Shown: positions 1 to 64,000 of the stretch, piece after piece
How positions within the stretch are numbered: the first letter of the stretch is position 1
Layout of the letters: every line of letters starts with the position of its first letter
From: an uncultured Pirellula sp.
Lineage (GTDB): Bacteria; Planctomycetota; Planctomycetia; Pirellulales; Pirellulaceae
Assembly: GCA_903858115.1 (NCBI GenBank)
Contig: CAIOHR010000410.1
Span: forward strand, 62,001 to 126,000
DNA: 64,000 bases
Direction of reading: 5' to 3'
The notes under the pieces: generated by a model
Database searches by the model: none
What the model saw: only the letters and a program-made list of their open reading frames with translations
What the model was told of the DNA's origin: nothing
Program-made: the position numbers and the translations under genes

Positions 1-995
1 GTATCCGCCCCCTGATGTTCAATCAGCAACATCGCTTCGGCTCCACGAGGAAGCAATGTTTCATATCGCGGGTCGAGATCGCGAGCAATCTCGATAAGCC
101 TTCGATCCATCAGATCACACGCGGCAACTTTGTCTCGGCGCGCTTCGGCCGCAGCCCGAAACGCCAACTCTAGCCGCTCAAAGAACAGTAAAACCACTCC
201 TCTCGCTTCAGGCATCGCATGAAGCTGCAAGGTCATATCGGTCATGATCGAAAGTGTGCCTTCAGCTCCGGACTGAAGTTTCACTAGGTCTACTGTTTCA
301 TGATCGCATACTTCAAGACGATATCCGCATCCACGTGCGACGCCACGCCATGGTGGGTTCTTTGCGATCGCTCGATTGGCCCACAAGAGTTGTCCGACTT
401 CCGAAACGAGTCGATCGAGCTTGAGACTATCGGATTGTGGATTCTGCCATCGATGTTTCCCGAGTCGCACTCGTTCTCCATCGGCCAAGACAACCGTGGA
501 TTCCAAAAGCGAATCACCCGCTGTCCCAAACTTCAAAAAGTGACTTCCCAACGAGTCGATAGCCACTACGCTCCCGATGGTCGTGACCGATCGAGTTGCA
601 GGGTCTGCACCAAACAGGAGCCTGTGTTTGGATAATGATCGGTTCAATTCGGCTAAGGGCAAACCCGGCTGAACTCGAACTCTTTTTTCATTGGGTTCTA
701 GTTTGAGAATTCGTCGCATAAAGCGAGAGAAATCTAGGACAATTCCTGGACCTAACGATTGCCCTGCATGTCCGGTGCCACCCCCACGCGGAAAAAGTGG
801 TAGCGAGTTTTCCGCCGCATACTTTACGCATTGAGCGACATCACCCTCGTGCCTGGGTCTCACCACAGCGATGGGTGCGATCTCGTAGAGACTCGCATCG
901 CTGGCATACATTTGCGTGTAAAGCGGATGACAGTAAACTTCACCATCCAATACACCTCGCAAATCTGCTTCGATGCGTATTTGCTCTGCGTCCAT
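1..995 (-). CDS. FAD-linked oxidase (GlcD/YdiJ type), C-terminus outside window
   Basis: This is the N-terminal part (about 331 residues) of an FAD-binding oxidase related to D-lactate, glycolate or D-2-hydroxyglutarate dehydrogenases. It starts with an ATG at 995, and the reading frame stays open to the window edge. The PCMH-type FAD fold is seen in GGGTGHAGQ near residue 71, and in GADPATRSVTTIGS near residue 129, followed by a stretch resembling the GAHSLKYGKTGD region of the family. This subgroup often carries an Fe-S domain further on, which cannot be seen here. The gene follows the Ser/Thr kinase after only 4 bases, so it belongs to the same operon. The LarA fragment upstream would fit 2-hydroxy acid oxidation. 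The exact substrate cannot be told. Confidence 0.85.
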   Translation of the reverse strand, partial: MDAEQIRIEADLRGVLDGEVYCHPLYTQMYASDASLYEIAPIAVVRPRHEGDVAQCVKYAAENSLPLFPRGGGTGHAGQSLGPGIVLDFSRFMRRILKLEPNEKRVRVQPGLPLAELNRSLSKHRLLFGADPATRSVTTIGSVVAIDSLGSHFLKFGTAGDSLLESTVVLADGERVRLGKHRWQNPQSDSLKLDRLVSEVGQLLWANRAIAKNPPWRGVARGCGYRLEVCDHETVDLVKLQSGAEGTLSIMTDMTLQLHAMPEARGVVLLFFERLELAFRAAAEARRDKVAACDLMDRRLIEIARDLDPRYETLLPRGAEAMLLIEHQGAD

Positions 996-999
996 GCAG

Positions 1000-2664
1000 T
1001 TATCCGTTCTGACTTTGATAGTGAGTACAATTGCAGGTCCACCATTGTTCCGCCATTTCTTGTGTCCAATGGCTAGACTCAGGCAACGCATGAAGTGATT
1101 CCAGCAATTCTCTCGAAGATTGGAATCGGTTCTCGGTCGATTTCTCTAGACACTTCAAGACGAGAGCGTCGAACTCTGGCGATATCGGTGCACTCTCGGG
1201 CGGGCGGATGGTCGAAGGAGCAACAGGTTGTTCATGGGCGTGTGCCAAGAGAATCTTGATCGTCGCAGTATGGTCAAACGGTGGACGTCCCGTGAGCATA
1301 AAGAACGCAACACCTCCCAATGCATATATGTCTGATCGTTGGTCGGGTTGTACATCGCCGATCGCTTGTTCTGGGGACATATACAGCGGCGAACCCGTCA
1401 ATGACCCTGCAACGGTTAGGTCCGTATTCTCGTTCTCCTCTAGCGAGGCGACGATAGGTTTTGCCAATCCGAAATCCAATAACTTGATCACATCAAACGA
1501 TCCACCGAGTTCCGTAACCATCAAATTTGCAGGCTTTATATCCCGGTGCATCAGCCCAATACCGTGGGCTTCGATCAGTGCGCTGCAGATTTGCTTCAAG
1601 AGGAAAACAACTCGTCCCGGCGACATGCCTCCTTTCTTTCTAACAAGCTCTTGGAGGCTGAGCCCGGACAGGTATTCCATGACATAATAGAATTTCCCGT
1701 CTGCCGTTCTACCATAATCGAAAATGGAAATACTGTTCCAATGGGTTAGTCGCGATGTCGCTCGAACTTCGCGTTCAAATCTCGCGATAGCCCTCGCGTC
1801 CGTAGATTTGTCGGGACGTATGACTTTGATGGCACACGGACGCTTCATCAGGCGATGTTCCGCCAAATAGACATCCCCCATTCCCCCTGAGCCTAGTTTT
1901 TCTTTTAGTCGGTATCGGCCCAGTTCCTTTGCTTCGTCGGCCCGTCTTCGCAAATACGAAATCATATGGACGCCCGAAACGCCAGAAAAGATCGTTGCAG
2001 TCAACGCCAGAATCATCTCGATCAGGCTGGATTTATCAAACCGAATCATGGCCATCACATCCGCGTGCCGCCACATCGCGATCGCTGTCGCAATAATCGG
2101 ACATGCTGCGATCGCAATACAAACACATAGCACCACTCGCCAACTTCGAGGGACGAAAATCGAGTATGCAAAAATGAGAATCAGCCAACCTGACATTGGC
2201 ATCTGTGGAATCAAACTAAAGTATTGGGCGATGAAAACGATTTCTTGATAGTGCAATATCGCAAGCGACAGCGATGGCATTCCAAAAATCACCAACTCGC
2301 ACCATCGAAGGCAACTCGCCGTCGCCTCGGAAATGCGAGTAAGCCATGCCCCGATGCCCAGGAGTGTTATGGTCGTAACAAGCTCTAGAGCCAAAAAATA
2401 TCTCCCGAGATGCTGCTCTTCAGAACTTAATTCTCGAAGACACGTCCACAATGCAAAAATACAGAAACCAAATCCGAGTGCCAACGATGCACGGCAGAGC
2501 CGCGTTTGGAGAAGTGAGTTGGCATGCTGGCTCTTGCCACTGTCCCCCTCCAATAATTCCATGCCAACACGCGAGGACGAATCCAATTCTGGACGCATCG
2601 GGATAGCAATTGGACTTTCCGCATCCAATGTCATCGCATCATGTGCAGCCACGATCGAACTCAT
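1000..2664 (-). CDS. Membrane-anchored Ser/Thr protein kinase
   Basis: This is a Hanks-type Ser/Thr kinase of 554 residues. Unusually for the family, the membrane part comes first: about six hydrophobic segments lie between residues 58 and 235, and the kinase domain spans roughly 250-540. Visible motifs are the glycine loop LGSGGMGDVY (257-266), the ATP-binding Lys in CAIK (280), the catalytic loop HRDIKPAN (373-380) and DFG (397-399). All key residues are present, so the kinase should be active in the cytoplasm. No extracellular sensor domain such as PASTA or WD40 is seen; the membrane part itself may sense. The start overlaps the stop of the upstream LarA-like gene by 4 bases (ATGA), so the two are translationally coupled. 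Targets are unknown. Confidence 0.93.
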   Translation of the reverse strand: MSSIVAAHDAMTLDAESPIAIPMRPELDSSSRVGMELLEGDSGKSQHANSLLQTRLCRASLALGFGFCIFALWTCLRELSSEEQHLGRYFLALELVTTITLLGIGAWLTRISEATASCLRWCELVIFGMPSLSLAILHYQEIVFIAQYFSLIPQMPMSGWLILIFAYSIFVPRSWRVVLCVCIAIAACPIIATAIAMWRHADVMAMIRFDKSSLIEMILALTATIFSGVSGVHMISYLRRRADEAKELGRYRLKEKLGSGGMGDVYLAEHRLMKRPCAIKVIRPDKSTDARAIARFEREVRATSRLTHWNSISIFDYGRTADGKFYYVMEYLSGLSLQELVRKKGGMSPGRVVFLLKQICSALIEAHGIGLMHRDIKPANLMVTELGGSFDVIKLLDFGLAKPIVASLEENENTDLTVAGSLTGSPLYMSPEQAIGDVQPDQRSDIYALGGVAFFMLTGRPPFDHTATIKILLAHAHEQPVAPSTIRPPESAPISPEFDALVLKCLEKSTENRFQSSRELLESLHALPESSHWTQEMAEQWWTCNCTHYQSQNG

Positions 2665-3065
2665 GCAGCTTCTCGCTTCTGCAAAGGCCTATAAACAGGA
2701 ATGACATAAGGACCTTCAGGTATGACCGCTAATTCTTTCTCACCGGAATCAGAAATAATCTCTTCTAACGCTCGCTCGATGTTGTCGATCATCGAAACAC
2801 ACGTCAACTCACGATCCGCTTCACTCAGCCCTTCGCTGAAAAACGAGACTTTGCCAACGGCTAATGTTCTAAGGAGCATTTGTGTTTGCCAAGCATCTGG
2901 ATCCGCTAGCGGCATTTGTTGAATGCGTTCGAGAAACCCCTTGTGCCCCAAATGCTTGAGTTGCGTCTGAGCATGCCGAAACTCCGAAGAACCCAACCCT
3001 TCAGTGCATTCACTTGCAATGACCATTCGGCCTCCCGTTTCCAAAATTTGCGTTGGGGCAACCAT
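2661..3065 (-). CDS. LarA-like C-terminal fragment (probable remnant)
   Basis: This 134-residue reading frame resembles only the C-terminal part of LarA/DUF2088 nickel-dependent racemases: the ETGGRMVIASECTEGLGS stretch near residue 10 and the closing PEGPYVIP stretch near 115 match the usual pattern of that domain. A complete LarA is about 420 residues. The N-terminal two thirds, with the nickel-pincer Lys/His residues, is missing. Upstream of the ATG, codons giving Y-Y-x-T-I-K-G still look like LarA, but a stop codon closes the frame about 10 codons up and dnaJ ends 49 bases away. This suggests a decayed gene whose tail is still translated and coupled (ATGA) to the kinase. It could also be a real single-domain protein. 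It cannot be a working racemase. Confidence 0.65.
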   Translation of the reverse strand: MVAPTQILETGGRMVIASECTEGLGSSEFRHAQTQLKHLGHKGFLERIQQMPLADPDAWQTQMLLRTLAVGKVSFFSEGLSEADRELTCVSMIDNIERALEEIISDSGEKELAVIPEGPYVIPVYRPLQKREAA

Positions 3066-3114
3066 TCCCTTGATTGTTGGATAATAGGTCTACAGTGCCT
3101 AGATTGTAACCAAC

Positions 3115-4020
3115 TTATAGCTGCACTCCTTCGCGAACGGGACGCGAATAGGCCTTTTCTAGTTCGGATAAACTTTGGCTGACCGCTGCGGGGACTTGTT
3201 CGGGCAGCTTGATCATCAACTCCACAATCATATCTCCAGCGGTCCCATCGCTTGCCTTGAAGCCTTGGCCCTTCAATCGTAGCTTTTTGCCGCTGCTACT
3301 CAATGGTGGAATAGTCAGCGAAATCGTACCGTTGGGGGTGTCGACATCTGCCCTTGCTCCCGACAACGCTTCCCCCAATGTGATAGGAAGCCTGAGCTCG
3401 ATGTTTTTTCCTGAAAGCTTGTAATGGGCGTTCGATTCGGCATGCACCGTTAACAGCAGGTCCCCAGGTTTGCTGCCATGGACAGATTGCCCTCGCCCTC
3501 GCAGCCGAATTTTTTTGCCTGGTTCAATTCCTGCCGGTATCTTCACTGTGATCGACTCGGTTGATCCATTCGTATTCAGATGAATTTGCGTCTCTCCTCC
3601 GCTGATTAATGTTCGGAGCGGAACAGAAATTTCAGCCGCAACATCGGCCCCTCGCGCTGGGCGTCGAGATCGTCCGCCACCGCCGAATTGACCGAAAATG
3701 CTGCTAAAATCGACGCCTCCCCCGCCTCCAAATAGGTCTCCAAAATCCACGGGCTGCCCGCCGCCAGCTCCCTCAAAAGGAGAACGCCCGCCCCCCATTT
3801 GTTCGTAATTTGCACCGAACTGATCGTACTTTTGACGTTTTGCCGGGTCGTTCAAGCAATCGTAGGCCGATTGAATCTCTTGAAACCTTGATTTAGCAAG
3901 CTTGTCATCGGGGTTTAGATCCGGATGGTGTTTCCTCGCAAGATTTCGGTAAGCCTTGGTGATTTCTTCCGCGGACGCGTTCCGCTCCACACCCAACAAT
4001 TTGTAGTAATCCTCTGCCAT
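3115..4020 (-). CDS. DnaJ-family co-chaperone, CbpA type (no zinc finger)
   Basis: At 301 residues this is a class II J-domain protein, the DnaK partner that delivers unfolded clients and stimulates ATP hydrolysis in the cytoplasm. The J domain covers residues 1-70 with the HPD motif at 32-34. It is followed by a Gly/Phe-rich linker (about 75-125) and the two beta-sandwich C-terminal client-binding domains (about 125-290). The CxxCxGxG zinc-finger repeats of true DnaJ are absent, so it is CbpA-like. No dnaK or grpE lies nearby. The gene ends 49 bases before the LarA-like fragment, and its own C-terminus looks complete. Confidence 0.93.
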   Translation of the reverse strand: MAEDYYKLLGVERNASAEEITKAYRNLARKHHPDLNPDDKLAKSRFQEIQSAYDCLNDPAKRQKYDQFGANYEQMGGGRSPFEGAGGGQPVDFGDLFGGGGGVDFSSIFGQFGGGGRSRRPARGADVAAEISVPLRTLISGGETQIHLNTNGSTESITVKIPAGIEPGKKIRLRGRGQSVHGSKPGDLLLTVHAESNAHYKLSGKNIELRLPITLGEALSGARADVDTPNGTISLTIPPLSSSGKKLRLKGQGFKASDGTAGDMIVELMIKLPEQVPAAVSQSLSELEKAYSRPVREGVQL

Positions 4021-4149
4021 TACGCTTTCCAGTTGTCAATTCGACGGGATTCGAAGAGAACATCCCCGAGATGCAAATTCTCGGCCAAAACCGAAATAAA
4101 ATCTACGCAAGACTTCGAGTTTATGAAGTCTTTCGATAAGAACGTATCT

Positions 4150-5310
4150 CTAAAAGAGCTTTGCTTCGCTGGAACGCATCTGGTCACGAATCTGGATGGC
4201 TCGGTCTGCGGCTTGTTCTGGCGTCGAATCCAGAACGGTCAAGTGGCCCATCTTTCTTCCGTGACGAGCGTTTCGCTTCCCGTAAAGATGGAGATAAGCC
4301 CCTGGCGCTTGAAAAGCGACCGAGTAGTTCGGCTGTCCATCGCCCCAAACATCGCCGAGTAAATTGGCCATCGCAGCAGGCTGGACGAGCGAGGTATCTC
4401 CCAATGGCAAGTTACAGATCGCTCGCACTTGCTGTTCGAACTGGCTCGTTCGACAGGCTTCGATCGTCAAGTGCCCTGAGTTGTGAGGTCTCGGCGCAAT
4501 CTCATTGATCAGCAACTCACGATTCTCGGTAACAAAGAACTCTACGCAAAGTAAACCTTCTAATTCCAAACACTCAGCGACTCCCGTTGCGATTTCCCTA
4601 GCCCTAGGCTCTAGCTCTTTCAACATTCCAACCGCGGGACATGTGGTCACATCCAAGATATGATGATGATGCGAGTTCGACAGCAACGGATAGGTCGCAA
4701 TCTCGCCCCTCGGAGAACGTGCCACGAGAACGGAAGCTTCGGCAGCAAAGGGTATCCACTTTTCAGCGATCACCGGTTCTGGACCCAGCATTTCCATCGC
4801 GTCATTGGCCTCTATAAGGCTCGTCACTTTTCGCTGCCCCTTGCCGTCGTACCCCCAACTTGTCGTCTTGAAGACCAGGGGGAAACCCAATGCCTCGACG
4901 GTTGATGGAACGTTTTGATACGACTGCAACTCTCGAAATGGGGTTACCGGAAAACCTGCGTTCTGAAGCGTTGTCTTTTCGCGAATCCGATGCTGCGCAA
5001 CGGAAAGTACACGAGCTCCAGGTCGCACCGGTGTGATTTCTGCGGCTCGAGTCACGGCCTCCAATGCAATATTCTCGAACTCGAGAGTGATCACGTCGAC
5101 TTGTTCTGCAAACTCCCGAACCATGTTTGGATCGCGATAATCACCGTGAATCGTTTGAAACGTCACTTGAGATGCAGGCGCATCGGTCTCATCGGTAAAC
5201 ACAATGACTCGATACCCCATTCGTTGAGCGGCTTGAGCGAACATACGCCCCAATTGTCCGCCACCGAAAACTCCAAGAGTCGCTCCCGGTTCAATCACCT
5301 TGCTTCGCAT
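4150..5310 (-). CDS. purK: N5-carboxyaminoimidazole ribonucleotide synthase
   Basis: PurK uses ATP and bicarbonate to carboxylate AIR to N5-CAIR in purine synthesis, and PurE then rearranges the product. The protein shows the N-terminal pre-ATP-grasp fold with LGVFGGGQLG, the ATP-grasp core (EKWIPF, LCVEFFV, NEIAPRPHNSGH) and a C-terminal PurK domain. The ATG chosen at 5310 has AAGGA nine bases upstream. A GTG at 5340, overlapping the purE stop as GTGA, would add ten residues and is a credible alternative. It lies directly downstream of purE, the standard purE-purK order, and the length of about 386 residues is typical. Confidence 0.96.
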   Translation of the reverse strand: MRSKVIEPGATLGVFGGGQLGRMFAQAAQRMGYRVIVFTDETDAPASQVTFQTIHGDYRDPNMVREFAEQVDVITLEFENIALEAVTRAAEITPVRPGARVLSVAQHRIREKTTLQNAGFPVTPFRELQSYQNVPSTVEALGFPLVFKTTSWGYDGKGQRKVTSLIEANDAMEMLGPEPVIAEKWIPFAAEASVLVARSPRGEIATYPLLSNSHHHHILDVTTCPAVGMLKELEPRAREIATGVAECLELEGLLCVEFFVTENRELLINEIAPRPHNSGHLTIEACRTSQFEQQVRAICNLPLGDTSLVQPAAMANLLGDVWGDGQPNYSVAFQAPGAYLHLYGKRNARHGRKMGHLTVLDSTPEQAADRAIQIRDQMRSSEAKLF

Positions 5311-5336
5311 TTGGTTTGTTCCTTGTTGGCCGCTGC

Positions 5337-5846
5337 TCACGAGAGCAAATGATTTTCGAGTACCGACTCTGTTTGCTTCGCCATAAAGTCTGACATCTTT
5401 TCCAAAAGAGCTGGGTTCGACACGCCCAGAATTCGAATCGCAAGCAACCCGGCGTTCTTAGCACCAGACGATCCGATCGCCAATGTTGCGACCGGTATGC
5501 CACCTGGCATTTGCACGATACTGAGCAACGAATCGAGTCCCTGCAACGCTTTGCTTTGAACCGGAACACCGAGAACCGGAAGCGGTGTGCAAGCAGCCAC
5601 CATACCGGGCAAGTGCGCGGCACCACCCGCGCCTGCGATGATGACTCGTAGGCCACGTTCATGGGCGATCGTCGCATAGTCGATCATGTAATGAGGCATT
5701 CGATGAGCCGACACGACCCTAGCCTCGTACTTTACCTCAAAATGGTCGAGAATCTTGCAGGCTTCTTGCATGGTTTCCCAATCAGACTGCGAACCCATAA
5801 TCACCGACACGAGGGCATCGGTAGGAGCAAGATGTGTAGTCGTCAT
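5337..5846 (-). CDS. purE: N5-CAIR mutase, class I PurE
   Basis: PurE converts N5-CAIR to CAIR in purine biosynthesis. About 169 residues are predicted from the ATG at 5846, which puts the first beta strand close to the N-terminus as in other PurE proteins; an upstream in-frame ATG at 5933 would add 29 residues without homology. Signature stretches are [10 protein letters not shown] near residue 13, VSAHRMPH near 40 and the [10 protein letters not shown] loop near 65. The partner purK follows with overlapping or near-overlapping ends. Presence of PurK with a SAHR-type PurE indicates the two-step bacterial route. Confidence 0.95.
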
Positions 5847-5985
5847 CAAATTTTCAACTGACTCGAATGAACTCAGGACGCAAATAAATCCAGGCCTATC
5901 TCGTGAATCCTGAGAGCTCAAGTCCCCCGACACCGAGAAGTCCGGATTGTAGCCGCAAAGCCACCCGTTGTTGAAGCTCTAATTG

Positions 5986-6795
5986 CTAGCTCACAAACTC
6001 GACTTTGCTCATCAACACCGCTTGTCCCTCCAACAACACGCGGTCCTCCAAAGTCTTCATTCGCACGATTCCACCTCGTTCGCTGGCTTGGTAGGCCACC
6101 AAAGAAGTTTTGCCAAGCTTTTTTGACCAATACGGCCCCAACGCGCAGTGGGCAGAGCCAGTTACTGGATCTTCGTTCACCCCGCAAGCAGGAGCGAAAA
6201 AACGAGAGATGAAGTCGTATTCAGGTACATCGCTTTTGGCCGTCACGATCAATCCACGTACAGGAAACAATGCGACAGCATTCATGTCGATCACTAATTC
6301 TCGCAACTGCCCGGCACTAGCGATCTCGACAAGGTAATCCATAGAGTTTCGGTGAAACGACTGCGGCTCAGCATGGATCGCTGTCGCAAGTCCGTTGGGT
6401 GCCTCGCAGAATTCCGTCGCGAGTGCCGGAAAGTCCATCTCGATCCATCCGTGGTTTTGGCGGCAAATGAGCCACCCACTTCGAGTGTGAAAACGGGCAG
6501 CCTCGTCGGAACGCAGCTTTCCGGTTTGCCACAACACGTGCGCCGTGGCCAGCGTCGCATGCCCGCACAAGTCCACTTCGACTTTCGGTGTCAGCCAACG
6601 AAGGGAATAGCCACCGTCGATGGGATGGGCAAATGCCGTCTCTGCTAGATTCATTTCCCTCGCGACATTTCGCATCCAAGTCTCATCGCACGGATTTTCA
6701 CTCAAGCAAACGGCTGCCGGATTGCCTAGAAAAGGTTGGTTCGTAAACGCATCTACCACATAAAGTACAGGTGACATATAACGTACAGGTGACAT
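5986..6795 (-). CDS. PhzF-family isomerase/epimerase-like protein
   Basis: This is a PhzF-like protein of about 270 residues with the two-domain diaminopimelate-epimerase-like fold. Landmarks are VDAFTNQPFLGNPAAVC at the start, the conserved acid in NLAETAF, the GHATLATAH turn, and NEDPVTGSAHC before the C-terminus. PhzF itself isomerises a phenazine precursor, but most family members have unknown substrates, and no phenazine genes are present here. The N-terminus is odd: an 18-bp tandem duplication supplies two in-frame ATG codons (6795 and 6777), so the protein begins with a repeated M-S-P-V. It is divergent from the decarboxylase gene, with their 5' ends about 120 bases apart. Confidence 0.9.
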   Translation of the reverse strand: MSPVRYMSPVLYVVDAFTNQPFLGNPAAVCLSENPCDETWMRNVAREMNLAETAFAHPIDGGYSLRWLTPKVEVDLCGHATLATAHVLWQTGKLRSDEAARFHTRSGWLICRQNHGWIEMDFPALATEFCEAPNGLATAIHAEPQSFHRNSMDYLVEIASAGQLRELVIDMNAVALFPVRGLIVTAKSDVPEYDFISRFFAPACGVNEDPVTGSAHCALGPYWSKKLGKTSLVAYQASERGGIVRMKTLEDRVLLEGQAVLMSKVEFVS

Positions 6796-6797
6796 AT
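6765..6797. repeat. 18-bp-period tandem duplication over the PhzF start codon
   Basis: The 15-mer GTACAGGTGACATAT occurs twice, at 6765-6779 and 6783-6797, separated by AAC. Each copy contains the complement of an ATG, so the downstream PhzF gene has two in-frame starts six codons apart. This is seen directly; its effect on translation is unknown. Confidence 0.9.
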
Positions 6798-6916
6798 TGT
6801 TTCGTTGCGATCGAGTGGGAGAATCGATATGATTGCGATGCTTTACCATTCTTAAGGAGTCTGTGAATGGTATTTGGTTCAGGCATTCTACTCGCGAAAA
6901 CAAGAACGGAATATTG

Positions 6917-8629
6917 ATGAATAACCCGCTGAGTTCGATGGGCAAAACCACAGATAACCGATCGGCGCTTCAAGGAATGTCTCGATCACGCGATCTGTCG
7001 ATTGGCCAATACTTGATCAATCGTCTTCAGGACTATGGAATCGAAGACTGTTTTGGGATTCCGGGGGACTACATCCTGAACTTCTACAGCATGTTAGAGA
7101 AAAGCCCGATCAACATGATTGGTTGTACCCGCGAAGACTGTGCTGGTTTCGCTGCGGACGCTTATGCGAGAATTCGAGGAATGGGTGCCTTGTGCGTGAC
7201 ATACTGCGTAGGAGGACTATCGGTTTGCAATAGCGTTGCCGGAGCTTTTGCTGAGAAGTCTCCAGTCGTCATGCTTACTGGATCTCCAGGTCTCAATGAA
7301 CGCGTGAATAATCCTTTGCTTCATCACAAAGTACGTGACTTTAGCACGCAGCGAGAAGTCTTTGAGAAATTGTGCATTGCCGCAACCGAGTTGGATGATC
7401 CCCTCGTCGCGTTTAGTGAAATCGATCGCGTATTGGACGCCTGCTATCGATTCAAACGTCCGGTTTACATAGAACTCCCTCGCGACATGGTGGATGTCGT
7501 TCCGCCGATCGCACACGGGTTTCGCCGCCCGAACTTGGAATACAACGCTTTGGCTCTGGAAGAAGCTGTCAAAGAAGCCGTGGAGCGATTGAATCAAGCC
7601 AAGCGTCCACTGATCATCGCAGGTGTAGAGATCCATCGCTTTGGTCTTCAAGACGCGGTCATCAAGCTTGCCGAGCAAGCCAAGATTCCTATTGCGGCGA
7701 CTATTTTGGGCAAGAGCGTGATCGATGAAACGCACCCTCTTTACATCGGCCTCTATGAAGGAGCGATGGGACGCGAAGATGTAACCAAGTACGTCGAGGA
7801 TAGCGATTGCGTCATGCTTCTCGGCGCATTCATGACCGATATCAATTTAGGAATTTACACAGCACAACTCGAAGTGCGAAATTGTATCTATGCAACAAGC
7901 GAACAGCTTCAAATCTCCTACCATCAGTTCCCCAACGTCCCATTGGCTGATTTTTTGGAACGCATGATTTCCGCGAGTCCCAAACCAGAAGTTCGAAGCA
8001 TTCCAGACCGTTTGCACATCAAGCAACCGGAACCGCTTGCCATCGAAGCGAATCGACCACTGGAAATTAGCAGGATGATTCATCGCATTAATTCGCAATT
8101 GGATTCGCACACGATTGTGATTGCCGACATCGGTGACTCACTGTTCGCATCTTCGGAACTGGTGATTCGCGATCGAACCGATTATTTGTCTCCAGCCTAT
8201 TATACGTCGATGGGATTTTCAGTGCCTGCGGCCTTGGGGGCATGTACGGCCAAGCCGAACGATCGCGTATTGGTCATCGCAGGAGACGGTGCGTTTCAAA
8301 TGACAGGTCAAGAGATGTCAACCTTGATTCGCTATGGCCATGCGCCGATCATCATCGTTTTGGACAATCATGGTTATGGAACGGAGCGGTTCTTGCAGGA
8401 GGGCAAATGGGAGTACAACGAAATCGCTTCTTGGAACTATTCCAAACTGCCGGACGTGTATGGTGGCGGAAAAGGACATTTCGTGGAAACCGAAGGTGCA
8501 TTTGACAAAGCGCTAGAAGAGGCGTGGAGCGACCCATCTCAACTGCATCTCATCCATGCGAAGCTCGTTGAGAACGATGCAAGTCAAACGCTCCTACGTC
8601 TTGCCCACCGGTTAGGCCAGCGCGTGTAA
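6917..8629 (+). CDS. Thiamine diphosphate-dependent 2-oxo acid decarboxylase (PDC/IPDC type)
   Basis: This enzyme of about 570 residues belongs to the pyruvate/indolepyruvate decarboxylase group, which splits a 2-oxo acid to an aldehyde and CO2 using ThDP and Mg2+. The N-terminal Pyr domain carries the activating Glu in TREDCAG (residue 73). A central TH3 domain follows, and the C-terminal PP domain has the GDG...N cofactor motif, with GDGAFQ near residue 456 and the closing LDN near 482. The ATG at 6917 was chosen because sequence upstream has no homology and overlaps the divergent promoter area; ATGs at 6938 and 6977 are alternatives. An aldehyde dehydrogenase gene about 0.8 kb downstream could oxidise the product. 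The substrate (pyruvate, phenylpyruvate, indolepyruvate or other) cannot be read from the sequence. Confidence 0.9.
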   Translation: MNNPLSSMGKTTDNRSALQGMSRSRDLSIGQYLINRLQDYGIEDCFGIPGDYILNFYSMLEKSPINMIGCTREDCAGFAADAYARIRGMGALCVTYCVGGLSVCNSVAGAFAEKSPVVMLTGSPGLNERVNNPLLHHKVRDFSTQREVFEKLCIAATELDDPLVAFSEIDRVLDACYRFKRPVYIELPRDMVDVVPPIAHGFRRPNLEYNALALEEAVKEAVERLNQAKRPLIIAGVEIHRFGLQDAVIKLAEQAKIPIAATILGKSVIDETHPLYIGLYEGAMGREDVTKYVEDSDCVMLLGAFMTDINLGIYTAQLEVRNCIYATSEQLQISYHQFPNVPLADFLERMISASPKPEVRSIPDRLHIKQPEPLAIEANRPLEISRMIHRINSQLDSHTIVIADIGDSLFASSELVIRDRTDYLSPAYYTSMGFSVPAALGACTAKPNDRVLVIAGDGAFQMTGQEMSTLIRYGHAPIIIVLDNHGYGTERFLQEGKWEYNEIASWNYSKLPDVYGGGKGHFVETEGAFDKALEEAWSDPSQLHLIHAKLVENDASQTLLRLAHRLGQRV

Positions 8630-8836
8630 GCCGCGCTGGATACAAACACATCGGAGAATTGAAGCCGCAATAGAACGTACGGATCACAAAAAGTGTAAAT
8701 CCAACTCCGTTCGCCGTTCGAGGGCTTCGTCTACCGTCGACGAAAATCTTCCATTGGATAACTTTCACTGTCTTGCTCCCACACTACTCATTGATACCGC
8801 GAATAGATCGTCCAGAAGATCAAAGAAGGGCTCACA

Positions 8837-9233
8837 ATGCGAAATTCGATTACGTTCTTTATGGCCATAGTATGGGTTGCCATTGCTTCTTTTGCATGTG
8901 GCCAGGCCATTCTGCGATGTATACATCAGCAAAAGTGGTGAAGCAGCAATTCGTGCGGGGAAGGCGGAGTATCCCATTGGGACGATTGTGCTGAAGAGTA
9001 AATATCCAGACGAAAAGCGAAGTAAAGTTGAGTTGCATACGGTCATGCGGAAGATGCCAAAAGGATATTGGCCCAATCATGGAGACTGGGAGTTTAGCGT
9101 GCTGGATTCCGACAAGAAGCATGTACTCGCGCGTGGACGAGTGGAGTCATGTGCAAATTGTCACGATGCATACGCTCCAACCGGCTACTTGACTCGGACC
9201 TATCTGAGTAACAAAGCAAGCGTTGAACGATGA
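8837..9233 (+). pseudogene. Cytochrome P460-family protein with frameshift near the signal peptide
   Basis: An ATG at 8837 with AAGGG upstream begins a clear signal peptide (MRNSITFFMAIVWVAIASFA), but that frame stops at TGA after about 34 codons. The P460 domain continues in the +1 frame: VYISKSGEAA, YPIGTIVLK, TVMRK, GDWEFSVLD and the heme-binding CANCH near the end all fit cytochrome P460, a periplasmic c-type heme protein. The frame change falls around 8900-8915, at about the point where the mature N-terminus should begin, and some N-terminal residues also seem to be missing. The domain frame has no good start of its own, only TTG. Either the gene is broken by a small deletion, or there is a sequencing error. 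Confidence 0.7.
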
Positions 9234-9423
9234 TCCAGGCAGAAAGGGAGCCCAATCGGGCGCAAGCTGTGATTCAAGAAAATGGCGAAAAAGATCGATC
9301 GAAGAAGAAGCTGAGCATTTTTCTGCATTCGAGCTTGCTGCCAATTAGGTATACTCCACAGTACCGCGAGTTTCGCAGAACTTCAGAACCGAAATCTTCT
9401 CCCACATGGCAAGGATCGAAACC

Positions 9424-10914
9424 ATGAGTACCGCTACGCAATTTCAATTGCTTCCAGAAGTCGAATCATTTCTAAGCCGAGGTGTATTTCCCAGCTTCGT
9501 TGGAGGGAAAGATTTTCACGCATCCTCGGGCGAAACAATACCAACCTTGGATCCAGGTTCTGGCGAGAAGCTTGCTGACATTCATGAACTGAGTCCGGAC
9601 GAAGTGGATGTCGCTGTTGATGTGGCTGCAGCCGCTTTCCCAGCTTGGGCTGAGTTGTCGCTCGCGAAAAGATCCGAGATCTTGCTGCGACTTGCAGATG
9701 CAGTCGAGAAGCACAAAAAGATCATCGCACAAATCGAAGCGCTCGATGCTGGCAAAATTCAATCGCAAGCGCAAGGCGACGTTCAAAATTTTGTCGATAC
9801 TCTTCGCTACTTTGTGGGACTCGCTCAAAAGGTTGAGACCCGAACAAAGCTCGAGGTACCTGGTCATGACGCTTGGAAGTTCCGACAACCGTGGGGCGTT
9901 TGCGGATTCATCTTCCCGTGGAACTTCCCCTTTCTATTGATCGGTTGGGGGATATCTCCAGCGCTGGCAGCGGGCAATACTGTAGTCATTAAACCAGCCG
10001 AAGATACATCCTTGTCGGCGCTTTATCTCGCCCATCTCGCGAAAGAAGTCGGAGTTCCTGATGGGGTGATCAATGTTGTAACAGGACGCGGTGCAACCAC
10101 CGGAGCTGCGTTATCGAACAATGCAAAAATCAAACGGATGTCCTTCACGGGCTCTCCGGAAGTCGGAAGATTAGTCGCTGAATCCTGCGGTCGAAATTTA
10201 GTCCCTGTCAAACTGGAACTAGGTGGCAAGGGTGCAGCGGTGATCTTTGAGGATGTCGATGTCGAAGGGACCGCGGAGAAACTCGTTGGAGCGATCACAT
10301 TTCACACGGGACAAGTGTGTTGTGACGCGACACGATGGATTATTCACGAATACATCTACGACAAGTTCGTGAGCCACTGTGTCGAGCGTTTGAAGAAGAT
10401 TCGAATCGGACATCCCTTGGACCCAAATAGCCAAATGGGTCCTGTCGTGAACCCAAAACAGTGCAAACGGGTGCTTGGATATCTATCGAAGGGTATTGCC
10501 GAAGGAGCCGAGTGCCTACTCTCGGGTGGAGAAGCCCATGTGGAGGGATATTCCGGCAATTATGTAAAGCCAGCCTTGCTGTCAGGTTCGCTAGATAACG
10601 TCGCAGCTCGCGACGAGATCTTTGGACCTGTCGCCTACCTGGCGAAGTTTTCGACCGAAGCGGAAGCCATTCGTATGGCCAACGATACTGATTATGGACT
10701 TGCCAATAGCGTCTGGACCGCAGACTTGACTCGCGCATCGAGAGTTGCGGAAGCCATGTTGGCTGGCAATAGTTGGATCAATGCTCACAATGTCTTCCCG
10801 CACGGAGTTCCCTACGGTGGCGTGAACAAGAGCGGAATGGGAGGTGGTGTGTTATCCATCGAAACGTTGATGGACTATTATCGTCACACGTCCGTAGTTC
10901 GCCCCATTTCCTAA
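9424..10914 (+). CDS. NAD(P)-dependent aldehyde dehydrogenase
   Basis: This is a 496-residue class 1/2-type ALDH. The NAD-binding stretch has PWNFPFLL, the FTGS turn and the catalytic Glu within LELGGK; the nucleophile lies in GQVCC (residue 299 or 300), followed by the usual EIFGPV. The ATG at 9424 is preceded by AAGGA at good spacing. After the two Cys, this protein has D-A-T-R where betaine/aldehyde dehydrogenases usually show A-G-S-R, a small departure. It may oxidise the aldehyde made by the upstream 2-oxo acid decarboxylase; that link is inferred from position only. A small hairpin with a T tail overlaps its stop codon. Confidence 0.94.
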   Translation: MSTATQFQLLPEVESFLSRGVFPSFVGGKDFHASSGETIPTLDPGSGEKLADIHELSPDEVDVAVDVAAAAFPAWAELSLAKRSEILLRLADAVEKHKKIIAQIEALDAGKIQSQAQGDVQNFVDTLRYFVGLAQKVETRTKLEVPGHDAWKFRQPWGVCGFIFPWNFPFLLIGWGISPALAAGNTVVIKPAEDTSLSALYLAHLAKEVGVPDGVINVVTGRGATTGAALSNNAKIKRMSFTGSPEVGRLVAESCGRNLVPVKLELGGKGAAVIFEDVDVEGTAEKLVGAITFHTGQVCCDATRWIIHEYIYDKFVSHCVERLKKIRIGHPLDPNSQMGPVVNPKQCKRVLGYLSKGIAEGAECLLSGGEAHVEGYSGNYVKPALLSGSLDNVAARDEIFGPVAYLAKFSTEAEAIRMANDTDYGLANSVWTADLTRASRVAEAMLAGNSWINAHNVFPHGVPYGGVNKSGMGGGVLSIETLMDYYRHTSVVRPIS

Positions 10915-10929
10915 GCTGCTGAGCTTTTT
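10913..10929 (+). terminator. Short intrinsic terminator after the aldehyde dehydrogenase
   Basis: AAGCT and AGCTT form a 5-bp stem with a GCTG loop, followed by three more T. It begins inside the stop codon. The stem is short, so termination may be partial. Confidence 0.4.
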
Positions 10930-10962
10930 CATTTGATAGACAAGGACTCCAAGAGTGGATCG

Positions 10963-13908
10963 ATGAAATACGCTTGCTACTTGTGCATTCTGATTATTGC
11001 GACGATTGCATGTCCCTTAGCTGCAAACGACCGCGAGGCTCTTGCGTCCAATGCCTATCGAGTATTGAATCGCGCGTGTATGGAATGCCATGGGCCCGCT
11101 CGTCAAGATGGCGGTTTGCGATTGGACTCGCAGGCTGCAATCAAAGCGGGAGGAGATAACGGCCATGCGATCGATTTCGATGCAATCGAGAAGAGTGAAA
11201 TCCTTCGGCGGGTCGCATTGCCCAAAGATCATGACGAAGTAATGCCCAAGCGTGGGGACGTTTTGTCGTCCGCAGATCAAAGGTTGTTGCGAGAGTGGAT
11301 TGCTGCAGGGACCCCTTGGCTAGAGGGCGAAAAGGACCGCAAACACTGGTCTTACATAGCTCCTCGAAAGGCTAAGCTCGATGATGCGTCGGCAAACGTG
11401 ATCGATTACTTTGTTGCTAAGCGGCTAAAGTCAGACGGAATGAGCTTATCGCTAGAAGCCAATCCGCATGTATTGGCCAGACGATTGTATCTGGACATCA
11501 TAGGATTGCCTCCGACTCCGGAGGAAGCAGATGCGTTCGCTGTTTCCGCCAGAAAAAACATGCAGAATGCGGTTGATGAACTCGTAGACCGATTGTTAGT
11601 TCGTCCGCAATATGGAGAGAAGTGGGCAACCCCTTGGTTGGATACGGCCCGCTATGCAGACTCGCATGGTTTTCAACGAGACGATCTCCACGAACTTTGG
11701 GCATATCGCGATTGGGTCATACAATCGCTCAATGCGGACATGCCTTTTGATCAGTTTACGATCGAGCAGTTGGCAGGAGATCTGCTTCCCAACCCAACGC
11801 AGTCTCAAATGATAGCGACCGGATTCAATCGATGTGCCCCTTGCAATGTTGAAGCTGGAACGGACCCGGATGAGAATCGCTACAACCAAGTGGTCGACCG
11901 AGTCAACACATTCGGTTACGTTTGGTTAGGAACGACGCTGGAATGTGCCCAGTGTCACGATCACAAATACGATCCATTCACGATGCGCGATTATTATGGG
12001 TTGTTTGCCTTTTTTAACCAAACGGAGTTGGAGGCCGATCGCGCGAACCCGAAGGTGCCCGGTTCCATCAAGTTTATCGGCCCCTACATGAACCTCAACT
12101 CTGGCGAGGATGAAACCAAGATCCGTCAGTTGAATTCGAGAATCGAGGCTCTCAAAAACGAGTTCAAGAATTGTCCCAAATCATCCAGTGATGCGGATAC
12201 AGCCTCCAATACGGAAAAGCTTCATGAAAACAGGCGTGTACTAAAGCCATTGGAGTTTGTCTCCACCGAGGGTGCAAGTCACGAGACTCTCGAAGATAGT
12301 TCTATTCTGCTGGCAGGCGATCCACCAGAGACCGACACGTATACGGTTACATTCGAGATCGAACTGACTGGGATGGTTGGGCTATTGCTCGAGACGTTAA
12401 CCGACCCATCCTTGCCAGGAATGGGCCCTGGTCGAGGGGATGCAAAGAGGCCAAATTTTGTCCTCAATAGTTTCGAAGTCTTTCGCAACTCATCTGATAC
12501 TCCTTCCGCAGAATTGGGCGTTTCGGTCGCATTAACAGATGCACGAGCCGACTTCTCTCAGAAGAACTTTGATGTCGCAAATGCCATCGACCAAGATCCA
12601 AAATCAGCATGGGCCATCAATCCACAATTTGGACAACCGCATTGGGCAGCATTCCGCTTTGAAGATTCGAAGCAGTTGCTCGGTGCGAAATCCCTCACTG
12701 TTCGATTGACACAGAACTTAGGCGGGGCGAGAACGATCGGTCGTTTTCGAGTATCAGCGTTGTACGGAAGCTATACCAACTCATTGCCAGAGAAGAGCAC
12801 GGAGTCGCTTGAAGAGGCCGATCTAAATAAGCAAATTGCTACACTGGAGAAGCAGCGGAATGCTATTTCTATCCCCAAGACATTGGTGATGCGTGAAAAG
12901 GAAGAACCTCGCGTGACGACGATGTTCATGCGAGGTGATTTTCGCGCAGTGGGTGACACCGTCACGCCGTCGACTCCGGCATCGCTCCATCCGATGCGGG
13001 ATAGCCATTCACCCAGTCGGCTCACTTTGGCAAAGTGGCTGGTGTCGCCAGAAAATCCTCTTGTGGCTCGAGTCCTCGTGAATCGTATTTGGACAGAGGT
13101 CTTTGGTAATGGGTTGGTATCCACACCGGAGGACTTTGGCCTGAAAGGAGAATTGCCATCTCACCCAGAACTCCTGGACTCTTTAGCGGTCGATTTTGTG
13201 GAGCAGGGATGGTCTCAAAAGACACTTTTGCGAGCCATACTAACCAGTCGAACGTATCGGCAAACCTCGAAGGTCACAGCTGAAGCGTACGCTATTGACC
13301 CGACGAATCGTTTGTTGGCTCGCGGGCCGCGTTTCCGATTGACGGCCGAAGGTGTGCGAGACAATGCGCTAGCGATTGCGGGTGTTTTGGATCTTAAGCA
13401 ATTTGGGCCACCCATCAAGCCGCCCCAACCGGATGGACTGTGGACCAAGGTTGGCGGCGAGAAATACGATTACTCGGTCAGCCCTGGAACGGAATCGTTG
13501 CGTCGAGGGGTCTATGTTGTGCTGAAACGAATGTCACCGTACCCGAGCTTTATCAATTTTGACGCGACGCCTCGATTGGCATGCCGTGTCAAGCGAAATC
13601 GCTCCAATACACCGTTGCAAGCGTTGAATTTGTTGAACGACCCTGTATATGTTGACGCGGCTAAAGGATTCGTCTTGCGCGTGACCCATGATCGAAAAGG
13701 GGAAAGTCATGCTTCACAACTGGAGTACGCGTTTCGCCTTGCTGTTGCGAGGAAGCCATCGGACAAAGAGCTAGATCATCTGTTCAGTTTGTTCCAAGAA
13801 GAGGTACGTGCTCATGATTCAGCGATGCCGTCGGTGGCCGAAGAAGCTGCTTGGTTCGCTGTCACTTCCACGCTATTGAATTTAGATGAAACGATTACAA
13901 AGGAGTAG
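10963..13908 (+). CDS. Planctomycete cytochrome-type DUF1549/DUF1553 protein
   Basis: This secreted protein of about 981 residues is of the widespread planctomycete PSCyt1-DUF1549-DUF1553 (PSD1) kind. The ATG at 10963 gives a clean signal peptide. The PSCyt1 heme-binding motif CMECH lies at residues 39-43. DUF1549 follows at about 140-340 and includes [12 protein letters not shown], a [12 protein letters not shown] stretch and the [12 protein letters not shown] stretch that holds a second CxxCH. A middle region rich in beta strands separates this from DUF1553 (about 690-960; [30 protein letters not shown]). The function is unproven; an extracytoplasmic heme-linked redox role is inferred. It is followed after 4 bases by the DUF1501 gene, its usual partner. 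Confidence 0.93.
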
Positions 13909-13912
13909 TCTC

Positions 13913-15313
13913 ATGGATCGACGCGCTTTTCTTCAAAATTCGGGTTTGGGACTTGGGGCAGCAGCTTTAGGAACGTTGCTGAACGAGTCATCTGCGTCCA
14001 CAGCGTTCTGCAAAGGTGGCGTTTCCGGTTTGCATCATGCAGCAAAAGCGAAGAGCATTATCTATCTGCACATGATCGGAGCACCTTCGCAATTGGATCT
14101 ATTTGATCCAAAACCAGAGCTTGTTCGACGCGATAACGAAGTATGCCCGCCGAGCTTGCTTGAGGGGCGGCGGTTCGCGTTCATTGGCGGTGAGTTGAGG
14201 CTTTCCGGTTCCACGCAGACCTTCAAGCAACATGGCCAATCCGGGCACTCGATCTCGAATCAGCTACCGAACTTAGCCAAAGTCGCAGACGAACTATGTC
14301 TGGTTCATTCGTTGCATACGGAAGAGATCAACCATGCTCCTGCGCAGTTGTATCTGCATACAGGCTTTGGACGTGGAGGGAGACCGAGCATCGGTTCGTG
14401 GGTGACATACGGATTGGGATCTGAAAACAGCGATCTACCAGCGTATGTCGTTTTGCAAAGTGGTCCAGCGGGTGGAGCTGGAGCAAGTATGATGTCGAGC
14501 GGTTTTTTACCCAGTGTTCATCAAGGCGTTTCCTTCCGATCATCCGGTGACAGCGTACTCTATCTGTCCAATCCAGAAGGGCATTCGACCAGCAGTCGTC
14601 GTCGCGTGCTCGATGCTGTCCGATCACTGAACGAAGCCCACTTAGAAGACGTTGGAGATCCAGAGATAGCAACGCGCATCAATCAATATGAACTCGCTTA
14701 CCGTATGCAATCGAGCGTTCCCGAGTTGATGGAATTGGGGGGCGAGTCGAGTGATACGATGGAACTGTATGGTGCGAAACCAGGGAAAAGCTCGTTTGCC
14801 AATAATTGTTTGTTAGCAAGGCGGCTTGTTGAGCGAGGCGTTCGGTTCGTGGAATTGTACGATAGTGACTGGGACCATCACAACAACTTGGAAGATCGAC
14901 TAGCGAGCAAATGCAAAGACATCGACCAATCGACAACCGCGTTGATTCTAGATCTCAAGCAGCGAGGTCTACTCGAAAGCACTTTGGTGGTTTGGGGTAG
15001 TGAATTCGGTCGAACACCATTGGCACAAGGAGTGGATGGAAACGGGAACAAGACATCCGGTGGTCGAGATCATCACAAAGATGCGTTTACCGTTTGGTTG
15101 GCAGGCGGTGGCATTCGCGGTGGTCATTCGTATGGAAGGACCGATGAATTCGGCTTTGGAATTACAGAAGATCCGGTCCACGTGCACGATCTGAACGCGA
15201 CCGTTTTGCATCTTTTGGGGATCGATCATGAACGCTTGACCTACAAATATCAAGGTCGAGAGTTTCGATTGACCGATGTGAGTGGAAAAGTTCATAAAGC
15301 ATGGTTTGCGTAG
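13913..15313 (+). CDS. DUF1501 protein with Tat-type leader
   Basis: This is a 466-residue DUF1501 family protein, distantly related to sulfatase/alkaline-phosphatase-like folds. The leader [20 protein letters not shown] has the RRxFLQ twin-arginine pattern, so it is likely folded in the cytoplasm and exported. Conserved stretches include [28 protein letters not shown] near the C-terminus and a final [15 protein letters not shown]. The start at 13913 is used because it gives the Tat leader and lies just after the stop of the DUF1549/1553 gene. The two form a pair repeated many times in planctomycete genomes; the biochemical role is unknown. Confidence 0.93.
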
Positions 15314-15408
15314 CATAGTTGTGATTTAGCCTCGCCAGTTAACGATTCCACTTCTAGAATCTGGGCAAATCCGTCTCGCAACTCTAGATTCCTGAATGAC
15401 AGTTTTTG

Positions 15409-17211
15409 ATGCCTCAGATTACGCTCCAGCAATTGACCATGAGTTATCGTGGCCCGGACCTGCTCACCGAAGTTGGCTGCCGAATTGAGCCCGGTGAAAA
15501 GATCGGCCTTCTCGGTAGGAATGGGGCTGGAAAATCAACACTCCTTCGCCTTTTGTGCGGCAAAGAAAAGCCCGACGCTGGAACGATCGAAATCGCGTCT
15601 GGAACTACGATCGCTGTTCTGCCACAAGATGTTCCCGATGGAATTTCTGGCACGATCGAAGAGATTGTTGCTAAGGGACTACCTGCGGAGTTGAATGAAA
15701 TCGAGAATGAGTGGAAACGAGACCAGTACATGGAGGAGACGTTTCAGCAACTCGAGCTGGACGGCAAACGAGATTTTGCCTCTCTCTCCACCGGACTAAA
15801 GCGTCGCACCCTGTTGGGTCAAGCGATCGTCGGCAAGCCAGATGTGTTGCTTCTTGACGAACCGACGAACCATTTGGATATCGATGCGATCACGTGGCTC
15901 GAGAACTTTTTGTCGAATATGACCGCGACATTGATTTTCGTGACACACGATCGTGCGTTTCTCACGAAATTGGCGACTCGCATTTTGGAGATCGATCGAG
16001 GGAAGCTATTCGATTGGTCCTGCGACTACGAGACTTTTCTCAAACGTAAAGAACAAGCGTTGCTCGCCGAAGAGAAGCAACAAGCTCTATTCGATAAGAA
16101 ACTCGCGGAAGAAGAAGTTTGGATTCGCACCGGAGTCAAAGCGAGACGGACTCGAAATGAAGGACGAGTCCGCAGGCTTGAAGAAATGCGCAACAATCGT
16201 GCTCAACGACCGAAAACGGTTGGCAACGTGCGTATGCAGATCGACTCCGGAGATCGAAGCGGCCAGTTGGTGTGTGCCATGGAGGATGCGTCCTTTGGGT
16301 ACAACGGTAAACAAATTGTTGCACCCTTTGACTTGACCATTATGCGAGGTGACAAGATCGGTATTCTCGGTCGCAATGGAATCGGAAAATCTACCTTGTT
16401 GAAGGGATTGCTAGGCCAGATCGAACCGATGTCAGGGAGCGTTCGGCTCGGAACCAAGTTGGAGATTGCCTACTTTGACCAGACGCGTGATGTCCTCGAT
16501 CCGAACAAAACTGCCGAGGAGAACGTTGGTCAAGGAAAATCGACCATCGAAGTCAATGGTAGGTCCAAGCACGTGATTGGGTATCTTCAAGACTTTCTCT
16601 TCACACCCGAACAAGCACGATCCTCGATTCGATTTTTCTCAGGTGGTCAAAGAAATCGTTTGTTGCTGGCCAAACTTCTTGCTCGATCCGCCAACATGCT
16701 AGTGATGGACGAACCCACCAACGATTTGGACTCCGAGACGCTAGAACTGTTGGAGGATCGTTTGGTCGAATACGAAGGCACGTTGTTGGTGGTCAGCCAC
16801 GACCGCGCCTTTTTGAACAATTGTGTAACAAGCATGCTCGTGTTTGAGAACGGAACGATCAAAGAGTATGTCGGTGGCTACGACGATTGGTTGCGGCAGC
16901 GAAAGAGTGCACCCGCAGAATCCAGCAACGCGACCACTTCCAGCAAAGGCAATTCCCAAAAGTCGACAGAAGTGAAGCAAGAGCTCGGTAAAAAGCTCTC
17001 GTTCAAGGAACGCAACGAGTTAACAAAGCTCCCAGGACAGATCGAAGTCTTGGAGAAAGAGCTTGCAGAGCTACACGAGAAGATGGCCGTTGCTGATTAT
17101 TATCGGCAGCCAACAGAGGTGCAGTCAAAAGACCATGCTCGCGTTGCGGCCTTGGATACGTTGATTGCGGACGCTTATTCACGCTGGGACGAACTAGCAA
17201 AGCGAGCATGA
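15409..17211 (+). CDS. ABC-F family ATPase (Uup-like)
   Basis: This soluble protein of 600 residues has two ABC ATPase domains and no membrane segments, as in the ABC-F group that acts on ribosomes or ribosome-linked processes. The first domain has Walker A GRNGAGKST and Walker B LLLDEPTNHLD; the second has GRNGIGKST, signature FSGGQRNR and MDEPTNDLD. The first signature is degenerate (LSTGLKRR), as usual in ABC-F. A linker of about 80 residues rich in charged helices joins the two, and a C-terminal coiled coil (about 535-600) suggests Uup-type nucleic-acid binding. The ATG is directly after an in-frame TTG. The next gene starts one base after the stop. Confidence 0.93.
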   Translation: MPQITLQQLTMSYRGPDLLTEVGCRIEPGEKIGLLGRNGAGKSTLLRLLCGKEKPDAGTIEIASGTTIAVLPQDVPDGISGTIEEIVAKGLPAELNEIENEWKRDQYMEETFQQLELDGKRDFASLSTGLKRRTLLGQAIVGKPDVLLLDEPTNHLDIDAITWLENFLSNMTATLIFVTHDRAFLTKLATRILEIDRGKLFDWSCDYETFLKRKEQALLAEEKQQALFDKKLAEEEVWIRTGVKARRTRNEGRVRRLEEMRNNRAQRPKTVGNVRMQIDSGDRSGQLVCAMEDASFGYNGKQIVAPFDLTIMRGDKIGILGRNGIGKSTLLKGLLGQIEPMSGSVRLGTKLEIAYFDQTRDVLDPNKTAEENVGQGKSTIEVNGRSKHVIGYLQDFLFTPEQARSSIRFFSGGQRNRLLLAKLLARSANMLVMDEPTNDLDSETLELLEDRLVEYEGTLLVVSHDRAFLNNCVTSMLVFENGTIKEYVGGYDDWLRQRKSAPAESSNATTSSKGNSQKSTEVKQELGKKLSFKERNELTKLPGQIEVLEKELAELHEKMAVADYYRQPTEVQSKDHARVAALDTLIADAYSRWDELAKRA

Positions 17212-17212
17212 C

Positions 17213-18199
17213 ATGAGATGGGCTTTCCTCGGCATCGGGCGAGTGACACCACGCATGGTGGAAGCCATTCGCATGGTGAATGGTCACGAGATCGTTGCGG
17301 CAGTCGCTCGCGATTCTGACGCATTGAACAAGTGGTGTGAACGCCACTCGGTGACGCAAAGCAGCGCGGACTTTCATCGTTGGTGCGAGTCACCCGAGAT
17401 TGATGCCGTGTACGTCGCGTTGCCACCTCACCTGCATTTTGAGTACATCCGACATGCGATCTTGAATGGTAAGACAGTCCTGAGCGAAAAGCCATTGGTC
17501 ATGAATCACGAGCAAGCTTTGGAGATCGCGCAGCTTACCGACGAACACAACGCGTCAGTCCATCAAGCGACGGCATTTCCGTTCCATCCTCGAAGCCAAG
17601 CCATGAAGCAGATCATTGCCAGTGGAGAGCTTGGGGAAGTCAAGCGAATCATTGCCGCGTTTAGCGCTTCACACATCCTCAATCGCGGACGCGATTATCG
17701 AACCGATCCGACGTTGGGTGGTGGTTGCCTCCTCGATTTGGGATGGTACTGTTCCTTTGCAACTCAGTGGTTGACTGGCCTCTCCGTTGTCGATGTATCG
17801 GCGATGGGAACCAAGTCAGGCCAAGGGGTTTGGATCAGCGCCCAAGCGATCGTTCGATTGAGCAATGGAGCGATCGCCCATTGGGATTCCGGATTCGACG
17901 CGGCTGGAAGAAAGTGGATCGAAGTCGCAGGTAGCCAAGGCTCCGTGATCTGCGATGACTTTCTCAGGCCATGGGATCTTGCCAAACCCCGTTTCTGGGT
18001 ACACGGATCGGACGGCAAGGCTAGAGCCGAATTGATAGGTACAGGTTTTCAGCAAGAAGTTGCGATGGTCGAGCATCTTGCAAAGGGCCGGACGCAAGAA
18101 AGCGAACAGTTGCTATCGATTGCCGTCGAGTCGCACCGCCATCTCGACCTTTGGGAAAAAGAGATGAATGATAGAGGATCCGACGGTACGATTCGCTAA
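17213..18199 (+). CDS. Gfo/Idh/MocA-family oxidoreductase (cytoplasmic)
   Basis: This is a 328-residue NAD(P)-dependent oxidoreductase of the glucose-fructose oxidoreductase/inositol dehydrogenase group. The Rossmann fold starts at residue 1 with AFLGIGRVTP, and the EKP motif with the catalytic Lys lies at 92-94. The C-terminal alpha/beta domain has GGGCLLDLGWY near 170. There is no leader peptide, unlike the two other family members in the window. It starts one base after the ABC-F stop, so the genes are co-transcribed, though no functional link is evident. The substrate is unknown, probably a sugar or polyol derivative. Confidence 0.9.
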   Translation: MRWAFLGIGRVTPRMVEAIRMVNGHEIVAAVARDSDALNKWCERHSVTQSSADFHRWCESPEIDAVYVALPPHLHFEYIRHAILNGKTVLSEKPLVMNHEQALEIAQLTDEHNASVHQATAFPFHPRSQAMKQIIASGELGEVKRIIAAFSASHILNRGRDYRTDPTLGGGCLLDLGWYCSFATQWLTGLSVVDVSAMGTKSGQGVWISAQAIVRLSNGAIAHWDSGFDAAGRKWIEVAGSQGSVICDDFLRPWDLAKPRFWVHGSDGKARAELIGTGFQQEVAMVEHLAKGRTQESEQLLSIAVESHRHLDLWEKEMNDRGSDGTIR

Positions 18200-18346
18200 C
18201 CCCTGCAAACGTTGATATACTGGTTGCACAAGGTTTAACGAAGGATTTTCACAATCCGAAGTATGAGGGCTTGTTGCTTGGCTGGATTACGGCAACAGTC
18301 CGTAACACTTCGGGTTGGGAATACAGCGACACGCTTTTAGCCATTT
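18200..18346. other. Intergenic stretch upstream of the tandem repeats
   Basis: No gene is seen. A small perfect inverted repeat, TTACGG at 18287-18292 and CCGTAA at 18300-18305, could form a 6-bp stem with a 7-base loop. It lacks a T tail, so a terminator role for the upstream gene is doubtful. Confidence 0.4.
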
Positions 18347-18406
18347 ATCCCACCCTATTTCTGATTATCCCACCCTATTTCTGATTATCCCACCCTAATT
18401 CTGAAA
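18347..18406. repeat. Three tandem 20-bp repeats just before a heme-protein gene
   Basis: The unit ATCCCACCCTATTTCTGATT occurs at 18347-18366, 18367-18386 and, with three changes, 18387-18406. The array ends seven bases before the ATG of the 1107-residue heme protein. A period of 20 bp is about two helical turns, so the copies would face the same side of the DNA. They could be an operator array or part of the 5' untranslated region. Repeats with this look are not a known family to me. Confidence 0.9.
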
Positions 18407-18413
18407 GAGTCAG

Positions 18414-21400
18414 ATGATTCTCTCGTCGAAGCGAACATCACGCTTGGTGTACTGCTGCTGTCTTGCGAAAAGCCAAATTGCTTTTGCCGTTCTTGGATTC
18501 GTCTTGTTGTCGATGGGCCATGCGGCAGGTCAGACATTGGAAGAGCAACTCCTACGTGAGAATGTTCAAGATTTAGCAGATGCCGCCAAACGACTAGGCG
18601 ATGCGCAACGAGGTGCCATCCTTTTCTTTCAGCCTCACATGGCTTGCGGAAAATGCCATTCGGTATCCGAAACCCAGCAGAATCTTCTCGGGCCTAATCT
18701 AGCAGCCATCGATAAAAACACCACGGATGTCGAGTTAGTTGAGTCGGTGTTACTTCCATCCAAGCGGATACAAAAAGGTTACGAGTCCGTCACGATCCTT
18801 ACCGAAGATGGGCAAACACTTAGCGGTTTGGTCGTCGAGAAAACGAAAGACAAAATTGCTATTCGTGAACTGACAAAACTGGGGGAGATCACAGCGATCG
18901 GTGTCGATCAAGTGGAAACGGAAAAGCCAAACGCTCTTTCGGTCATGCCTTCTGCGCAGGTGAATCAGCTATCGAGCCGCCAACAATTCCTGGACCTTGT
19001 TCGTTATCTGCAAGTGATTCGCGATGGTGGGTATGCTCGCGCGAGTGAACTACAGCCTTCAGCAACACTCCTGACTGTGAAGTTGCCTGAATATGAAGGG
19101 CATCTCGACCACGCAGGCTTGATTCGATCATGGAATAAAGGGGCGATGAAAAGAGGCGAGGCTATTTACCAACGTGTTTGTGCGAATTGCCATGGAACCA
19201 AAGAGACTGCTGGATCGCTACCGAACTCCCTGCGGTTTGCAGAGGGAAAGTTCAAGAATGGTGCGGATCCTTACGCGATTTATCAAACGCTAACACATGG
19301 GTATGGACTCATGGTACCGCAAGTGTGGATGGTTCCTTCTCAAAAGTACGAAGTCATTCATTACATACGAGAAGCATATCTCCGCGAGAAGAATCCAACG
19401 CAGTATGTCGCTGTCGATTCGAATTATCTGAGCCAACTTCCCAAAGGAGATACGTTCGGGCCAGAGCCTAGCAAAATCGAGCCATGGTCTGCCATGGACT
19501 ATGGACCTAGCTTGACGCATTCTTATCAGATCCCAGGTGATAAGCTCAACTTTGCTTACAAGGGCGTTGCCGTGCGGTTAGATCCTGGGCCGGGTGGAGT
19601 TGCTCGCGGCAATGAGTGGATGATCTTTGATACCGACACACTGCGAATGGCTGCGACCTGGACTTCTGAGAACAGGAATGGTGCCAAGGGGGATAACTTT
19701 ATCGATTGGCGAAGCATCCAATTCAATGGCCAACATCAGGTGCATCCACGAATTGTAGGGGCAGTACACCAGTCTAATGCGATCGGACCAGGTTGGGCAG
19801 ATCCGCAAAACGGATCTTTTGACGATACGAAGCGAGTGGCTGGTCGCGATGGGCGAATCTATGGTCCACTACCGCGCACGTGGGGCCAGTTTCGTGGTCT
19901 GTATCATCACGGCCAGCATGTGATATTTTCTTATTCGATTGGTGCCACCCATCTACTAGAGTCGCCACGTTTGATAGCACCAGAGAATTCCTCATCGTCG
20001 ACAGCTCGTATTTTGAATATCGGCCCACGTGACAAAGCGATGAGCCTTCAAGTTACGGAGGATGCAACCATCGATGAAGATACGTGGGGTATTGACTCGG
20101 CAGATCCGTCTCGAGCCGCACCGCGAAGTAGAGCGGGAGAGAGTGTGTCGTTCGGTGCCTATGGTTTTGTTCCGAGCCATCTTCCATTGAAATGGGAGAT
20201 TACTTCAGGCAATCTCAGACTCAACATACCTGCGGGGGACAATCCGATCCAGGTCGCGATTTGGTCGAATCCTACGGCAGATCCGAATCGAATAGCAACG
20301 CCAGTCCTGAGCTCGCAAGAGTTGGATTTAGGTGCACTAACCAAGGGTGGCCCGGCTCGTTGGGCGCAGTCATTGGGGACGCGTGCCACGATCGGCAATA
20401 GCGACGGCCCCTTTGCGGTCGATGTTCTTCACTCGCCAGACAACAACCCATGGCTGGCTCAATTGCGATTCACCGGTTTGGACTTTTTTGACGATGGGCG
20501 AACGGCATTATGCACCTGGGATGGGGACGTTTGGATCGTCAAAGGCCCCAACGCTGAAGGTGAGATGACGTGGAGGCGGATTGCTTCAGGCATGTTTCAG
20601 CCATTGGGGCTCAAGATCGTCAACGATAGGATTCATTTGACCTGCCGCGATCAATTGACGGTTTTGCACGACCTTAACGGGGATGGTGAGACCGACTTTT
20701 ACGAGTGCCTCAACAATGACCATCAAGTCACAGAGCACTTCCATGAATTCGCGATGGGGTTACAGACCGATGCAAATGGAGATTTCTACTATGCCAAGTC
20801 CGGTCGGCACGCGCTCGAAGCGGTAGTGCCGCATCATGGTACATTACTGAAAGTGAGTCGCGATGGATCGAAGACGGAGATTCTTGCGAACGGGTTCCGC
20901 GCTGCGAATGGGGTCTGCCTCAATCCAGACGGATCGTTTGTCGTTACGGACCAAGAGGGATTTTGGAACCCCAAGAATCGCATCAATTGGGTCACGCTCA
21001 ATTCAGATGGCAAGCCGAATTTTTATGGCAATATGTTTGGATATCACGATATCACCGATCCATCGGATAAAGCCATGGTGCCACCCCTATGTTGGATCAC
21101 CAACGAGTTTGACCGATCTCCTGCGGAACTTCTCTGGGTGGACAGCGAACGCTGGGGGGCATTGAATCATTCACTCCTCAATCTTTCCTATGGTTACGGT
21201 AAGGCATATTTAGTGCCTCATGAAAAGGTAAACGGCCAGATGCAAGGAGGGATGATCGAACTGCCCATTCCCTCATTCCCGACGGGCGTCATGCGAGGAC
21301 GATTTCAGCACACAGATGGGCAACTCTACTTGTGCGGCATGTTCGCATGGGCTGGAAACGCAACACAACCGGGCGGCTTTTACCGTCTACGAGCGACAGG

Positions 21401-21737
21401 CAAAGCTTATACACTTCCAAGAGAACTCAAGGCCACGAAGCGAGGCTTAACATTGACATTTACTGATACGCTGGCATCTGAATCGCTCGATCCAAGTAAA
21501 GTTCAAGTGAAGACATGGTCGCTCAAGAGGACAGCGAACTATGGTTCGAAGCACTTTGATGAAAAGGAACTAGAGGTTCGAGCCACGCATTTGTCACCGG
21601 ACGGACGAACGCTAACCTTGGACATTCCAGAGATTCAACCGACATGGTGTATGGAGATCAAATACCAACTGCAGAGCGCAGCAGGAAATTCAATCTCGGG
21701 AAAGATCCATAATACGATTCATTCACTGGGCGAGTAG
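18414..21737 (+). CDS. Giant PVC-type CxxCH heme protein with DUF6797-like and beta-propeller parts
   Basis: This is a secreted protein of 1107 residues. A signal peptide covers about 1-40. The first heme-binding domain has CGKCH at 78-82 and the planctomycete-type continuation with YESVTILTEDGQTLSG. A second, class I cytochrome c-like domain has CANCH at 256-260. The middle part (about 350-600) resembles DUF6797, and the rest looks like a sorbosone-dehydrogenase-type beta-propeller (NGVCLNPDGSFVVTDQEGFW near 825). It is probably an extracytoplasmic dehydrogenase or electron-transfer protein; the substrate is unknown. The ATG is set right after the three 20-bp repeats. Confidence 0.85.
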   Translation: MILSSKRTSRLVYCCCLAKSQIAFAVLGFVLLSMGHAAGQTLEEQLLRENVQDLADAAKRLGDAQRGAILFFQPHMACGKCHSVSETQQNLLGPNLAAIDKNTTDVELVESVLLPSKRIQKGYESVTILTEDGQTLSGLVVEKTKDKIAIRELTKLGEITAIGVDQVETEKPNALSVMPSAQVNQLSSRQQFLDLVRYLQVIRDGGYARASELQPSATLLTVKLPEYEGHLDHAGLIRSWNKGAMKRGEAIYQRVCANCHGTKETAGSLPNSLRFAEGKFKNGADPYAIYQTLTHGYGLMVPQVWMVPSQKYEVIHYIREAYLREKNPTQYVAVDSNYLSQLPKGDTFGPEPSKIEPWSAMDYGPSLTHSYQIPGDKLNFAYKGVAVRLDPGPGGVARGNEWMIFDTDTLRMAATWTSENRNGAKGDNFIDWRSIQFNGQHQVHPRIVGAVHQSNAIGPGWADPQNGSFDDTKRVAGRDGRIYGPLPRTWGQFRGLYHHGQHVIFSYSIGATHLLESPRLIAPENSSSSTARILNIGPRDKAMSLQVTEDATIDEDTWGIDSADPSRAAPRSRAGESVSFGAYGFVPSHLPLKWEITSGNLRLNIPAGDNPIQVAIWSNPTADPNRIATPVLSSQELDLGALTKGGPARWAQSLGTRATIGNSDGPFAVDVLHSPDNNPWLAQLRFTGLDFFDDGRTALCTWDGDVWIVKGPNAEGEMTWRRIASGMFQPLGLKIVNDRIHLTCRDQLTVLHDLNGDGETDFYECLNNDHQVTEHFHEFAMGLQTDANGDFYYAKSGRHALEAVVPHHGTLLKVSRDGSKTEILANGFRAANGVCLNPDGSFVVTDQEGFWNPKNRINWVTLNSDGKPNFYGNMFGYHDITDPSDKAMVPPLCWITNEFDRSPAELLWVDSERWGALNHSLLNLSYGYGKAYLVPHEKVNGQMQGGMIELPIPSFPTGVMRGRFQHTDGQLYLCGMFAWAGNATQPGGFYRLRATGKAYTLPRELKATKRGLTLTFTDTLASESLDPSKVQVKTWSLKRTANYGSKHFDEKELEVRATHLSPDGRTLTLDIPEIQPTWCMEIKYQLQSAAGNSISGKIHNTIHSLGE

Positions 21738-21822
21738 GGATCGGCATTGGAATGGCACTCCGCTTCGCAGGCTGACACAAAATTTTGGACGATCGAAATA
21801 TGCTGCAACGACTTGGAACCAC

Positions 21823-22149
21823 ATGAGCCGATCAGCCGAAAGGAAGGACGATTTCGCAGTTCCCCATCTCCTAAGTTTCGTCACGAATCGTGAGGGAAAC
21901 ATGGTGTCGATTCACATGAATCTGGACGGACTGACCTGTCTCCTTGAGAAGCTAACGAGTTTAAAGACACTTGTCGAAAATGGACAGTGCGAAGATGCTC
22001 ACTTATTCACTTCCGATTCGATTGGTAGTGAGTTAAGTTCAACGAAACTGAAATCTGTACCGGCGGAACACAATGTGGTACAGCACGTCAAGTTATACGG
22101 CTGGACCGATGAATGGGCATTTGCTCATGGACTCATTCAGAAAGATTGA
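21823..22149 (+). CDS. Small protein resembling the Imm32 immunity family
   Basis: This 108-residue protein shows the pattern of the Imm32 family: an IHMNLDGLTCLLEKL helix near residue 30, HLFTSDSIGSELS near 60, and VVQHVKLYGW near 83. Imm32 proteins are found among polymorphic-toxin immunity proteins, but many stand alone with other unproven roles. No toxin gene can be seen on either side. A second ATG at residue 27 (GNMVSIHMN) is possible as the start. The assignment rests on pattern only and is uncertain. Confidence 0.5.
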   Translation: MSRSAERKDDFAVPHLLSFVTNREGNMVSIHMNLDGLTCLLEKLTSLKTLVENGQCEDAHLFTSDSIGSELSSTKLKSVPAEHNVVQHVKLYGWTDEWAFAHGLIQKD

Positions 22150-22778
22150 GCATTCGATTCACGGCGACACTAACGCTAGACAGTCCAATAAGGTAGCCGC
22201 CGTCGTATTCATGGCAGATGGCAGAAAAATCGACCGCAGAAAGATAAGTTCAAAACATTATTTTGTGTTCAGTCTTTCTGCCCGCAAACAAACTTCGTGC
22301 CATGCACATTCCATGTGCCGTCCACCTAGAATCCCTCCAAATCTTGAAGAGCGGACCGGGCGGGAGGCAGAGGCGTGACGACAAGAAGGGCATAATCACG
22401 GCCGAACATGCGACGATTCTGGCAAAGCTTGGATTTGCGGCTGGCATTTGGTGCGATTTGGTTTGGAACTTTAAGCGTTACTTTGGCGGGAGTCGCGGGC
22501 CGGGATCATCGGATCGGATGCGAGAGGAATCGATTTCGGACGTGCGTAAATGCCGGCCGGGGCAGAAGAAAGTATGTGAGTCTTTTTTGTTCGCTTCTGT
22601 TTCACGGCGATATCGTAATGATTGCTGCAAAGATGGATTCTCTATCGTTCGATTTCCTCTGGCTTCATGGAAAGCCACTTCGATAAACGAACTTTGCGTT
22701 ATTTGAAGCGCGAGTATAATACTTTTGCGATCCATCAACTCCCCAACACACAACAAGTCTCCAAGATGCCAGGTTTCG
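22150..22778. other. Long intergenic stretch without a convincing gene
   Basis: Several overlapping open frames exist here on both strands, but none looks like a known family. The frame from 22408 on the plus strand begins with a helix that could be a membrane segment (LRLAFGAIWFGTLSVTLAG) and then turns into low-quality, Cys- and Arg-rich sequence, so it may be the remains of a gene. A TATAAT box at 22715-22720 sits near the downstream membrane-protein gene. Confidence 0.5.
22715..22720 (+). promoter_or_regulatory. Candidate -10 box for the membrane-protein gene
   Basis: This is a perfect TATAAT, about 58 bases before the ATG at 22779. No good -35 box is found at 16-18 bases, only weak TTGCGT at 15. 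It supports the start at 22779 over the upstream TTG at 22725. Confidence 0.3.
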
Positions 22779-24047
22779 ATGCTCGATTCTAATGCGTCTC
22801 GGCTTATTCGAAAGTGGATGGGGGTTAGCTCGCTTGCTTTGATCGCAGCCACTTATAGGCTCTGGACCCCGCAAACTGTCTTCCCTCAAGTTCCAGCGAT
22901 AGAGTTTCTCTGCAGCATTCCGAAATGGTTTGACTGGTGCTTCCTAGTTGGTTTGGTGGTTGGCGTAGGTCTTCTCACTTTCTCTCGAAGCGAACGTTGG
23001 ATCTACTTTGGTTGCTACATGGGAATGGGAAGCTTAATCGCTACTATCTGCTTGGACCAACATAGACTTCAGCCGTGGGCATACCAGCTAGGGCTGTTTC
23101 TTTTCGTATGGCTCACATGCCCCAATCGACTGCAACATCTGCTGATCCGTTGGTTGATGATCAGCATCTATTTTTTCTCTGCGTTGGGAAAACTCGATCA
23201 TGAGTTCTTGCACTCGGTCGGCCAGAACATGCTGGGAGCGATCGCTAAAATCCTAGGACAGGACGCGAACGCAATCCCGAATGCAACGCGACTCGTTTTG
23301 ATTGCAATGTTTCCGCTCATCGAGTTATCGATTGCATTAGGGCTGGCATGGCCAAAGAGCCGGTACTTAGCGGGATGGCTTGCGATCGGACTGCATCTTT
23401 CCTTGCTCGTAATTCTCGGTCCGTTGGGACTGAAACATCGGCCAAGTGTACTGGTGTGGAACGTGCAGTTTGCCGTGTTAGCGTTTCTGCTTTTCATTCG
23501 ATCCGTTTCTCGGCCAACAGCTACTCTTGCCGTAGAACCAACGACAAAAATGGAATTGCCCGACCGCTTCCCTACTTGGTTGCAGTGGTTTTGTGCATCT
23601 TTGATTGGAGTCGTCATAATCATGCCAGCAACCGAGAGATTCGGAGTTTGGGACCATTGGCCGAGTTGGGCGTTGTACGCACCCCACAGTAGCCGCGTTC
23701 GAGTGGAAGTATCCGGCCCTGGCCTCAGTCGATTACCTGCGGAACTCGTCCAATGGACGAACGTGACTCTTCCAGTAGATGAGGAAATCCAAGGCTGGAT
23801 CAACGTACCGATCGATCGATGGTCACTTCAATCGCTGGATACACCGATCTATCCTCAAGCTCGATTTCAGCTAGGCGTAGCCCGACAGATCGCTGGAATG
23901 ATTGACTCCGAGAATCATATTCGCGTGATCGTTCTCGGGTGCGCCAATCGCTTTACCGGTCGGCGTTCCTGTGAAGTTTTGCAGGATGAAGAGCAATTCG
24001 CAAAAGCGTCGTCGAAATACTGGCTAAACACTCGCCCGCGGAATTGA
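22779..24047 (+). CDS. Multi-pass membrane protein, unknown (HTTM/DoxX-like look)
   Basis: This is an integral membrane protein of about 422 residues with roughly eight hydrophobic segments in the first 310 residues. Several Trp, His and Arg sit at helix ends (GKLDHEFLHSVGQ near 160; WAGWLAIGLHLSL-type segments). A soluble C-terminal part of about 110 residues follows. The arrangement recalls HTTM or MauE/DoxX-type membrane proteins, but no firm motif was found. ATG 22779 is chosen because the longer frame starts with TTG in the putative promoter. No neighbour suggests a role. Confidence 0.75.
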   Translation: MLDSNASRLIRKWMGVSSLALIAATYRLWTPQTVFPQVPAIEFLCSIPKWFDWCFLVGLVVGVGLLTFSRSERWIYFGCYMGMGSLIATICLDQHRLQPWAYQLGLFLFVWLTCPNRLQHLLIRWLMISIYFFSALGKLDHEFLHSVGQNMLGAIAKILGQDANAIPNATRLVLIAMFPLIELSIALGLAWPKSRYLAGWLAIGLHLSLLVILGPLGLKHRPSVLVWNVQFAVLAFLLFIRSVSRPTATLAVEPTTKMELPDRFPTWLQWFCASLIGVVIIMPATERFGVWDHWPSWALYAPHSSRVRVEVSGPGLSRLPAELVQWTNVTLPVDEEIQGWINVPIDRWSLQSLDTPIYPQARFQLGVARQIAGMIDSENHIRVIVLGCANRFTGRRSCEVLQDEEQFAKASSKYWLNTRPRN

Positions 24048-24103
24048 AGCGATGTGCATTCCATCTTGCGATGCAGTATGATAAAAGGATGTATTCAGGT
24101 TAT

Positions 24104-24126
24104 CCCTATGTCTATAAATAGGGTGG
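24104..24126. promoter_or_regulatory. Inverted repeat and 11-mer shared with the 20-bp repeat array
   Basis: CCCTAT (24104-24109) and ATAGGG (24118-24123) form a perfect 6-bp stem with an 8-base loop. The 11-mer AAATAGGGTGG at 24116-24126 is the exact reverse complement of CCACCCTATTT in the tandem repeats at 18347-18386. It lies about 30 bases before the DUF1552 start. A shared binding site is possible but unproven. Confidence 0.35.
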
Positions 24127-24157
24127 ACTCATTCACGGTAAGCCATTCGAGGTTGTC

Positions 24158-25522
24158 ATGCCAAAAGCAAATCGACGTGCGTTTTTGCGAGGTGCTGGAG
24201 TATCGCTGGTGGTTCCTCCCCTTCTTTCATTGACGCGATCGGCCAACGCGGCATCTTCATTATCGTCGGCAGCGCATCCGGCGACCACCGCGACTGGCGC
24301 TCCTCTGCGGATGGCGTTCATGTCGATCCCGAACGGAGTTCAACAAGATCATTGGTTCCCGACGAATAGCGAAGATGGAATCGCATTAAGCCCAACCTTG
24401 GAACCTTTAGCAAAAGTAAAGGGCAAGATTCAGGTAATCGGTGGGCTGGATCATATTCATGCAACCGCTGGCAATGACGGAGCCGGTGATCACGCACGAG
24501 CGAACGCAACCTTTCTGACGGGTGCTCGCGCACGCAAGACGGCAGGCAAAGATATTCACGTTGGCATCTCCGTCGATCAAGTTGCTGCTCAGCGAGTTGG
24601 GGCCGCAACCCGCTTTCAGTCTCTCGAGCTTTCGAGTGATGCTGTTAGAAACTCTGGGAGTTGCGACTCGGGCTATGCGTGCGCCTATCAATACAACCTT
24701 TCATGGAGTTCGCCGACAACACCGGTGACCCCGGAGCCAAACCCTCGACTGGTGTTTGAACGATTGTTTGGAGCCGGCGAACATGGCCAGCGTCAAAAGA
24801 ACTTCGATTTGCGACAACAATCGAATCGTTCGGTGCTAGACTTTGTTCTGGAAGATGCCAAAGAGTTAGCTAGAGCTCTTTCCAGCGAAGATAGAATCAA
24901 ACTCGAAGAGTACGTTTCTAGTGTGCGGCAGATCGAAGAGCGGATCAAATCCGCGGAACGATTCGGATTGGTGCCGGATCCGAATTTGCCGACACCAGAC
25001 GGCGTCCCGATCGATTTCGGAAATCACATCGATCTCAATTTGGATCTGATGTTACTCGCCTTCCAGACGGATTCGACCCGAATTGCCAGCCTCTTAATCG
25101 CTTATGATGGCAGCAACAGAACCTTTCCGGATTTAGGCATCATCGAAGGGCATCATTATTTAACACACAATCAGCGAGTGCCCGAGCTTGCCAAGAAGGT
25201 TGCTCTTATCGACCGGTTCTACATGCAGAGATTCGCTAACTTTTTGGAGAAGATGGACAAGGTGCGGGATGTCGATGGCAACACGATGCTGCACAATAGC
25301 ATGATCGTTTATGGTGGGGCGATTGCGGACGGGAACCGGCATACGCATGCCAACTTGCCAGTCGTTTTAGCCGGTGCGGGTGGCGGCACGTTGAAGACGG
25401 GACGATTTGTCGATGCCAAGCAGAAGCCGATGTCGAATCTATTTGTCGAGATGCTCAATCGGTTTGGAGTGGAGGCAACGGCGTTCGGTGATTCCAATGG
25501 TGGCTTGTCGGAAATCGGCTAA
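24158..25522 (+). CDS. DUF1552 protein with Tat leader
   Basis: This is a 454-residue DUF1552 family protein typical of planctomycetes. The leader NRRAFLRGAGVSLVVPPLL has a twin-arginine motif. Conserved parts include PNGVQQDHWFP near 55, LDHIHATAGNDGAGDHARANATFLTG-type sequence near 97, and YGGAIADGNRHTHANLPV near the end. DUF1552 genes commonly follow a DUF1587/1588/1592 cytochrome gene; that partner is absent here, so this copy stands alone. It is exported; its function is unknown. Confidence 0.92.
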   Translation: MPKANRRAFLRGAGVSLVVPPLLSLTRSANAASSLSSAAHPATTATGAPLRMAFMSIPNGVQQDHWFPTNSEDGIALSPTLEPLAKVKGKIQVIGGLDHIHATAGNDGAGDHARANATFLTGARARKTAGKDIHVGISVDQVAAQRVGAATRFQSLELSSDAVRNSGSCDSGYACAYQYNLSWSSPTTPVTPEPNPRLVFERLFGAGEHGQRQKNFDLRQQSNRSVLDFVLEDAKELARALSSEDRIKLEEYVSSVRQIEERIKSAERFGLVPDPNLPTPDGVPIDFGNHIDLNLDLMLLAFQTDSTRIASLLIAYDGSNRTFPDLGIIEGHHYLTHNQRVPELAKKVALIDRFYMQRFANFLEKMDKVRDVDGNTMLHNSMIVYGGAIADGNRHTHANLPVVLAGAGGGTLKTGRFVDAKQKPMSNLFVEMLNRFGVEATAFGDSNGGLSEIG

Positions 25523-25757
25523 CAAAAGTAGGACCCAATATCTGGGTGGTGGAATGCGGTTTACGTTGAACACACGGTTGAACTCCCGGATTCTCTTTTC
25601 AGGTTTGCAGGAAGCCGTCTTGACGGTAGAATCGCCGCGAAGAGTTCTTTTGGATCGCCGGAGGACGTTCTTGAGCCCGATGACGCAAACTGGGTTTCCT
25701 AAGAACTGACCAGACGGAATGTCCTAAAGTCAGGAACTCGATTACTTTAGACACGTT

Positions 25758-25831
25758 GCCCTCGTAGCTCAGTTGGATAGAGCAACGGATTTCTAATCCG
25801 TAGGTCCAAGGTTCGAATCCTTGCGGGGGTG
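25758..25831 (+). tRNA. tRNA-Arg (anticodon TCT)
   Basis: A complete cloverleaf can be drawn: acceptor GCCCTCG with CGGGGGT (two G-U pairs), D stem GCTC/GAGC, anticodon stem ACGGA/TCCGT with loop TTTCTAA (anticodon TCT at 25792-25794), a five-base variable loop, and T stem CAAGG/CCTTG with loop TTCGAAT. The CCA end is not encoded. It reads AGA codons. No integrase or repeated tRNA end is seen next to it. Confidence 0.96.
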
Positions 25832-26018
25832 CTGGTTAGATTTTCAAGCGACTTGTTGGTGAAAACCCTTAAATGGCAATGTTGCCAGAGCGCTGGTTCT
25901 CGTGAACGAAATTCCTGAATAGTTGCAGGAAGCTTGGCTCTTCAGACTTGGCGACTTTCATTTCGGTTCGCTTCCATGTCTCATCGAGCGTGGGGAACCT
26001 CACCTTGAAGCTTTACAT
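25832..26018. other. Intergenic stretch after tRNA-Arg
   Basis: No gene, hairpin terminator or repeat of the tRNA 3' end was seen in this stretch of under 200 bases. Confidence 0.4.
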
Positions 26019-26474
26019 TTAGCTTCGCAGGATACTGATGAGAACTACAGTCCAGACTGCTGCAAGCACGCCGAACAAAGCTGTCACGGTACCTAGCCAA
26101 AATCTGCGGTTCATCGATCGAGGAAAGAAGCCGGTATACTCGTATGCTGGCGGAGCAATCGATTTGTCGCGAGCATCTTCGTCTTCGAACATTGCCGCCT
26201 GTGCGGGCTCAAGCAGTCCGTACTGAATAGAAAACTCCAAGGCACCGTGGAGAACATGCCTACGACCCACCGGGTCTACGCCTATCGCCTCAAAAAACCA
26301 TACCTGTCTTCCAAACGATTGCTCCGTCTCCTCTAAGAAATCCGCGCAGCGAAGATTTTCAACGCGAGACTGCTCTGGACAGAAATCTCGCCGCAACAAG
26401 CAACCGTTGGCCTGCTGAGAAACCGCCTGCCAAATTTGTCTAGAAAATTGAATATTGTGAGCTTCTGGTGTCAT
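26019..26474 (-). CDS. Hypothetical protein with a C-terminal membrane anchor
   Basis: This 151-residue protein is not recognised. The first 120 residues are hydrophilic with several Cys and a predicted helical tone; a single hydrophobic segment (LGTVTALFGVLAAVWTVVLISIL) closes the protein, so it is probably tail-anchored with its bulk in the cytoplasm. The stretch AYEYTGFFPRSMNRRFW precedes the anchor. It is divergent from the histidine kinase gene about 200 bases away. Codon use is like its neighbours. Confidence 0.6.
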   Translation of the reverse strand: MTPEAHNIQFSRQIWQAVSQQANGCLLRRDFCPEQSRVENLRCADFLEETEQSFGRQVWFFEAIGVDPVGRRHVLHGALEFSIQYGLLEPAQAAMFEDEDARDKSIAPPAYEYTGFFPRSMNRRFWLGTVTALFGVLAAVWTVVLISILRS

Positions 26475-26519
26475 CCGTCGAATCCTTCGATTAATGGCGT
26501 CTCTGCCGCCGTTAGGACC

Positions 26520-26547
26520 GCGACAAGCTGGAGCAGCATTGTATTAT
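26520..26547 (+). promoter_or_regulatory. Weak candidate promoter for the histidine kinase
   Basis: GCGACA (four of six matches to TTGACA) and TATTAT (five of six to TATAAT) lie 16 bases apart, about 130 bases before the kinase ATG. It is a weak match and could be chance. Confidence 0.22.
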
Positions 26548-26677
26548 AGGAATGAACCCTTAGAAGGTCAGTGGGACTCGGTAAGGAAATCCAGATTTTT
26601 TGGAAAATCCTTGAGTACGTCTTTCCGCATGCCATCGCATGTCATAATCTCGGCGCACCATCTATCCTAGGAACAAC

Positions 26678-27631
26678 ATGCTCGAACGCAAAAGTCTGAA
26701 ATGGCCCATTTTGTTGGCGATCTTCATGATCGTATTGTTGGTTGGGCTTACCGTAGGTTGGGTTCTTCTCAACGTTTTTAACGCCGTATCCAGTCAAACA
26801 AGTTCTTCCATTTACTGGATATTGCTAACTGTCGGATCGGTCATGTTCGCTTTGGTGCTCACGGGAGTCATTCTGTACCTTGTTTGGAGCATTCAGCAAA
26901 TCAATTTGAATCGCCGTCAAAGTAACTTTCTAGATGCAGTCACTCATGAACTGAAGAGTCCGATTGCTTCGCTCAAGCTGTTTCTTCAAACTCTCAACAA
27001 GCGTAATGTTGACGAACCTCAGCGAAGCGAGTTCTATCGTTCGATGATGGATGATGTCGATCGTTTGGATCGCTTGATCACTCAGTTGCTCGATGTCGCC
27101 AAGATCCAGCAAGACTCGAACGAGCCAGAGCCTGCCATTTGGATCGGGCTTCACAAAGTGATTCAGAGCGTATCTAGTAAGTTGTTAGACCAATATCCAT
27201 TGCTTCAAGCTTCCCTAACAATTTCGGTTCCGGAGTGCGAAGTTTGCGTGAGACCTGTCGATTTGGAGATTCTCATTCGCAATCTTTTAGATAACGCGAT
27301 GAAGTATGCAGGTTCTCCGCCAGTCGTGTCGATCGTCGGAACCATCTCGAACGGGCAGGCTGGACTGCAGCTAGTATTTCAGGATAACGGCAGTGGAGTT
27401 CCTCGCCATTTGCGGAGGGCGATCTTCAGACGGTTCTATCGGGTTGGAAACGAATTGGAGCGAACGAAACCAGGGACAGGACTCGGGTTGTTCCTTGTAC
27501 GTGCCATCGTCAAACGAATGGGAGGGTCGATTCGAGTCGACGATGTATCCAAGCAGCAAGGCTCTCGGTTCATTGTGATGATCCCACAAGTACGATTGAC
27601 ATCACCTGTGACTAGTGGTTCCGAAGCTTGA
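26678..27631 (+). CDS. Sensor histidine kinase
   Basis: This is a 317-residue membrane histidine kinase. Two membrane helices (about 9-33 and 45-70) flank a very short periplasmic loop, so the signal is probably sensed in or at the membrane. The HisKA domain has the phospho-acceptor His90 in DAVTHELKSP; the HATPase domain has the N box NLLDNAMKYAG, the G1 DNGSGVP and the G2 GTGLGLFLV. No response regulator gene lies nearby, so it is an orphan. Its last 20 bases overlap the 3' end of the convergent M14 peptidase gene. Confidence 0.94.
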   Translation: MLERKSLKWPILLAIFMIVLLVGLTVGWVLLNVFNAVSSQTSSSIYWILLTVGSVMFALVLTGVILYLVWSIQQINLNRRQSNFLDAVTHELKSPIASLKLFLQTLNKRNVDEPQRSEFYRSMMDDVDRLDRLITQLLDVAKIQQDSNEPEPAIWIGLHKVIQSVSSKLLDQYPLLQASLTISVPECEVCVRPVDLEILIRNLLDNAMKYAGSPPVVSIVGTISNGQAGLQLVFQDNGSGVPRHLRRAIFRRFYRVGNELERTKPGTGLGLFLVRAIVKRMGGSIRVDDVSKQQGSRFIVMIPQVRLTSPVTSGSEA

Positions 27632-28838
27632 AATACTCTTCGAAAACAATTGGTAGTTGTGAACCATACTCTTTCCAATGAATCGCGAGCGGGCGCTGGC
27701 CTGTGGACGCGATGACGTTGCAATTAAATTCATGAACGATGGCATCGATGTTAAAACGCTCCATCCAACCTTCGCCTAGCGAACCAGGATTTCGAAAGTT
27801 TGACTTTGTAGCGCCTTCGGAAAACCACGTATGCCTTCTCAAAAGAGATTCCAAAAGCTCCATGCGCTCCAGGTAGTTTGTCGTATCTCCCTCCAATGGC
27901 CGACTGATGTGTAGTTTTCCGTTCCCATCATTGTGCAATTCGAGCGCGATCGATGGAGCTTGTCCTTTGGCGATTTGCTGGTCTATCCACTTTTCCAAGG
28001 CCGCATTCTCTGGAGCCAGTTCTGGATTGGCTGGCTTGTCCCAATTCCGATTCAAGTCCTTTCCCATGGAATTGAAACGCGTTCTTCCCCGGGCTACTCC
28101 ATCTTTGTTGGCCATCGGCAATATATGAATACAGAGGTTCTCTCGCCATCGTGCAACATCCTTGTCGTTTCGCAACATACGATCTATCACTCCGTCCACA
28201 ACCCAATTCCCTCCCGCTTCCCATGGATGGGCGCGAGCGCGAAGGAAGACTTGATCACGAGCTTTTTCGTTTCCTAAGCGAATGATCTCCAGCGATCGTC
28301 CTTCGACAGTTTGACCGATTACGTCGATCGATACGGCAGGATGGACTCTCAATCGATTCAACATCCTATCGAGGTCTGACAGTCGATAGGGTTCGACTCT
28401 TGCTACGAACAGCTTATCCGACTTTAGCAAGAACTCTCCAAAAACGCGTCCATCTGAAGTAGGACTTAACGAGACCGATCTCCACACTTTGCCATCTTCG
28501 GAGATCACAACACTCAAAAGTTCCTTGGCTACACTACCTGGAACGCCGTTCCATACATTGTCGAGATTGTTGAATTCAATACGTAAACTCTTGTCGGCTT
28601 CGCCATGGACACAAAAATGAATATGCCCGGCCGCGCGATTTGGCGAATCGCGTTCATGATCGTAGGTGAGGTAAATCTGAAGCGTACCGGTCGTATCCAC
28701 TTCGTACCAAAGTGGAGACGCATTTTCGAAAAGCGTGTCGACATAAACGACTTTCGATACTTGCGATGTTTGGGCGATGTTAGAAGACGACAGGAAAAGG
28801 AACAGGACGACAATGGCAATGGTTTTCCGGCAATTCAT
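27612..28838 (-). CDS. Secreted M14-family zinc carboxypeptidase
   Basis: This 408-residue protein has a signal peptide (about 1-22), an N-terminal beta-sandwich of about 150 residues and a C-terminal M14 carboxypeptidase domain. The layout is like the AGBL/cytosolic carboxypeptidase subgroup. Zinc ligands are His204 and Glu207 in RAHPWEAGG and His302 in ELHNDGNG. The substrate-binding DLNRNWDKP lies at 261-269, and an HEFN near 370 may hold the catalytic Glu. It probably trims C-terminal residues from peptides outside the cytoplasm. The ATG has AAGG eight bases upstream. The 3' end overlaps the histidine kinase gene tail-to-tail. Confidence 0.88.
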   Translation of the reverse strand: MNCRKTIAIVVLFLFLSSSNIAQTSQVSKVVYVDTLFENASPLWYEVDTTGTLQIYLTYDHERDSPNRAAGHIHFCVHGEADKSLRIEFNNLDNVWNGVPGSVAKELLSVVISEDGKVWRSVSLSPTSDGRVFGEFLLKSDKLFVARVEPYRLSDLDRMLNRLRVHPAVSIDVIGQTVEGRSLEIIRLGNEKARDQVFLRARAHPWEAGGNWVVDGVIDRMLRNDKDVARWRENLCIHILPMANKDGVARGRTRFNSMGKDLNRNWDKPANPELAPENAALEKWIDQQIAKGQAPSIALELHNDGNGKLHISRPLEGDTTNYLERMELLESLLRRHTWFSEGATKSNFRNPGSLGEGWMERFNIDAIVHEFNCNVIASTGQRPLAIHWKEYGSQLPIVFEEYFKLRNH

Positions 28839-29027
28839 TCGACTACCTTTTGATGGATACGAAGTTCTCTGCGGCGAACTTTACCAAAATCGCTAAGAAA
28901 TGAGGGAAGCTCTATCTATTCTAGCAGCCGCAGCCACCGCGACGAAACCGGGGCCGTGTATTGGCTTGGGAATGAACTGGAGCTTCGACACTCAACGCAT
29001 GGGATGTCGATCCACATCTCCCATGAC
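28839..29027. other. Intergenic stretch between M14 peptidase and calpain-like gene
   Basis: About 190 bases on the minus-strand path from the protease stop to the M14 start. No gene or clear terminator is seen. Confidence 0.35.
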
Positions 29028-32000
29028 TTATGAGAAAAGCGAATCGAAATCGGTACCGAAAGCCAAATCGGTCGCAATCGCATGCAAGTCCGCAAGAACG
29101 CGCGCTTCCTCGGAAGTATCTTCGGGCGCCCATTCACAGTTTTGAGCTGGTGTCACCCATTCATGAATGGATCCCACCAACGCCGGTTCCTGCTCTTCGT
29201 TTCCAAAATCAATACTTCTGGATTCGACGCCTGTCGTCGTATCTGCGATGACAGCTCGCGTTTCTACCGTGGTCCAGTTTCCAAGCAATACATCTGTCAT
29301 CGCGCTGCGAACGCTCGTCGTGCTAATGGCAGTGGTTCCAGATGAATCGGTTACTGCGTAAAAGCTGCAGTTCGCTTGTATCTGCGCCCAGCTTACCGAA
29401 CCAGCATGGTTGAATCCCCAAGGGTTGTATACATCGAAAGTATCGGTACCTGCGTTGTAGCTATTGATGATGTAAGCGTGTCCGCCTACCCAACCGCTGG
29501 CGACACTCGAATTCGTCCCGATCGTCACGGCCTTTCCACTCCCAAGGAAGTTGATGAGTTGTTGTTTCGTGGTGGAGGCTACAGCATGATTGCTGGAACT
29601 ATATCCAAGCACTTGGGCGTTGACGTTGGACATCCATCCGCCTTCGATGCCTGCATAAGTATTGGTCCCATTGCGCCCTGCGTTCCCTGTTTCGTTCCAC
29701 TGCGCATAGGCTTTCTCCGCAAGCGCAACCCAAAGGCTGGTCGAGGAACTCGAAGCACTTAAGCCGAGGCCAGAGTAAGCTAATGTCCCATTGGCAAGCG
29801 TAGGAAGTCGTCGATTCACTGTCACGTAGTCAGCCCCGCCGCTCGCGTAGAACCGAATCGTGAACGTACCATCTCCGTTGTCCAGAAACATGTTCTGAAC
29901 GGCTGCTGCGGATCGATCGGCTATCGAAGTGAGCGAAGCGATAAAGTAGCAGTCCCCGAGATAGCCCTGGCGACCGTCGTTTCGCGAAGGGGTTCCATTG
30001 AAGAGATTGCCCGTGGCATTTTGGTAACTTATCCCGCTACCCAAAATTGCTGGTTCGTCGGATCCCATGAACCATTTGTCAACGAGATTGTTCAATTGCA
30101 CCCCGCTGCTTCCCGCTGCCAGATTTCCTGCGTTTTGGCCTTTGTATCGAAGATTTGCCGCATTGCTATTCACAACATCCCTGGCTAGCTCGCGAACATA
30201 CACAGGCATGAAGAATCCACCGGATGTACTAACGACCCATCGCAAGTCCTCCAATTCTACTTGGCTTACCGAGCCATCGGTTCCTGCGCTTCGAAGCAAT
30301 TGAATCATCTCTGCACGTGAGATCGAATTGTCAGAATGAAGTGTATTTGCTAGAGAACGAACCGCAGAAACCGAGGGAGTGGTGGGCGGTGTTGGAGGAG
30401 GTGTCGGCGTTGGAGTTGGGATAACTGGAGCGATCACCGTGATTGGCGATTGGGTAGAGAAAGTACCGACGCGAGCGGTAACCACATAATTCCCTATCAC
30501 AGTTCCAGCGGTGTATACTCCCTGGTTCGATATCGTTCCACCCGTTGCAGTCCAGTTGATGCCGGAACTGACAAGCATAGAGTTGCCAAATTGATCTGTT
30601 CCTGATACCTGAAATCTCGCCGTCGCATTGGACGCAACTTCGCTCGCCGTCGAGTTGATCGAGATCCCCGACAGGCGTTGGGCCACTTGGACAGGAACGT
30701 TGACGGTCAAGCTACCAAGCGCGGCTCGCAGCGTGTAGTTTCCCGCTTTGGAAATGGAAACGGTGGCTACACCGCTTTTGGTTTCAACAGTCGCTCCTCC
30801 TTGAGAAGGAGCCGTGATGGTCGACCATGTCACCGCTGGACTCGATGTCATAACTTTGCCAAATTGGTCTCTTCCTTGCAACGTCACATTTGCAGACTTC
30901 TTGTCCGTCTTCACTGGACTGGCCGTTGAAACGGCGACTCGTTGTTCGTTGAGCGCAACAAGGCTAGTCATTGTTTGCACGACATTGACTTTGAAATCGG
31001 TTTCCGCCATACCACCTTTGACACGGAGGGAATACAGCCCTGATCCAGTGAACGCAATGGTAGCCACGCCTCGATTCAAGGTTCCGGTCGCAGAACCTGA
31101 AGCAGGAGCTTTCACCGTTGACCAAGTCAAACTAGGAATAGATGTCATCGTCTGATCGAATTGATCCAACCCTCGAACCGTAAAACGCTGGCTTGCGATG
31201 GTCGTCTCGATCGGAGTCTGAGAGTTCACGACACCTGCGTCTTGAGTAAGCAATTCGATTCGAGTCAGTATTGGAGCGATAGCAACAGGAATTCGTACTG
31301 CAACATTGCCGGACTTGACTTGAAAACTGTAAGCACCAACGCGATCGAAACCAAGCGTCACTTTGTCACCTGATGCAACTAAGGATGGGCTTGAGCCTCT
31401 CGGAGCTGAGGCGACGCTCCACTCTAACGTTGGCTGGGATTTCATCACACTACCGAACTGATCCAATCCACGTGCGGTCCATACAATGTTATTTCCGGTC
31501 CCTGAAACTGTAGCGTTCGTTGGCATCGCTCGGTTGTTGGAATCGACAATACTGATGGTGGTCAGGGCTTCTACGACGTTGGTTTTCAAATCCACTGTCG
31601 CGTTGCCGCTCTTCGCTCGTAGAGTGTGTGCCCCGAGTTTGTTAAAGGTTAAGACGGATTCGCGACTTCCGGTCGCTGCCATTGGATTCGCGCCCGTTGG
31701 TCCCTTCACTTGCGTCCATGTGACGCTGGGAATTGTTGCCATTGTATTCCCGAATTGGTCTGTTCCTCGAACGACGACTCTCTGGGTTTTGTCAACTATT
31801 GTTTGCTCGTCTGTGATCGTCGCGCCTGACGGAGTAGCCAAGGACAATTGTGTAACGGTCTGAGCAACCGTTACCCGTAGTTTGCTAACGACGGACAATC
31901 CACCCGCATCGCGAGCTGAAACTTGTAAATCGTAATTGCCAGCTTTCGTAAAGTCGACGCGAGTGTTTTTGGCCTGGTTCGAGTCATTGACCGTAAAAGT

Positions 32001-32333
32001 TGCGGTTGATCCGCTAGGTTTAGCAACAACAATCCAAGAGTAGGTAAGTCCCGCCTCTCCTTCTTTGTCGGCACCGAGACCCGTCAGATTGGTAAAGGTC
32101 CCTGTTACTTGGGAGCCAGACACCATCCTCGCTTGCGTTTGCATCGTCGGTGCTGCATTCGTACTAGACACGACATGTGTCGACCCGATGGTGTTAGGAG
32201 ACAGGAGAAGCTGCAGTTGCTGCTGCATACCACCAACTGCGTTCATTAGTCTCGTTTCAAGCTGCTCGACTCCCAGAGGGGTAGTCTTAAAACATTTTTT
32301 ATTCTTACGAGTCTGTTTGAAACGATTCAACAT
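29028..32333 (-). CDS. Calpain-like cysteine protease with Ig-like repeats
   Basis: A large secreted protein of about 1101 residues. Near the N-terminus GVEQLETRLMNAV matches the L-E-Q-L-E-x-R motif seen at the start of many large planctomycete surface proteins. Residues 75-170 look PKD/cadherin-like. Five Ig-like repeats of about 95 residues follow (about 180-660), each with an R-G-x-D-Q-F motif, then a Pro/Thr linker near 665. The peptidase C2 (calpain) core is at the C-terminal end: Cys800 in GYLGDCYF, His957 in GGHAYI and Asn975 in YNPWG, numbered from a GTG at 32348. All three catalytic residues are present. No penta-EF-hand is seen. ATG 32333 is used; the GTG would add five residues. 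Confidence 0.9.
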   Translation of the reverse strand: MLNRFKQTRKNKKCFKTTPLGVEQLETRLMNAVGGMQQQLQLLLSPNTIGSTHVVSSTNAAPTMQTQARMVSGSQVTGTFTNLTGLGADKEGEAGLTYSWIVVAKPSGSTATFTVNDSNQAKNTRVDFTKAGNYDLQVSARDAGGLSVVSKLRVTVAQTVTQLSLATPSGATITDEQTIVDKTQRVVVRGTDQFGNTMATIPSVTWTQVKGPTGANPMAATGSRESVLTFNKLGAHTLRAKSGNATVDLKTNVVEALTTISIVDSNNRAMPTNATVSGTGNNIVWTARGLDQFGSVMKSQPTLEWSVASAPRGSSPSLVASGDKVTLGFDRVGAYSFQVKSGNVAVRIPVAIAPILTRIELLTQDAGVVNSQTPIETTIASQRFTVRGLDQFDQTMTSIPSLTWSTVKAPASGSATGTLNRGVATIAFTGSGLYSLRVKGGMAETDFKVNVVQTMTSLVALNEQRVAVSTASPVKTDKKSANVTLQGRDQFGKVMTSSPAVTWSTITAPSQGGATVETKSGVATVSISKAGNYTLRAALGSLTVNVPVQVAQRLSGISINSTASEVASNATARFQVSGTDQFGNSMLVSSGINWTATGGTISNQGVYTAGTVIGNYVVTARVGTFSTQSPITVIAPVIPTPTPTPPPTPPTTPSVSAVRSLANTLHSDNSISRAEMIQLLRSAGTDGSVSQVELEDLRWVVSTSGGFFMPVYVRELARDVVNSNAANLRYKGQNAGNLAAGSSGVQLNNLVDKWFMGSDEPAILGSGISYQNATGNLFNGTPSRNDGRQGYLGDCYFIASLTSIADRSAAAVQNMFLDNGDGTFTIRFYASGGADYVTVNRRLPTLANGTLAYSGLGLSASSSSTSLWVALAEKAYAQWNETGNAGRNGTNTYAGIEGGWMSNVNAQVLGYSSSNHAVASTTKQQLINFLGSGKAVTIGTNSSVASGWVGGHAYIINSYNAGTDTFDVYNPWGFNHAGSVSWAQIQANCSFYAVTDSSGTTAISTTSVRSAMTDVLLGNWTTVETRAVIADTTTGVESRSIDFGNEEQEPALVGSIHEWVTPAQNCEWAPEDTSEEARVLADLHAIATDLAFGTDFDSLFS

Positions 32334-32555
32334 AAAAGTAGCTTTCACCTGGTGGAGATGAATTCGGCTCGAAAAAAAGCTCGAAACTGCCGATCCACGG
32401 GAAAGCTAGGTCGAAGAGTCTTGACAGGCAAAGAAAATTGAACGCAGTCACATCGAAAATAGCCGCTACAACCACTACAATCGTATTTGAATCACGACGA
32501 TCGATTCTTACGGCGTCCCATTCGAAATATGACTGATTCCTGAGGTGGCGGGTGG

Positions 32556-32945
32556 TCAACGCACAAACCAGTCTGCCTTCGTTGGCAGCTTGTACAATGT
32601 AATGGGGTGACCAACGTGACTAATTACGATGGGCATGATGCATTCGTCGGCGAACTTCTCACTCATAAACTGCAATGTCCAGCAAATTCGAATCAATGCG
32701 CCATCGAGCGACAAGGGGGACCGTGGAGCCACCCACTGCAATGGACGCTGACCTTTTGGGTCCGCAGGCGTCCATGCAGCTTCTATTGCGGTAAATGAGT
32801 CTTCGTCTCCTTTCCCCTCTGTATGCCACTGGAGGATTAGAGTCAACTCGCCTGGCGTTGCTTCGAAATCCCAATGGACAATCCCCTCGATTCGTTCGCC
32901 TGGCCGGTAAACAGGATTGCTTTTGTTAAGTTCAATACGAAGCAT
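32556..32945 (-). CDS. Hypothetical beta-rich protein, possibly arrestin-like
   Basis: This 129-residue protein begins MLRIELNKSNPVYRPGERIEG and alternates strands typical of an arrestin-N-like or immunoglobulin-type sandwich. It has no signal peptide or membrane segment. The start was chosen where the upstream gene stops (TGATG overlap), so it is translated by coupling. Its role is probably tied to the membrane protein before it. The fold is an inference from pattern only. Confidence 0.6.
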   Translation of the reverse strand: MLRIELNKSNPVYRPGERIEGIVHWDFEATPGELTLILQWHTEGKGDEDSFTAIEAAWTPADPKGQRPLQWVAPRSPLSLDGALIRICWTLQFMSEKFADECIMPIVISHVGHPITLYKLPTKADWFVR

Positions 32946-33628
32946 CAGTTCGGTTGCTCCGAATCTAGCGTGGGTGGGAAAATGGAAATGGGAAACTGCT
33001 CCGTCATGTCCGGCCACCAAGCGATCTTCCCTTGAACCTTCAAGACCCAGAGGACTGCATTCCTCGAACTTTTGAAGCTATGCATGGTATCGTGGGGTAA
33101 CTCAAGAACTCGAAACCCTTCGTTGATTTCCGAACGATCTGTTGTCTGTAGCATCGTCTGTTGATGAAAGAGACTGCGTTCCGTTCGGTTTGAAGTGCCC
33201 TGCTTGAAGGTTGCTTCTTCGATTCCCTCCAGTGTAATGAGCAGCTCTTGAATCCTGCCTGTATTGCCCCGATGGGTCCAGCTCACTTCAAATTCAGCGC
33301 CTGGATACAATCGACTCTGACTGCAAACTAGAGTGGGCTTTGGATTGAATATTTGAAGCGTCGCGTAAATCGCACCGAGAAGAACCGCGATTCCCACCAG
33401 GATGAAGATGCTAGCAAACGCGATAACAAACCAGTTTCCATCGCGCACCGAGAAATAGGTTATTGCCCAAGTGATCGAATTCCAAATGATGGCGAAAAAC
33501 CAACAACCGATCGCCATCCCGATCCTCGAATGGCTGCTCGAAAGAACGGTTGGCTCATCGGGTCCTTCTGGCTCCAAAGGCACTGCATCGCAGCGAAACT
33601 CTTGCATTTCTTCCCGTGAATTTTTCAT
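32945..33628 (-). CDS. Two-helix membrane protein, unknown
   Basis: This 227-residue protein has two hydrophobic helices (about 40-60 and 65-95) and a C-terminal domain of about 120 residues rich in beta strands, with CSQSRLYPGAEFEVSW at its start, reminiscent of DUF3592-type proteins. ATG 33628 is used; a TTG at 33673 would add 15 residues. The stop overlaps the next gene's start as TGATG. The P-G-A/E-x-F/I pattern is shared with the following protein's YRPGERIEG, so the two soluble domains may be related. Confidence 0.65.
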   Translation of the reverse strand: MKNSREEMQEFRCDAVPLEPEGPDEPTVLSSSHSRIGMAIGCWFFAIIWNSITWAITYFSVRDGNWFVIAFASIFILVGIAVLLGAIYATLQIFNPKPTLVCSQSRLYPGAEFEVSWTHRGNTGRIQELLITLEGIEEATFKQGTSNRTERSLFHQQTMLQTTDRSEINEGFRVLELPHDTMHSFKSSRNAVLWVLKVQGKIAWWPDMTEQFPISIFPPTLDSEQPN

Positions 33629-33758
33629 CAACGTCTTACTGTTGTGTTGGGATCGACTTTGCCGCAGCTCCAATGTTTTTTAAATCCAAGGTAGAGTCGG
33701 TAGGGCCTAGGAACTAGCATGCTTCATCAGGGCGGTTTGCGACCGAGACACGTATGAT

Positions 33759-34466
33759 CTATCTTCGCTTATTGACAATGGTTAGCTCGTTTCGTATCTC
33801 ATCAACACCTGGCTCAAATCTCAAGAGACTTACGAGAAGATCTGCTTGCCGTTGCGAATCAACTTGACCTCGAACAATTGCCAATCGTCCGACCATTTCC
33901 AAGCCGATGTTAGTGCCAGCTAATCGTGTTATTCGGTTTTGGATAGCCTGCAATGGTAGCTCCTGTCCGCTATTGGCTTCCACTTGCTCCGGGGAATTCA
34001 CGGAAAAACCTTCATCAAACTCAAGACGTGGGTAGTACATTCCGGATGCTGGTTGGAGCGGGACCGGGCGATTCCCGGTGCGATCCTTAGGAATACGCAA
34101 GGTGTCCACCGCACTCTGCACTCGGCCCACGCCTATCGCTTGCGTAGCCCCCACAAACCCCTGCTGATCCGTTCTGTTCGAGCCGACGAAGTCATTTCTC
34201 GCTCGACTTCCACGAACGAATCGACCGCTCACTGTAGAATTGATTCCGCTGTCGGTCGCCGTTACACCATTACTCGGCAACCCAGTTCCAAAATTGCTGG
34301 TTGCTCGCGCTCCTGGCTGCTGTCGTCCTGAAAGTGAACTTATGGGGCCACCCATAGCACTAGTACGATTGCCAATCAACTGTGCTTGGCACACCTGCTG
34401 TTGCCAAGAGATGAATCCGAAAACGAGCGAAAAAACAAAGACTCCACTTTTCCCTGAAACTCGCAT
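33759..34466 (-). CDS. Secreted BON-domain protein, last gene of the secretion cluster
   Basis: This is a 235-residue protein with a signal peptide (about 1-30), a long low-complexity Gly/Ser/Thr-rich stretch (about 35-110) and a C-terminal BON domain (about 165-232; LEMVGRLAIVRGQVDSQRQ). BON domains bind membranes or secretin-type structures in the periplasm. It follows the GspM-like gene after 17 bases, so it is co-transcribed with the type II secretion genes and may help to anchor or stabilise the outer-membrane complex; that role is inferred. Confidence 0.8.
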   Translation of the reverse strand: MRVSGKSGVFVFSLVFGFISWQQQVCQAQLIGNRTSAMGGPISSLSGRQQPGARATSNFGTGLPSNGVTATDSGINSTVSGRFVRGSRARNDFVGSNRTDQQGFVGATQAIGVGRVQSAVDTLRIPKDRTGNRPVPLQPASGMYYPRLEFDEGFSVNSPEQVEANSGQELPLQAIQNRITRLAGTNIGLEMVGRLAIVRGQVDSQRQADLLVSLLRFEPGVDEIRNELTIVNKRR

Positions 34467-34483
34467 CTATTATTACCTTTTTG

Positions 34484-35398
34484 CTATTCGTTCTCTTTCG
34501 GTGCTGTCACGGATCCAATCGACTCACCCAACTTGATCCAATGCACATCCTGGTTGACATTGACCTGAACTCGATCCGCCTCCAAACTCACGACTTGAAT
34601 CTCATGAAGAGCGACCGGTACGCGCTCCCCAGACTGAATTTTAGCAATCGTCCCCTTCGAATCCACCGTAAACCAAGCTTCGGTCTGCCCTCCCCGGTTC
34701 ACGGTGATTGCCTTTAAAGTAACGTCATACAATGCCTTGGCAAATCCCCGGGCGAATAGATTCCGCTTTACAAAAGCGTTGACGGACTCGCGATCCGCGA
34801 TAATCTCCGGGAGCACGCGCCATTCGGTAACCTCTGTATCGTTCAACGCCCCCTCCAAGCTCAAGACTTGTATCGAGAGACTGACATCTAGCCGACCTTC
34901 GTTTCCGATTGGATTCAATGTAAGGGATGTAACCTTATGCAAAATACCGGCGTTTCGAAACTCGTCGAGAAATGCGGCTAGTTTGGAAAGCGACGCTTGT
35001 CCACGCAACGTAAAATCGATTCGACTGCCGATCTTTTCACGTTTCCCCTTCTTCGCCCTTGAGCGAATTTCGAGAGGAGCGGGTTGGGAGGCATCGACGG
35101 TCGAAGAGGTGAATTCAAATTGCTCAATCTTCCCTAGCAACCATTTTTGATAAACGGATCTCGCTGCTTGTGGATCTGAAGGCAGTGCTCTCGCCAGGTA
35201 ATCATCATTCCGCTTTCCGATTTTTTGGGCCAGTAGTTGCTGTTGCTTGGACTTCTTTAGATCGCTATCGAGATCTTCCAATTGCTGCGTCAATTGCAGT
35301 TTCGGTTGCTCCACCCAAGAACGATACGTGGAATCGGCTCCATAGAGCCCAAACACACTCGCTCCTCCCGCAATTAGCCACTTGGTTCGTGTGTTCAT
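34484..35398 (-). CDS. gspM: GspM/PilO-like inner-membrane protein with a GspC-like C-terminus
   Basis: A 304-residue protein with one N-terminal membrane helix (about 8-22), a coiled-coil stretch (30-65) and a PilO/GspM-type ferredoxin-like domain (about 80-195). The last 90 residues look like the GspC homology region: an NLFARG start near 218, a short strand pattern, then SGERVPV and a final WIKLGESIG. GspC normally links the inner-membrane platform to the secretin and is otherwise missing from this locus. The ATG overlaps the GspL stop by 4 bases (ATGA). The GspM placement is fair and the GspC part is tentative. Confidence 0.7.
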   Translation of the reverse strand: MNTRTKWLIAGGASVFGLYGADSTYRSWVEQPKLQLTQQLEDLDSDLKKSKQQQLLAQKIGKRNDDYLARALPSDPQAARSVYQKWLLGKIEQFEFTSSTVDASQPAPLEIRSRAKKGKREKIGSRIDFTLRGQASLSKLAAFLDEFRNAGILHKVTSLTLNPIGNEGRLDVSLSIQVLSLEGALNDTEVTEWRVLPEIIADRESVNAFVKRNLFARGFAKALYDVTLKAITVNRGGQTEAWFTVDSKGTIAKIQSGERVPVALHEIQVVSLEADRVQVNVNQDVHWIKLGESIGSVTAPKENE

Positions 35399-36978
35399 TT
35401 GGATGGTCCGACCTGAGAATCGGGTTGTTTGTCTAAGTCGAAACTCGATGAACTCTTACTATCGCTCGGAGAGGAAACAGGTGGCGCAAATCGCTTGTCG
35501 ATCGGTGCGTTTGCAGCAAACTTTATACTTGTCTCGAAGTGCCAGGGATAGTCGGAGGTCTCCGGACTTTGGCTGATCTGTCGGCTCAACACAGAATACT
35601 TTGCACTCTTCAATCGATCCTCCAACACGGAAATGTATTCCTGTTGATTCACTTGAACAGAAAGATCAATTGCACCACCGCTTCCTGAAAGATTGGCGGT
35701 CAGTCGTCGTACGGTTGCGTTCTGCCCTTCAGGCAGTCTCTTCGATAACTCGTTGAGTTCCGTAAGCCAATCGGTTTGGTTGGAAAGCCAGTCCTCAACC
35801 GCTTGAACTTTGTCCGCTTTCTGTTGGTACTTGGAAGTCACTTTGGATGTATTGGAAAATTCCGTCTCGCGTTGAGCGACTTCGTCTTTCAACTCGCTAA
35901 TGTCACTCAGCATTACATATGCAGCAATGGCTGCCGCTGCTGCGATCAGTCCACCGAATGCACTGCGCCGCACCCAAGGGTTCACGGGTTTGGGTGGTTG
36001 TTTCGGATGAAGAAGATTGACTGGGAGACACTTATGAAAATAGTCCCATGCGGCACCCAAGTTCGGAGCAATCACTCCATTGATCGGCGCTGCGAGGGGT
36101 GGCACTGGGCTGGAATCATTCCAGCCTTCGCCCGGATCGACAATACTGACCGTTAAGTGTTCATGGCTATTCAACGCAGCGGTTACGCTCGTTGCAAAGG
36201 GACTATCGCCGAGGAACGCGAGTTGGATTGGAAGGGTAGCGATGTGATGTGGCAATAATGTGAGGCAACGCTCCACTTCGATGGCCACTTGTTCGGCGAC
36301 TCGTTCCGAATCGTCCGTACTATTTCGAATAGATCGAAGCAACATCGGCATCGCATCGTGGCACATCGATATCTCAGTCTCACCAGGGTAAAACTGAATC
36401 GCGATAGCAAACCCATCCTTCAAGACAGAATGCCGTTTCATCAAACTGAGTGGTCCTAGATGTCGTGCTCCAACTCCAACCAATTTGAGTCCAGACGTTG
36501 TGGCTTGATCTTCCAGCGATTGTAAATACTTAGGTTGCGCGCTAAAGACGAGCACGTTGTTGACTTCGGAGTTTGTTCCAACCTCTTGGACTGGCGACGA
36601 TATCGCGAAGTCGACCGTCGGCGGTTCGTGGCCATCCCCATACTGCTGTTCGATCTCGCTCGCCACCATGGCCGAGGTCTCTTTTTCATCCCCCTTGGGG
36701 AGAGTCAGCGTGGAGAGATCGAGTTCCGGTCGCGAGAGGAGGACCAGAACTTGGTTGATCTTGCGATTCGATTGAGTCAAGTGTCCAGCAAACGCAGTGA
36801 TCGGTTTGTCTTGAGGTGTAAGCTCTATCGTACCGGTACTGTTGTCGGTCAAAGGCTCACGCATGGAGCCGATGAAGTAATAGAGTCGCTCTCGATCCCA
36901 ATGAATGACCGCGACAGGCCCCACGCCTGAACGACGATTGGGCATGCGAATGAATTTGGAAAGATCTGGAACTATCAT
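35395..36978 (-). CDS. gspL: GspL-like platform protein (PilM/PilN-type)
   Basis: Protein of about 527 residues. The first 320 residues look like an actin-like (PilM/GspL cytoplasmic) domain. One membrane helix near residue 375 (GGLIAAAAAIAAYVML) is followed by a periplasmic coiled coil and a ferredoxin-like domain (about 420-500) and a Ser/Pro-rich tail. This layout is that of GspL, which joins the GspE ATPase to the inner-membrane platform. ATG 36978 leaves 17 bases after the gspK stop; an upstream start at 37047 would overlap gspK. Confidence 0.8.
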   Translation of the reverse strand: MIVPDLSKFIRMPNRRSGVGPVAVIHWDRERLYYFIGSMREPLTDNSTGTIELTPQDKPITAFAGHLTQSNRKINQVLVLLSRPELDLSTLTLPKGDEKETSAMVASEIEQQYGDGHEPPTVDFAISSPVQEVGTNSEVNNVLVFSAQPKYLQSLEDQATTSGLKLVGVGARHLGPLSLMKRHSVLKDGFAIAIQFYPGETEISMCHDAMPMLLRSIRNSTDDSERVAEQVAIEVERCLTLLPHHIATLPIQLAFLGDSPFATSVTAALNSHEHLTVSIVDPGEGWNDSSPVPPLAAPINGVIAPNLGAAWDYFHKCLPVNLLHPKQPPKPVNPWVRRSAFGGLIAAAAAIAAYVMLSDISELKDEVAQRETEFSNTSKVTSKYQQKADKVQAVEDWLSNQTDWLTELNELSKRLPEGQNATVRRLTANLSGSGGAIDLSVQVNQQEYISVLEDRLKSAKYSVLSRQISQSPETSDYPWHFETSIKFAANAPIDKRFAPPVSSPSDSKSSSSFDLDKQPDSQVGPSK

Positions 36979-36994
36979 AGCTGTAGATATACGT

Positions 36995-38701
36995 CTAATT
37001 GCGATTCTCATCAAAGGACGCGAGGTTGAAACCGGCATCCCACGCATGCCAAGTTTTGAGGTCCTGCGGTTTGGAAGGACGCTGACATCCGTCGATAGTC
37101 ATGGTGCACCGAAATACGGGTGAACGTTCTTCGCGATACCCAACGACTTGAACCGAATACACATCGCTTCGTCCGGTAAGGAACGGTTCCAGTTCTCTCG
37201 CTTTTTCCAAGGTGACGATACTTCGCTGAAGCAACCATGCAATCGTTCCTGCCGATTGAACTTTGATCGACTCGTCACTGCGTGCGGCTACGATTCGACT
37301 GGCAGTCGCATCGTCCATCGATGGAATAGCCATCAACACTTCCCATGGCGCATCCCAAATATCGATCCGCCCCTCGTAGTACGCACTTCGGTCGATCGAA
37401 CAATCATCCAGTAGTCTAACAAGGTAGTTCGAATTGTCGCCATTACCACTGATAAATGGACTGACGATCGTCTTTGTTTGGCTGTTAGGTGTCCCCGCAG
37501 CTCCAGGGATCCGAATCGACGCATCTATTAAATCCAACAAACTTCGAAACTGATATCGCGATGGTACGCTCCAGTCAGGTGTGCCGACTGATTCTCCCGA
37601 TGGAATGCTCGTTCCGCTCCGTGATGAAGCAGTGGAACCAGCTGGATTTCCTGATGGCCCATACTGGCGCATGGCTATCACACAGTCTGCGAGTTGCTGA
37701 GGCCAAATCCCCATCAAGTCGCGATGCAAGACGCGCAAGTCCATCGCATTGATGTCGATCCTAGGTCCGCCATCCGACCGTTCATTGCGACTCGCTGAAT
37801 ACTTGGTGAAGTAACGTTGCATGGCAATGGGTTCTGTCGCGCTCGAGGCTACAGGCAAACCCTGTCCAGAGGAAGCTCGACTTCGCTTGTCCCACCAGCG
37901 TTGCTCGATCGCTTCGATTTGATAGTTTTGATTCAAATCGCCACCGAGCCACTGCGCAGCAAATAGTCCACGATCCGCTGAAATGGATGGAGATCCCGAC
38001 GACATCCCGGCAGAGGATTGTGCAGAATTTCGATCTGCGCCCGAACCAAGTGGTGCACCGGTCATACTAGACACGGGACCTGGTACAAGAATCCCAGCTT
38101 GAATCAACCACGGGTCGATGGTCTCTGGATCTATCCCAGGGATTCGAGACAAAACCTTCCTTGCGTGTCCAGGTCGCGTTCGTTCCCATTCTCGCAATAA
38201 CTGAATAGGAATCTTTGCTGATTCGTTCTCGAACCCAAAGCGCCAAGTATTTGCCGAAGCTTCGGTTGCTGATCGACCTGAACTAGATGGAGAAACAGCC
38301 TCACGATCATTTCGTTCACCTTGTGCGTTTCCCACGGTTGATAATGGCGATATCAAAACATAACGCCAGGGCTGTGCCGCAGGGCCTGTCGCCGCCTCGT
38401 TGGAATCCGACGAAGCAATCAATCCACGAAAGGGTGTTCCCTCGGTATCAACTCTATTTTCTTGGCTACCCACCACGTCGATTCGCATCGCAAAAGGAGC
38501 ATCCAAAAGGTTGCATGCTTGTTCGATACCACTGTTCGCAGCTTGCCTCGCGAGGAGTTGCTCCTCGTATAGTTTTGCAAGACGATACTCTGACTGCATT
38601 TCAAAGGAGAATCGATATGCCGCTAACGATACCAACATCACAAGGACAAAAACAACAATCAGTGCGATACCTTTTCGACTTCGAAGCGATCTGCGTTTCA
38701 T
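36995..38701 (-). CDS. gspK: Type II secretion minor pseudopilin GspK
   Basis: This is a 568-residue GspK-like protein. The N-terminal segment RKGIALIVVFVLVMLVSLAAY is a pseudopilin helix, with Gly before the cleavage site and no Glu at +5, as usual for GspK at the pseudopilus tip. The large globular part contains helix-hairpin-helix-like repeats (IPGIDPETIDPWLI; IPSMDDATASRIVAARS). Length exceeds the usual 320-340 residues because of Ser-rich insertions (e.g. near 140 and 225). The start overlaps the gspJ stop (TAATG). Confidence 0.88.
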   Translation of the reverse strand: MKRRSLRSRKGIALIVVFVLVMLVSLAAYRFSFEMQSEYRLAKLYEEQLLARQAANSGIEQACNLLDAPFAMRIDVVGSQENRVDTEGTPFRGLIASSDSNEAATGPAAQPWRYVLISPLSTVGNAQGERNDREAVSPSSSGRSATEASANTWRFGFENESAKIPIQLLREWERTRPGHARKVLSRIPGIDPETIDPWLIQAGILVPGPVSSMTGAPLGSGADRNSAQSSAGMSSGSPSISADRGLFAAQWLGGDLNQNYQIEAIEQRWWDKRSRASSGQGLPVASSATEPIAMQRYFTKYSASRNERSDGGPRIDINAMDLRVLHRDLMGIWPQQLADCVIAMRQYGPSGNPAGSTASSRSGTSIPSGESVGTPDWSVPSRYQFRSLLDLIDASIRIPGAAGTPNSQTKTIVSPFISGNGDNSNYLVRLLDDCSIDRSAYYEGRIDIWDAPWEVLMAIPSMDDATASRIVAARSDESIKVQSAGTIAWLLQRSIVTLEKARELEPFLTGRSDVYSVQVVGYREERSPVFRCTMTIDGCQRPSKPQDLKTWHAWDAGFNLASFDENRN

Positions 38702-39855
38702 TATCGCCTCTGCTCGATGGATGGAGCAGTGCCGGGATCGCTAGCTCGCTTCACTGGTCCTGAATGCGTTGCTACCACGATGGTCATCTCCGATGTCGCG
38801 GTAGCTATAAGAAACTCATCGGCGTCTTCTGTCTCCCTCGTTGCTTTCGGTTGCTGGGCCAAGAGCGTGTCGATCGTATTGTTTTGAGATTCGCCGGTGT
38901 CCTCTTCGATCTCTGTCTCAACCGCCGAGCGAGATTGCTCTTTCGATCGGCGAGCTGCCGCACGAGAGGGGAAATCAAATTGAAGAGCGATCGCGTGCGG
39001 AGGACCACCTTCTTCTCGACTATTCCAATCCTCCTGCCACGCCCGACCATTGAAGTAACGAAACGAGGCCTTGGAAAAACCGGTCAGTTCCTTTTCACGC
39101 AAGGCCGCACTGCCTAATTCCAGCGTTTCATCTGTCTGGCGATAAAGATCACGAATCGTTAATTGTCGGTCTGCGGCTGCTGTTGTGTTGGAATTCGGCG
39201 GCATGCCATTCGATCCAGATGCATTGTTAGCTTCTCCATGAAGGAACTCTCGACGCACAAGTCGAAAGAGAATGTCTTCCTCTACTCCGAGCGCGCTAGC
39301 TGAGTTATCCATTGGAGATTCAGGCTCCAATCGGTATTCCACGTTAAGCTTGTCTGCGGGCCAAATGGATTCTCGGGCTTGGTTCACTTGCCTTTGTTCT
39401 TCGGTGTCAAAAACTGATAGTTCTGCACCTTCTACATCTTCCATTTCATCGGAGGAAGCAAACGCACCCTGAAGAAAAGGTAGTGGGTTCAACGATGTGG
39501 TGATGGACGCAACAAATCCAGTCGGATCGCCGTTGAACTGAGGTACCACCGGCGGATTGAGACTCGCAATTCTTTCACCTTTCGCAGTCTCTAGTTGATC
39601 CATATCCGCGACTAACCATGCTCGCGATTGACGAAGTAGTTGAACCCTACGGGCCAAGCCTCCACTGCGCTCTTCTGCTTTTTGCAAATTGTCAAAGAGT
39701 GACCATGCCACAATCATCAGGACCGACAAAACACCCAACGCGATCAACAATTCCAACAAGGTCACGCCACAGCGATCTCTGTACGAAAATCGAGCGGATG
39801 TACTGAACTTTGTTTCGCTGTTACAAGACTCCATTCGCATGGATGCGAATGTCAT
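38701..39855 (-). CDS. gspJ: Type II secretion pseudopilin GspJ-like
   Basis: A 384-residue pseudopilin whose prepilin helix is CGVTLLELLIALGVLSVLMI at about 29-48, with Gly30 just before the cleavage site and Glu at +5. The leader of about 29 residues is longer than usual; later ATG codons at residues 6 and 8 would shorten it. The body is twice the normal GspJ size and rich in Glu/Ser. Placement by order (after GspI, before GspK) supports the GspJ call. The start overlaps the gspI stop as ATGA. Confidence 0.8.
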   Translation of the reverse strand: MTFASMRMESCNSETKFSTSARFSYRDRCGVTLLELLIALGVLSVLMIVAWSLFDNLQKAEERSGGLARRVQLLRQSRAWLVADMDQLETAKGERIASLNPPVVPQFNGDPTGFVASITTSLNPLPFLQGAFASSDEMEDVEGAELSVFDTEEQRQVNQARESIWPADKLNVEYRLEPESPMDNSASALGVEEDILFRLVRREFLHGEANNASGSNGMPPNSNTTAAADRQLTIRDLYRQTDETLELGSAALREKELTGFSKASFRYFNGRAWQEDWNSREEGGPPHAIALQFDFPSRAAARRSKEQSRSAVETEIEEDTGESQNNTIDTLLAQQPKATRETEDADEFLIATATSEMTIVVATHSGPVKRASDPGTAPSIEQRR

Positions 39856-40406
39856 GGTCTTGCTCCCCGGCGAGCGGAAGGATCTCGGCGTGAGGGGGCG
39901 GAGGGGACGGGGGCTCCTGAATCATTCATCGAGTTATCGACGGAATTTGCCTGTTGCTGAACCATTGGACGACGAGCGGTCTGAACCAAGCGAACGATCG
40001 GCTCTGGATCACCTTGTTTCTCGCTAGAAGCTTCTCGGAATAAAGAGACCTCTACTCGAAGCAGCGAGGGCACTTCCAACTTCTTATCGGATGGCGATGT
40101 GATAGCTGCGCTTTGCAAGTTCTCCATGGCTGTGACGACCACTTGAAATGCCTTTGGCTGTGGTCCCGTCGTTTCGCCGGAATACTCTTCAAACATATTG
40201 CCAGCCGCAATCCTAGCCAGCGCTTCGTCGAGAATGGAATACGCCTGAATGATCGTAATGACTTTTGACTCCGCCCGATTTCCGAATCTTGCACCCGTTC
40301 CGATGATCGTAGACAGAACCATCGCGCTGCCTGCCAATATGCTGGCGGCAATCATCACCTCCAGCAACGAGAGTCCTCGACGGCAAGCGGCTTTGTCCAG
40401 ACTCAT
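39852..40406 (-). CDS. gspI: Type II secretion pseudopilin GspI-like
   Basis: A 184-residue pseudopilin with prepilin helix RGLSLLEVMIAASILAGSAM at 10-29, cleaved after Gly11. Then come a helix and a short beta-rich domain, and a Ser/Pro/Arg-rich tail. GspI forms the tip complex with GspJ and GspK. Both ends overlap neighbours by 4 bases (ATGA), indicating strict translational coupling. Confidence 0.82.
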   Translation of the reverse strand: MSLDKAACRRGLSLLEVMIAASILAGSAMVLSTIIGTGARFGNRAESKVITIIQAYSILDEALARIAAGNMFEEYSGETTGPQPKAFQVVVTAMENLQSAAITSPSDKKLEVPSLLRVEVSLFREASSEKQGDPEPIVRLVQTARRPMVQQQANSVDNSMNDSGAPVPSAPSRRDPSARRGARP

Positions 40407-41146
40407 CGAGAAATCTCCAAGCTTCCTGTCGATGCAGAGTAGGAAACATAGATACTCTTCTTGGTGACTTTATCCTTGAGCGTGATTTTCGCATCCATGC
40501 CGATTCCTTGGGCATCGAGAGGGACCCACCACTCTGTCTGACTCTCTTCGGCCGAAGGGACTTCGTCAAGGTCACTCGCGCTTCGACCTTTCCCGGCAGA
40601 ACTATCACCTTCTCGACTCTCGATAGATGATGATTCGCGATCCGAGTCCGAGTCCGATGACGAACGATCGGAAGATAGCTCCAGATCCTGAGAAGACTGT
40701 GTCGGTTCGCCACTTTCCACATTGACGACAACGATATCGTCAGGCAACTTCCAAATTTGCGGTTCTATTGCTTTTGGATTGCTCAAAGATCCGCTCGAGG
40801 CAGAAGCTCTCGAATCGGAAAGGCTGGACATTGCGCGAGTTCCCCCATTCTCGATCTCCTCGGCGAACGACTCGATGCTACCAGTTTGGACCTCGTGGTC
40901 ACCTTTGCGAAGACGGATCAACATGGATTTGTTGCAACTGATCGCTTTTTGGCGACTCTCGTCGATAGCTTCTCGAATGGTTTGAGAAGCTTCATCCAAA
41001 CGGACCCGATTCAAGGGACGCTGAAGGCTAGGCCATGCAATCGCCAGAGCACCTGCAAGAATGATCAAAACAATCATCAGTTCGAGGAGGGTAACCCCAC
41101 TTTGCACTGCGTTGGATGTTGGTGAAATGCTATCGGATGATTTCAT
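40403..41146 (-). CDS. gspH: Type II secretion pseudopilin GspH-like with Ser/Asp-rich insert
   Basis: About 247 residues. The prepilin helix SGVTLLELMIVLIILAGALA lies near 14-33, cleaved after Gly15. The GspH/FimT-like part follows, but an insertion of about 70 residues made mostly of Ser, Asp and Glu (about 145-215) interrupts the C-terminal half. ATG 41146 is chosen because the prepilin leader then has a normal length; the longer open frame would add 98 non-homologous residues. It ends in ATGA overlap with gspI. Confidence 0.8.
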   Translation of the reverse strand: MKSSDSISPTSNAVQSGVTLLELMIVLIILAGALAIAWPSLQRPLNRVRLDEASQTIREAIDESRQKAISCNKSMLIRLRKGDHEVQTGSIESFAEEIENGGTRAMSSLSDSRASASSGSLSNPKAIEPQIWKLPDDIVVVNVESGEPTQSSQDLELSSDRSSSDSDSDRESSSIESREGDSSAGKGRSASDLDEVPSAEESQTEWWVPLDAQGIGMDAKITLKDKVTKKSIYVSYSASTGSLEISR

Positions 41147-41195
41147 GATTAGCCTTCTAGATAAAACGACATTCAAACTCCTGAGCGAAATCGGA

Positions 41196-41708
41196 TTAGG
41201 ACTTTGCAGCGGTGCTTTTCTCTTCGCTTGCATCGCTCGAAGACTGCGCAGGATTTCCGATATCGTCACTTGTGTCACGCTTCCGGTCAGGACCGATCGA
41301 GAAGATGCGCGGGAGCGTATCCGTGGAAGAACTAGCGCCCGCACTGGAAGACTCTTCGGTTGACTCGGTTTCATATTCGTATTCGAAATCGCTACCCCAG
41401 GGATCCTTTGGCAGCTTTCCACCTTCGATATAGGGACCATCCCAGTTCTTAGCGAGCGCTTCGTCCTCGGGTGCTTCTACGAGGAGTGCCAATCCTTCCT
41501 CTGTGGTAGGAAAGGTTTTCATATCGACTGCAAACATCTTCAATGCAGATTCCAAGTTCCCGATTTGCGCTTGGGCTGTCCGAATATCGGCCTTCTTCTG
41601 AGTTCCCAGAACTCGTGGGCCGACCAATGCAATGATCCCAACCAAAATGACCAAGACGATCATCAACTCTAGCAAAGTTAAGCCTTTGCGATAATTCTGT
41701 TTCTTCAT
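41196..41708 (-). CDS. gspG: Major pseudopilin GspG
   Basis: The major pseudopilin of the type II system, 170 residues. KGLTLLELMIVLVILVGIIAL at 8-28 is the prepilin helix with Glu at +5. The family's TTEEGL, DGPYIEGGKLPKDPWG and the FSIGPD...DDIGN calcium-site region are all visible. A Ser/Glu-rich insertion (about 122-140) and Ser-rich tail depart from typical GspG. ATG 41708 has a strong AGGAG eight bases upstream and was chosen for that reason. A prepilin peptidase is needed but not encoded in the window. Confidence 0.92.
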   Translation of the reverse strand: MKKQNYRKGLTLLELMIVLVILVGIIALVGPRVLGTQKKADIRTAQAQIGNLESALKMFAVDMKTFPTTEEGLALLVEAPEDEALAKNWDGPYIEGGKLPKDPWGSDFEYEYETESTEESSSAGASSSTDTLPRIFSIGPDRKRDTSDDIGNPAQSSSDASEEKSTAAKS

Positions 41709-41756
41709 TTTCTTTCTCCTAAATGTAGTGTTTCCAAGTTTCATTCTCCGAGTCGA

Positions 41757-42974
41757 TCAGCCAACCGAAGAGTTCAGATCGAGCACTGGCATGAGTACCC
41801 CAACAATCACAAACATCACCATACAGCCGATCAAAACAAGCATCATCGGTTCAATCATTCGAACCAACACATCGAGTTTGCGTTCGATTCTCAAATCGAT
41901 TCGATCGGAAATTTTGACAAGAACATCGTCGAGGGTATTGGACTCTTCAGCCACTCGAATCATCGCCATCACCTGCGCCGGGATCAATCCACTCGCAAGC
42001 AACGGTTTCGATAGAGAATCACCGGATGTAACGTTCTCGGCCGATTGGAGGATTGCGTCTGCTAACAATACATTGCCTGTCGATTCGCTACTGATCTTCA
42101 GCGCGCGAAGCAGAGGCACTCCATTGTGCAGCATCGTTCCTAATACTCTACAAGTCCGAGAAACGGCCGAGTCGTGAAAAATAGACCCGAGGAGCGGTAT
42201 TCGAAGTTTCAAACGATCTGTCCAGCGCCGTCCTGATACCGTGTTGGTCCAACGATAGACACCGTAGGCGGCAGCCGCGAGGCCCGCGAGTACCATCAGA
42301 CCGTAGGCAGACATCATCTGACTAGCCCCCAACAGGATGACCGTGACGGTGGGCAATGCACTCCCCGTCTGTTCCAATCGATCAAAGAGTGGTTGAAATT
42401 TTGGAACCAAAAAAACCACCATCAGCGAAACAATAGCTGTTCCGACAAATCCCAAGATCGCAGGATAGGTAAGTGCTCCGACAATTTTACTGCGCATCTC
42501 ATCTTGCTTGCGAAGAAAATGCGAAGTGCGTTGAAGAGCCTCCTCGAGGAAAGCACCTTCTTGTCCAGCGCGAATCATACTCAATGTCAGTTCGGAAAAT
42601 ACACCGGTCTCTTTGGACATCGCCACATCCAGAGTATCTCCTTGTGAGACAGCTTCGTGTATACGAAGAACGGACTCTTTGAGTCGCGGGTTCTCGGTTG
42701 CTTCCGCAAGAATCTGAATCGACTCGAGCATCGGGACGCCGTTGGAAAGGAGATCCGAAAGCTGCGAACAAAGGTCAGCCACTTGTTCTTTTTTGATACG
42801 TTTGGGAAGCGTAAAGCTCACACTCGGCTTGGCAGCTTGCTTCCCTATGACTGAAATAGGGAACAAGGACTGAGAGCGAAGCTTTTGCATTGCATCGGCT
42901 TTTGAATTTGCAACGAGAGACCCCGAACGTTTTTCACCGTTGAGAGATTTTGCGGTATATGCAAAGTCAGCCAT
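41757..42974 (-). CDS. gspF: Type II secretion inner-membrane protein GspF
   Basis: This 405-residue platform protein has two T2SSF domains (about 70-190 and 270-395) and three membrane helices (about 170-190, 220-240 and 375-400). Conserved pieces are LSDLLSNGVPMLESIQIL and LGTMLHNGVPLLRALKI. GspF is the polytopic centre of the inner-membrane platform on which GspE acts. It lies 44 bases after gspE and 48 bases before gspG, as in standard loci. Confidence 0.95.
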   Translation of the reverse strand: MADFAYTAKSLNGEKRSGSLVANSKADAMQKLRSQSLFPISVIGKQAAKPSVSFTLPKRIKKEQVADLCSQLSDLLSNGVPMLESIQILAEATENPRLKESVLRIHEAVSQGDTLDVAMSKETGVFSELTLSMIRAGQEGAFLEEALQRTSHFLRKQDEMRSKIVGALTYPAILGFVGTAIVSLMVVFLVPKFQPLFDRLEQTGSALPTVTVILLGASQMMSAYGLMVLAGLAAAAYGVYRWTNTVSGRRWTDRLKLRIPLLGSIFHDSAVSRTCRVLGTMLHNGVPLLRALKISSESTGNVLLADAILQSAENVTSGDSLSKPLLASGLIPAQVMAMIRVAEESNTLDDVLVKISDRIDLRIERKLDVLVRMIEPMMLVLIGCMVMFVIVGVLMPVLDLNSSVG

Positions 42975-43018
42975 GTTACACTGCGGTTTGAACGAACAAA
43001 CTAGGTCGAGAAATGTTC

Positions 43019-44713
43019 CTAGTCGGCTTTCGTGACACGCAACACCTCATCTATGGTTGTGATTCCAGAGAGCACTTTGTTCCAGCCATCCTCACGGAGC
43101 GTTTCCATCCCATTGCGAACGGCAGCCTGCTTGATGACATCCGACGTACAGGCTTGTGTTACCAGATGGCGAATCTCTTCATTGGTCACTAGCAGTTCAT
43201 AGATACCCTTTCTGCCACGGTAACCAGTATTGCGACAGCACTCACAGCCTTCGGGACGATACAACAAAGGTGTGTTCTCCAATTGTGCAACAGGAAAATC
43301 TTCTGGAAGATCCTCCAGTTTGGGCTGATACGGAACTTTGCAATCTTCACAAAGCACGCGAACCAAACGCTGCGCCATAACACCTTCTACCGTGCTGGCG
43401 ACAAGGAATGGTTCGACCCCCATATCACCCAGTCGCATAAAAGCACCCGCCGCATCATTGGTGTGCAATGTGCTGAAAACCATATGCCCAGTGAGTGACG
43501 CTTGCGTCGCATTCTCGGCCGTTTCCAAATCTCGTATTTCTCCGACCAGAATGACATCTGGATCGTGACGCAGGATAGCTCGCAAACATGCTGCGAAAGT
43601 CAGGCCTACCTTGCTGTGAACCTGAATTTGATTGATCCCTTCGAGTTGGTATTCGATCGGATCCTCGGTCGTAACAATCTTTACATCCTCTGATTTGATC
43701 TCACTCAATGCGCTGTAGAGTGTCGTGGTCTTTCCCGAACCTGTCGGCCCCGTCACCAATACAATTCCGTGAGGTAGTCGAATCAATTTTTGGAATCGTT
43801 GGTATACCGATTCCGGCATCCCGATACCACGCAAGGAGAAATTGAGATTCGATTTGTCCAGCACCCGCATGACGACACTTTCACCGTGCAGCATCGGAAT
43901 CACCGAGACGCGAATATCGATCTCTCGACCCTTGACACGAATCTTGATCCGACCGTCCTGCGGAACGCGTTTTTCGGCAATATTCATCTTCGCCATGATC
44001 TTCAAACGACTGATGATCGCGGCGCGGAATTGATTCATCTCAGGGGGAGTCGATTGACGTTGAAGAACGCCATCGATCCGATGACGGATCTTGAGTCCCG
44101 CCTCTTGGGATTCGATATGGATATCGCTCGCTCGGGCTTCGATCGCTTCACTAAGGATCTCATTCACAAGCCGAACAACCGATGCCTGCTGGGCTTCTTC
44201 CGCATCCTCGAGGTTCTCCAGGTCGATACCCTCGAGCATTTCGATCTCGTCTCCCTTGAGACGTTGCAATGCAATCAGCCCATCAATGGTTTCCGATCCA
44301 ACTCCCAAGTATTTCTTGATGAGTCGCTGAATCATTTCGTTGGAGGCCATCACAGGGCGAACTTCCACTTCGACCGCGGAAGCAACCGAATCAATCGCCG
44401 CAAAGTCGAACGGATTACTCACTGCAAGACGGAGCCAACCGTCCCCTCGTTCGATCGGAAAGACCGAATAACGATAGATCAAACGAGCCGGAAAGCCTTG
44501 AAGGGTTTGCTCCGGATTCTCTATGTTGTCGTTGTCGAGCCACTCCATCTTCATCGAGCGAGCACTCGTAGCCAGCAACTCAGACGAGCTGTCAAAACTC
44601 CAACGTTGCGTTAACTCCTCAAGAGCACCCGCATCCGCAAATGCACGGGCTAGCTCTCGCAATTGTTCCGGCTCAAGCAAAGGCCGCGTTCCATTGGGGC
44701 TGGAAATCATCAA
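43019..44713 (-). CDS. gspE: Type II secretion ATPase GspE
   Basis: The cytoplasmic hexameric ATPase that powers pseudopilus assembly, 564 residues. Walker A GPTGSGKTTT is near 330, an Asp box and Walker B (DPDVILVGEIRD) follow, and the zinc site has CEDC and CECC near 455-490. The N-terminal MshEN-like domain (about 40-150) normally binds GspL. GGAG lies six bases before tandem ATG codons. The upstream gene ends 353 bases away, and a consensus-like promoter lies in that gap, so gspE may start its own transcript. Confidence 0.95.
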   Translation of the reverse strand: MMISSPNGTRPLLEPEQLRELARAFADAGALEELTQRWSFDSSSELLATSARSMKMEWLDNDNIENPEQTLQGFPARLIYRYSVFPIERGDGWLRLAVSNPFDFAAIDSVASAVEVEVRPVMASNEMIQRLIKKYLGVGSETIDGLIALQRLKGDEIEMLEGIDLENLEDAEEAQQASVVRLVNEILSEAIEARASDIHIESQEAGLKIRHRIDGVLQRQSTPPEMNQFRAAIISRLKIMAKMNIAEKRVPQDGRIKIRVKGREIDIRVSVIPMLHGESVVMRVLDKSNLNFSLRGIGMPESVYQRFQKLIRLPHGIVLVTGPTGSGKTTTLYSALSEIKSEDVKIVTTEDPIEYQLEGINQIQVHSKVGLTFAACLRAILRHDPDVILVGEIRDLETAENATQASLTGHMVFSTLHTNDAAGAFMRLGDMGVEPFLVASTVEGVMAQRLVRVLCEDCKVPYQPKLEDLPEDFPVAQLENTPLLYRPEGCECCRNTGYRGRKGIYELLVTNEEIRHLVTQACTSDVIKQAAVRNGMETLREDGWNKVLSGITTIDEVLRVTKAD

Positions 44714-45066
44714 CTACTCCGATGACGATGGAAGAAACACTCAATCCGAAAGTGTTATGGGTGGTGGGACGCAAGGGTGGGGACGCAGAGTTGGCGGGGG
44801 GAAGTGTATTGGGCAGGGAAATTTATCGGCGGGAGGATGTATGGTACGTGCTAGGCAAGATCCATCGATGGGTTCGACGCTATCCAGCTTATCTCACAGC
44901 GAGCTTTGTCGTTGACTTCTTTGTCCTCGCCAATCGGCCAGTGCGGGACAAAACTCCTGTGTTTTTCTTCATGCAACGAATTCCATCATGGTAGGATTGC
45001 CTCTCTTTGTCAAGACATACATGCGGCTAAAGTAGCGCGTCTAATGCTACTGTTTGCCAAATAACA
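44714..45066. other. Leader region upstream of gspE
   Basis: This 353-bp stretch holds no convincing gene on either strand. It includes a candidate promoter on the minus strand, which would give gspE a leader of about 260 bases. The leader is rich in short C/T runs; no riboswitch was recognised. Confidence 0.5.
44985..45013 (-). promoter_or_regulatory. Candidate sigma-70 promoter for the gsp operon
   Basis: On the minus strand a perfect TTGACA is followed after exactly 17 bases by CATGAT, four of six matches to TATAAT. It sits just after the giant gene's stop codon and before gspE, so it may drive gspE to the BON gene separately. Confidence 0.4.
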
Positions 45067-48000
45067 TCATTGCTTGGAGTAAAGTAAGCGAAGTGCTTTT
45101 TCGAGATTCGCAGCATTGGCCGATTCCAATCGCAGAACTTGGATTTTTTGCGATGGTGCCACTTCTGCTTGCCGGTCGATTTCTTCAATGAACTTGATAA
45201 GCTCTTGGGTCAAATCCGATGGTCCTCGAATGACCAAAGAATTTGAAGTAGGATCCAGCGAAACGGCGAGAAGTGGCCCAGACGAGGCTGCATTGATTTG
45301 CTGAAACATCGTTGCAACCTCGGTCGACACTCCGTCTGGAATGGGAAGTGGCTTTCGGCCGGCTCCGCTCGAAAGTTGAGATTTGTAAACGTCCTTCACT
45401 ATATCCAGGACATTCTTTGCATTGGCTGTTTGGAGGGGCAAGATGCTGGGAGTGATTTGTTGGAGCCTATCGATGAGATCTTGAGAGTCGATAACGGCCA
45501 GCAACTCTTCTGCCGTTTTTCGCTCAGCGAGGTTGCCGCCGATCACGAGAGCATTGATGCGTGGGTCCGCAACAATTTTGAGACGTTGCATCGAGGAAGA
45601 GAAGAACGAAGATCGCTGCGTCGAAATCCCAAAGAGATCCATCAACAGTTCTCGCGCCTCGGTCGCATCTGCATGCCGAAGAATATAGACACCAAAATTG
45701 CCAGCGTTGGCATAAGGTTGAACGCGAGGATTGAGCAACGTATCGAGCAAGTTTTCAAACTGGCTCAATGCTTCTGCATCGTCAGAGGCCACGGTCCATT
45801 GTTCGTCACCGGTTATGACGATGACAGGTGCATTGTCTGCTTTCGGTTCAGTACTCGTTCGATCTATCGGCTGCGATCGTTTCGCTTCTTGGGGCGGGCT
45901 GGCTGGCTGGACCGGGCTGGCTGGCCGCGTGGCGGTTTCCGCGGGATCTTGAAAAGCAACCAAACGACTTCGAGATCCCCATGAACTTCGAGGTTGGTTC
46001 GATTGCGGGTTCTCGAGATTTCCCTTGGGAATCTTTTTGGGATCGATAATCTGAACGGGATTCGCTCGAATCAAAGGCCATAGTCGTTCGACGTTCTCCA
46101 GCAATGCTTGCGGATTTCTATTGATCGGAATGAACCGCACGCCGCCCTGGCCTTTGTCCCGGAGCACCGATTTGGATCCTGCCCCCATCTTATCGAGCAA
46201 TTGCTGGATGCGATCGAGTTGCTCTCGAGTGCCGTGTACCAAAGCCTGTTGCAGACTGCTATCGACGTTGATCGTAGGAGGATTGATTCCTGACTCCTGT
46301 TCAAAAAGAGCATCGGCAGCGGTGCGAAAGGTGAAAGAATCGATCGTCTTCAACGGAAAGATGTCGAATTCTCGTTTCGGTGCCTCAAACTTGCTCAACG
46401 CTTCTTTGATCTTCACTATCTGATCCGCAGTTCCTGCTGCCATGAGCCGACCATTGAGTTGATCGTATTTCAGATCAGCAGGTTCGTCGGCTCCGGACAA
46501 GAGTTTCGTAAGGGAGGATACGATGGAGATTCCGTCGACTCCCTTGAGAGGAAATGTTTCAAATTGACGCTCGGATCCGGACTGCTGAGGTTTGTCGAGT
46601 TCCTGAATCAATTGTTCGAATGCGCGAAGATCGGCTTGGCTTCCGAAAGCGAAGAGTGATCGCGACTCCTTCAGCGTGCTAACGTTCAATCTTGAGCGAG
46701 GTCCTAATGCAGCGGTGATTGACTTTGCAAGTGCCTCTGGGTTCGCGTACTTCAACGTCGCGATTTTGAAATTCGATTGATTGGATGGTTGCAAATTGAG
46801 TTCGTCGACCAATTTCTTGATCGCTTCATGTTCCTGCGGAGTAGCCGCAGCATAGATCGCGCCATTGGTGGCGTCTGCGGTGATCGACGCATTGGGGTAG
46901 TTTTCGCTTAACGCTCGTGCAAGTGACGATGGATCGGAACTCATCAATCGATAGGTCTGCGTCGTAGTTGGATTTTCATTCGACGATTCGATGCTTTGGA
47001 TGGTCTTTTCAATACGTTCCAACTCCGACTTAGGGGCCGTAACAATGAGACTGTTGGTCGCGCGGTCTGCAGTCACCGACACACGCGAGTTTGCCCCAGC
47101 CATGGATGTTCGAAGCGAGCTTGCATCCGCCTTGGAAAGATTGAATACGCGGGTTTCGATATCAATAGCACTCTGATCGTATCCTTGGATGATGTCGGCG
47201 ATCTTTTTATGTTGAGCTTCTGTAGCGGTTACTACAAGCGTTCCATTCGTCGGATCACTGTAGGAATTGATGTCTTTGTACAAAGAAGAAACAATCGTAT
47301 TGATCCCCCTGACGCTCTCAGGTGGTGCATTCTGCACTTTATAGACGACAGCGGTGGCGGTAGCAGGTAGCACCATTTGTTGCTGCAGCATCTCCAACTT
47401 TTGCTGGACGAGTTCTAATTCCGATTCGTTACCTAGGGCCAAAATGGTTGCACTGCGAGCATTGGGTTCTAATTGGATCTGCGTTGGGATCAAAGTCCTC
47501 AGATGCGTCGAGATGGAAAGAACGTCATGTTTTTCAGGGTCGATACGGAATACGCGAGCGGTCTTCTCGCCTGTATCAAGTCCCGCTTCGAGGACCTGAA
47601 TCGATTCGGCGATTCGCTTTTGCGAAGCAGGATCAGCCACTACCATGACGCGATTTGCGGTTGCATCAAGAGTCATGGTTGCCCCGGGATAAAGAGACTT
47701 TAGCGATGCGATCACCGAAGTGCTTGTGCGAGGCTTGATCGGCAAGAATACAGGATCTCGTGGTAAATCATATGTTTTGATCAATGCTCCGATCGCCTCA
47801 TGGTCTTTGTCGTTCGCAGTAATGAAGAGCGACTTCTGCGCGAGGTCCGCGACAATCGTTGCGTTCGGATGAGCCCCTTTCAAGATCGACAGAAGGGTCG
47901 TACTATCGTTCGCTTGGAGCGGATATTGTCGAAGTGTCTTCTTCGGCAGGTTGGGTATTTCTTTCTGAAGTTCATCGATCTTTTTCCCGACCGTCGCTAC

Positions 48001-51000
48001 TTCTTCTGCTGTTCCTACGACCATGATCGTGTGCGTGACAAGATTGGATTCGAGCCGAACATTGGTAGGGGTCGTGCTCTGCAGAACGCTTAGCAACATC
48101 GCTTGATCCACTTCGTCGGGATCGATCTTGAATACCTTGACCACTCGGTTCGATTGGTCCAACTCTTTGGACAACATCTCCACGATCTCAGCAACGCGGC
48201 GGTGTTGGTCTTCGGAGCCCACGACAACGATTTGCCCCGAAGTTCCGATCACTGCCGCGCTCACTGTGGGGACAAGGATTTGAATCGCAGCTTGAATCGG
48301 AGTTGCATGCACTGGGCTCACCCGATAGGTCATCGGCTTCTTCGCGTTCTGGGCGACGCGTGATATCTGCTCGATCGCTTGGGCTACGCGAACATGTTGT
48401 TCTTCGTTCGCCCAAACCGTTACCGTTCGCGAAGCCACATCGCTGCTGAGGATCGCTTGCGGTGCAATTTGCCCCAAAATAACAGGTAACGTGAGCATAT
48501 CGCCGGACGGAACAGAATACGACTTGACTGTCTGTACCGTGCCATCGGGTGAAGCCATCAGTCGGTCCATGGCTGCGCTGACATCGGCTAATTGTTTTGC
48601 ATTGCCTGACGCTATCACACGGTTGTTCGCCGGATCCGACGAGAATTCCATCTCGGGCCACAGCTTTTGCAAGACGGGCAATAGATACGCAGAAGAGACT
48701 CGCTTGGTATCAAACGATCGGATTTGCTTTTCCGAATTGGCAGACGATGGTCGGTCCATCTGATTGATCATCGCTTTGATCACGGCATGATCTTCGATGG
48801 TCCCTGTTGCAACCACTTGTCGCAACGAGTCATCTGCTACCGTGGAGACTCCGAGAGACAACTGATCCACAACCGTCTTCACTTGTGTCGCTTTGGCATG
48901 ATCCAGGGGGTAGACAATGGCGACTTTTTGTAAGCTCGGCTCCGAAGGGCCTTGGATTGCAGCGATAAGCTTCGCTATCTCGGCATGTGTTTTGTCGTCT
49001 GTCGTGACAAGCAATCGGTTATTCTTGGCATCGACATTGACCCGCGCGCCGGTCAACAATGGCGTCAAGGTCGTTTGTAGAGCATCTACGGTCATCCCTT
49101 TCACGGAATAGTTCTCGAGTCGAAGCAGAGACTTCTTCGGAAAGCTTTCCGTAAAGAGAGCTAATCGCGTTGCAATGTTCGTTTGCGTCTCTACATCGGC
49201 CACGGCCGTCAATAGCTTTCCATCGGAGTCGATCGTGATCGTAGCATCCGCGAATTCAGCCATAAGTATTTGCTGAACCAACGAATGATTTTGAAAGTCG
49301 ATTGGATACGATCGAGGAACCTTGGGGGAAGATACCGGAATCGGTATGTCAATCGATTCGAGCAATTTTCGAAACAACGTATGTTGTTCGGCGTTGGCCC
49401 ATACGTACAGCTCCCCTTTGTTCTTCCCATCAAGGAGCTTGATGTTTTCCAAGTTCTTGGGAAGCTCGCTCAGCATGGGTCTTCGTGCGATCTGTGACTT
49501 GGTTAGATTGTAAATCTGCAGTTGGCGATCGGGCGTTTTCGGTATTTGCTCTATCAACGATGCAAGGTTCGATTCAATACTTTCTAGTTCGGTACGATTT
49601 CCTAATGCGGTAAGCTGAAGTCCATCTTCTCTCAACCAAGTTGTCGCATTTGGCGCAATCTTAGCCACCACCGTGAGCCAAGTCGTCGTGGCCGGCCGGT
49701 CCAACGCAAAGGACTTTAGCGCCAAATTGGCATCGGAAGCCGCTTTCTTCCAACCGTCTAAGATCTCGCTGATCAAGGCTATGTCTTCAGCCGATGCTCG
49801 AACAACCAAGTTGCCCGCAGTTGGATTCGCGGCAATTTGTACACCTGGAAAGATAGCCTTCAGCGACGATTCAACGGTGGTGAGAAGCTTGGTGGGAAGC
49901 TCAAAAAAACGGATGCTCTTTTGTCCTTGTTCGACTGGATATATTTCGAGCTTGGCGAGATCTTCGCGAATGAGTCGTTGTTGTTCTGGGGAGGCGGATA
50001 CGAGAACACGATCGGACACTTGCAACACCAATGCGTCTGGAACCAACGCCTTGAGATGCTTGACGAGTTCTGTCGCTGCTGTCCCCGTCAATTGATAAGC
50101 CACCGAATTACTCGAAGGGAGTGCAGAGTGGTTTGCAACCATTTGATCGATTGCTGTTTTGATTGCCGTTTGCTGTGCTGGTACGACGAAAGCACTGAGA
50201 ACATTCGTTTTCGAATCAACCGTGATCTGCTGGCTAGGAATTAACGTTTGAATTGTCTTCAATGTGGACGCCGCATCCAGACCCGCTATCGGATATGACG
50301 CAAAGACTGGTTGGGGAGGAGGAGGTGGCGGTTCGGGTTTGGGTTGAGCTTTTGGAACAGGAATCGATACGATCAGTTCATTGATCATCTTCATCTTGCC
50401 AGCGTTCTCAACCACCAGAAGCTGGCCACCTTGTGCGAGCGGAATGGCTCGACCAAAATTGCTAAGGTATGGCTTCACTTCGTTCAGGACGGCCTCAATC
50501 GGACGCCCTCCGAGGGAAAAGACGACGCTCACCAACTCGAATTGCCCTCTTTCGATCAATTGCGTCAGGCTCACGCGTGGGATCAACTCCAAAGGAATAG
50601 AGTCTCCCAATTCCATGACAACCAGCATTTTTTCTCGTCGCATCAATGCGTAGTTGCGAGTCATCAAGACGCTATTGAGCAAATCGATTCCTTCGCTGGG
50701 CGTATATTCCCGAACATCCATGTAGGTAAAGGACCCAGGCGGGATTCGATCCATGACCAACGTTAAGTCCTGCTGCTGTGCGAACCAGGCGAGCACTTCA
50801 TCCCACTTCATGTCACGAAACTGGAACTTGAGCTTCTTCAGTGGCTCAAGAGTTTGGAACATCTTCCGCTGCTCCTCGGTTAGGAGCTGCAGCGCTTTCT
50901 GGTCGAATTCACTGGTTATGGTTTTTTTGGTCGAGTTGTCCGTGGCAGCCGCGGCTCGGGTTGACCTCTCCTGAATGATCTTCTGCAATTCCGCTCGCTG

Positions 51001-51156
51001 TGCGTCCGTTAGGCTCAGTTTTTCTGCAACTTCCGGATGAATCAGCCGCGAGACATCTGTGTTCTGTCCATGAGCGGTAAGGCAGGGCAAAAGTGCAACG
51101 AAAGCAGCAATAACGAAACAAACGCAGCGGGAACGCCAGGTCTTTGGGTGACTCAT
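45067..51156 (-). CDS. Giant secreted array of secretin N-type domains, no pore domain
   Basis: This 2029-residue protein has a signal peptide (about 1-30), a helical segment with LTxxQ motifs (LSLTDAQ, LLTEEQR; 46-100), and a GspD N0-like domain (about 108-185). An N1-like domain (about 205-268), a Pro-rich linker (267-286) and about 24 further secretin N-type domains of about 70-75 residues follow. Each domain has a start such as YPLDHA, a helix, a strand ending N-x-L-x-V, and a final helix before the next unit. The last copy is cut off after its first helix (LRLESANAANLEKALRLLY). The secretin beta-barrel is absent, so it cannot form a pore alone. It lies between gspE and the divergent gspD, pointing to a periplasmic role in this secretion system. 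Confidence 0.88.
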   Translation of the reverse strand: MSHPKTWRSRCVCFVIAAFVALLPCLTAHGQNTDVSRLIHPEVAEKLSLTDAQRAELQKIIQERSTRAAAATDNSTKKTITSEFDQKALQLLTEEQRKMFQTLEPLKKLKFQFRDMKWDEVLAWFAQQQDLTLVMDRIPPGSFTYMDVREYTPSEGIDLLNSVLMTRNYALMRREKMLVVMELGDSIPLELIPRVSLTQLIERGQFELVSVVFSLGGRPIEAVLNEVKPYLSNFGRAIPLAQGGQLLVVENAGKMKMINELIVSIPVPKAQPKPEPPPPPPQPVFASYPIAGLDAASTLKTIQTLIPSQQITVDSKTNVLSAFVVPAQQTAIKTAIDQMVANHSALPSSNSVAYQLTGTAATELVKHLKALVPDALVLQVSDRVLVSASPEQQRLIREDLAKLEIYPVEQGQKSIRFFELPTKLLTTVESSLKAIFPGVQIAANPTAGNLVVRASAEDIALISEILDGWKKAASDANLALKSFALDRPATTTWLTVVAKIAPNATTWLREDGLQLTALGNRTELESIESNLASLIEQIPKTPDRQLQIYNLTKSQIARRPMLSELPKNLENIKLLDGKNKGELYVWANAEQHTLFRKLLESIDIPIPVSSPKVPRSYPIDFQNHSLVQQILMAEFADATITIDSDGKLLTAVADVETQTNIATRLALFTESFPKKSLLRLENYSVKGMTVDALQTTLTPLLTGARVNVDAKNNRLLVTTDDKTHAEIAKLIAAIQGPSEPSLQKVAIVYPLDHAKATQVKTVVDQLSLGVSTVADDSLRQVVATGTIEDHAVIKAMINQMDRPSSANSEKQIRSFDTKRVSSAYLLPVLQKLWPEMEFSSDPANNRVIASGNAKQLADVSAAMDRLMASPDGTVQTVKSYSVPSGDMLTLPVILGQIAPQAILSSDVASRTVTVWANEEQHVRVAQAIEQISRVAQNAKKPMTYRVSPVHATPIQAAIQILVPTVSAAVIGTSGQIVVVGSEDQHRRVAEIVEMLSKELDQSNRVVKVFKIDPDEVDQAMLLSVLQSTTPTNVRLESNLVTHTIMVVGTAEEVATVGKKIDELQKEIPNLPKKTLRQYPLQANDSTTLLSILKGAHPNATIVADLAQKSLFITANDKDHEAIGALIKTYDLPRDPVFLPIKPRTSTSVIASLKSLYPGATMTLDATANRVMVVADPASQKRIAESIQVLEAGLDTGEKTARVFRIDPEKHDVLSISTHLRTLIPTQIQLEPNARSATILALGNESELELVQQKLEMLQQQMVLPATATAVVYKVQNAPPESVRGINTIVSSLYKDINSYSDPTNGTLVVTATEAQHKKIADIIQGYDQSAIDIETRVFNLSKADASSLRTSMAGANSRVSVTADRATNSLIVTAPKSELERIEKTIQSIESSNENPTTTQTYRLMSSDPSSLARALSENYPNASITADATNGAIYAAATPQEHEAIKKLVDELNLQPSNQSNFKIATLKYANPEALAKSITAALGPRSRLNVSTLKESRSLFAFGSQADLRAFEQLIQELDKPQQSGSERQFETFPLKGVDGISIVSSLTKLLSGADEPADLKYDQLNGRLMAAGTADQIVKIKEALSKFEAPKREFDIFPLKTIDSFTFRTAADALFEQESGINPPTINVDSSLQQALVHGTREQLDRIQQLLDKMGAGSKSVLRDKGQGGVRFIPINRNPQALLENVERLWPLIRANPVQIIDPKKIPKGNLENPQSNQPRSSWGSRSRLVAFQDPAETATRPASPVQPASPPQEAKRSQPIDRTSTEPKADNAPVIVITGDEQWTVASDDAEALSQFENLLDTLLNPRVQPYANAGNFGVYILRHADATEARELLMDLFGISTQRSSFFSSSMQRLKIVADPRINALVIGGNLAERKTAEELLAVIDSQDLIDRLQQITPSILPLQTANAKNVLDIVKDVYKSQLSSGAGRKPLPIPDGVSTEVATMFQQINAASSGPLLAVSLDPTSNSLVIRGPSDLTQELIKFIEEIDRQAEVAPSQKIQVLRLESANAANLEKALRLLYSKQ

Positions 51157-51246
51157 TTCAAGAAATTCTCAATCGATATGTGGCAGAAATCGCGAAGCCA
51201 CGTGGCGGGAAATCGTTCGAAAGGCCAGTTGCTCTGACTCCCGACG

Positions 51247-51277
51247 ATCGAGGGCAACTTTTTTGGGAGCCCTCGAT
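51247..51277. promoter_or_regulatory. Strong hairpin in the gspD/giant divergent region
   Basis: ATCGAGGGC and GCCCTCGAT form a perfect 9-bp stem around a 13-base loop containing six T. Neither side has a T tail, so it is not a simple terminator. It may be a regulator site or leader structure for the giant gene, which starts about 90 bases away. Confidence 0.45.
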
Positions 51278-51290
51278 TTGAAATTATAAT
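51263..51290 (+). promoter_or_regulatory. Candidate promoter toward gspD
   Basis: TTGGGA and a perfect TATAAT are 16 bases apart. The box is in the palindrome ATTATAAT, so it could also work leftwards. It overlaps the hairpin and is about 410 bases from gspD, so it is uncertain. Confidence 0.28.
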
Positions 51291-51701
51291 CGGCATCCGA
51301 TTTTGCACGCACAAAAAGTGCGTTTTCGCCGGCAGGTAGTTTTCTAAACCAGCGACGTGCCATTCGATACCGGTCATAACCCCAATTGTGAGGCAAGCTA
51401 CGACAAAACCAACAAGCCATCGCGATTCAGCTTGGGGGTACTGCAGGGAATTATTGCCTAAGTCCTTTCCGGAAAGACACTTGCGATTCTTGGTGTCCGG
51501 AGGGCAGGTCCTGATTGTTCCTCGCAAAGACGCTTCGCTAGAACGAAATCGCGGGTGCTTCAGGCACGTTCCACACCCTAGTCGATAGAAACAGCCCGGG
51601 GAAAAGCGTATTGACCTCAGTGGAATTGATTCGCTAGATACCAAGTTCGAGAGTGCCTACCCATCGCAAAACCTTAATCCCCCGCCGCCAAAGTGACTCT
51701 A

Positions 51702-54700
51702 ATGACACCTAGAAAACTGTTCGGCATCCTAGGTGCCGTGCTCGGGATACTCCTCCTGGCTGGCAATCTTGGGGCGGTAGACTCCAACGACGCGGTGGTC
51801 CGAAAAGAACTGCAATTTCCTACCGAACAATTGGCGACAATCGAAACGGCCTACCGGCAGCTCTTTCAAGGTAGAGTTCATTCTCATCCAGCGAAACTGA
51901 ATACGATTCTACTCCAGATTGGGAATGAGACGGTCACTGTAGAATTCGTTGCAGCACAACGGCTCATGCGAGTCGAGGGAACGCAAAAACTGGTTTCCGA
52001 TGTGATCAGGATAGGTGTCGCGGTATGCAATCGATCTCCCCAAAGCGAAGTTCGAATTCTCTCTCTCAATGACAACGGCCAAGCGTCGTTGGGGAGACTC
52101 GCACAAACCGGTCAATCATCGAAGGGGGCTGTGTCCTCCAATCCCTTCTTGAGAATGATTCAGCGCCCTGGCGCGCAGGGAGGCGAATCGACGATGAATT
52201 CAGGGCACATCGCACTCGCGTCAGCGCAGGATGCGCCGGCACCTATGCCGGGAGTAGCACCATCGACTAGTGCTCCGAGATCACAAACGCCAGATGCGAA
52301 CAAACCGCAAGATCCCGATGCACCTGTTTCACTACCATTGCCCCAATTTGATGGTGTGCAATTACAAATGCTTCCTGAGCTCGATGCAGTTATCTTGCGA
52401 GGTCGCGATCGGCAGCTTACTGATTTGACCGAGATCATCAAACGTTTGGATGAAGCAAGTCGTTTATCCAAACCTGAAATCGAAGTTGTTCCATTGCAGC
52501 ACGTGAACTCCGAATCGCTCGCCAGCCTTATCGCTACCTCGCAAGAGAAGTTCATCGGCGGACGGCAAGGCAGAGTCACGGTCTCCGCACTTGGTTCCCC
52601 CAATGCAATTCTCCTGATTGGTTGGGGGGAGTCGATGATTGCGATGAAAGAGCTTATTCTCAAGCTCGATCAACCATCAGCAGCAGGCAGTTCTTTCGTT
52701 GTCATCCCACTCACAACGGCACTGGCTACAGACGTTCAAACGCAGCTACAGACATTCTTCAAGACAAGATCGGGACTTGGGCCGGTGATCCAGTCTGCAT
52801 CTGATAGCAGATCGAATCTTCTGATTGTGCATGCTTCACCACGTGATCTGCTCGAGATTCGGAAGCTGGTCGAACAATTGGATGTTCAACCACGGATGGA
52901 CAAGCATGCGGCCAAGGTTTTCCAACTCAAACATACAATAGCAGCCGATACAGCGAAAGCGCTTCAGCAAGCCTTGGCGACGACTGCACTCAACAAAAAC
53001 AAAAGCATTGAGCTCTACGACGAGCAGAATAAAACAATTGCATCGAGTGGTATTTTAGGCTCGGTCCAAATCTCTACAAACGATCGTACCAACTCGATTA
53101 TTGTTTCATGTTTGCCAGAGAACATGCTTCTCGTCGAGCAGTTTATCGAGCAATTGGACAGTCCCGGATCCGTTGCCAAAATCAAGATTTTCCCGATCGA
53201 AAATGCTGTCGCTTCGTCGTTGGTTGAAACGCTTCGTTCTTTATTACCAACGGCTAGCGGAGCAACCGCAGCGGCTGCGCAATTGTCAAGTTCCACCGAT
53301 GAATCCTCTCTGCTTCCTCTGCGATTTACCGTCGATACGCGAGGGAACAACATCATCGCTGTAGGCTCCGAGGGAGATCTCAAGATTGTTGAAGCAATCA
53401 TCGTGCGATTGGATGAGTCTGATGCCGTTCAGCGCAAAAGCTCTGTGTATCGATTGAAGAACTCACCCGCAGTGGACGTTGCGTTAGCGATTAATGAATT
53501 CTTGCGAAACAAACGGCAAGTAGAGAACGCTGGTCCCGATGCAAACAATCCTTTCGAGCAAATTGAGAAAGAAGTGGTTCTCGTACCCGAGCCGGTCCAG
53601 AACAAACTGATTTTGAGTGCGACTCCGCGGTACTACGATGAAATAAGTAAACTGATCGAAGACCTGGACCAACAACCGCCTCAAGTCATGATCCAAGTCA
53701 TGATTGCGGAAATCGTCTTGGGCAACACCGATGAATTTGGCGTTGAAATGGGAATTCAAGACTCGGTCTTGTTCGATCGAAGCCTCTTGGGAGGTTTGTT
53801 GACCCGAACGAACACGACGACAACTTCGACACCAGCCGGTGTCGTCACCAATACGAATCAAGAAATCGTAGCGGCATCCAATACTCCTGGATTCGAATTC
53901 AATAATACACTGCCGCTTGGAAACAGTGGTTCTTCGAAAGCACTTACCTCTTCCGGCCGTACGGGCGGACAGGGAATCTCGAATTTCGCTGTGGGACGTG
54001 GAAACGAGACATTGGGATTCGGTGGGTTAGTGCTGTCGGCAAGCAGCGAGAACGTCAGTTTCTTGCTACGAGCTTTGCAAGACTCGCGTCGATTAGAGAT
54101 CCTCAGCCGACCGCAAGTCCTCACACTCGACAATCAGCAAGCATTTATTCAAGTGGGCCAGCGAGTACCTCGCGTCGTACGCTCGACCCTGAACGTGCAG
54201 GGGGGGCAGAGTAGTGATGTACAATTGGAAAATGTCGGGTTGATCGTCGGAGTGACACCTAGAATTAGTCCCGATGGAAACGTAGTGATGGAGATCGACG
54301 CGGAGAAGTCGAAAGTGGGACCAGACAGCGAAGGTATCCCCATTTCGATCTCGCCGAATGGACAAGTCATCCGTGCCCCTCGCACTGACACGGTGCAAGC
54401 CCAAGCAACGGTGAGCGCTGCCGACGGCGAAACAATCATCCTCGGCGGATTGATATCTCGAAGTACTCGAACGATTCACCGCCAAGTTCCATGGCTAGGT
54501 GACATTCCTGTCATCAAGCATCTGTTTCAATATGACCTCAATGAGACGCAACGAACAGAACTGGTCATTATCATGACTCCGCATGTCGTACGCTCTCAAG
54601 GAGACATGGAGCGTCTCAAGCAAGCGGAGTTTGCTAGGATCAGTTGGTGCGAAGGAGATATCTTCGACATGCACGGAGATGTATTCCCGCCCAATGGTGT

Positions 54701-54935
54701 ACTCGATCGTCCGCTCGTAGATGATGATTGTCCCGTCGTCTATCCGGACATTGCGCCGCGTGGGATTCCAGACTCGGCAGTTCGTCCTGGTATTGTGCCA
54801 TCCCCGGTAGAGATGGATCCTGCCTTTTCCAAACCCGCGGAACTTATTCCCACGCCCAACACTTCCAGTTCGATCCCCAAGAAGTCGGATGCTTTTATCG
54901 CAGTCGGCCCATTTACCGAGGGACGGTCTCCCTGA
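51702..54935 (+). CDS. gspD: Type II secretion outer-membrane secretin GspD
   Basis: This is the secretin that forms the outer-membrane pore, about 1077 residues. After the signal peptide (about 1-27) come an unusual N-terminal region, a low-complexity Ser/Pro/Asp linker (about 145-205) and five secretin N-type domains (about 220-640). The C-terminal secretin core (about 660-965) has QVMIQVMIAEI, VGQRVPRVV, and VPWLGDIPVIKHLF near its end. A C-terminal extension of about 100 residues may bind the coupled lipoprotein. A recognisable N0 domain is missing here but present in the giant protein encoded divergently. ATG 51702 is preferred over GTG 51693; neither has a clear Shine-Dalgarno. The stop overlaps the next start (TGATG). 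Confidence 0.92.
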   Translation: MTPRKLFGILGAVLGILLLAGNLGAVDSNDAVVRKELQFPTEQLATIETAYRQLFQGRVHSHPAKLNTILLQIGNETVTVEFVAAQRLMRVEGTQKLVSDVIRIGVAVCNRSPQSEVRILSLNDNGQASLGRLAQTGQSSKGAVSSNPFLRMIQRPGAQGGESTMNSGHIALASAQDAPAPMPGVAPSTSAPRSQTPDANKPQDPDAPVSLPLPQFDGVQLQMLPELDAVILRGRDRQLTDLTEIIKRLDEASRLSKPEIEVVPLQHVNSESLASLIATSQEKFIGGRQGRVTVSALGSPNAILLIGWGESMIAMKELILKLDQPSAAGSSFVVIPLTTALATDVQTQLQTFFKTRSGLGPVIQSASDSRSNLLIVHASPRDLLEIRKLVEQLDVQPRMDKHAAKVFQLKHTIAADTAKALQQALATTALNKNKSIELYDEQNKTIASSGILGSVQISTNDRTNSIIVSCLPENMLLVEQFIEQLDSPGSVAKIKIFPIENAVASSLVETLRSLLPTASGATAAAAQLSSSTDESSLLPLRFTVDTRGNNIIAVGSEGDLKIVEAIIVRLDESDAVQRKSSVYRLKNSPAVDVALAINEFLRNKRQVENAGPDANNPFEQIEKEVVLVPEPVQNKLILSATPRYYDEISKLIEDLDQQPPQVMIQVMIAEIVLGNTDEFGVEMGIQDSVLFDRSLLGGLLTRTNTTTTSTPAGVVTNTNQEIVAASNTPGFEFNNTLPLGNSGSSKALTSSGRTGGQGISNFAVGRGNETLGFGGLVLSASSENVSFLLRALQDSRRLEILSRPQVLTLDNQQAFIQVGQRVPRVVRSTLNVQGGQSSDVQLENVGLIVGVTPRISPDGNVVMEIDAEKSKVGPDSEGIPISISPNGQVIRAPRTDTVQAQATVSAADGETIILGGLISRSTRTIHRQVPWLGDIPVIKHLFQYDLNETQRTELVIIMTPHVVRSQGDMERLKQAEFARISWCEGDIFDMHGDVFPPNGVLDRPLVDDDCPVVYPDIAPRGIPDSAVRPGIVPSPVEMDPAFSKPAELIPTPNTSSSIPKKSDAFIAVGPFTEGRSP

Positions 54936-55909
54936 TGCGACGAGTCTATAGCCAATACCATCGAACACCACTACTTTCTCTCGTTGGAGTAATCCTCATT
55001 CTCGGGCTCTCAGGTTGCCAGCCTTTTCTGGGAGCCAAGAGTATGAATCCGTGGAGCAAGAAAAAAGTCGACGCGAAAGTAGTTCCAGACCGTATTCTGG
55101 CTGTTTGGACCGATACGATCCTTCATCAATCTGGGCAAAAAGGGATACGTGGCTTTGGAGGGCGTGTGTACTTTTACGAAAAAGACAAACCCGACCCGAT
55201 CGAGGTCGAAGGTAGCTTAGCTGTCTATGCCTTTGATGCCGAAGACGAATCTATCGACTCTCAAAAACCACTGCGCAAGTTTGCGTTTACCGCCGAGCAT
55301 CTTGCATCACACATGAGCAAGACATCCATTGGGCCCTCGTATAGCATTTGGCTACCATGGTCCGCTGTCGGTGAAGAGCCCGTCAAGTTGAGTTTGATCA
55401 CTCGATTCGAAGGTGTCGAAGGGGGGACGACTATCTCCGATCCGGTGATCAAGTTGCTTCCCGGTATTGCGAAAAAAACCGATACACAAACCAGTAAAGG
55501 AAAAGCAGTAGCTCCTCAAACGGAGCGAGGGCCTCAAACGGAGCAAGGGGTTGTTCAAGCATCCTACACCGAACCAAAGGGAGCAAACTCCGACAAGAAA
55601 GAAACAACACGTCCGGTGGAAACGATCGAACTACCGCCTGGGTTTCAGCGACACTTCAAGAACTCGGATAAATCCGAGACAACGCTTGATTCTTCTGCTT
55701 CTAACATGACGACGAAGGTATTCGATACTCGCTCCAAGCAAATAAAGCGGGATTCGCAAGAGATGCAGTCAAACGAGACGGAAGCTGATTCTGCAGATCC
55801 GAAATCAGGCCCTGAGGTTGCAAGTCCCAAGGCTGATCGAAGGAACCTTCGAGAAGGCAAATGGATTCAGCCTGCTAGTCGACTCGAAGATCGAATGCGC
55901 GACAAATAA
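54935..55909 (+). CDS. Lipoprotein coupled to gspD (candidate secretin pilotin/partner)
   Basis: This 324-residue protein has a lipobox (ILGLSGC, Cys near residue 29), so it should be a lipoprotein. A beta-rich domain follows (about 50-180; VPDRILAVWTDTILHQSG, GFGGRVYFYEK). The rest is a charged, low-complexity tail rich in Ser, Lys and Glu, including two near-identical QTERGP/QTEQGV units. The ATG overlaps the gspD stop, so it is made in step with the secretin. By position it may assist secretin insertion, but it shows no similarity I can see to GspS or PilF pilotins. Confidence 0.78.
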   Translation: MRRVYSQYHRTPLLSLVGVILILGLSGCQPFLGAKSMNPWSKKKVDAKVVPDRILAVWTDTILHQSGQKGIRGFGGRVYFYEKDKPDPIEVEGSLAVYAFDAEDESIDSQKPLRKFAFTAEHLASHMSKTSIGPSYSIWLPWSAVGEEPVKLSLITRFEGVEGGTTISDPVIKLLPGIAKKTDTQTSKGKAVAPQTERGPQTEQGVVQASYTEPKGANSDKKETTRPVETIELPPGFQRHFKNSDKSETTLDSSASNMTTKVFDTRSKQIKRDSQEMQSNETEADSADPKSGPEVASPKADRRNLREGKWIQPASRLEDRMRDK

Positions 55910-55910
55910 G

Positions 55911-55947
55911 CAGAACGAACCTGCGAAAGAAATCTTTGTTTGTTCTG
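55911..55947. terminator. Hairpin between convergent lipoprotein and aquaporin genes
   Basis: CAGAACGAAC and GTTTGTTCTG pair over 10 bp with one G-U, with an inner AAAG/CTTT stem in the loop. A second small perfect hairpin, AATGC/GCATT with loop TTCT, is at 55959-55972. They probably form a two-way terminator. Confidence 0.5.
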
Positions 55948-55970
55948 GCCGGTAATGGAATGCTTCTGCA

Positions 55971-56714
<744 letters not shown>

Positions 56715-57171
56715 CGTGCGCACCTTAGGACAGGACAATTGTCGAATAACCCTAGTTGTAGCAAAATCGCCTTTGCCCGGAATCGACCTTCACCGAAGAT
56801 GCGCTTCGCAGATCTCTTTTCGGCCATCGAATCACGGGTAGCCGAAAGAAACGAAAGACGACGAAAAGAGCAGTGCGAATCGAGAAGAGATCGAGTGCTG
56901 AAATCTACTTCAGATTCGAAACATTGCTTTCGATTCGTATAGGTAAGAACCGAATACCTCATGGTGCTCGTCTCATGGATGAATTTTTTCGTCCTCTTTC
57001 GCTCTTTTCGGCCATCGTCCGGTAAGCCTGCCGAAACTTGCAGCCTGGAAGTTGTTAAAATTTAGTGGTACTCTATGGCAACTTTCGGATTATCGTTGCG
57101 GCTATAGAGTTACATTGTCGACTTCTGAAAATTCCTGAATCCCTATCCTTTACCTTGATCGAGACTAATTT
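56715..57171. other. Divergent intergenic region
   Basis: A 457-bp region between the aquaporin and the Tat-exported oxidoreductase, divergently transcribed. Short open frames here have no recognisable product. No clear promoter or hairpin was found. Confidence 0.4.
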
Positions 57172-58473
57172 ATGACTTGCAAATCTCAGAAATCGCAATC
57201 ACAGGATGCTATTGCCTCGACGAACGCAATGGACACTGCAATTGATACACAATCCAGTGATACACAATCCAGTCGTCGTAGCTTTTTGAAGACTGCTGGA
57301 GTGGCCACTTTGAGCGCTCCTTATGTCATCACCTCATCGGCACTTGGGAATGCGAATCGCGCTGCCGCCAGCGATCGAATCGTGATGGGTGGAATTGGTA
57401 TTGGTAACATGGGCCGCGGTGACCAAGGGGCATTTCTCGGGCGCGGTGACGTGCAATATGTAGCAGCCTGCGATGTTCGCGCAAAAAATAGAGAAGAATC
57501 GAAGGGACGAGTCGACGGTCATTACAAGAACAAGGACTGCCAGGTTTACAATGACTTCCGAGAACTTCTTTCACGGTCCGATATCGATGCTGTTCATATT
57601 GCCACTCCAGATCACTGGCATGCTTTGATGTTGATTGAGGCATGCCGCAATGGAAAAGATGTCTACTGCCAGAAACCCGAAACTCTCACGCTGCGTGAAG
57701 GTCCGTTGATGATCGCCGCTGCTCGCCGTTATGGTCGCGTCGTATCGGGCGGTAGCCAACGCGTTCTTGGTGACTACCGCAGATATGTTGATCCTGCGTG
57801 GGCTGGCGAATTGGGTACGATCAAATCCATCAACGTTAGCGTGGGACCATTGCCGCAATTGTGCAATCTTTCCGAAGAACCATTGGATGAAGTGATCGAC
57901 TGGGACTTGTGGCTCGGACCTGCCGCATGGGCACCTTACAACTCGAAACGTTGCAGTGGCAGCTTTTCGATCAATGGCGCTAGCTGGCGATCGTTTAGCG
58001 ATTACTCCGGGGGTGGTATGACCGACTGGGGAGCACACCATTTCGGTGGTGCGACATTCATCTGCGACGTTCGCGAACTACAACCGACCGAGGTTGTCTA
58101 CCACGATACATCCGAAGGCAAATGGCTTGACTACAAGTATCCGAACGGTTTGTCGATCTACCATAACCAACCCAAAACGCCCAACCTTCATATCGAAGGC
58201 ACCCCGGGAGAAAAATTGCCTCCCAAACCAGTTCCTGCCTACAAAGGATACGGTGACATTTATGGGGACTTTATCGAATGCACCAAGACTCGCGAAAAGC
58301 CGTTCCGAGATATCGAACGAGCCGTGAATACCTGCGTACTGGCCCACCTTGGCAACATCGCGTATCAACTGAAACGTTCTCTGAAGTGGGACAGCGCGGC
58401 CCAGCGATTCCTTCATGACGAAGAGGCCAACCGCATGGTAGATCGCGCTCGCCGCGAACCATGGCAGTTGTAA
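57172..58473 (+). CDS. Gfo/Idh/MocA oxidoreductase with Tat leader
   Basis: A 433-residue protein. A twin-arginine leader SSRRSFLKTAGVATLSAP (Arg35-Arg36) predicts export in folded form with bound NAD(P). The Rossmann domain starts with GGIGIGNMGRGDQGAFL; the catalytic-Lys motif reads CQKPETL. The C-terminal domain has GGGMTDWGAHHFG. The leader is preceded by about 30 residues that include a perfect 15-bp in-frame tandem duplication (D-T-Q-S-S twice). It leads a set of four plus-strand genes with two HEAT proteins and a second similar oxidoreductase. The substrate is unknown. Confidence 0.9.
   Translation: MTCKSQKSQSQDAIASTNAMDTAIDTQSSDTQSSRRSFLKTAGVATLSAPYVITSSALGNANRAAASDRIVMGGIGIGNMGRGDQGAFLGRGDVQYVAACDVRAKNREESKGRVDGHYKNKDCQVYNDFRELLSRSDIDAVHIATPDHWHALMLIEACRNGKDVYCQKPETLTLREGPLMIAAARRYGRVVSGGSQRVLGDYRRYVDPAWAGELGTIKSINVSVGPLPQLCNLSEEPLDEVIDWDLWLGPAAWAPYNSKRCSGSFSINGASWRSFSDYSGGGMTDWGAHHFGGATFICDVRELQPTEVVYHDTSEGKWLDYKYPNGLSIYHNQPKTPNLHIEGTPGEKLPPKPVPAYKGYGDIYGDFIECTKTREKPFRDIERAVNTCVLAHLGNIAYQLKRSLKWDSAAQRFLHDEEANRMVDRARREPWQL
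57244..57273. repeat. 15-bp tandem duplication in the oxidoreductase leader
   Basis: GATACACAATCCAGT occurs twice back to back. It duplicates five residues ahead of the twin-arginine motif without changing the frame. Confidence 0.9.
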
Positions 58474-58544
58474 TTGTGGCGGCAATCAGAAACATATCCC
58501 ATCAACACAAAAAACTCACTCATTGACTATAAGGACTTCCTCCC

Positions 58545-59243
58545 ATGTTGGACCAAGCTTTCGAAGCACTCAAGAAATTTGATTTTGGAACTCCGCTCAG
58601 CGATGTTCAAGCGATCGAAGACGCTGTCGTTGCTTCGAACAAAGATGTAGCCGCGCGAAAAGCGATTGAGCAACGATTGATCATGGCTCTCGGCTCCTCC
58701 ATTTCTCGAGACGCAAAGGACTATGTCTGTCGCCAATTGGCGTTGGTCGGTTCCGCCGCTTCTGTGCCTGCCGTCGCTAGTCTTCTAGCGAACGAAGGCA
58801 ATGCGCACTTAGCTCGTCATGCGCTGGAACGGATCCCTGGCGTTGAAGCGGAAGCGGCTCTCGCGTCTGCCGCAAAAAGTCTAACGGGCAAACTGCAACT
58901 CGGCGCAATAGGATCCCTTGGAGTGTGTGGGAAATCGGTCGCCATCGCCACCCTCGCCAACTTGCTAAGCAACACGGATGCAGCAGTCGTTCGAGCCGCA
59001 GCGTTATCGCTGGGAGCCATTGGGGGAGTAGAAGCTGCAAACGCTTTGCAATCAGCCATGAAGGCAGTTCGTGGAGACAAGAATTTGATGATCGATGCAT
59101 TGCTCAGTTGTGCAGAATCGCTTCTGAAGCAGAAGAAGTCAAAGGAAGCGACTGCGATCTATTCCGCATTGGCTGAAGATAACCAACCGCGATTGGTACG
59201 ACTGGCTGCCGCACGTGGCTTATTGGCATGTGCTGGTGCATAA
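58545..59243 (+). CDS. HEAT-repeat protein, cytoplasmic
   Basis: A 232-residue all-helical protein with HEAT/PBS-lyase-type repeats (LASLL-type pairs; VVRAAALSLGAIGGVEAANAL near 148). No signal peptide is seen. AAGGA lies nine bases before the ATG. HEAT proteins serve as scaffolds; this one follows the exported Gfo/Idh/MocA gene by 71 bases and is followed by a second HEAT protein. Specific function is unknown. Confidence 0.82.
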   Translation: MLDQAFEALKKFDFGTPLSDVQAIEDAVVASNKDVAARKAIEQRLIMALGSSISRDAKDYVCRQLALVGSAASVPAVASLLANEGNAHLARHALERIPGVEAEAALASAAKSLTGKLQLGAIGSLGVCGKSVAIATLANLLSNTDAAVVRAAALSLGAIGGVEAANALQSAMKAVRGDKNLMIDALLSCAESLLKQKKSKEATAIYSALAEDNQPRLVRLAAARGLLACAGA

Positions 59244-59366
59244 ACTCGCGTCGACGGTACATAGCACATAGCATGGAGTACTAAGTTCAGGTCGTGCGCC
59301 AACAAACACAGAACTAGTGCCATACAGTAGAAACATTCTCTCCCACCTCCACAAAGTTTTACCACA

Positions 59367-60740
59367 ATGAAAATTCGAAGCCTATTCTGCATCCCGATAG
59401 CTATAGCCCTTTGCTCAAGCCCGCCGAACGTACAAGCGGATAACGATGCCCTGGTAACGCAAGTCGTCAAACTGCTCAGCAACTCAGACCATGAGTTTCG
59501 TGCCGCCGGGCTGGAAGTGATCCGCACTTCTGCGAAGGGTTCAGAGAACACCAAGACGTTTGCAGCTCAATTGCCAAAGCTTGAGCCAGAAGCCCAAACT
59601 GCATTGATCTCGGCTCTCGGTGACCGAGGCGATGTTGCCGCAAAACCAGCCGTATTGGGACAGCTTACGAACCAACAAGAGTCCGTTCGTGTAGCCGCTT
59701 TGATAGCACTCGGAGAAATCGGGAGCGTGGCTGAATTCCCGAGTCTTATCAACGCATTGCAGAAAGGAACGAATCTGGAACAAAAGGCTTCAGCTTCTGC
59801 GTTGATTCGAATGGCCGGCGCTACTGTCTCTGAAAAGATCGGAATGGAATCCAAGTCCGCCAAACCGGAAGTTCGAAGTAAGTTGATAGAGATCCTTGCG
59901 GCACGACGTGCAACCAGCGAAGCTCCGGTTATCATCTCCGCGACTACCGACGACGATAGCGCTGTGAGAACCGCTGCCATGAATGCTCTTGGGCAGATTG
60001 GACAACCAGAACAACTTGCGGCCATGCTGCCTGGGTTGCTCAAGTCTTCGCGTGGAAACGAACGGAACAATGCAGAACGGAACATCGCAGACGTCTGCAA
60101 ACGGATCAACAACGAAGATGAACGCGGCAATGCCTTGATTGCTGTTCTGAATACCGTTGATGCCAGCCAACGCGATGAACTGATGTCGCTGGTCGGTCGA
60201 GTCGGCGGCAAACGACTCATTAGCTTTGTGGCAGACATCGCTACTGGCAGCGACGTCTCTCGACGAGCATTCGGCATCGATGCGCTCAGCAAATGGCCTG
60301 ATGCGAGCCCCGCGGATACTCTGCTCAAGATTGCGAACGACACCAAAGACGATACGGAACGGCGACAAGCCTTTGCGGCATTCGTCAAAGTCTGTGCCAA
60401 TCGTGATAACCGAAACGACAAACAACGTTTGGAACGGATGAAGCAAGCGATGAAGGAAGCACGAAACCTTGAGGAGAAAACAGCGGTCATCAATCGCACG
60501 AGAACAGCTTATGATGTCGAGTCGATGCGGTTCGTTCGTCCGTTTCTCGATGAACCCGAGTTGTCCCAGATCGCGTGTGAAACCATTGTGGAATTGGCGC
60601 ACCATCGCAATGTTCGCAATCCACACAAAGAAGAGTTCGACGTCGTGCTAGACAAAGTCATCGCACTGGCCAAGAACGAAGAATGGATCGAACGCGCCAA
60701 ACGCTACAAACGTGGCGAAACGTGGGAACGACAAAAGTAG
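59367..60740 (+). CDS. Secreted HEAT-repeat protein
   Basis: This is a 457-residue protein with a signal peptide (about 1-25), so unlike the HEAT protein before it, it should act outside the cytoplasm. At least five HEAT-like repeats are visible in the first 250 residues (QESVRVAALIALGEIGSV; DSAVRTAAMNALGQIG). The C-terminal third is helical and rich in Arg/Lys/Glu. It may be a binding platform for the two neighbouring exported oxidoreductases; this is inferred from position. Confidence 0.82.
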   Translation: MKIRSLFCIPIAIALCSSPPNVQADNDALVTQVVKLLSNSDHEFRAAGLEVIRTSAKGSENTKTFAAQLPKLEPEAQTALISALGDRGDVAAKPAVLGQLTNQQESVRVAALIALGEIGSVAEFPSLINALQKGTNLEQKASASALIRMAGATVSEKIGMESKSAKPEVRSKLIEILAARRATSEAPVIISATTDDDSAVRTAAMNALGQIGQPEQLAAMLPGLLKSSRGNERNNAERNIADVCKRINNEDERGNALIAVLNTVDASQRDELMSLVGRVGGKRLISFVADIATGSDVSRRAFGIDALSKWPDASPADTLLKIANDTKDDTERRQAFAAFVKVCANRDNRNDKQRLERMKQAMKEARNLEEKTAVINRTRTAYDVESMRFVRPFLDEPELSQIACETIVELAHHRNVRNPHKEEFDVVLDKVIALAKNEEWIERAKRYKRGETWERQK

Positions 60741-60754
60741 CCTTCGGCTCTTTT
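60739..60754 (+). terminator. Possible weak terminator after the secreted HEAT gene
   Basis: AGCC and GGCT with a TTC loop are followed by C and TTTT. The stem has only four pairs and starts in the stop codon. Confidence 0.35.
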
Positions 60755-60937
60755 CTAGATAGCGGATCGCCCCCAGCTTATCGGTTCAATTGTTTTTCGC
60801 CACGACATAAACCTCATCAGTGTCTGACCCGACTACGCTCGATTTGTTAGAATCTGACTCGCGCGGTCATCTTGGCAAACGAGATATCGCCACCTGCTAT
60901 ATCCCTACCCACCATCCTCATTGATTGGAGTATTGTT

Positions 60938-62281
60938 ATGACTTCTAAGCAAACACGGCGAAGATTCCTGAAGTCCACGGTTGCAACAGGAGTCGCAACA
61001 TCGACGGCCTTGTCGGCTGCAAGCTGGCGGCGTGTTTATGGGGCCAATAGCAAACTACGTGTCGCATCCGTCGGATGCGGTGGCAAAGGATGGTCGGATC
61101 TCGTTTCTACCGCAGCAAGCCCCATGGTTGATGTCGTCGCGCTTTGTGACATCGACGAGTCGAAAGAACATTTGGGTAGAGCTGCAGAGAAATTCAGTGC
61201 CGCGAAAACCTACACCGATTGGAGAAAGCTATTCGAAAACCATAAGGATTTCGACGCGGTCATCGTTTCGACACCTGATCATATGCACGCACCAGTCTCG
61301 TTGCCTGCGATGCAATTAAGAAAACATGTGCAATGCCAAAAACCGTTGACCCACACCGTATTCGAAGCACGACAAATGCAATTGGCAGCCAAAAAGTACA
61401 ATGTGGTAACTCAAATGGGAAACCAGATTCAATCGCACCAAGCGTACCGAACAGCCGTCAAACTAGTGCACGACGGCGTGATCGGTAAAGTAAAGGAAGT
61501 ACACTCGTGGCAAAGTGGAGACATGGGATGGATACTCGCTGACGATCGACCGAGCGGTAGTGAAGCGATACCATCGACGGTGCATTGGGACGAATGGATC
61601 GGCGTTGCACCCGAGCGACCTTTCCTACCCAAGATTTATCATTCGTTCAATTGGAGAGCATGGCAGGATTTCTCCAATGGACAATTGGGTGACTTTGGAT
61701 GCCATATTTTGGACCCTGTCTTCATGGCGTTGAAACTGAATGCGCCCGTCTCTCTACGAGCCGAGGCAGCACCGTTGAACAAAGAAGTATGGTACAAACG
61801 ATCGATGGTCCAGTATGAGTTCCCTGGAAACGAGATGACCGTAGGGAAAACGTTGAAAGTCACTTGGTACGATGGAAAGGACCACTATCCCTCCGACCAA
61901 GCCACGGGACTTACTCGTTCGGATCTTCCCAAGTCTGGCTCGGTACTGATTGGGGAAAAAGGGACCTTAGTGATTCCACACGTCGCCAGTCCAAAACTCT
62001 ATCCTGTAGAAAAGTTTGCTGACTACAAGATCGAGTTGGTTCCAGCAAGAGATCACTACGTTTCTTGGGCAGACGCGTGCCGAGGCGAAGACAAGACCAC
62101 GTCTCACTTCGATTATGCTGGACCGTTAGCAGAAGCGGTACTCTTAGGAACCATCGCGATCCGCTTGCCCCAAACGCTTCTCGCATGGGACGCGGAAAAG
62201 ATGAAACTGTCAGGCGCCGCACACGCCCAGCAGATGTTGACCAAATCCTACCGATCGGGATGGCAACCAACCTTCGTTTGA
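60938..62281 (+). CDS. Second Gfo/Idh/MocA oxidoreductase with Tat leader
   Basis: A 447-residue protein with twin-arginine leader TRRRFLKSTVATGVATSTA. The Rossmann domain begins VASVGCGGKGWSDL, and the catalytic-Lys motif reads CQKPLTH. The C-terminal domain has GDFGCHILDPVF. ATG 60938 has GGAG seven bases upstream; an earlier in-frame ATG would bury the leader. Its stop codon lies inside the first of three consecutive hairpins. With the gene at 57172 it brackets two HEAT-repeat genes. Substrate unknown. Confidence 0.9.
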   Translation: MTSKQTRRRFLKSTVATGVATSTALSAASWRRVYGANSKLRVASVGCGGKGWSDLVSTAASPMVDVVALCDIDESKEHLGRAAEKFSAAKTYTDWRKLFENHKDFDAVIVSTPDHMHAPVSLPAMQLRKHVQCQKPLTHTVFEARQMQLAAKKYNVVTQMGNQIQSHQAYRTAVKLVHDGVIGKVKEVHSWQSGDMGWILADDRPSGSEAIPSTVHWDEWIGVAPERPFLPKIYHSFNWRAWQDFSNGQLGDFGCHILDPVFMALKLNAPVSLRAEAAPLNKEVWYKRSMVQYEFPGNEMTVGKTLKVTWYDGKDHYPSDQATGLTRSDLPKSGSVLIGEKGTLVIPHVASPKLYPVEKFADYKIELVPARDHYVSWADACRGEDKTTSHFDYAGPLAEAVLLGTIAIRLPQTLLAWDAEKMKLSGAAHAQQMLTKSYRSGWQPTFV

Positions 62282-62293
62282 GTCGAAGGTTGG
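62267..62293 (+). terminator. Perfect 10-bp hairpin over the oxidoreductase stop codon
   Basis: CCAACCTTCG and CGAAGGTTGG pair fully around loop TTTGAGT, followed by GTTT. The stop codon lies in the loop. It is the first of three hairpins in a row. Confidence 0.6.
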
Positions 62294-62305
62294 GTTTCAA
62301 GAGTA

Positions 62306-62327
62306 GAGCAATTGTCCCCAATTGCTC
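62306..62327. terminator. Perfect 9-bp hairpin, second of three
   Basis: GAGCAATTG and CAATTGCTC pair fully around loop TCCC. Lies between convergent genes and could act in both directions. Confidence 0.5.
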
Positions 62328-62331
62328 AGAT

Positions 62332-62351
62332 AACGATTGAGGACAATCGTT
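62332..62351. terminator. Perfect 8-bp hairpin, third of three
   Basis: AACGATTG and CAATCGTT pair fully around loop AGGA. It starts four bases after the second hairpin and shares the ATTG/CAAT inner stem with it. Confidence 0.5.
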
Positions 62352-62391
62352 CTACAATATGTATCCCCCCCAAAATCAACGTTGTAAAGCA

Positions 62392-63894
62392 CTACGGTTT
62401 GACCAACAACGGTGCCCACATTTCTTGTTTCACTTCAGGGATTTGGCCAGTTGCTGGCAACGTTGTCTTGATCGCATCTTGTAACTGTTTGGATAATGTT
62501 GCCAGCGTTTCGGAATGCTTTGGATCGGAAGCCAAGTTGGTCAGCTCGTTCGGATCCGAATGATGATCGTAGAGTTCCTTCCCTTCCGCTCCAGAGTCCC
62601 ATTCCGTATATCGCCATCGTTCTGTTCGAAGCGAATAACCAAAGAATTGCTTGGCATCGGCTCCATCTTGGTTTCGGCCCGGTTTCGGACGCGTGACTTG
62701 AGTGATCGCCCAGCCTCTCCCCTTGGCCGTCGTATCCTTGAGAATAGGGACCAAGCTCTGGCCTTGCAAATTGCTAGGCTTGGGTAAATTGCATAACTCC
62801 GCCAGTGTTGGAAACAAATCGACATGCGATACCGGTGTTTTAGCCACGGAGTTCGCATTGGCGATTCCAGGAGCTACGATCAGCAAGGGAACACGCGCAC
62901 TCTCCTCGAACAAACTCATCTTCTGCCAAAGACCATGTTCACCGGTATGGTATCCATGATCACTCGTAAAAACGATGATCGTATTATTCGACAGCCCCAG
63001 TCGATCTAGTTCGTTGATCACGACTCCCACTTGAGCGTCCATAAAGCTGATACTTGCATAGTAGGCTTGCATGGCTTGCCGACGAAGAACGTCCGTGAGC
63101 TTGTCCTGCTCTTTCTTATAACTCCCAAGTGCGGCTTTAGGCAGATCCTTTTGATCTTCGGCGACATTTTGAACCACGCGCATTTCAGATTCTGGATGCC
63201 AACCAAAATAAGGATCCTTGGGAGCAACGTAAGGAGTATGCGGTCGGAAGAAACCCAATGCCAAGAAAAAGGGCCGACTTTTATCGCGTGCGCATCGCTC
63301 CAAAACCCAGTTGGCATCTAAAGCCATCTTCGCGTCCGTATGGTGCTCATCGCTCTTGGGCGATGCGTACCAACTGAGAGTGCCACCGAACTGATTGGGG
63401 GTTAATGTCGTGATCTTTGGATGCTCTTCCAGTCGATCGACACCGGCAGGGTTGAGCTCGAGTTCCCAAGAAGCAGGATCGTCATGCCCGTTCGTTCCGA
63501 TCGAGTTTGGAACATTGTAGTGGTACAGTTTTCCGATCCTCGCAGCGAAGTAGCCCGCATTTCGGAATGCCTGCGAGAGGCTCAGTTGGTCGGGAATCGA
63601 TTGACGAAAGATTTGGCTATTCTTGTGAATACCAGTACTGTTCGGATACAGACCCGTTAGCATGGAATTTCGACTAGGACCGCACAAGGGGAATGCACAG
63701 TATGCTAAATCAAATCGCACCCCGCGCGCCGCGAGTTTGTCGATGTTCGGCGTCTTGGCCTTCGGGTCACCATAGCAACCGAGCAAATTGTTCAAGTCGT
63801 CGGAGATGATAAAGAGAACATTCTTTTTCGTATCTTGAGCCGTTGTGATAGCACTTGAAAAAAGAAACAAACCTAGAGCGAGCCAAATCTTCAT
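62392..63894 (-). CDS. Secreted type I sulfatase (iduronate-2-sulfatase-like)
   Basis: A 500-residue sulfatase with a signal peptide (about 1-20). The formylglycine signature is C71-G-P-S-R75, followed by LTGLYPNSTG. Metal-binding ISDDLNN is near the N-terminus and FTSDHGYHTGEHG later. This pattern resembles iduronate-2-sulfatase or choline-sulfatase-type enzymes that cleave sulfate esters of polysaccharides. Cys-type sulfatases need a maturase not encoded in the window. ATG 63894 is chosen for its leader; an upstream ATG at 63996 would add 34 unrelated residues. Convergent with the oxidoreductase gene. Confidence 0.93.
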   Translation of the reverse strand: MKIWLALGLFLFSSAITTAQDTKKNVLFIISDDLNNLLGCYGDPKAKTPNIDKLAARGVRFDLAYCAFPLCGPSRNSMLTGLYPNSTGIHKNSQIFRQSIPDQLSLSQAFRNAGYFAARIGKLYHYNVPNSIGTNGHDDPASWELELNPAGVDRLEEHPKITTLTPNQFGGTLSWYASPKSDEHHTDAKMALDANWVLERCARDKSRPFFLALGFFRPHTPYVAPKDPYFGWHPESEMRVVQNVAEDQKDLPKAALGSYKKEQDKLTDVLRRQAMQAYYASISFMDAQVGVVINELDRLGLSNNTIIVFTSDHGYHTGEHGLWQKMSLFEESARVPLLIVAPGIANANSVAKTPVSHVDLFPTLAELCNLPKPSNLQGQSLVPILKDTTAKGRGWAITQVTRPKPGRNQDGADAKQFFGYSLRTERWRYTEWDSGAEGKELYDHHSDPNELTNLASDPKHSETLATLSKQLQDAIKTTLPATGQIPEVKQEMWAPLLVKP

Positions 63895-64000
63895 AAGAGT
63901 TACTTTCACCAAGGAAGCAGGGAGGATACTTCGGGATCTTACAGGCCGGGCAAAACTACAACACCGTCCGAAAGGCATTCCGTAGAAGTATACCAACCCT

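Follow-up and report, generated by a model that had tools for sequence, protein, structure and literature searches.

The window analysed here, a stretch of 64,000 nucleotides from an uncultured Pirellula sp., carries on its minus strand a gene for a 2029-residue protein, which we call the chain. The gene lies between that for a GspE-type ATPase, downstream, and that for a divergent true secretin, SEC, upstream (Table 1). The initial annotation, which gave no strand, had reported this placement, together with a signal peptide and the lack of a secretin core. The signal peptide was recognised by eye, and a Pfam scan of the chain found no PF00263 pore domain at E ≤ 1. Set against the features of a GspD secretin, N0 and repeated Secretin_N domains are present and the C-terminal PF00263 domain is absent, so the chain alone is not classed as a secretin.

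Table 1. Features of the chain, its partner and the surrounding type II secretion genes (window coordinates)
Feature	Position	Strand	Evidence
Pore-less secretin chain P0001, 2029 aa	45067..51156	minus (ATG 51156, stop 45067)	Pfam, ORF, dN/dS
Signal peptide, about aa 1-30	51067..51156	minus	By-eye reading of sequence
LTxxQ-like helical part, aa 41-106	50839..51036	minus	PF07813 E 0.33, weak
N0 domain, aa 107-184 (ends approximate)	50605..50838	minus	PF21305 in relatives, profile, Foldseek
N1 domain, aa 203-268 (approximate)	50353..50550	minus	Profile, alignments, AlphaFold2 model
21 regular Secretin_N-type units, aa 284-1660	46177..50307	minus	Leave-one-out and iterated profile
Three divergent C-terminal N-type units with insertions, aa 1670-1996	45169..46149	minus	Profile, alignment, model
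Terminal beta-alpha half unit, aa 2003-2029	45070..45150	minus	Conserved end in relatives, alignment
GspE-type ATPase	43019..44713	minus	Pfam T2SSE; TIGR02533 624.1 bits (cut-off 630.25)
GspF-type protein	41757..42974	minus	Pfam T2SSF; TIGR02120 322 bits (cut-off 424)
Major pseudopilin GspG	41196..41744	minus	T2SSG; TIGR01710 above cut-off
Minor pseudopilins, ORFs 40403-41440, 39852-40406, 38701-39855; H-, I-, J-like by order	38701..41440	minus	N_methyl and weak family scores
GspK-like	36995..38701	minus	NF037980 E 3.8e-4, below cut-off
X35, read by us as GspL/PilM-PilN-like, also from its position	35395..37047	minus	No convincing family match
X34, GspM/PilO-like; C-terminal part possibly GspC-like	34484..35398	minus	Weak T2SSM_b/PilO in relatives
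X33, secreted-looking, weak BON match	33759..34466	minus	Near SEC-X54, X34 or chain in relatives
SEC, partner pore protein, 1080 aa: 6 Secretin_N stretches and PF00263, no detectable N0	51693..54935	plus	Pfam
X54, predicted lipoprotein (LSGC box), directly 3' of SEC	54935..55909	plus	Start chosen by eye

The Pfam scan found 14 Secretin_N stretches in the chain (E 1.5e-98). Each of the 21 internal units was recognised by a profile of the other 20, with scores of 16.4 to 48.7 bits, and for every unit 0 of 200 shuffled versions reached the score of the unit itself. An iterated profile detects 23 units; N1 and one C-terminal unit lie outside this set and were placed by alignments and models. The total is N0, 25 complete N-type units and a half unit, so the earlier figure of about 25 N-domains was right, and the strong divergence described among the repeats agrees with their mean pairwise identity of 23%. 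AlphaFold2 models of residues 98-488 (mean pLDDT 82, pTM 0.47) and 1595-2029 (mean pLDDT 73, pTM 0.32) contain b-a-b-b-a units, the first model also N0 and N1; together with the profile checks they bear out the proposed secretin N-type fold. The LTxxQ helical part found a weak match only (PF07813). KH-type Pfam matches in the chain and its relatives (PF24471 in the chain, 34.4 against a cut-off of 27) were rejected as b-a-b-b-a look-alikes overlying Secretin_N units. In NCBIfam the one family named for the chain, TIGR02517, scored 182.9, well under its cut-off of 351.35.

An N0-like and N1-like start had also been described, and profile, Foldseek and model all agree with it. The best PDB profile matches of the chain N-terminus were GspD N-domains (whole-sequence E 8e-4), with N0 and N1 aligned in register to GspD, each weak when taken singly. 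PF21305 was matched at E ≤ 1 by 13 of 19 aligned chain N-termini, the window's own chain not being among the 13. Foldseek placed the N-domains of PulD, GspD and XcpQ at the top for the N-terminal model (E 2.8e-9 and on); for N0 the match to 4jtm had a TM score (target) of 0.81, an rmsd of 1.9 and an E of 9e-3. Profile and fold thus both mark the start of the chain as a GspD-type N0-N1; by sequence and fold it is followed by 24 further ring-type domains, with no pore in the chain. The pore was likewise found in none of 80 N0N1-bearing open reading frames (the best 80 of 106 loci; 48 complete, 36 of these long, and 32 cut).

The chain ends in a beta-alpha half unit, of which the helix alone appears in the AlphaFold2 model, in keeping with the claim that the last unit is incomplete. 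This half unit is the conserved end of the chain: in 34 of 36 complete long relatives the protein runs on for 33-48 residues past its last full unit and then ends, the exceptions (L182 and L189) having tails of 133-134 aa, and a profile of the last unit matched all 14 short chains examined. A missing core and an abrupt half unit would also be expected if a secretin gene had lost its pore through decay or misassembly; nothing else speaks for this explanation, which we regard as extremely improbable. A pseudogene is contradicted by the end shared in 34/36 relatives and by a dN/dS of 0.084 (against a 93% identical orthologue), and the 36 complete long open reading frames, of 1588-3020 aa among the best 80 of 106 loci, likewise stand against decay. 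Compared with a same-genus orthologue, 22 of 23 best unit matches were collinear; in more distant orthologues the middle units were scrambled and the last three units still collinear. Since the ends are kept and the number of middle units varies between genera, the length of the conduit looks adjustable from these sequences.

The genes around the chain comprise gspE, gspF, gspG, minor pseudopilins (weak) and a secretin, the set that defines a type II secretion locus, with T2SSE, T2SSF and T2SSG above their Pfam cut-offs. Among the NCBIfam equivalogs GspG passes; GspE and GspF fall short. Relatives of X34 gave weak matches to T2SSM_b (2/14) and PilO (1/14), and an X34 profile searched against the PDB returned unrelated matches, the best at E 0.43. 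GspC is the known partner of N0. A search of the organism's own genome with PF11356 gave 0 matches to GspC at E ≤ 10; to judge from its sequence, X34 may hold a divergent GspC-type N0 partner, possibly in its C-terminal part.

We next turned to the partner protein SEC. No N0 family match (PF21305, E ≤ 1) was found in any of 20 SEC proteins scanned, all from the window's order and taken from 30 SEC loci, and PF00263 was present in all 20. By sequence and fold the pore and additional N domains come from SEC, with no recognisable N0, and relatives hold N0, N domains and pore in one polypeptide. We rejected the possibility that the half missing from the terminal half unit lies at the start of SEC, since by eye SEC opens with a complete unit.

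We also examined how far the chain and SEC travel together. With a chosen cut-off, the long chain was found in 22/27 genomes of the genus, 12/34 others of the family and 5/38 others of the order, a patchy distribution; short pore-less versions of about 1.1-1.5 kaa exist as well, two of them in this genome, and the cultured Blastopirellula marina DSM 3645 also has a short chain (L176). Both genes were present in 34 genomes, the chain only in 5, SEC only in 1 and neither in 59, with cut-offs (for the chain roughly 227 bits and above, with the fragment in G049 added; for SEC E ≤ 1e-200) that were chosen after viewing the matches. These counts are among the matches listed and cover nearest relatives, which are not independent; an SEC fragment in G013 was scored as absent, and G072 is borderline. 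Where chain and SEC share a contig (12 genomes), seven have the order chain-E-F-G...K-X35-X34-SEC-X54, in which the two bracket one type II secretion operon, and four have chain and SEC adjoining (G000, G023, G037, G042); in G048 they lie about 670 kb apart. Among 28 of the 36 long complete chains, chosen for at least 3 kb of downstream sequence and including close relatives (the other 52 of the 80 loci are outside this count), gspE lay within 3 kb, on the strand of the chain, in 17 and a pore gene lay nearby in 2 more (L135, L158). In most of these relatives the chain is thus tied to a secretion locus, contrary to the pattern that the initial annotation had named as refuting, with neither gene within the stretch examined in 9 of the 28; none of the searched genes stood beside the chain at L049, L051 and L052.

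These nine loci, and the lack of an SEC match in 5 of 39 chain genomes at the chosen cut-off, one of them 95% complete (G007), would fit a chain that is part of another machine or does a job of its own, for example in a T4P-like fibre or as a binding protein, and shares only its ancestry with secretins. We consider this very unlikely given the bracketed operon and the adjoining genes in same-contig genomes and the co-occurrence in 34 of 39. Of the five exceptions, G026, G049 and G059 are <90% complete, and the SEC fragment of G013 lies at a contig end. Furthermore, five same-genus genomes that lack the chain (G002, G003, G006, G016, G025) lack SEC too, two of these being 77-80% complete.

In other planctomycetes a single protein of 1932-4624 aa carries N0, many units and the pore. 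Twelve such proteins were analysed, six of 3240-4624 aa (L241-L244, L271, L276) and six of 1932-2230 aa (L268-L270, L274, L275, L277); family f100 holds further candidate frames of about 2.0-2.4 kaa. A relative of X34 is encoded directly upstream in 10 of the 12. Pfam scans of two of the proteins found PF00263 in each, with 48 Secretin_N stretches in one and 43 in the other. The larger six resemble the chain in N0, 26-48 units and the upstream X34 relative, and differ in having the pore on the same polypeptide. In view of these one-piece relatives, the chain is most readily understood as half of a divided giant secretin, the half with N0; as it has an N0 that was not detected in the pore protein, it reads as such a half rather than an add-on chamber. 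We therefore believe that the chain is probably the inner-membrane-facing, N0-bearing half of a divided and enlarged type II secretion secretin. The initial annotation had offered an undescribed system part that lengthens the channel or forms a scaffold. An isolated add-on does not fit the N0 of the chain; lengthening of the channel is the role favoured by the one-piece homologues with N0, about 40 N units and a pore, though physical lengthening or scaffolding is putative.

The arrangement is not uniform. In family f21 an N0-only match falls in a frame of 1318-1366 aa in 8 of 9 genomes, and a pore was confirmed on this frame in L254, the sole frame checked. This contradicts an N0 always restricted to the chain; as N0 is kept on the f21 SEC, only Pirellulales show a full division of labour. 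The notion that one-piece genomes never have a separate chain was also given up, in view of further short N0N1 frames in G301 and G304. In quick, midpoint-rooted trees with long branches for L073, L074 and L255, all two-part pores formed one group (SH-aLRT 94), as did all chain N0N1 sequences except P0004 (SH-aLRT 84). The one-piece and two-part expansions may be independent.

A single file of about 26 rings plus those of SEC would, by our own estimate, be of the order of 60-100 nm, beyond an ordinary periplasm. Such an excessive length would be avoided if the chain served this secretion system as a scaffold or tether in the periplasm, be it as a ring of its own, as a sheath encasing the SEC rings or as a strut bound to the cell wall, rather than as the coaxial lower half. 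With N0 on both f21 proteins, the chain need not supply the only contact to the platform, and in some genomes the chain and SEC genes are unlinked. However, one-piece homologues covalently join N0, tens of units and pore, and the SEC proteins are without an N0 family match in 20/20; we regard a scaffold as unlikely, though clearly less so than a different machine.

As half of a divided secretin, the chain would oligomerise like other secretins into stacked periplasmic rings, with N0 at the bottom touching the GspE/F/L/M platform. The C-terminal half unit would form the seam that joins this stack to the first SEC N domain, and the SEC pore would sit in the outer membrane, perhaps helped by the lipoprotein X54 as pilotin. 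Pseudopilus and substrate would then act through a very long composite conduit. In a likely history, a complete secretin was duplicated, one copy lost its pore and then, in Pirellulales, the other lost its N0; f21, with N0 on both proteins, would be the intermediate. More broadly, and tentatively, planctomycete secretin conduits could consist of some 15 to nearly 50 stacked rings in one or two parts, the ring number being set in each lineage as a ruler for type II secretion across the wide periplasm of an unusually deep envelope. The chain-SEC contact and the ring assembly are putative in this model, and against it count the N0 on the f21 SEC, the patchy long chain, the unlinked loci, the undetectable GspC and the length estimated for a single file.

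How planctomycetes move large enzymes and fibres over their deep envelope is, to our knowledge, an open question. Among the matches listed in open-access PubMed Central we found no account of giant secretins, or of long chains without a pore, in planctomycetes, which is weak evidence of absence. Split secretins are already known from rhizobial type III systems and from mitochondria; this size and arrangement were not found in the literature searched. In the passages concerned, known secretins have 12 to 19 subunits (PMC5745081), GspD carries N0-N3 (PMC8134430), and Thermus thermophilus PilQ, 35 nm long, has six rings that are termed 'unusual' (PMC5745081), in line with the few N units that the initial annotation had ascribed to ordinary secretins. 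Compared with these four to six rings, a partner that lacks the pore and carries 25 N-type units, and single chains with as many as 48 matches, are on a new scale. The chain shares with GspD/PulD the N0-N1 order, the Secretin_N units and the place in a gspE-F-G...K operon; GspD/PulD is one polypeptide with N1-N3, whereas here N0 and pore are on two, with the pore on SEC and 25 N-type units on the chain. In PilQ the extra N rings are said to cross most of a wide periplasm; unlike the chain, it is a single polypeptide of six rings serving a type IV pilus and DNA uptake (PMC5745081, in the passage concerned). In mitochondria, GspD and GspDN1-N3 place pore and Secretin_N domains on separate proteins, and a yeast two-hybrid assay indicated a GspD-GspDN1 contact; that system is eukaryotic, wholly lacks N0 and has no long chain, according to the section concerned (PMC8134430). 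Like chain and SEC, the rhizobial RhcC1/RhcC2 pair divides a secretin between two genes of the same system, one for the N-terminal part and one for the pore part, and a putative lipoprotein gene, y4xK, stands beside rhcC2 as X54 does beside SEC; it differs in belonging to a type III system, and the passages concerned do not mention an N-domain expansion (PMC3574062, PMC3973906). A divided giant secretin would be a machine open to testing, in which nature provides a range of lengths, and a bacterial type II parallel to the rhizobial and mitochondrial split secretins, in which one-piece, intermediate (f21) and fully divided states coexist.

The chain, a 2029-residue secretin-like protein, was examined with a Pfam scan, which detected 14 stretches of Secretin_N (E = 1.5e-98) and no secretin pore. 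In a leave-one-out analysis the 21 internal units scored 16.4–48.7 bits, and for every one of them 0 of 200 shuffles equalled the real score. Including N1 and three divergent C-terminal units, the chain comprises N0, 25 complete N-type units and a half unit. A profile of the N0N1 region of 19 chains found GspD as its best PDB match with N0 and N1 in register; the E value of 8e-4 applies to the whole sequence, N0 alone and N1 alone being weak. The N0 family matched 13 of the 19 N-termini at E ≤ 1, and that of the window did not match by itself.

Structure models are consistent with this assignment. The N-terminal model (residues 98–488; mean pLDDT 82, pTM 0.47) gave PulD (6hcg, E = 2.8e-9), ETEC GspD (3ezj) and XcpQ (5mp2) as top Foldseek matches, and the isolated N0 structure 4jtm fits it with a TM-score (target) of 0.81 and an rmsd of 1.9. 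Whole-model TM-scores were low, as expected since the model is a string of loosely placed domains. In the C-terminal model (mean pLDDT 73, pTM 0.32) three b-a-b-b-a units can be seen, of which one has a disordered insertion; the half unit is represented by its helix.

Genes of the secretion locus and its surroundings
Feature	Position	Strand	Remarks
Chain	45067-51156	-	2029 aa
SEC, pore protein	upstream of chain	divergent from chain	1080 aa; six Secretin_N stretches and PF00263
X54	54935-55909	+	directly after SEC; predicted lipoprotein
gspE, gspF, gspG, three pseudopilin genes, gspK-like, X35, X34	downstream of chain	-	
X34	34484-35398	-	operon gene
X33	33759-34466	-	weak BON match
Calpain-family protease	29028-32348	-	1106 aa; downstream of operon; possible substrate
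Zinc carboxypeptidase	27612-28838	-	downstream of operon; possible substrate

With a cut-off of our own choice, a long chain was found in 22 of 27 genomes of the genus; outside the genus it occurs in 12 of 34 members of the family, and outside the family in 5 of 38 members of the order. It is therefore common but patchy. Among the best 80 of 106 loci, the closest named relative is from a Pirellula MAG (Pirellula being placed in the Pirellulales, class Planctomycetia), and all titles are Planctomycetota or groups within it; these titles set no bound on distribution because the search pattern was built from sequences of this order. None of the 80 N0N1-bearing ORFs in these loci, 32 of them cut, has a pore. 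The same loci hold 36 complete long chains with 16–34 detected units each, 34 of which end 33–48 residues past the last full unit. In short chains the half unit is also present, and a tail comes after it; the last-unit profile matched in 14 of 14 examined (one partial). The best matches of 22 of 23 units are collinear with a same-genus orthologue and 19 of 23 with a chain of another genus. Against relatives of 30 units and of 48 units (the latter 3749 aa), collinearity is lost in the middle and kept in the last three units. Thus the ends are fixed while the middle turns over. Compared with a 93% identical orthologue, dN/dS is 0.084 for the chain versus 0.051 for SEC, 0.049 for gspF and 0.006 for gspE; the chain is therefore under selection, although looser than that on its neighbours. 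Five loci carry a set of very long, divergent N0N1 proteins, of which two are complete (2983 and 3020 aa); these two have 13 units by the first profile and 31–32 by an iterated one, and tails of 133–134 residues rich in aromatic residues and proline.

Chain and SEC tend to occur together. Using cut-offs picked after the match lists were known, 34 of 99 genomes have both, 5 only the chain, 1 only SEC and 59 neither; no p-value is given because the genomes are related. All 20 SEC proteins scanned, out of 30 SEC loci, contain PF00263 and Secretin_N, and none of these 20 matched an N0 family at E ≤ 1. The two genes share a contig in 12 of the 99 genomes. In seven of these, from seven genera, chain-gspE-gspF-gspG lies at one end and gspK-X35-X34-SEC-X54 at the other, with X33 on the strand opposite SEC-X54. 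In four the chain adjoins SEC: divergently in the window and two others (in one a contig end cuts SEC), and convergently in the fourth, where X54 and X33 lie between. In the remaining genome they are ~670 kb apart. Four loci have SEC-X54 followed by the chain on the same strand and X33 opposite; SEC is incomplete in one, and the chain in three, this one included. Close linkage is not universal, however: G009 and G050 carry SEC-X54 and the chain operon on separate contigs, and no searched gene was near the chain in three loci.

The N0N1 alignment also matched 32 of 199 genomes in the phylum and 95 of 148 in the class, where N0N1, many units and the pore can lie on one polypeptide. Four such one-piece proteins have 4213–4624 aa and 37–40 units by our profile (48 and 43 Pfam Secretin_N stretches in L241 and L244), three of them (4605–4624 aa) in genomes of just 3.0–3.6 Mb. 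Two others have 3240 and 3269 aa with 26–27 units, and six have 1932–2230 aa with 6–9 units. A relative of X34 lies directly upstream of the one-piece gene in 10 of 12 cases (weakest 20 bits), and one of X54 directly downstream in one. Upstream of the giant, G209 has gspE-, gspF- and gspG-like genes, and G193 and G100 have gspF and gspG. Ordinary N0-plus-pore secretins of 698–1181 aa also occur in the phylum.

In quick trees all two-part pores form one group (SH-aLRT 94), as do all chain N0N1 regions except the long-branched P0004 (SH-aLRT 84); in both, one-piece groups of the same class fall outside. In family f21 the operon, as seen in G277, begins with a short version of the chain and reads chain-E-F-G...K-X35-X34-SEC-X54; the SEC of this family retains N0. 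The simplest history, with modest rooting and support, would start from a full secretin that was duplicated; the copy beside gspE would then have lost its pore, and SEC would later have lost N0 in the Pirellulales.

Passages in PMC8134430 and PMC5745081 give as established that GspC mediates the binding of N0 to the inner-membrane platform and that N domains stack as rings. Domain order, the presence or absence of parts, linkage and covalent joining in relatives are direct observations; in the arrangement that we propose, the chain would form the lower ring stack, with SEC above it providing the upper rings and the pore, and the half unit would be the seam. We estimate that ~26 rings in single file would span on the order of 60–100 nm. 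Either such a reach is what the design is for, given a deep planctomycete periplasm, or it is the strongest reason to favour another geometry. Split secretins are known, from passages on RhcC1/RhcC2 of the rhizobial-type T3SS (PMC3574062, PMC3973906) and on mitochondria (PMC8134430). Among the matches listed in open-access PubMed Central, we found no description of long chains lacking a pore or of secretins with tens of N domains.

X54 follows the pore gene in the window and 16 other loci. A lipobox pattern is matched by 12 of 16 relatives (L054 doubtful), and three of the other four have GLGC, SSGC or CSGC; X54 may act as a pilotin. In L054 X33 lies beside the chain, whereas its neighbour in G009, in G050 and in the window is X34. 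Judged by an RNLF ... LGE pattern, the X34 C-terminus may resemble a beta domain of the GspC-HR or PilP kind, in which case X34 would fuse GspM and GspC functions; family and PDB profile searches did not confirm the GspC-like reading. GspC was not detected in a family search of the own genome, and a passage in PMC8134430 describes it as also missing from the mitochondrial system. X34 is a possible stand-in for GspC.

The own genome encodes two more pore-less short chains, of 1158 aa (directly upstream of a gspE) and 1081 aa, along with a second pore protein that is accompanied by a relative of X54, and may therefore hold more than one two-part system. It has 12 T2SSE-type ATPase matches versus 6 secretin pores.
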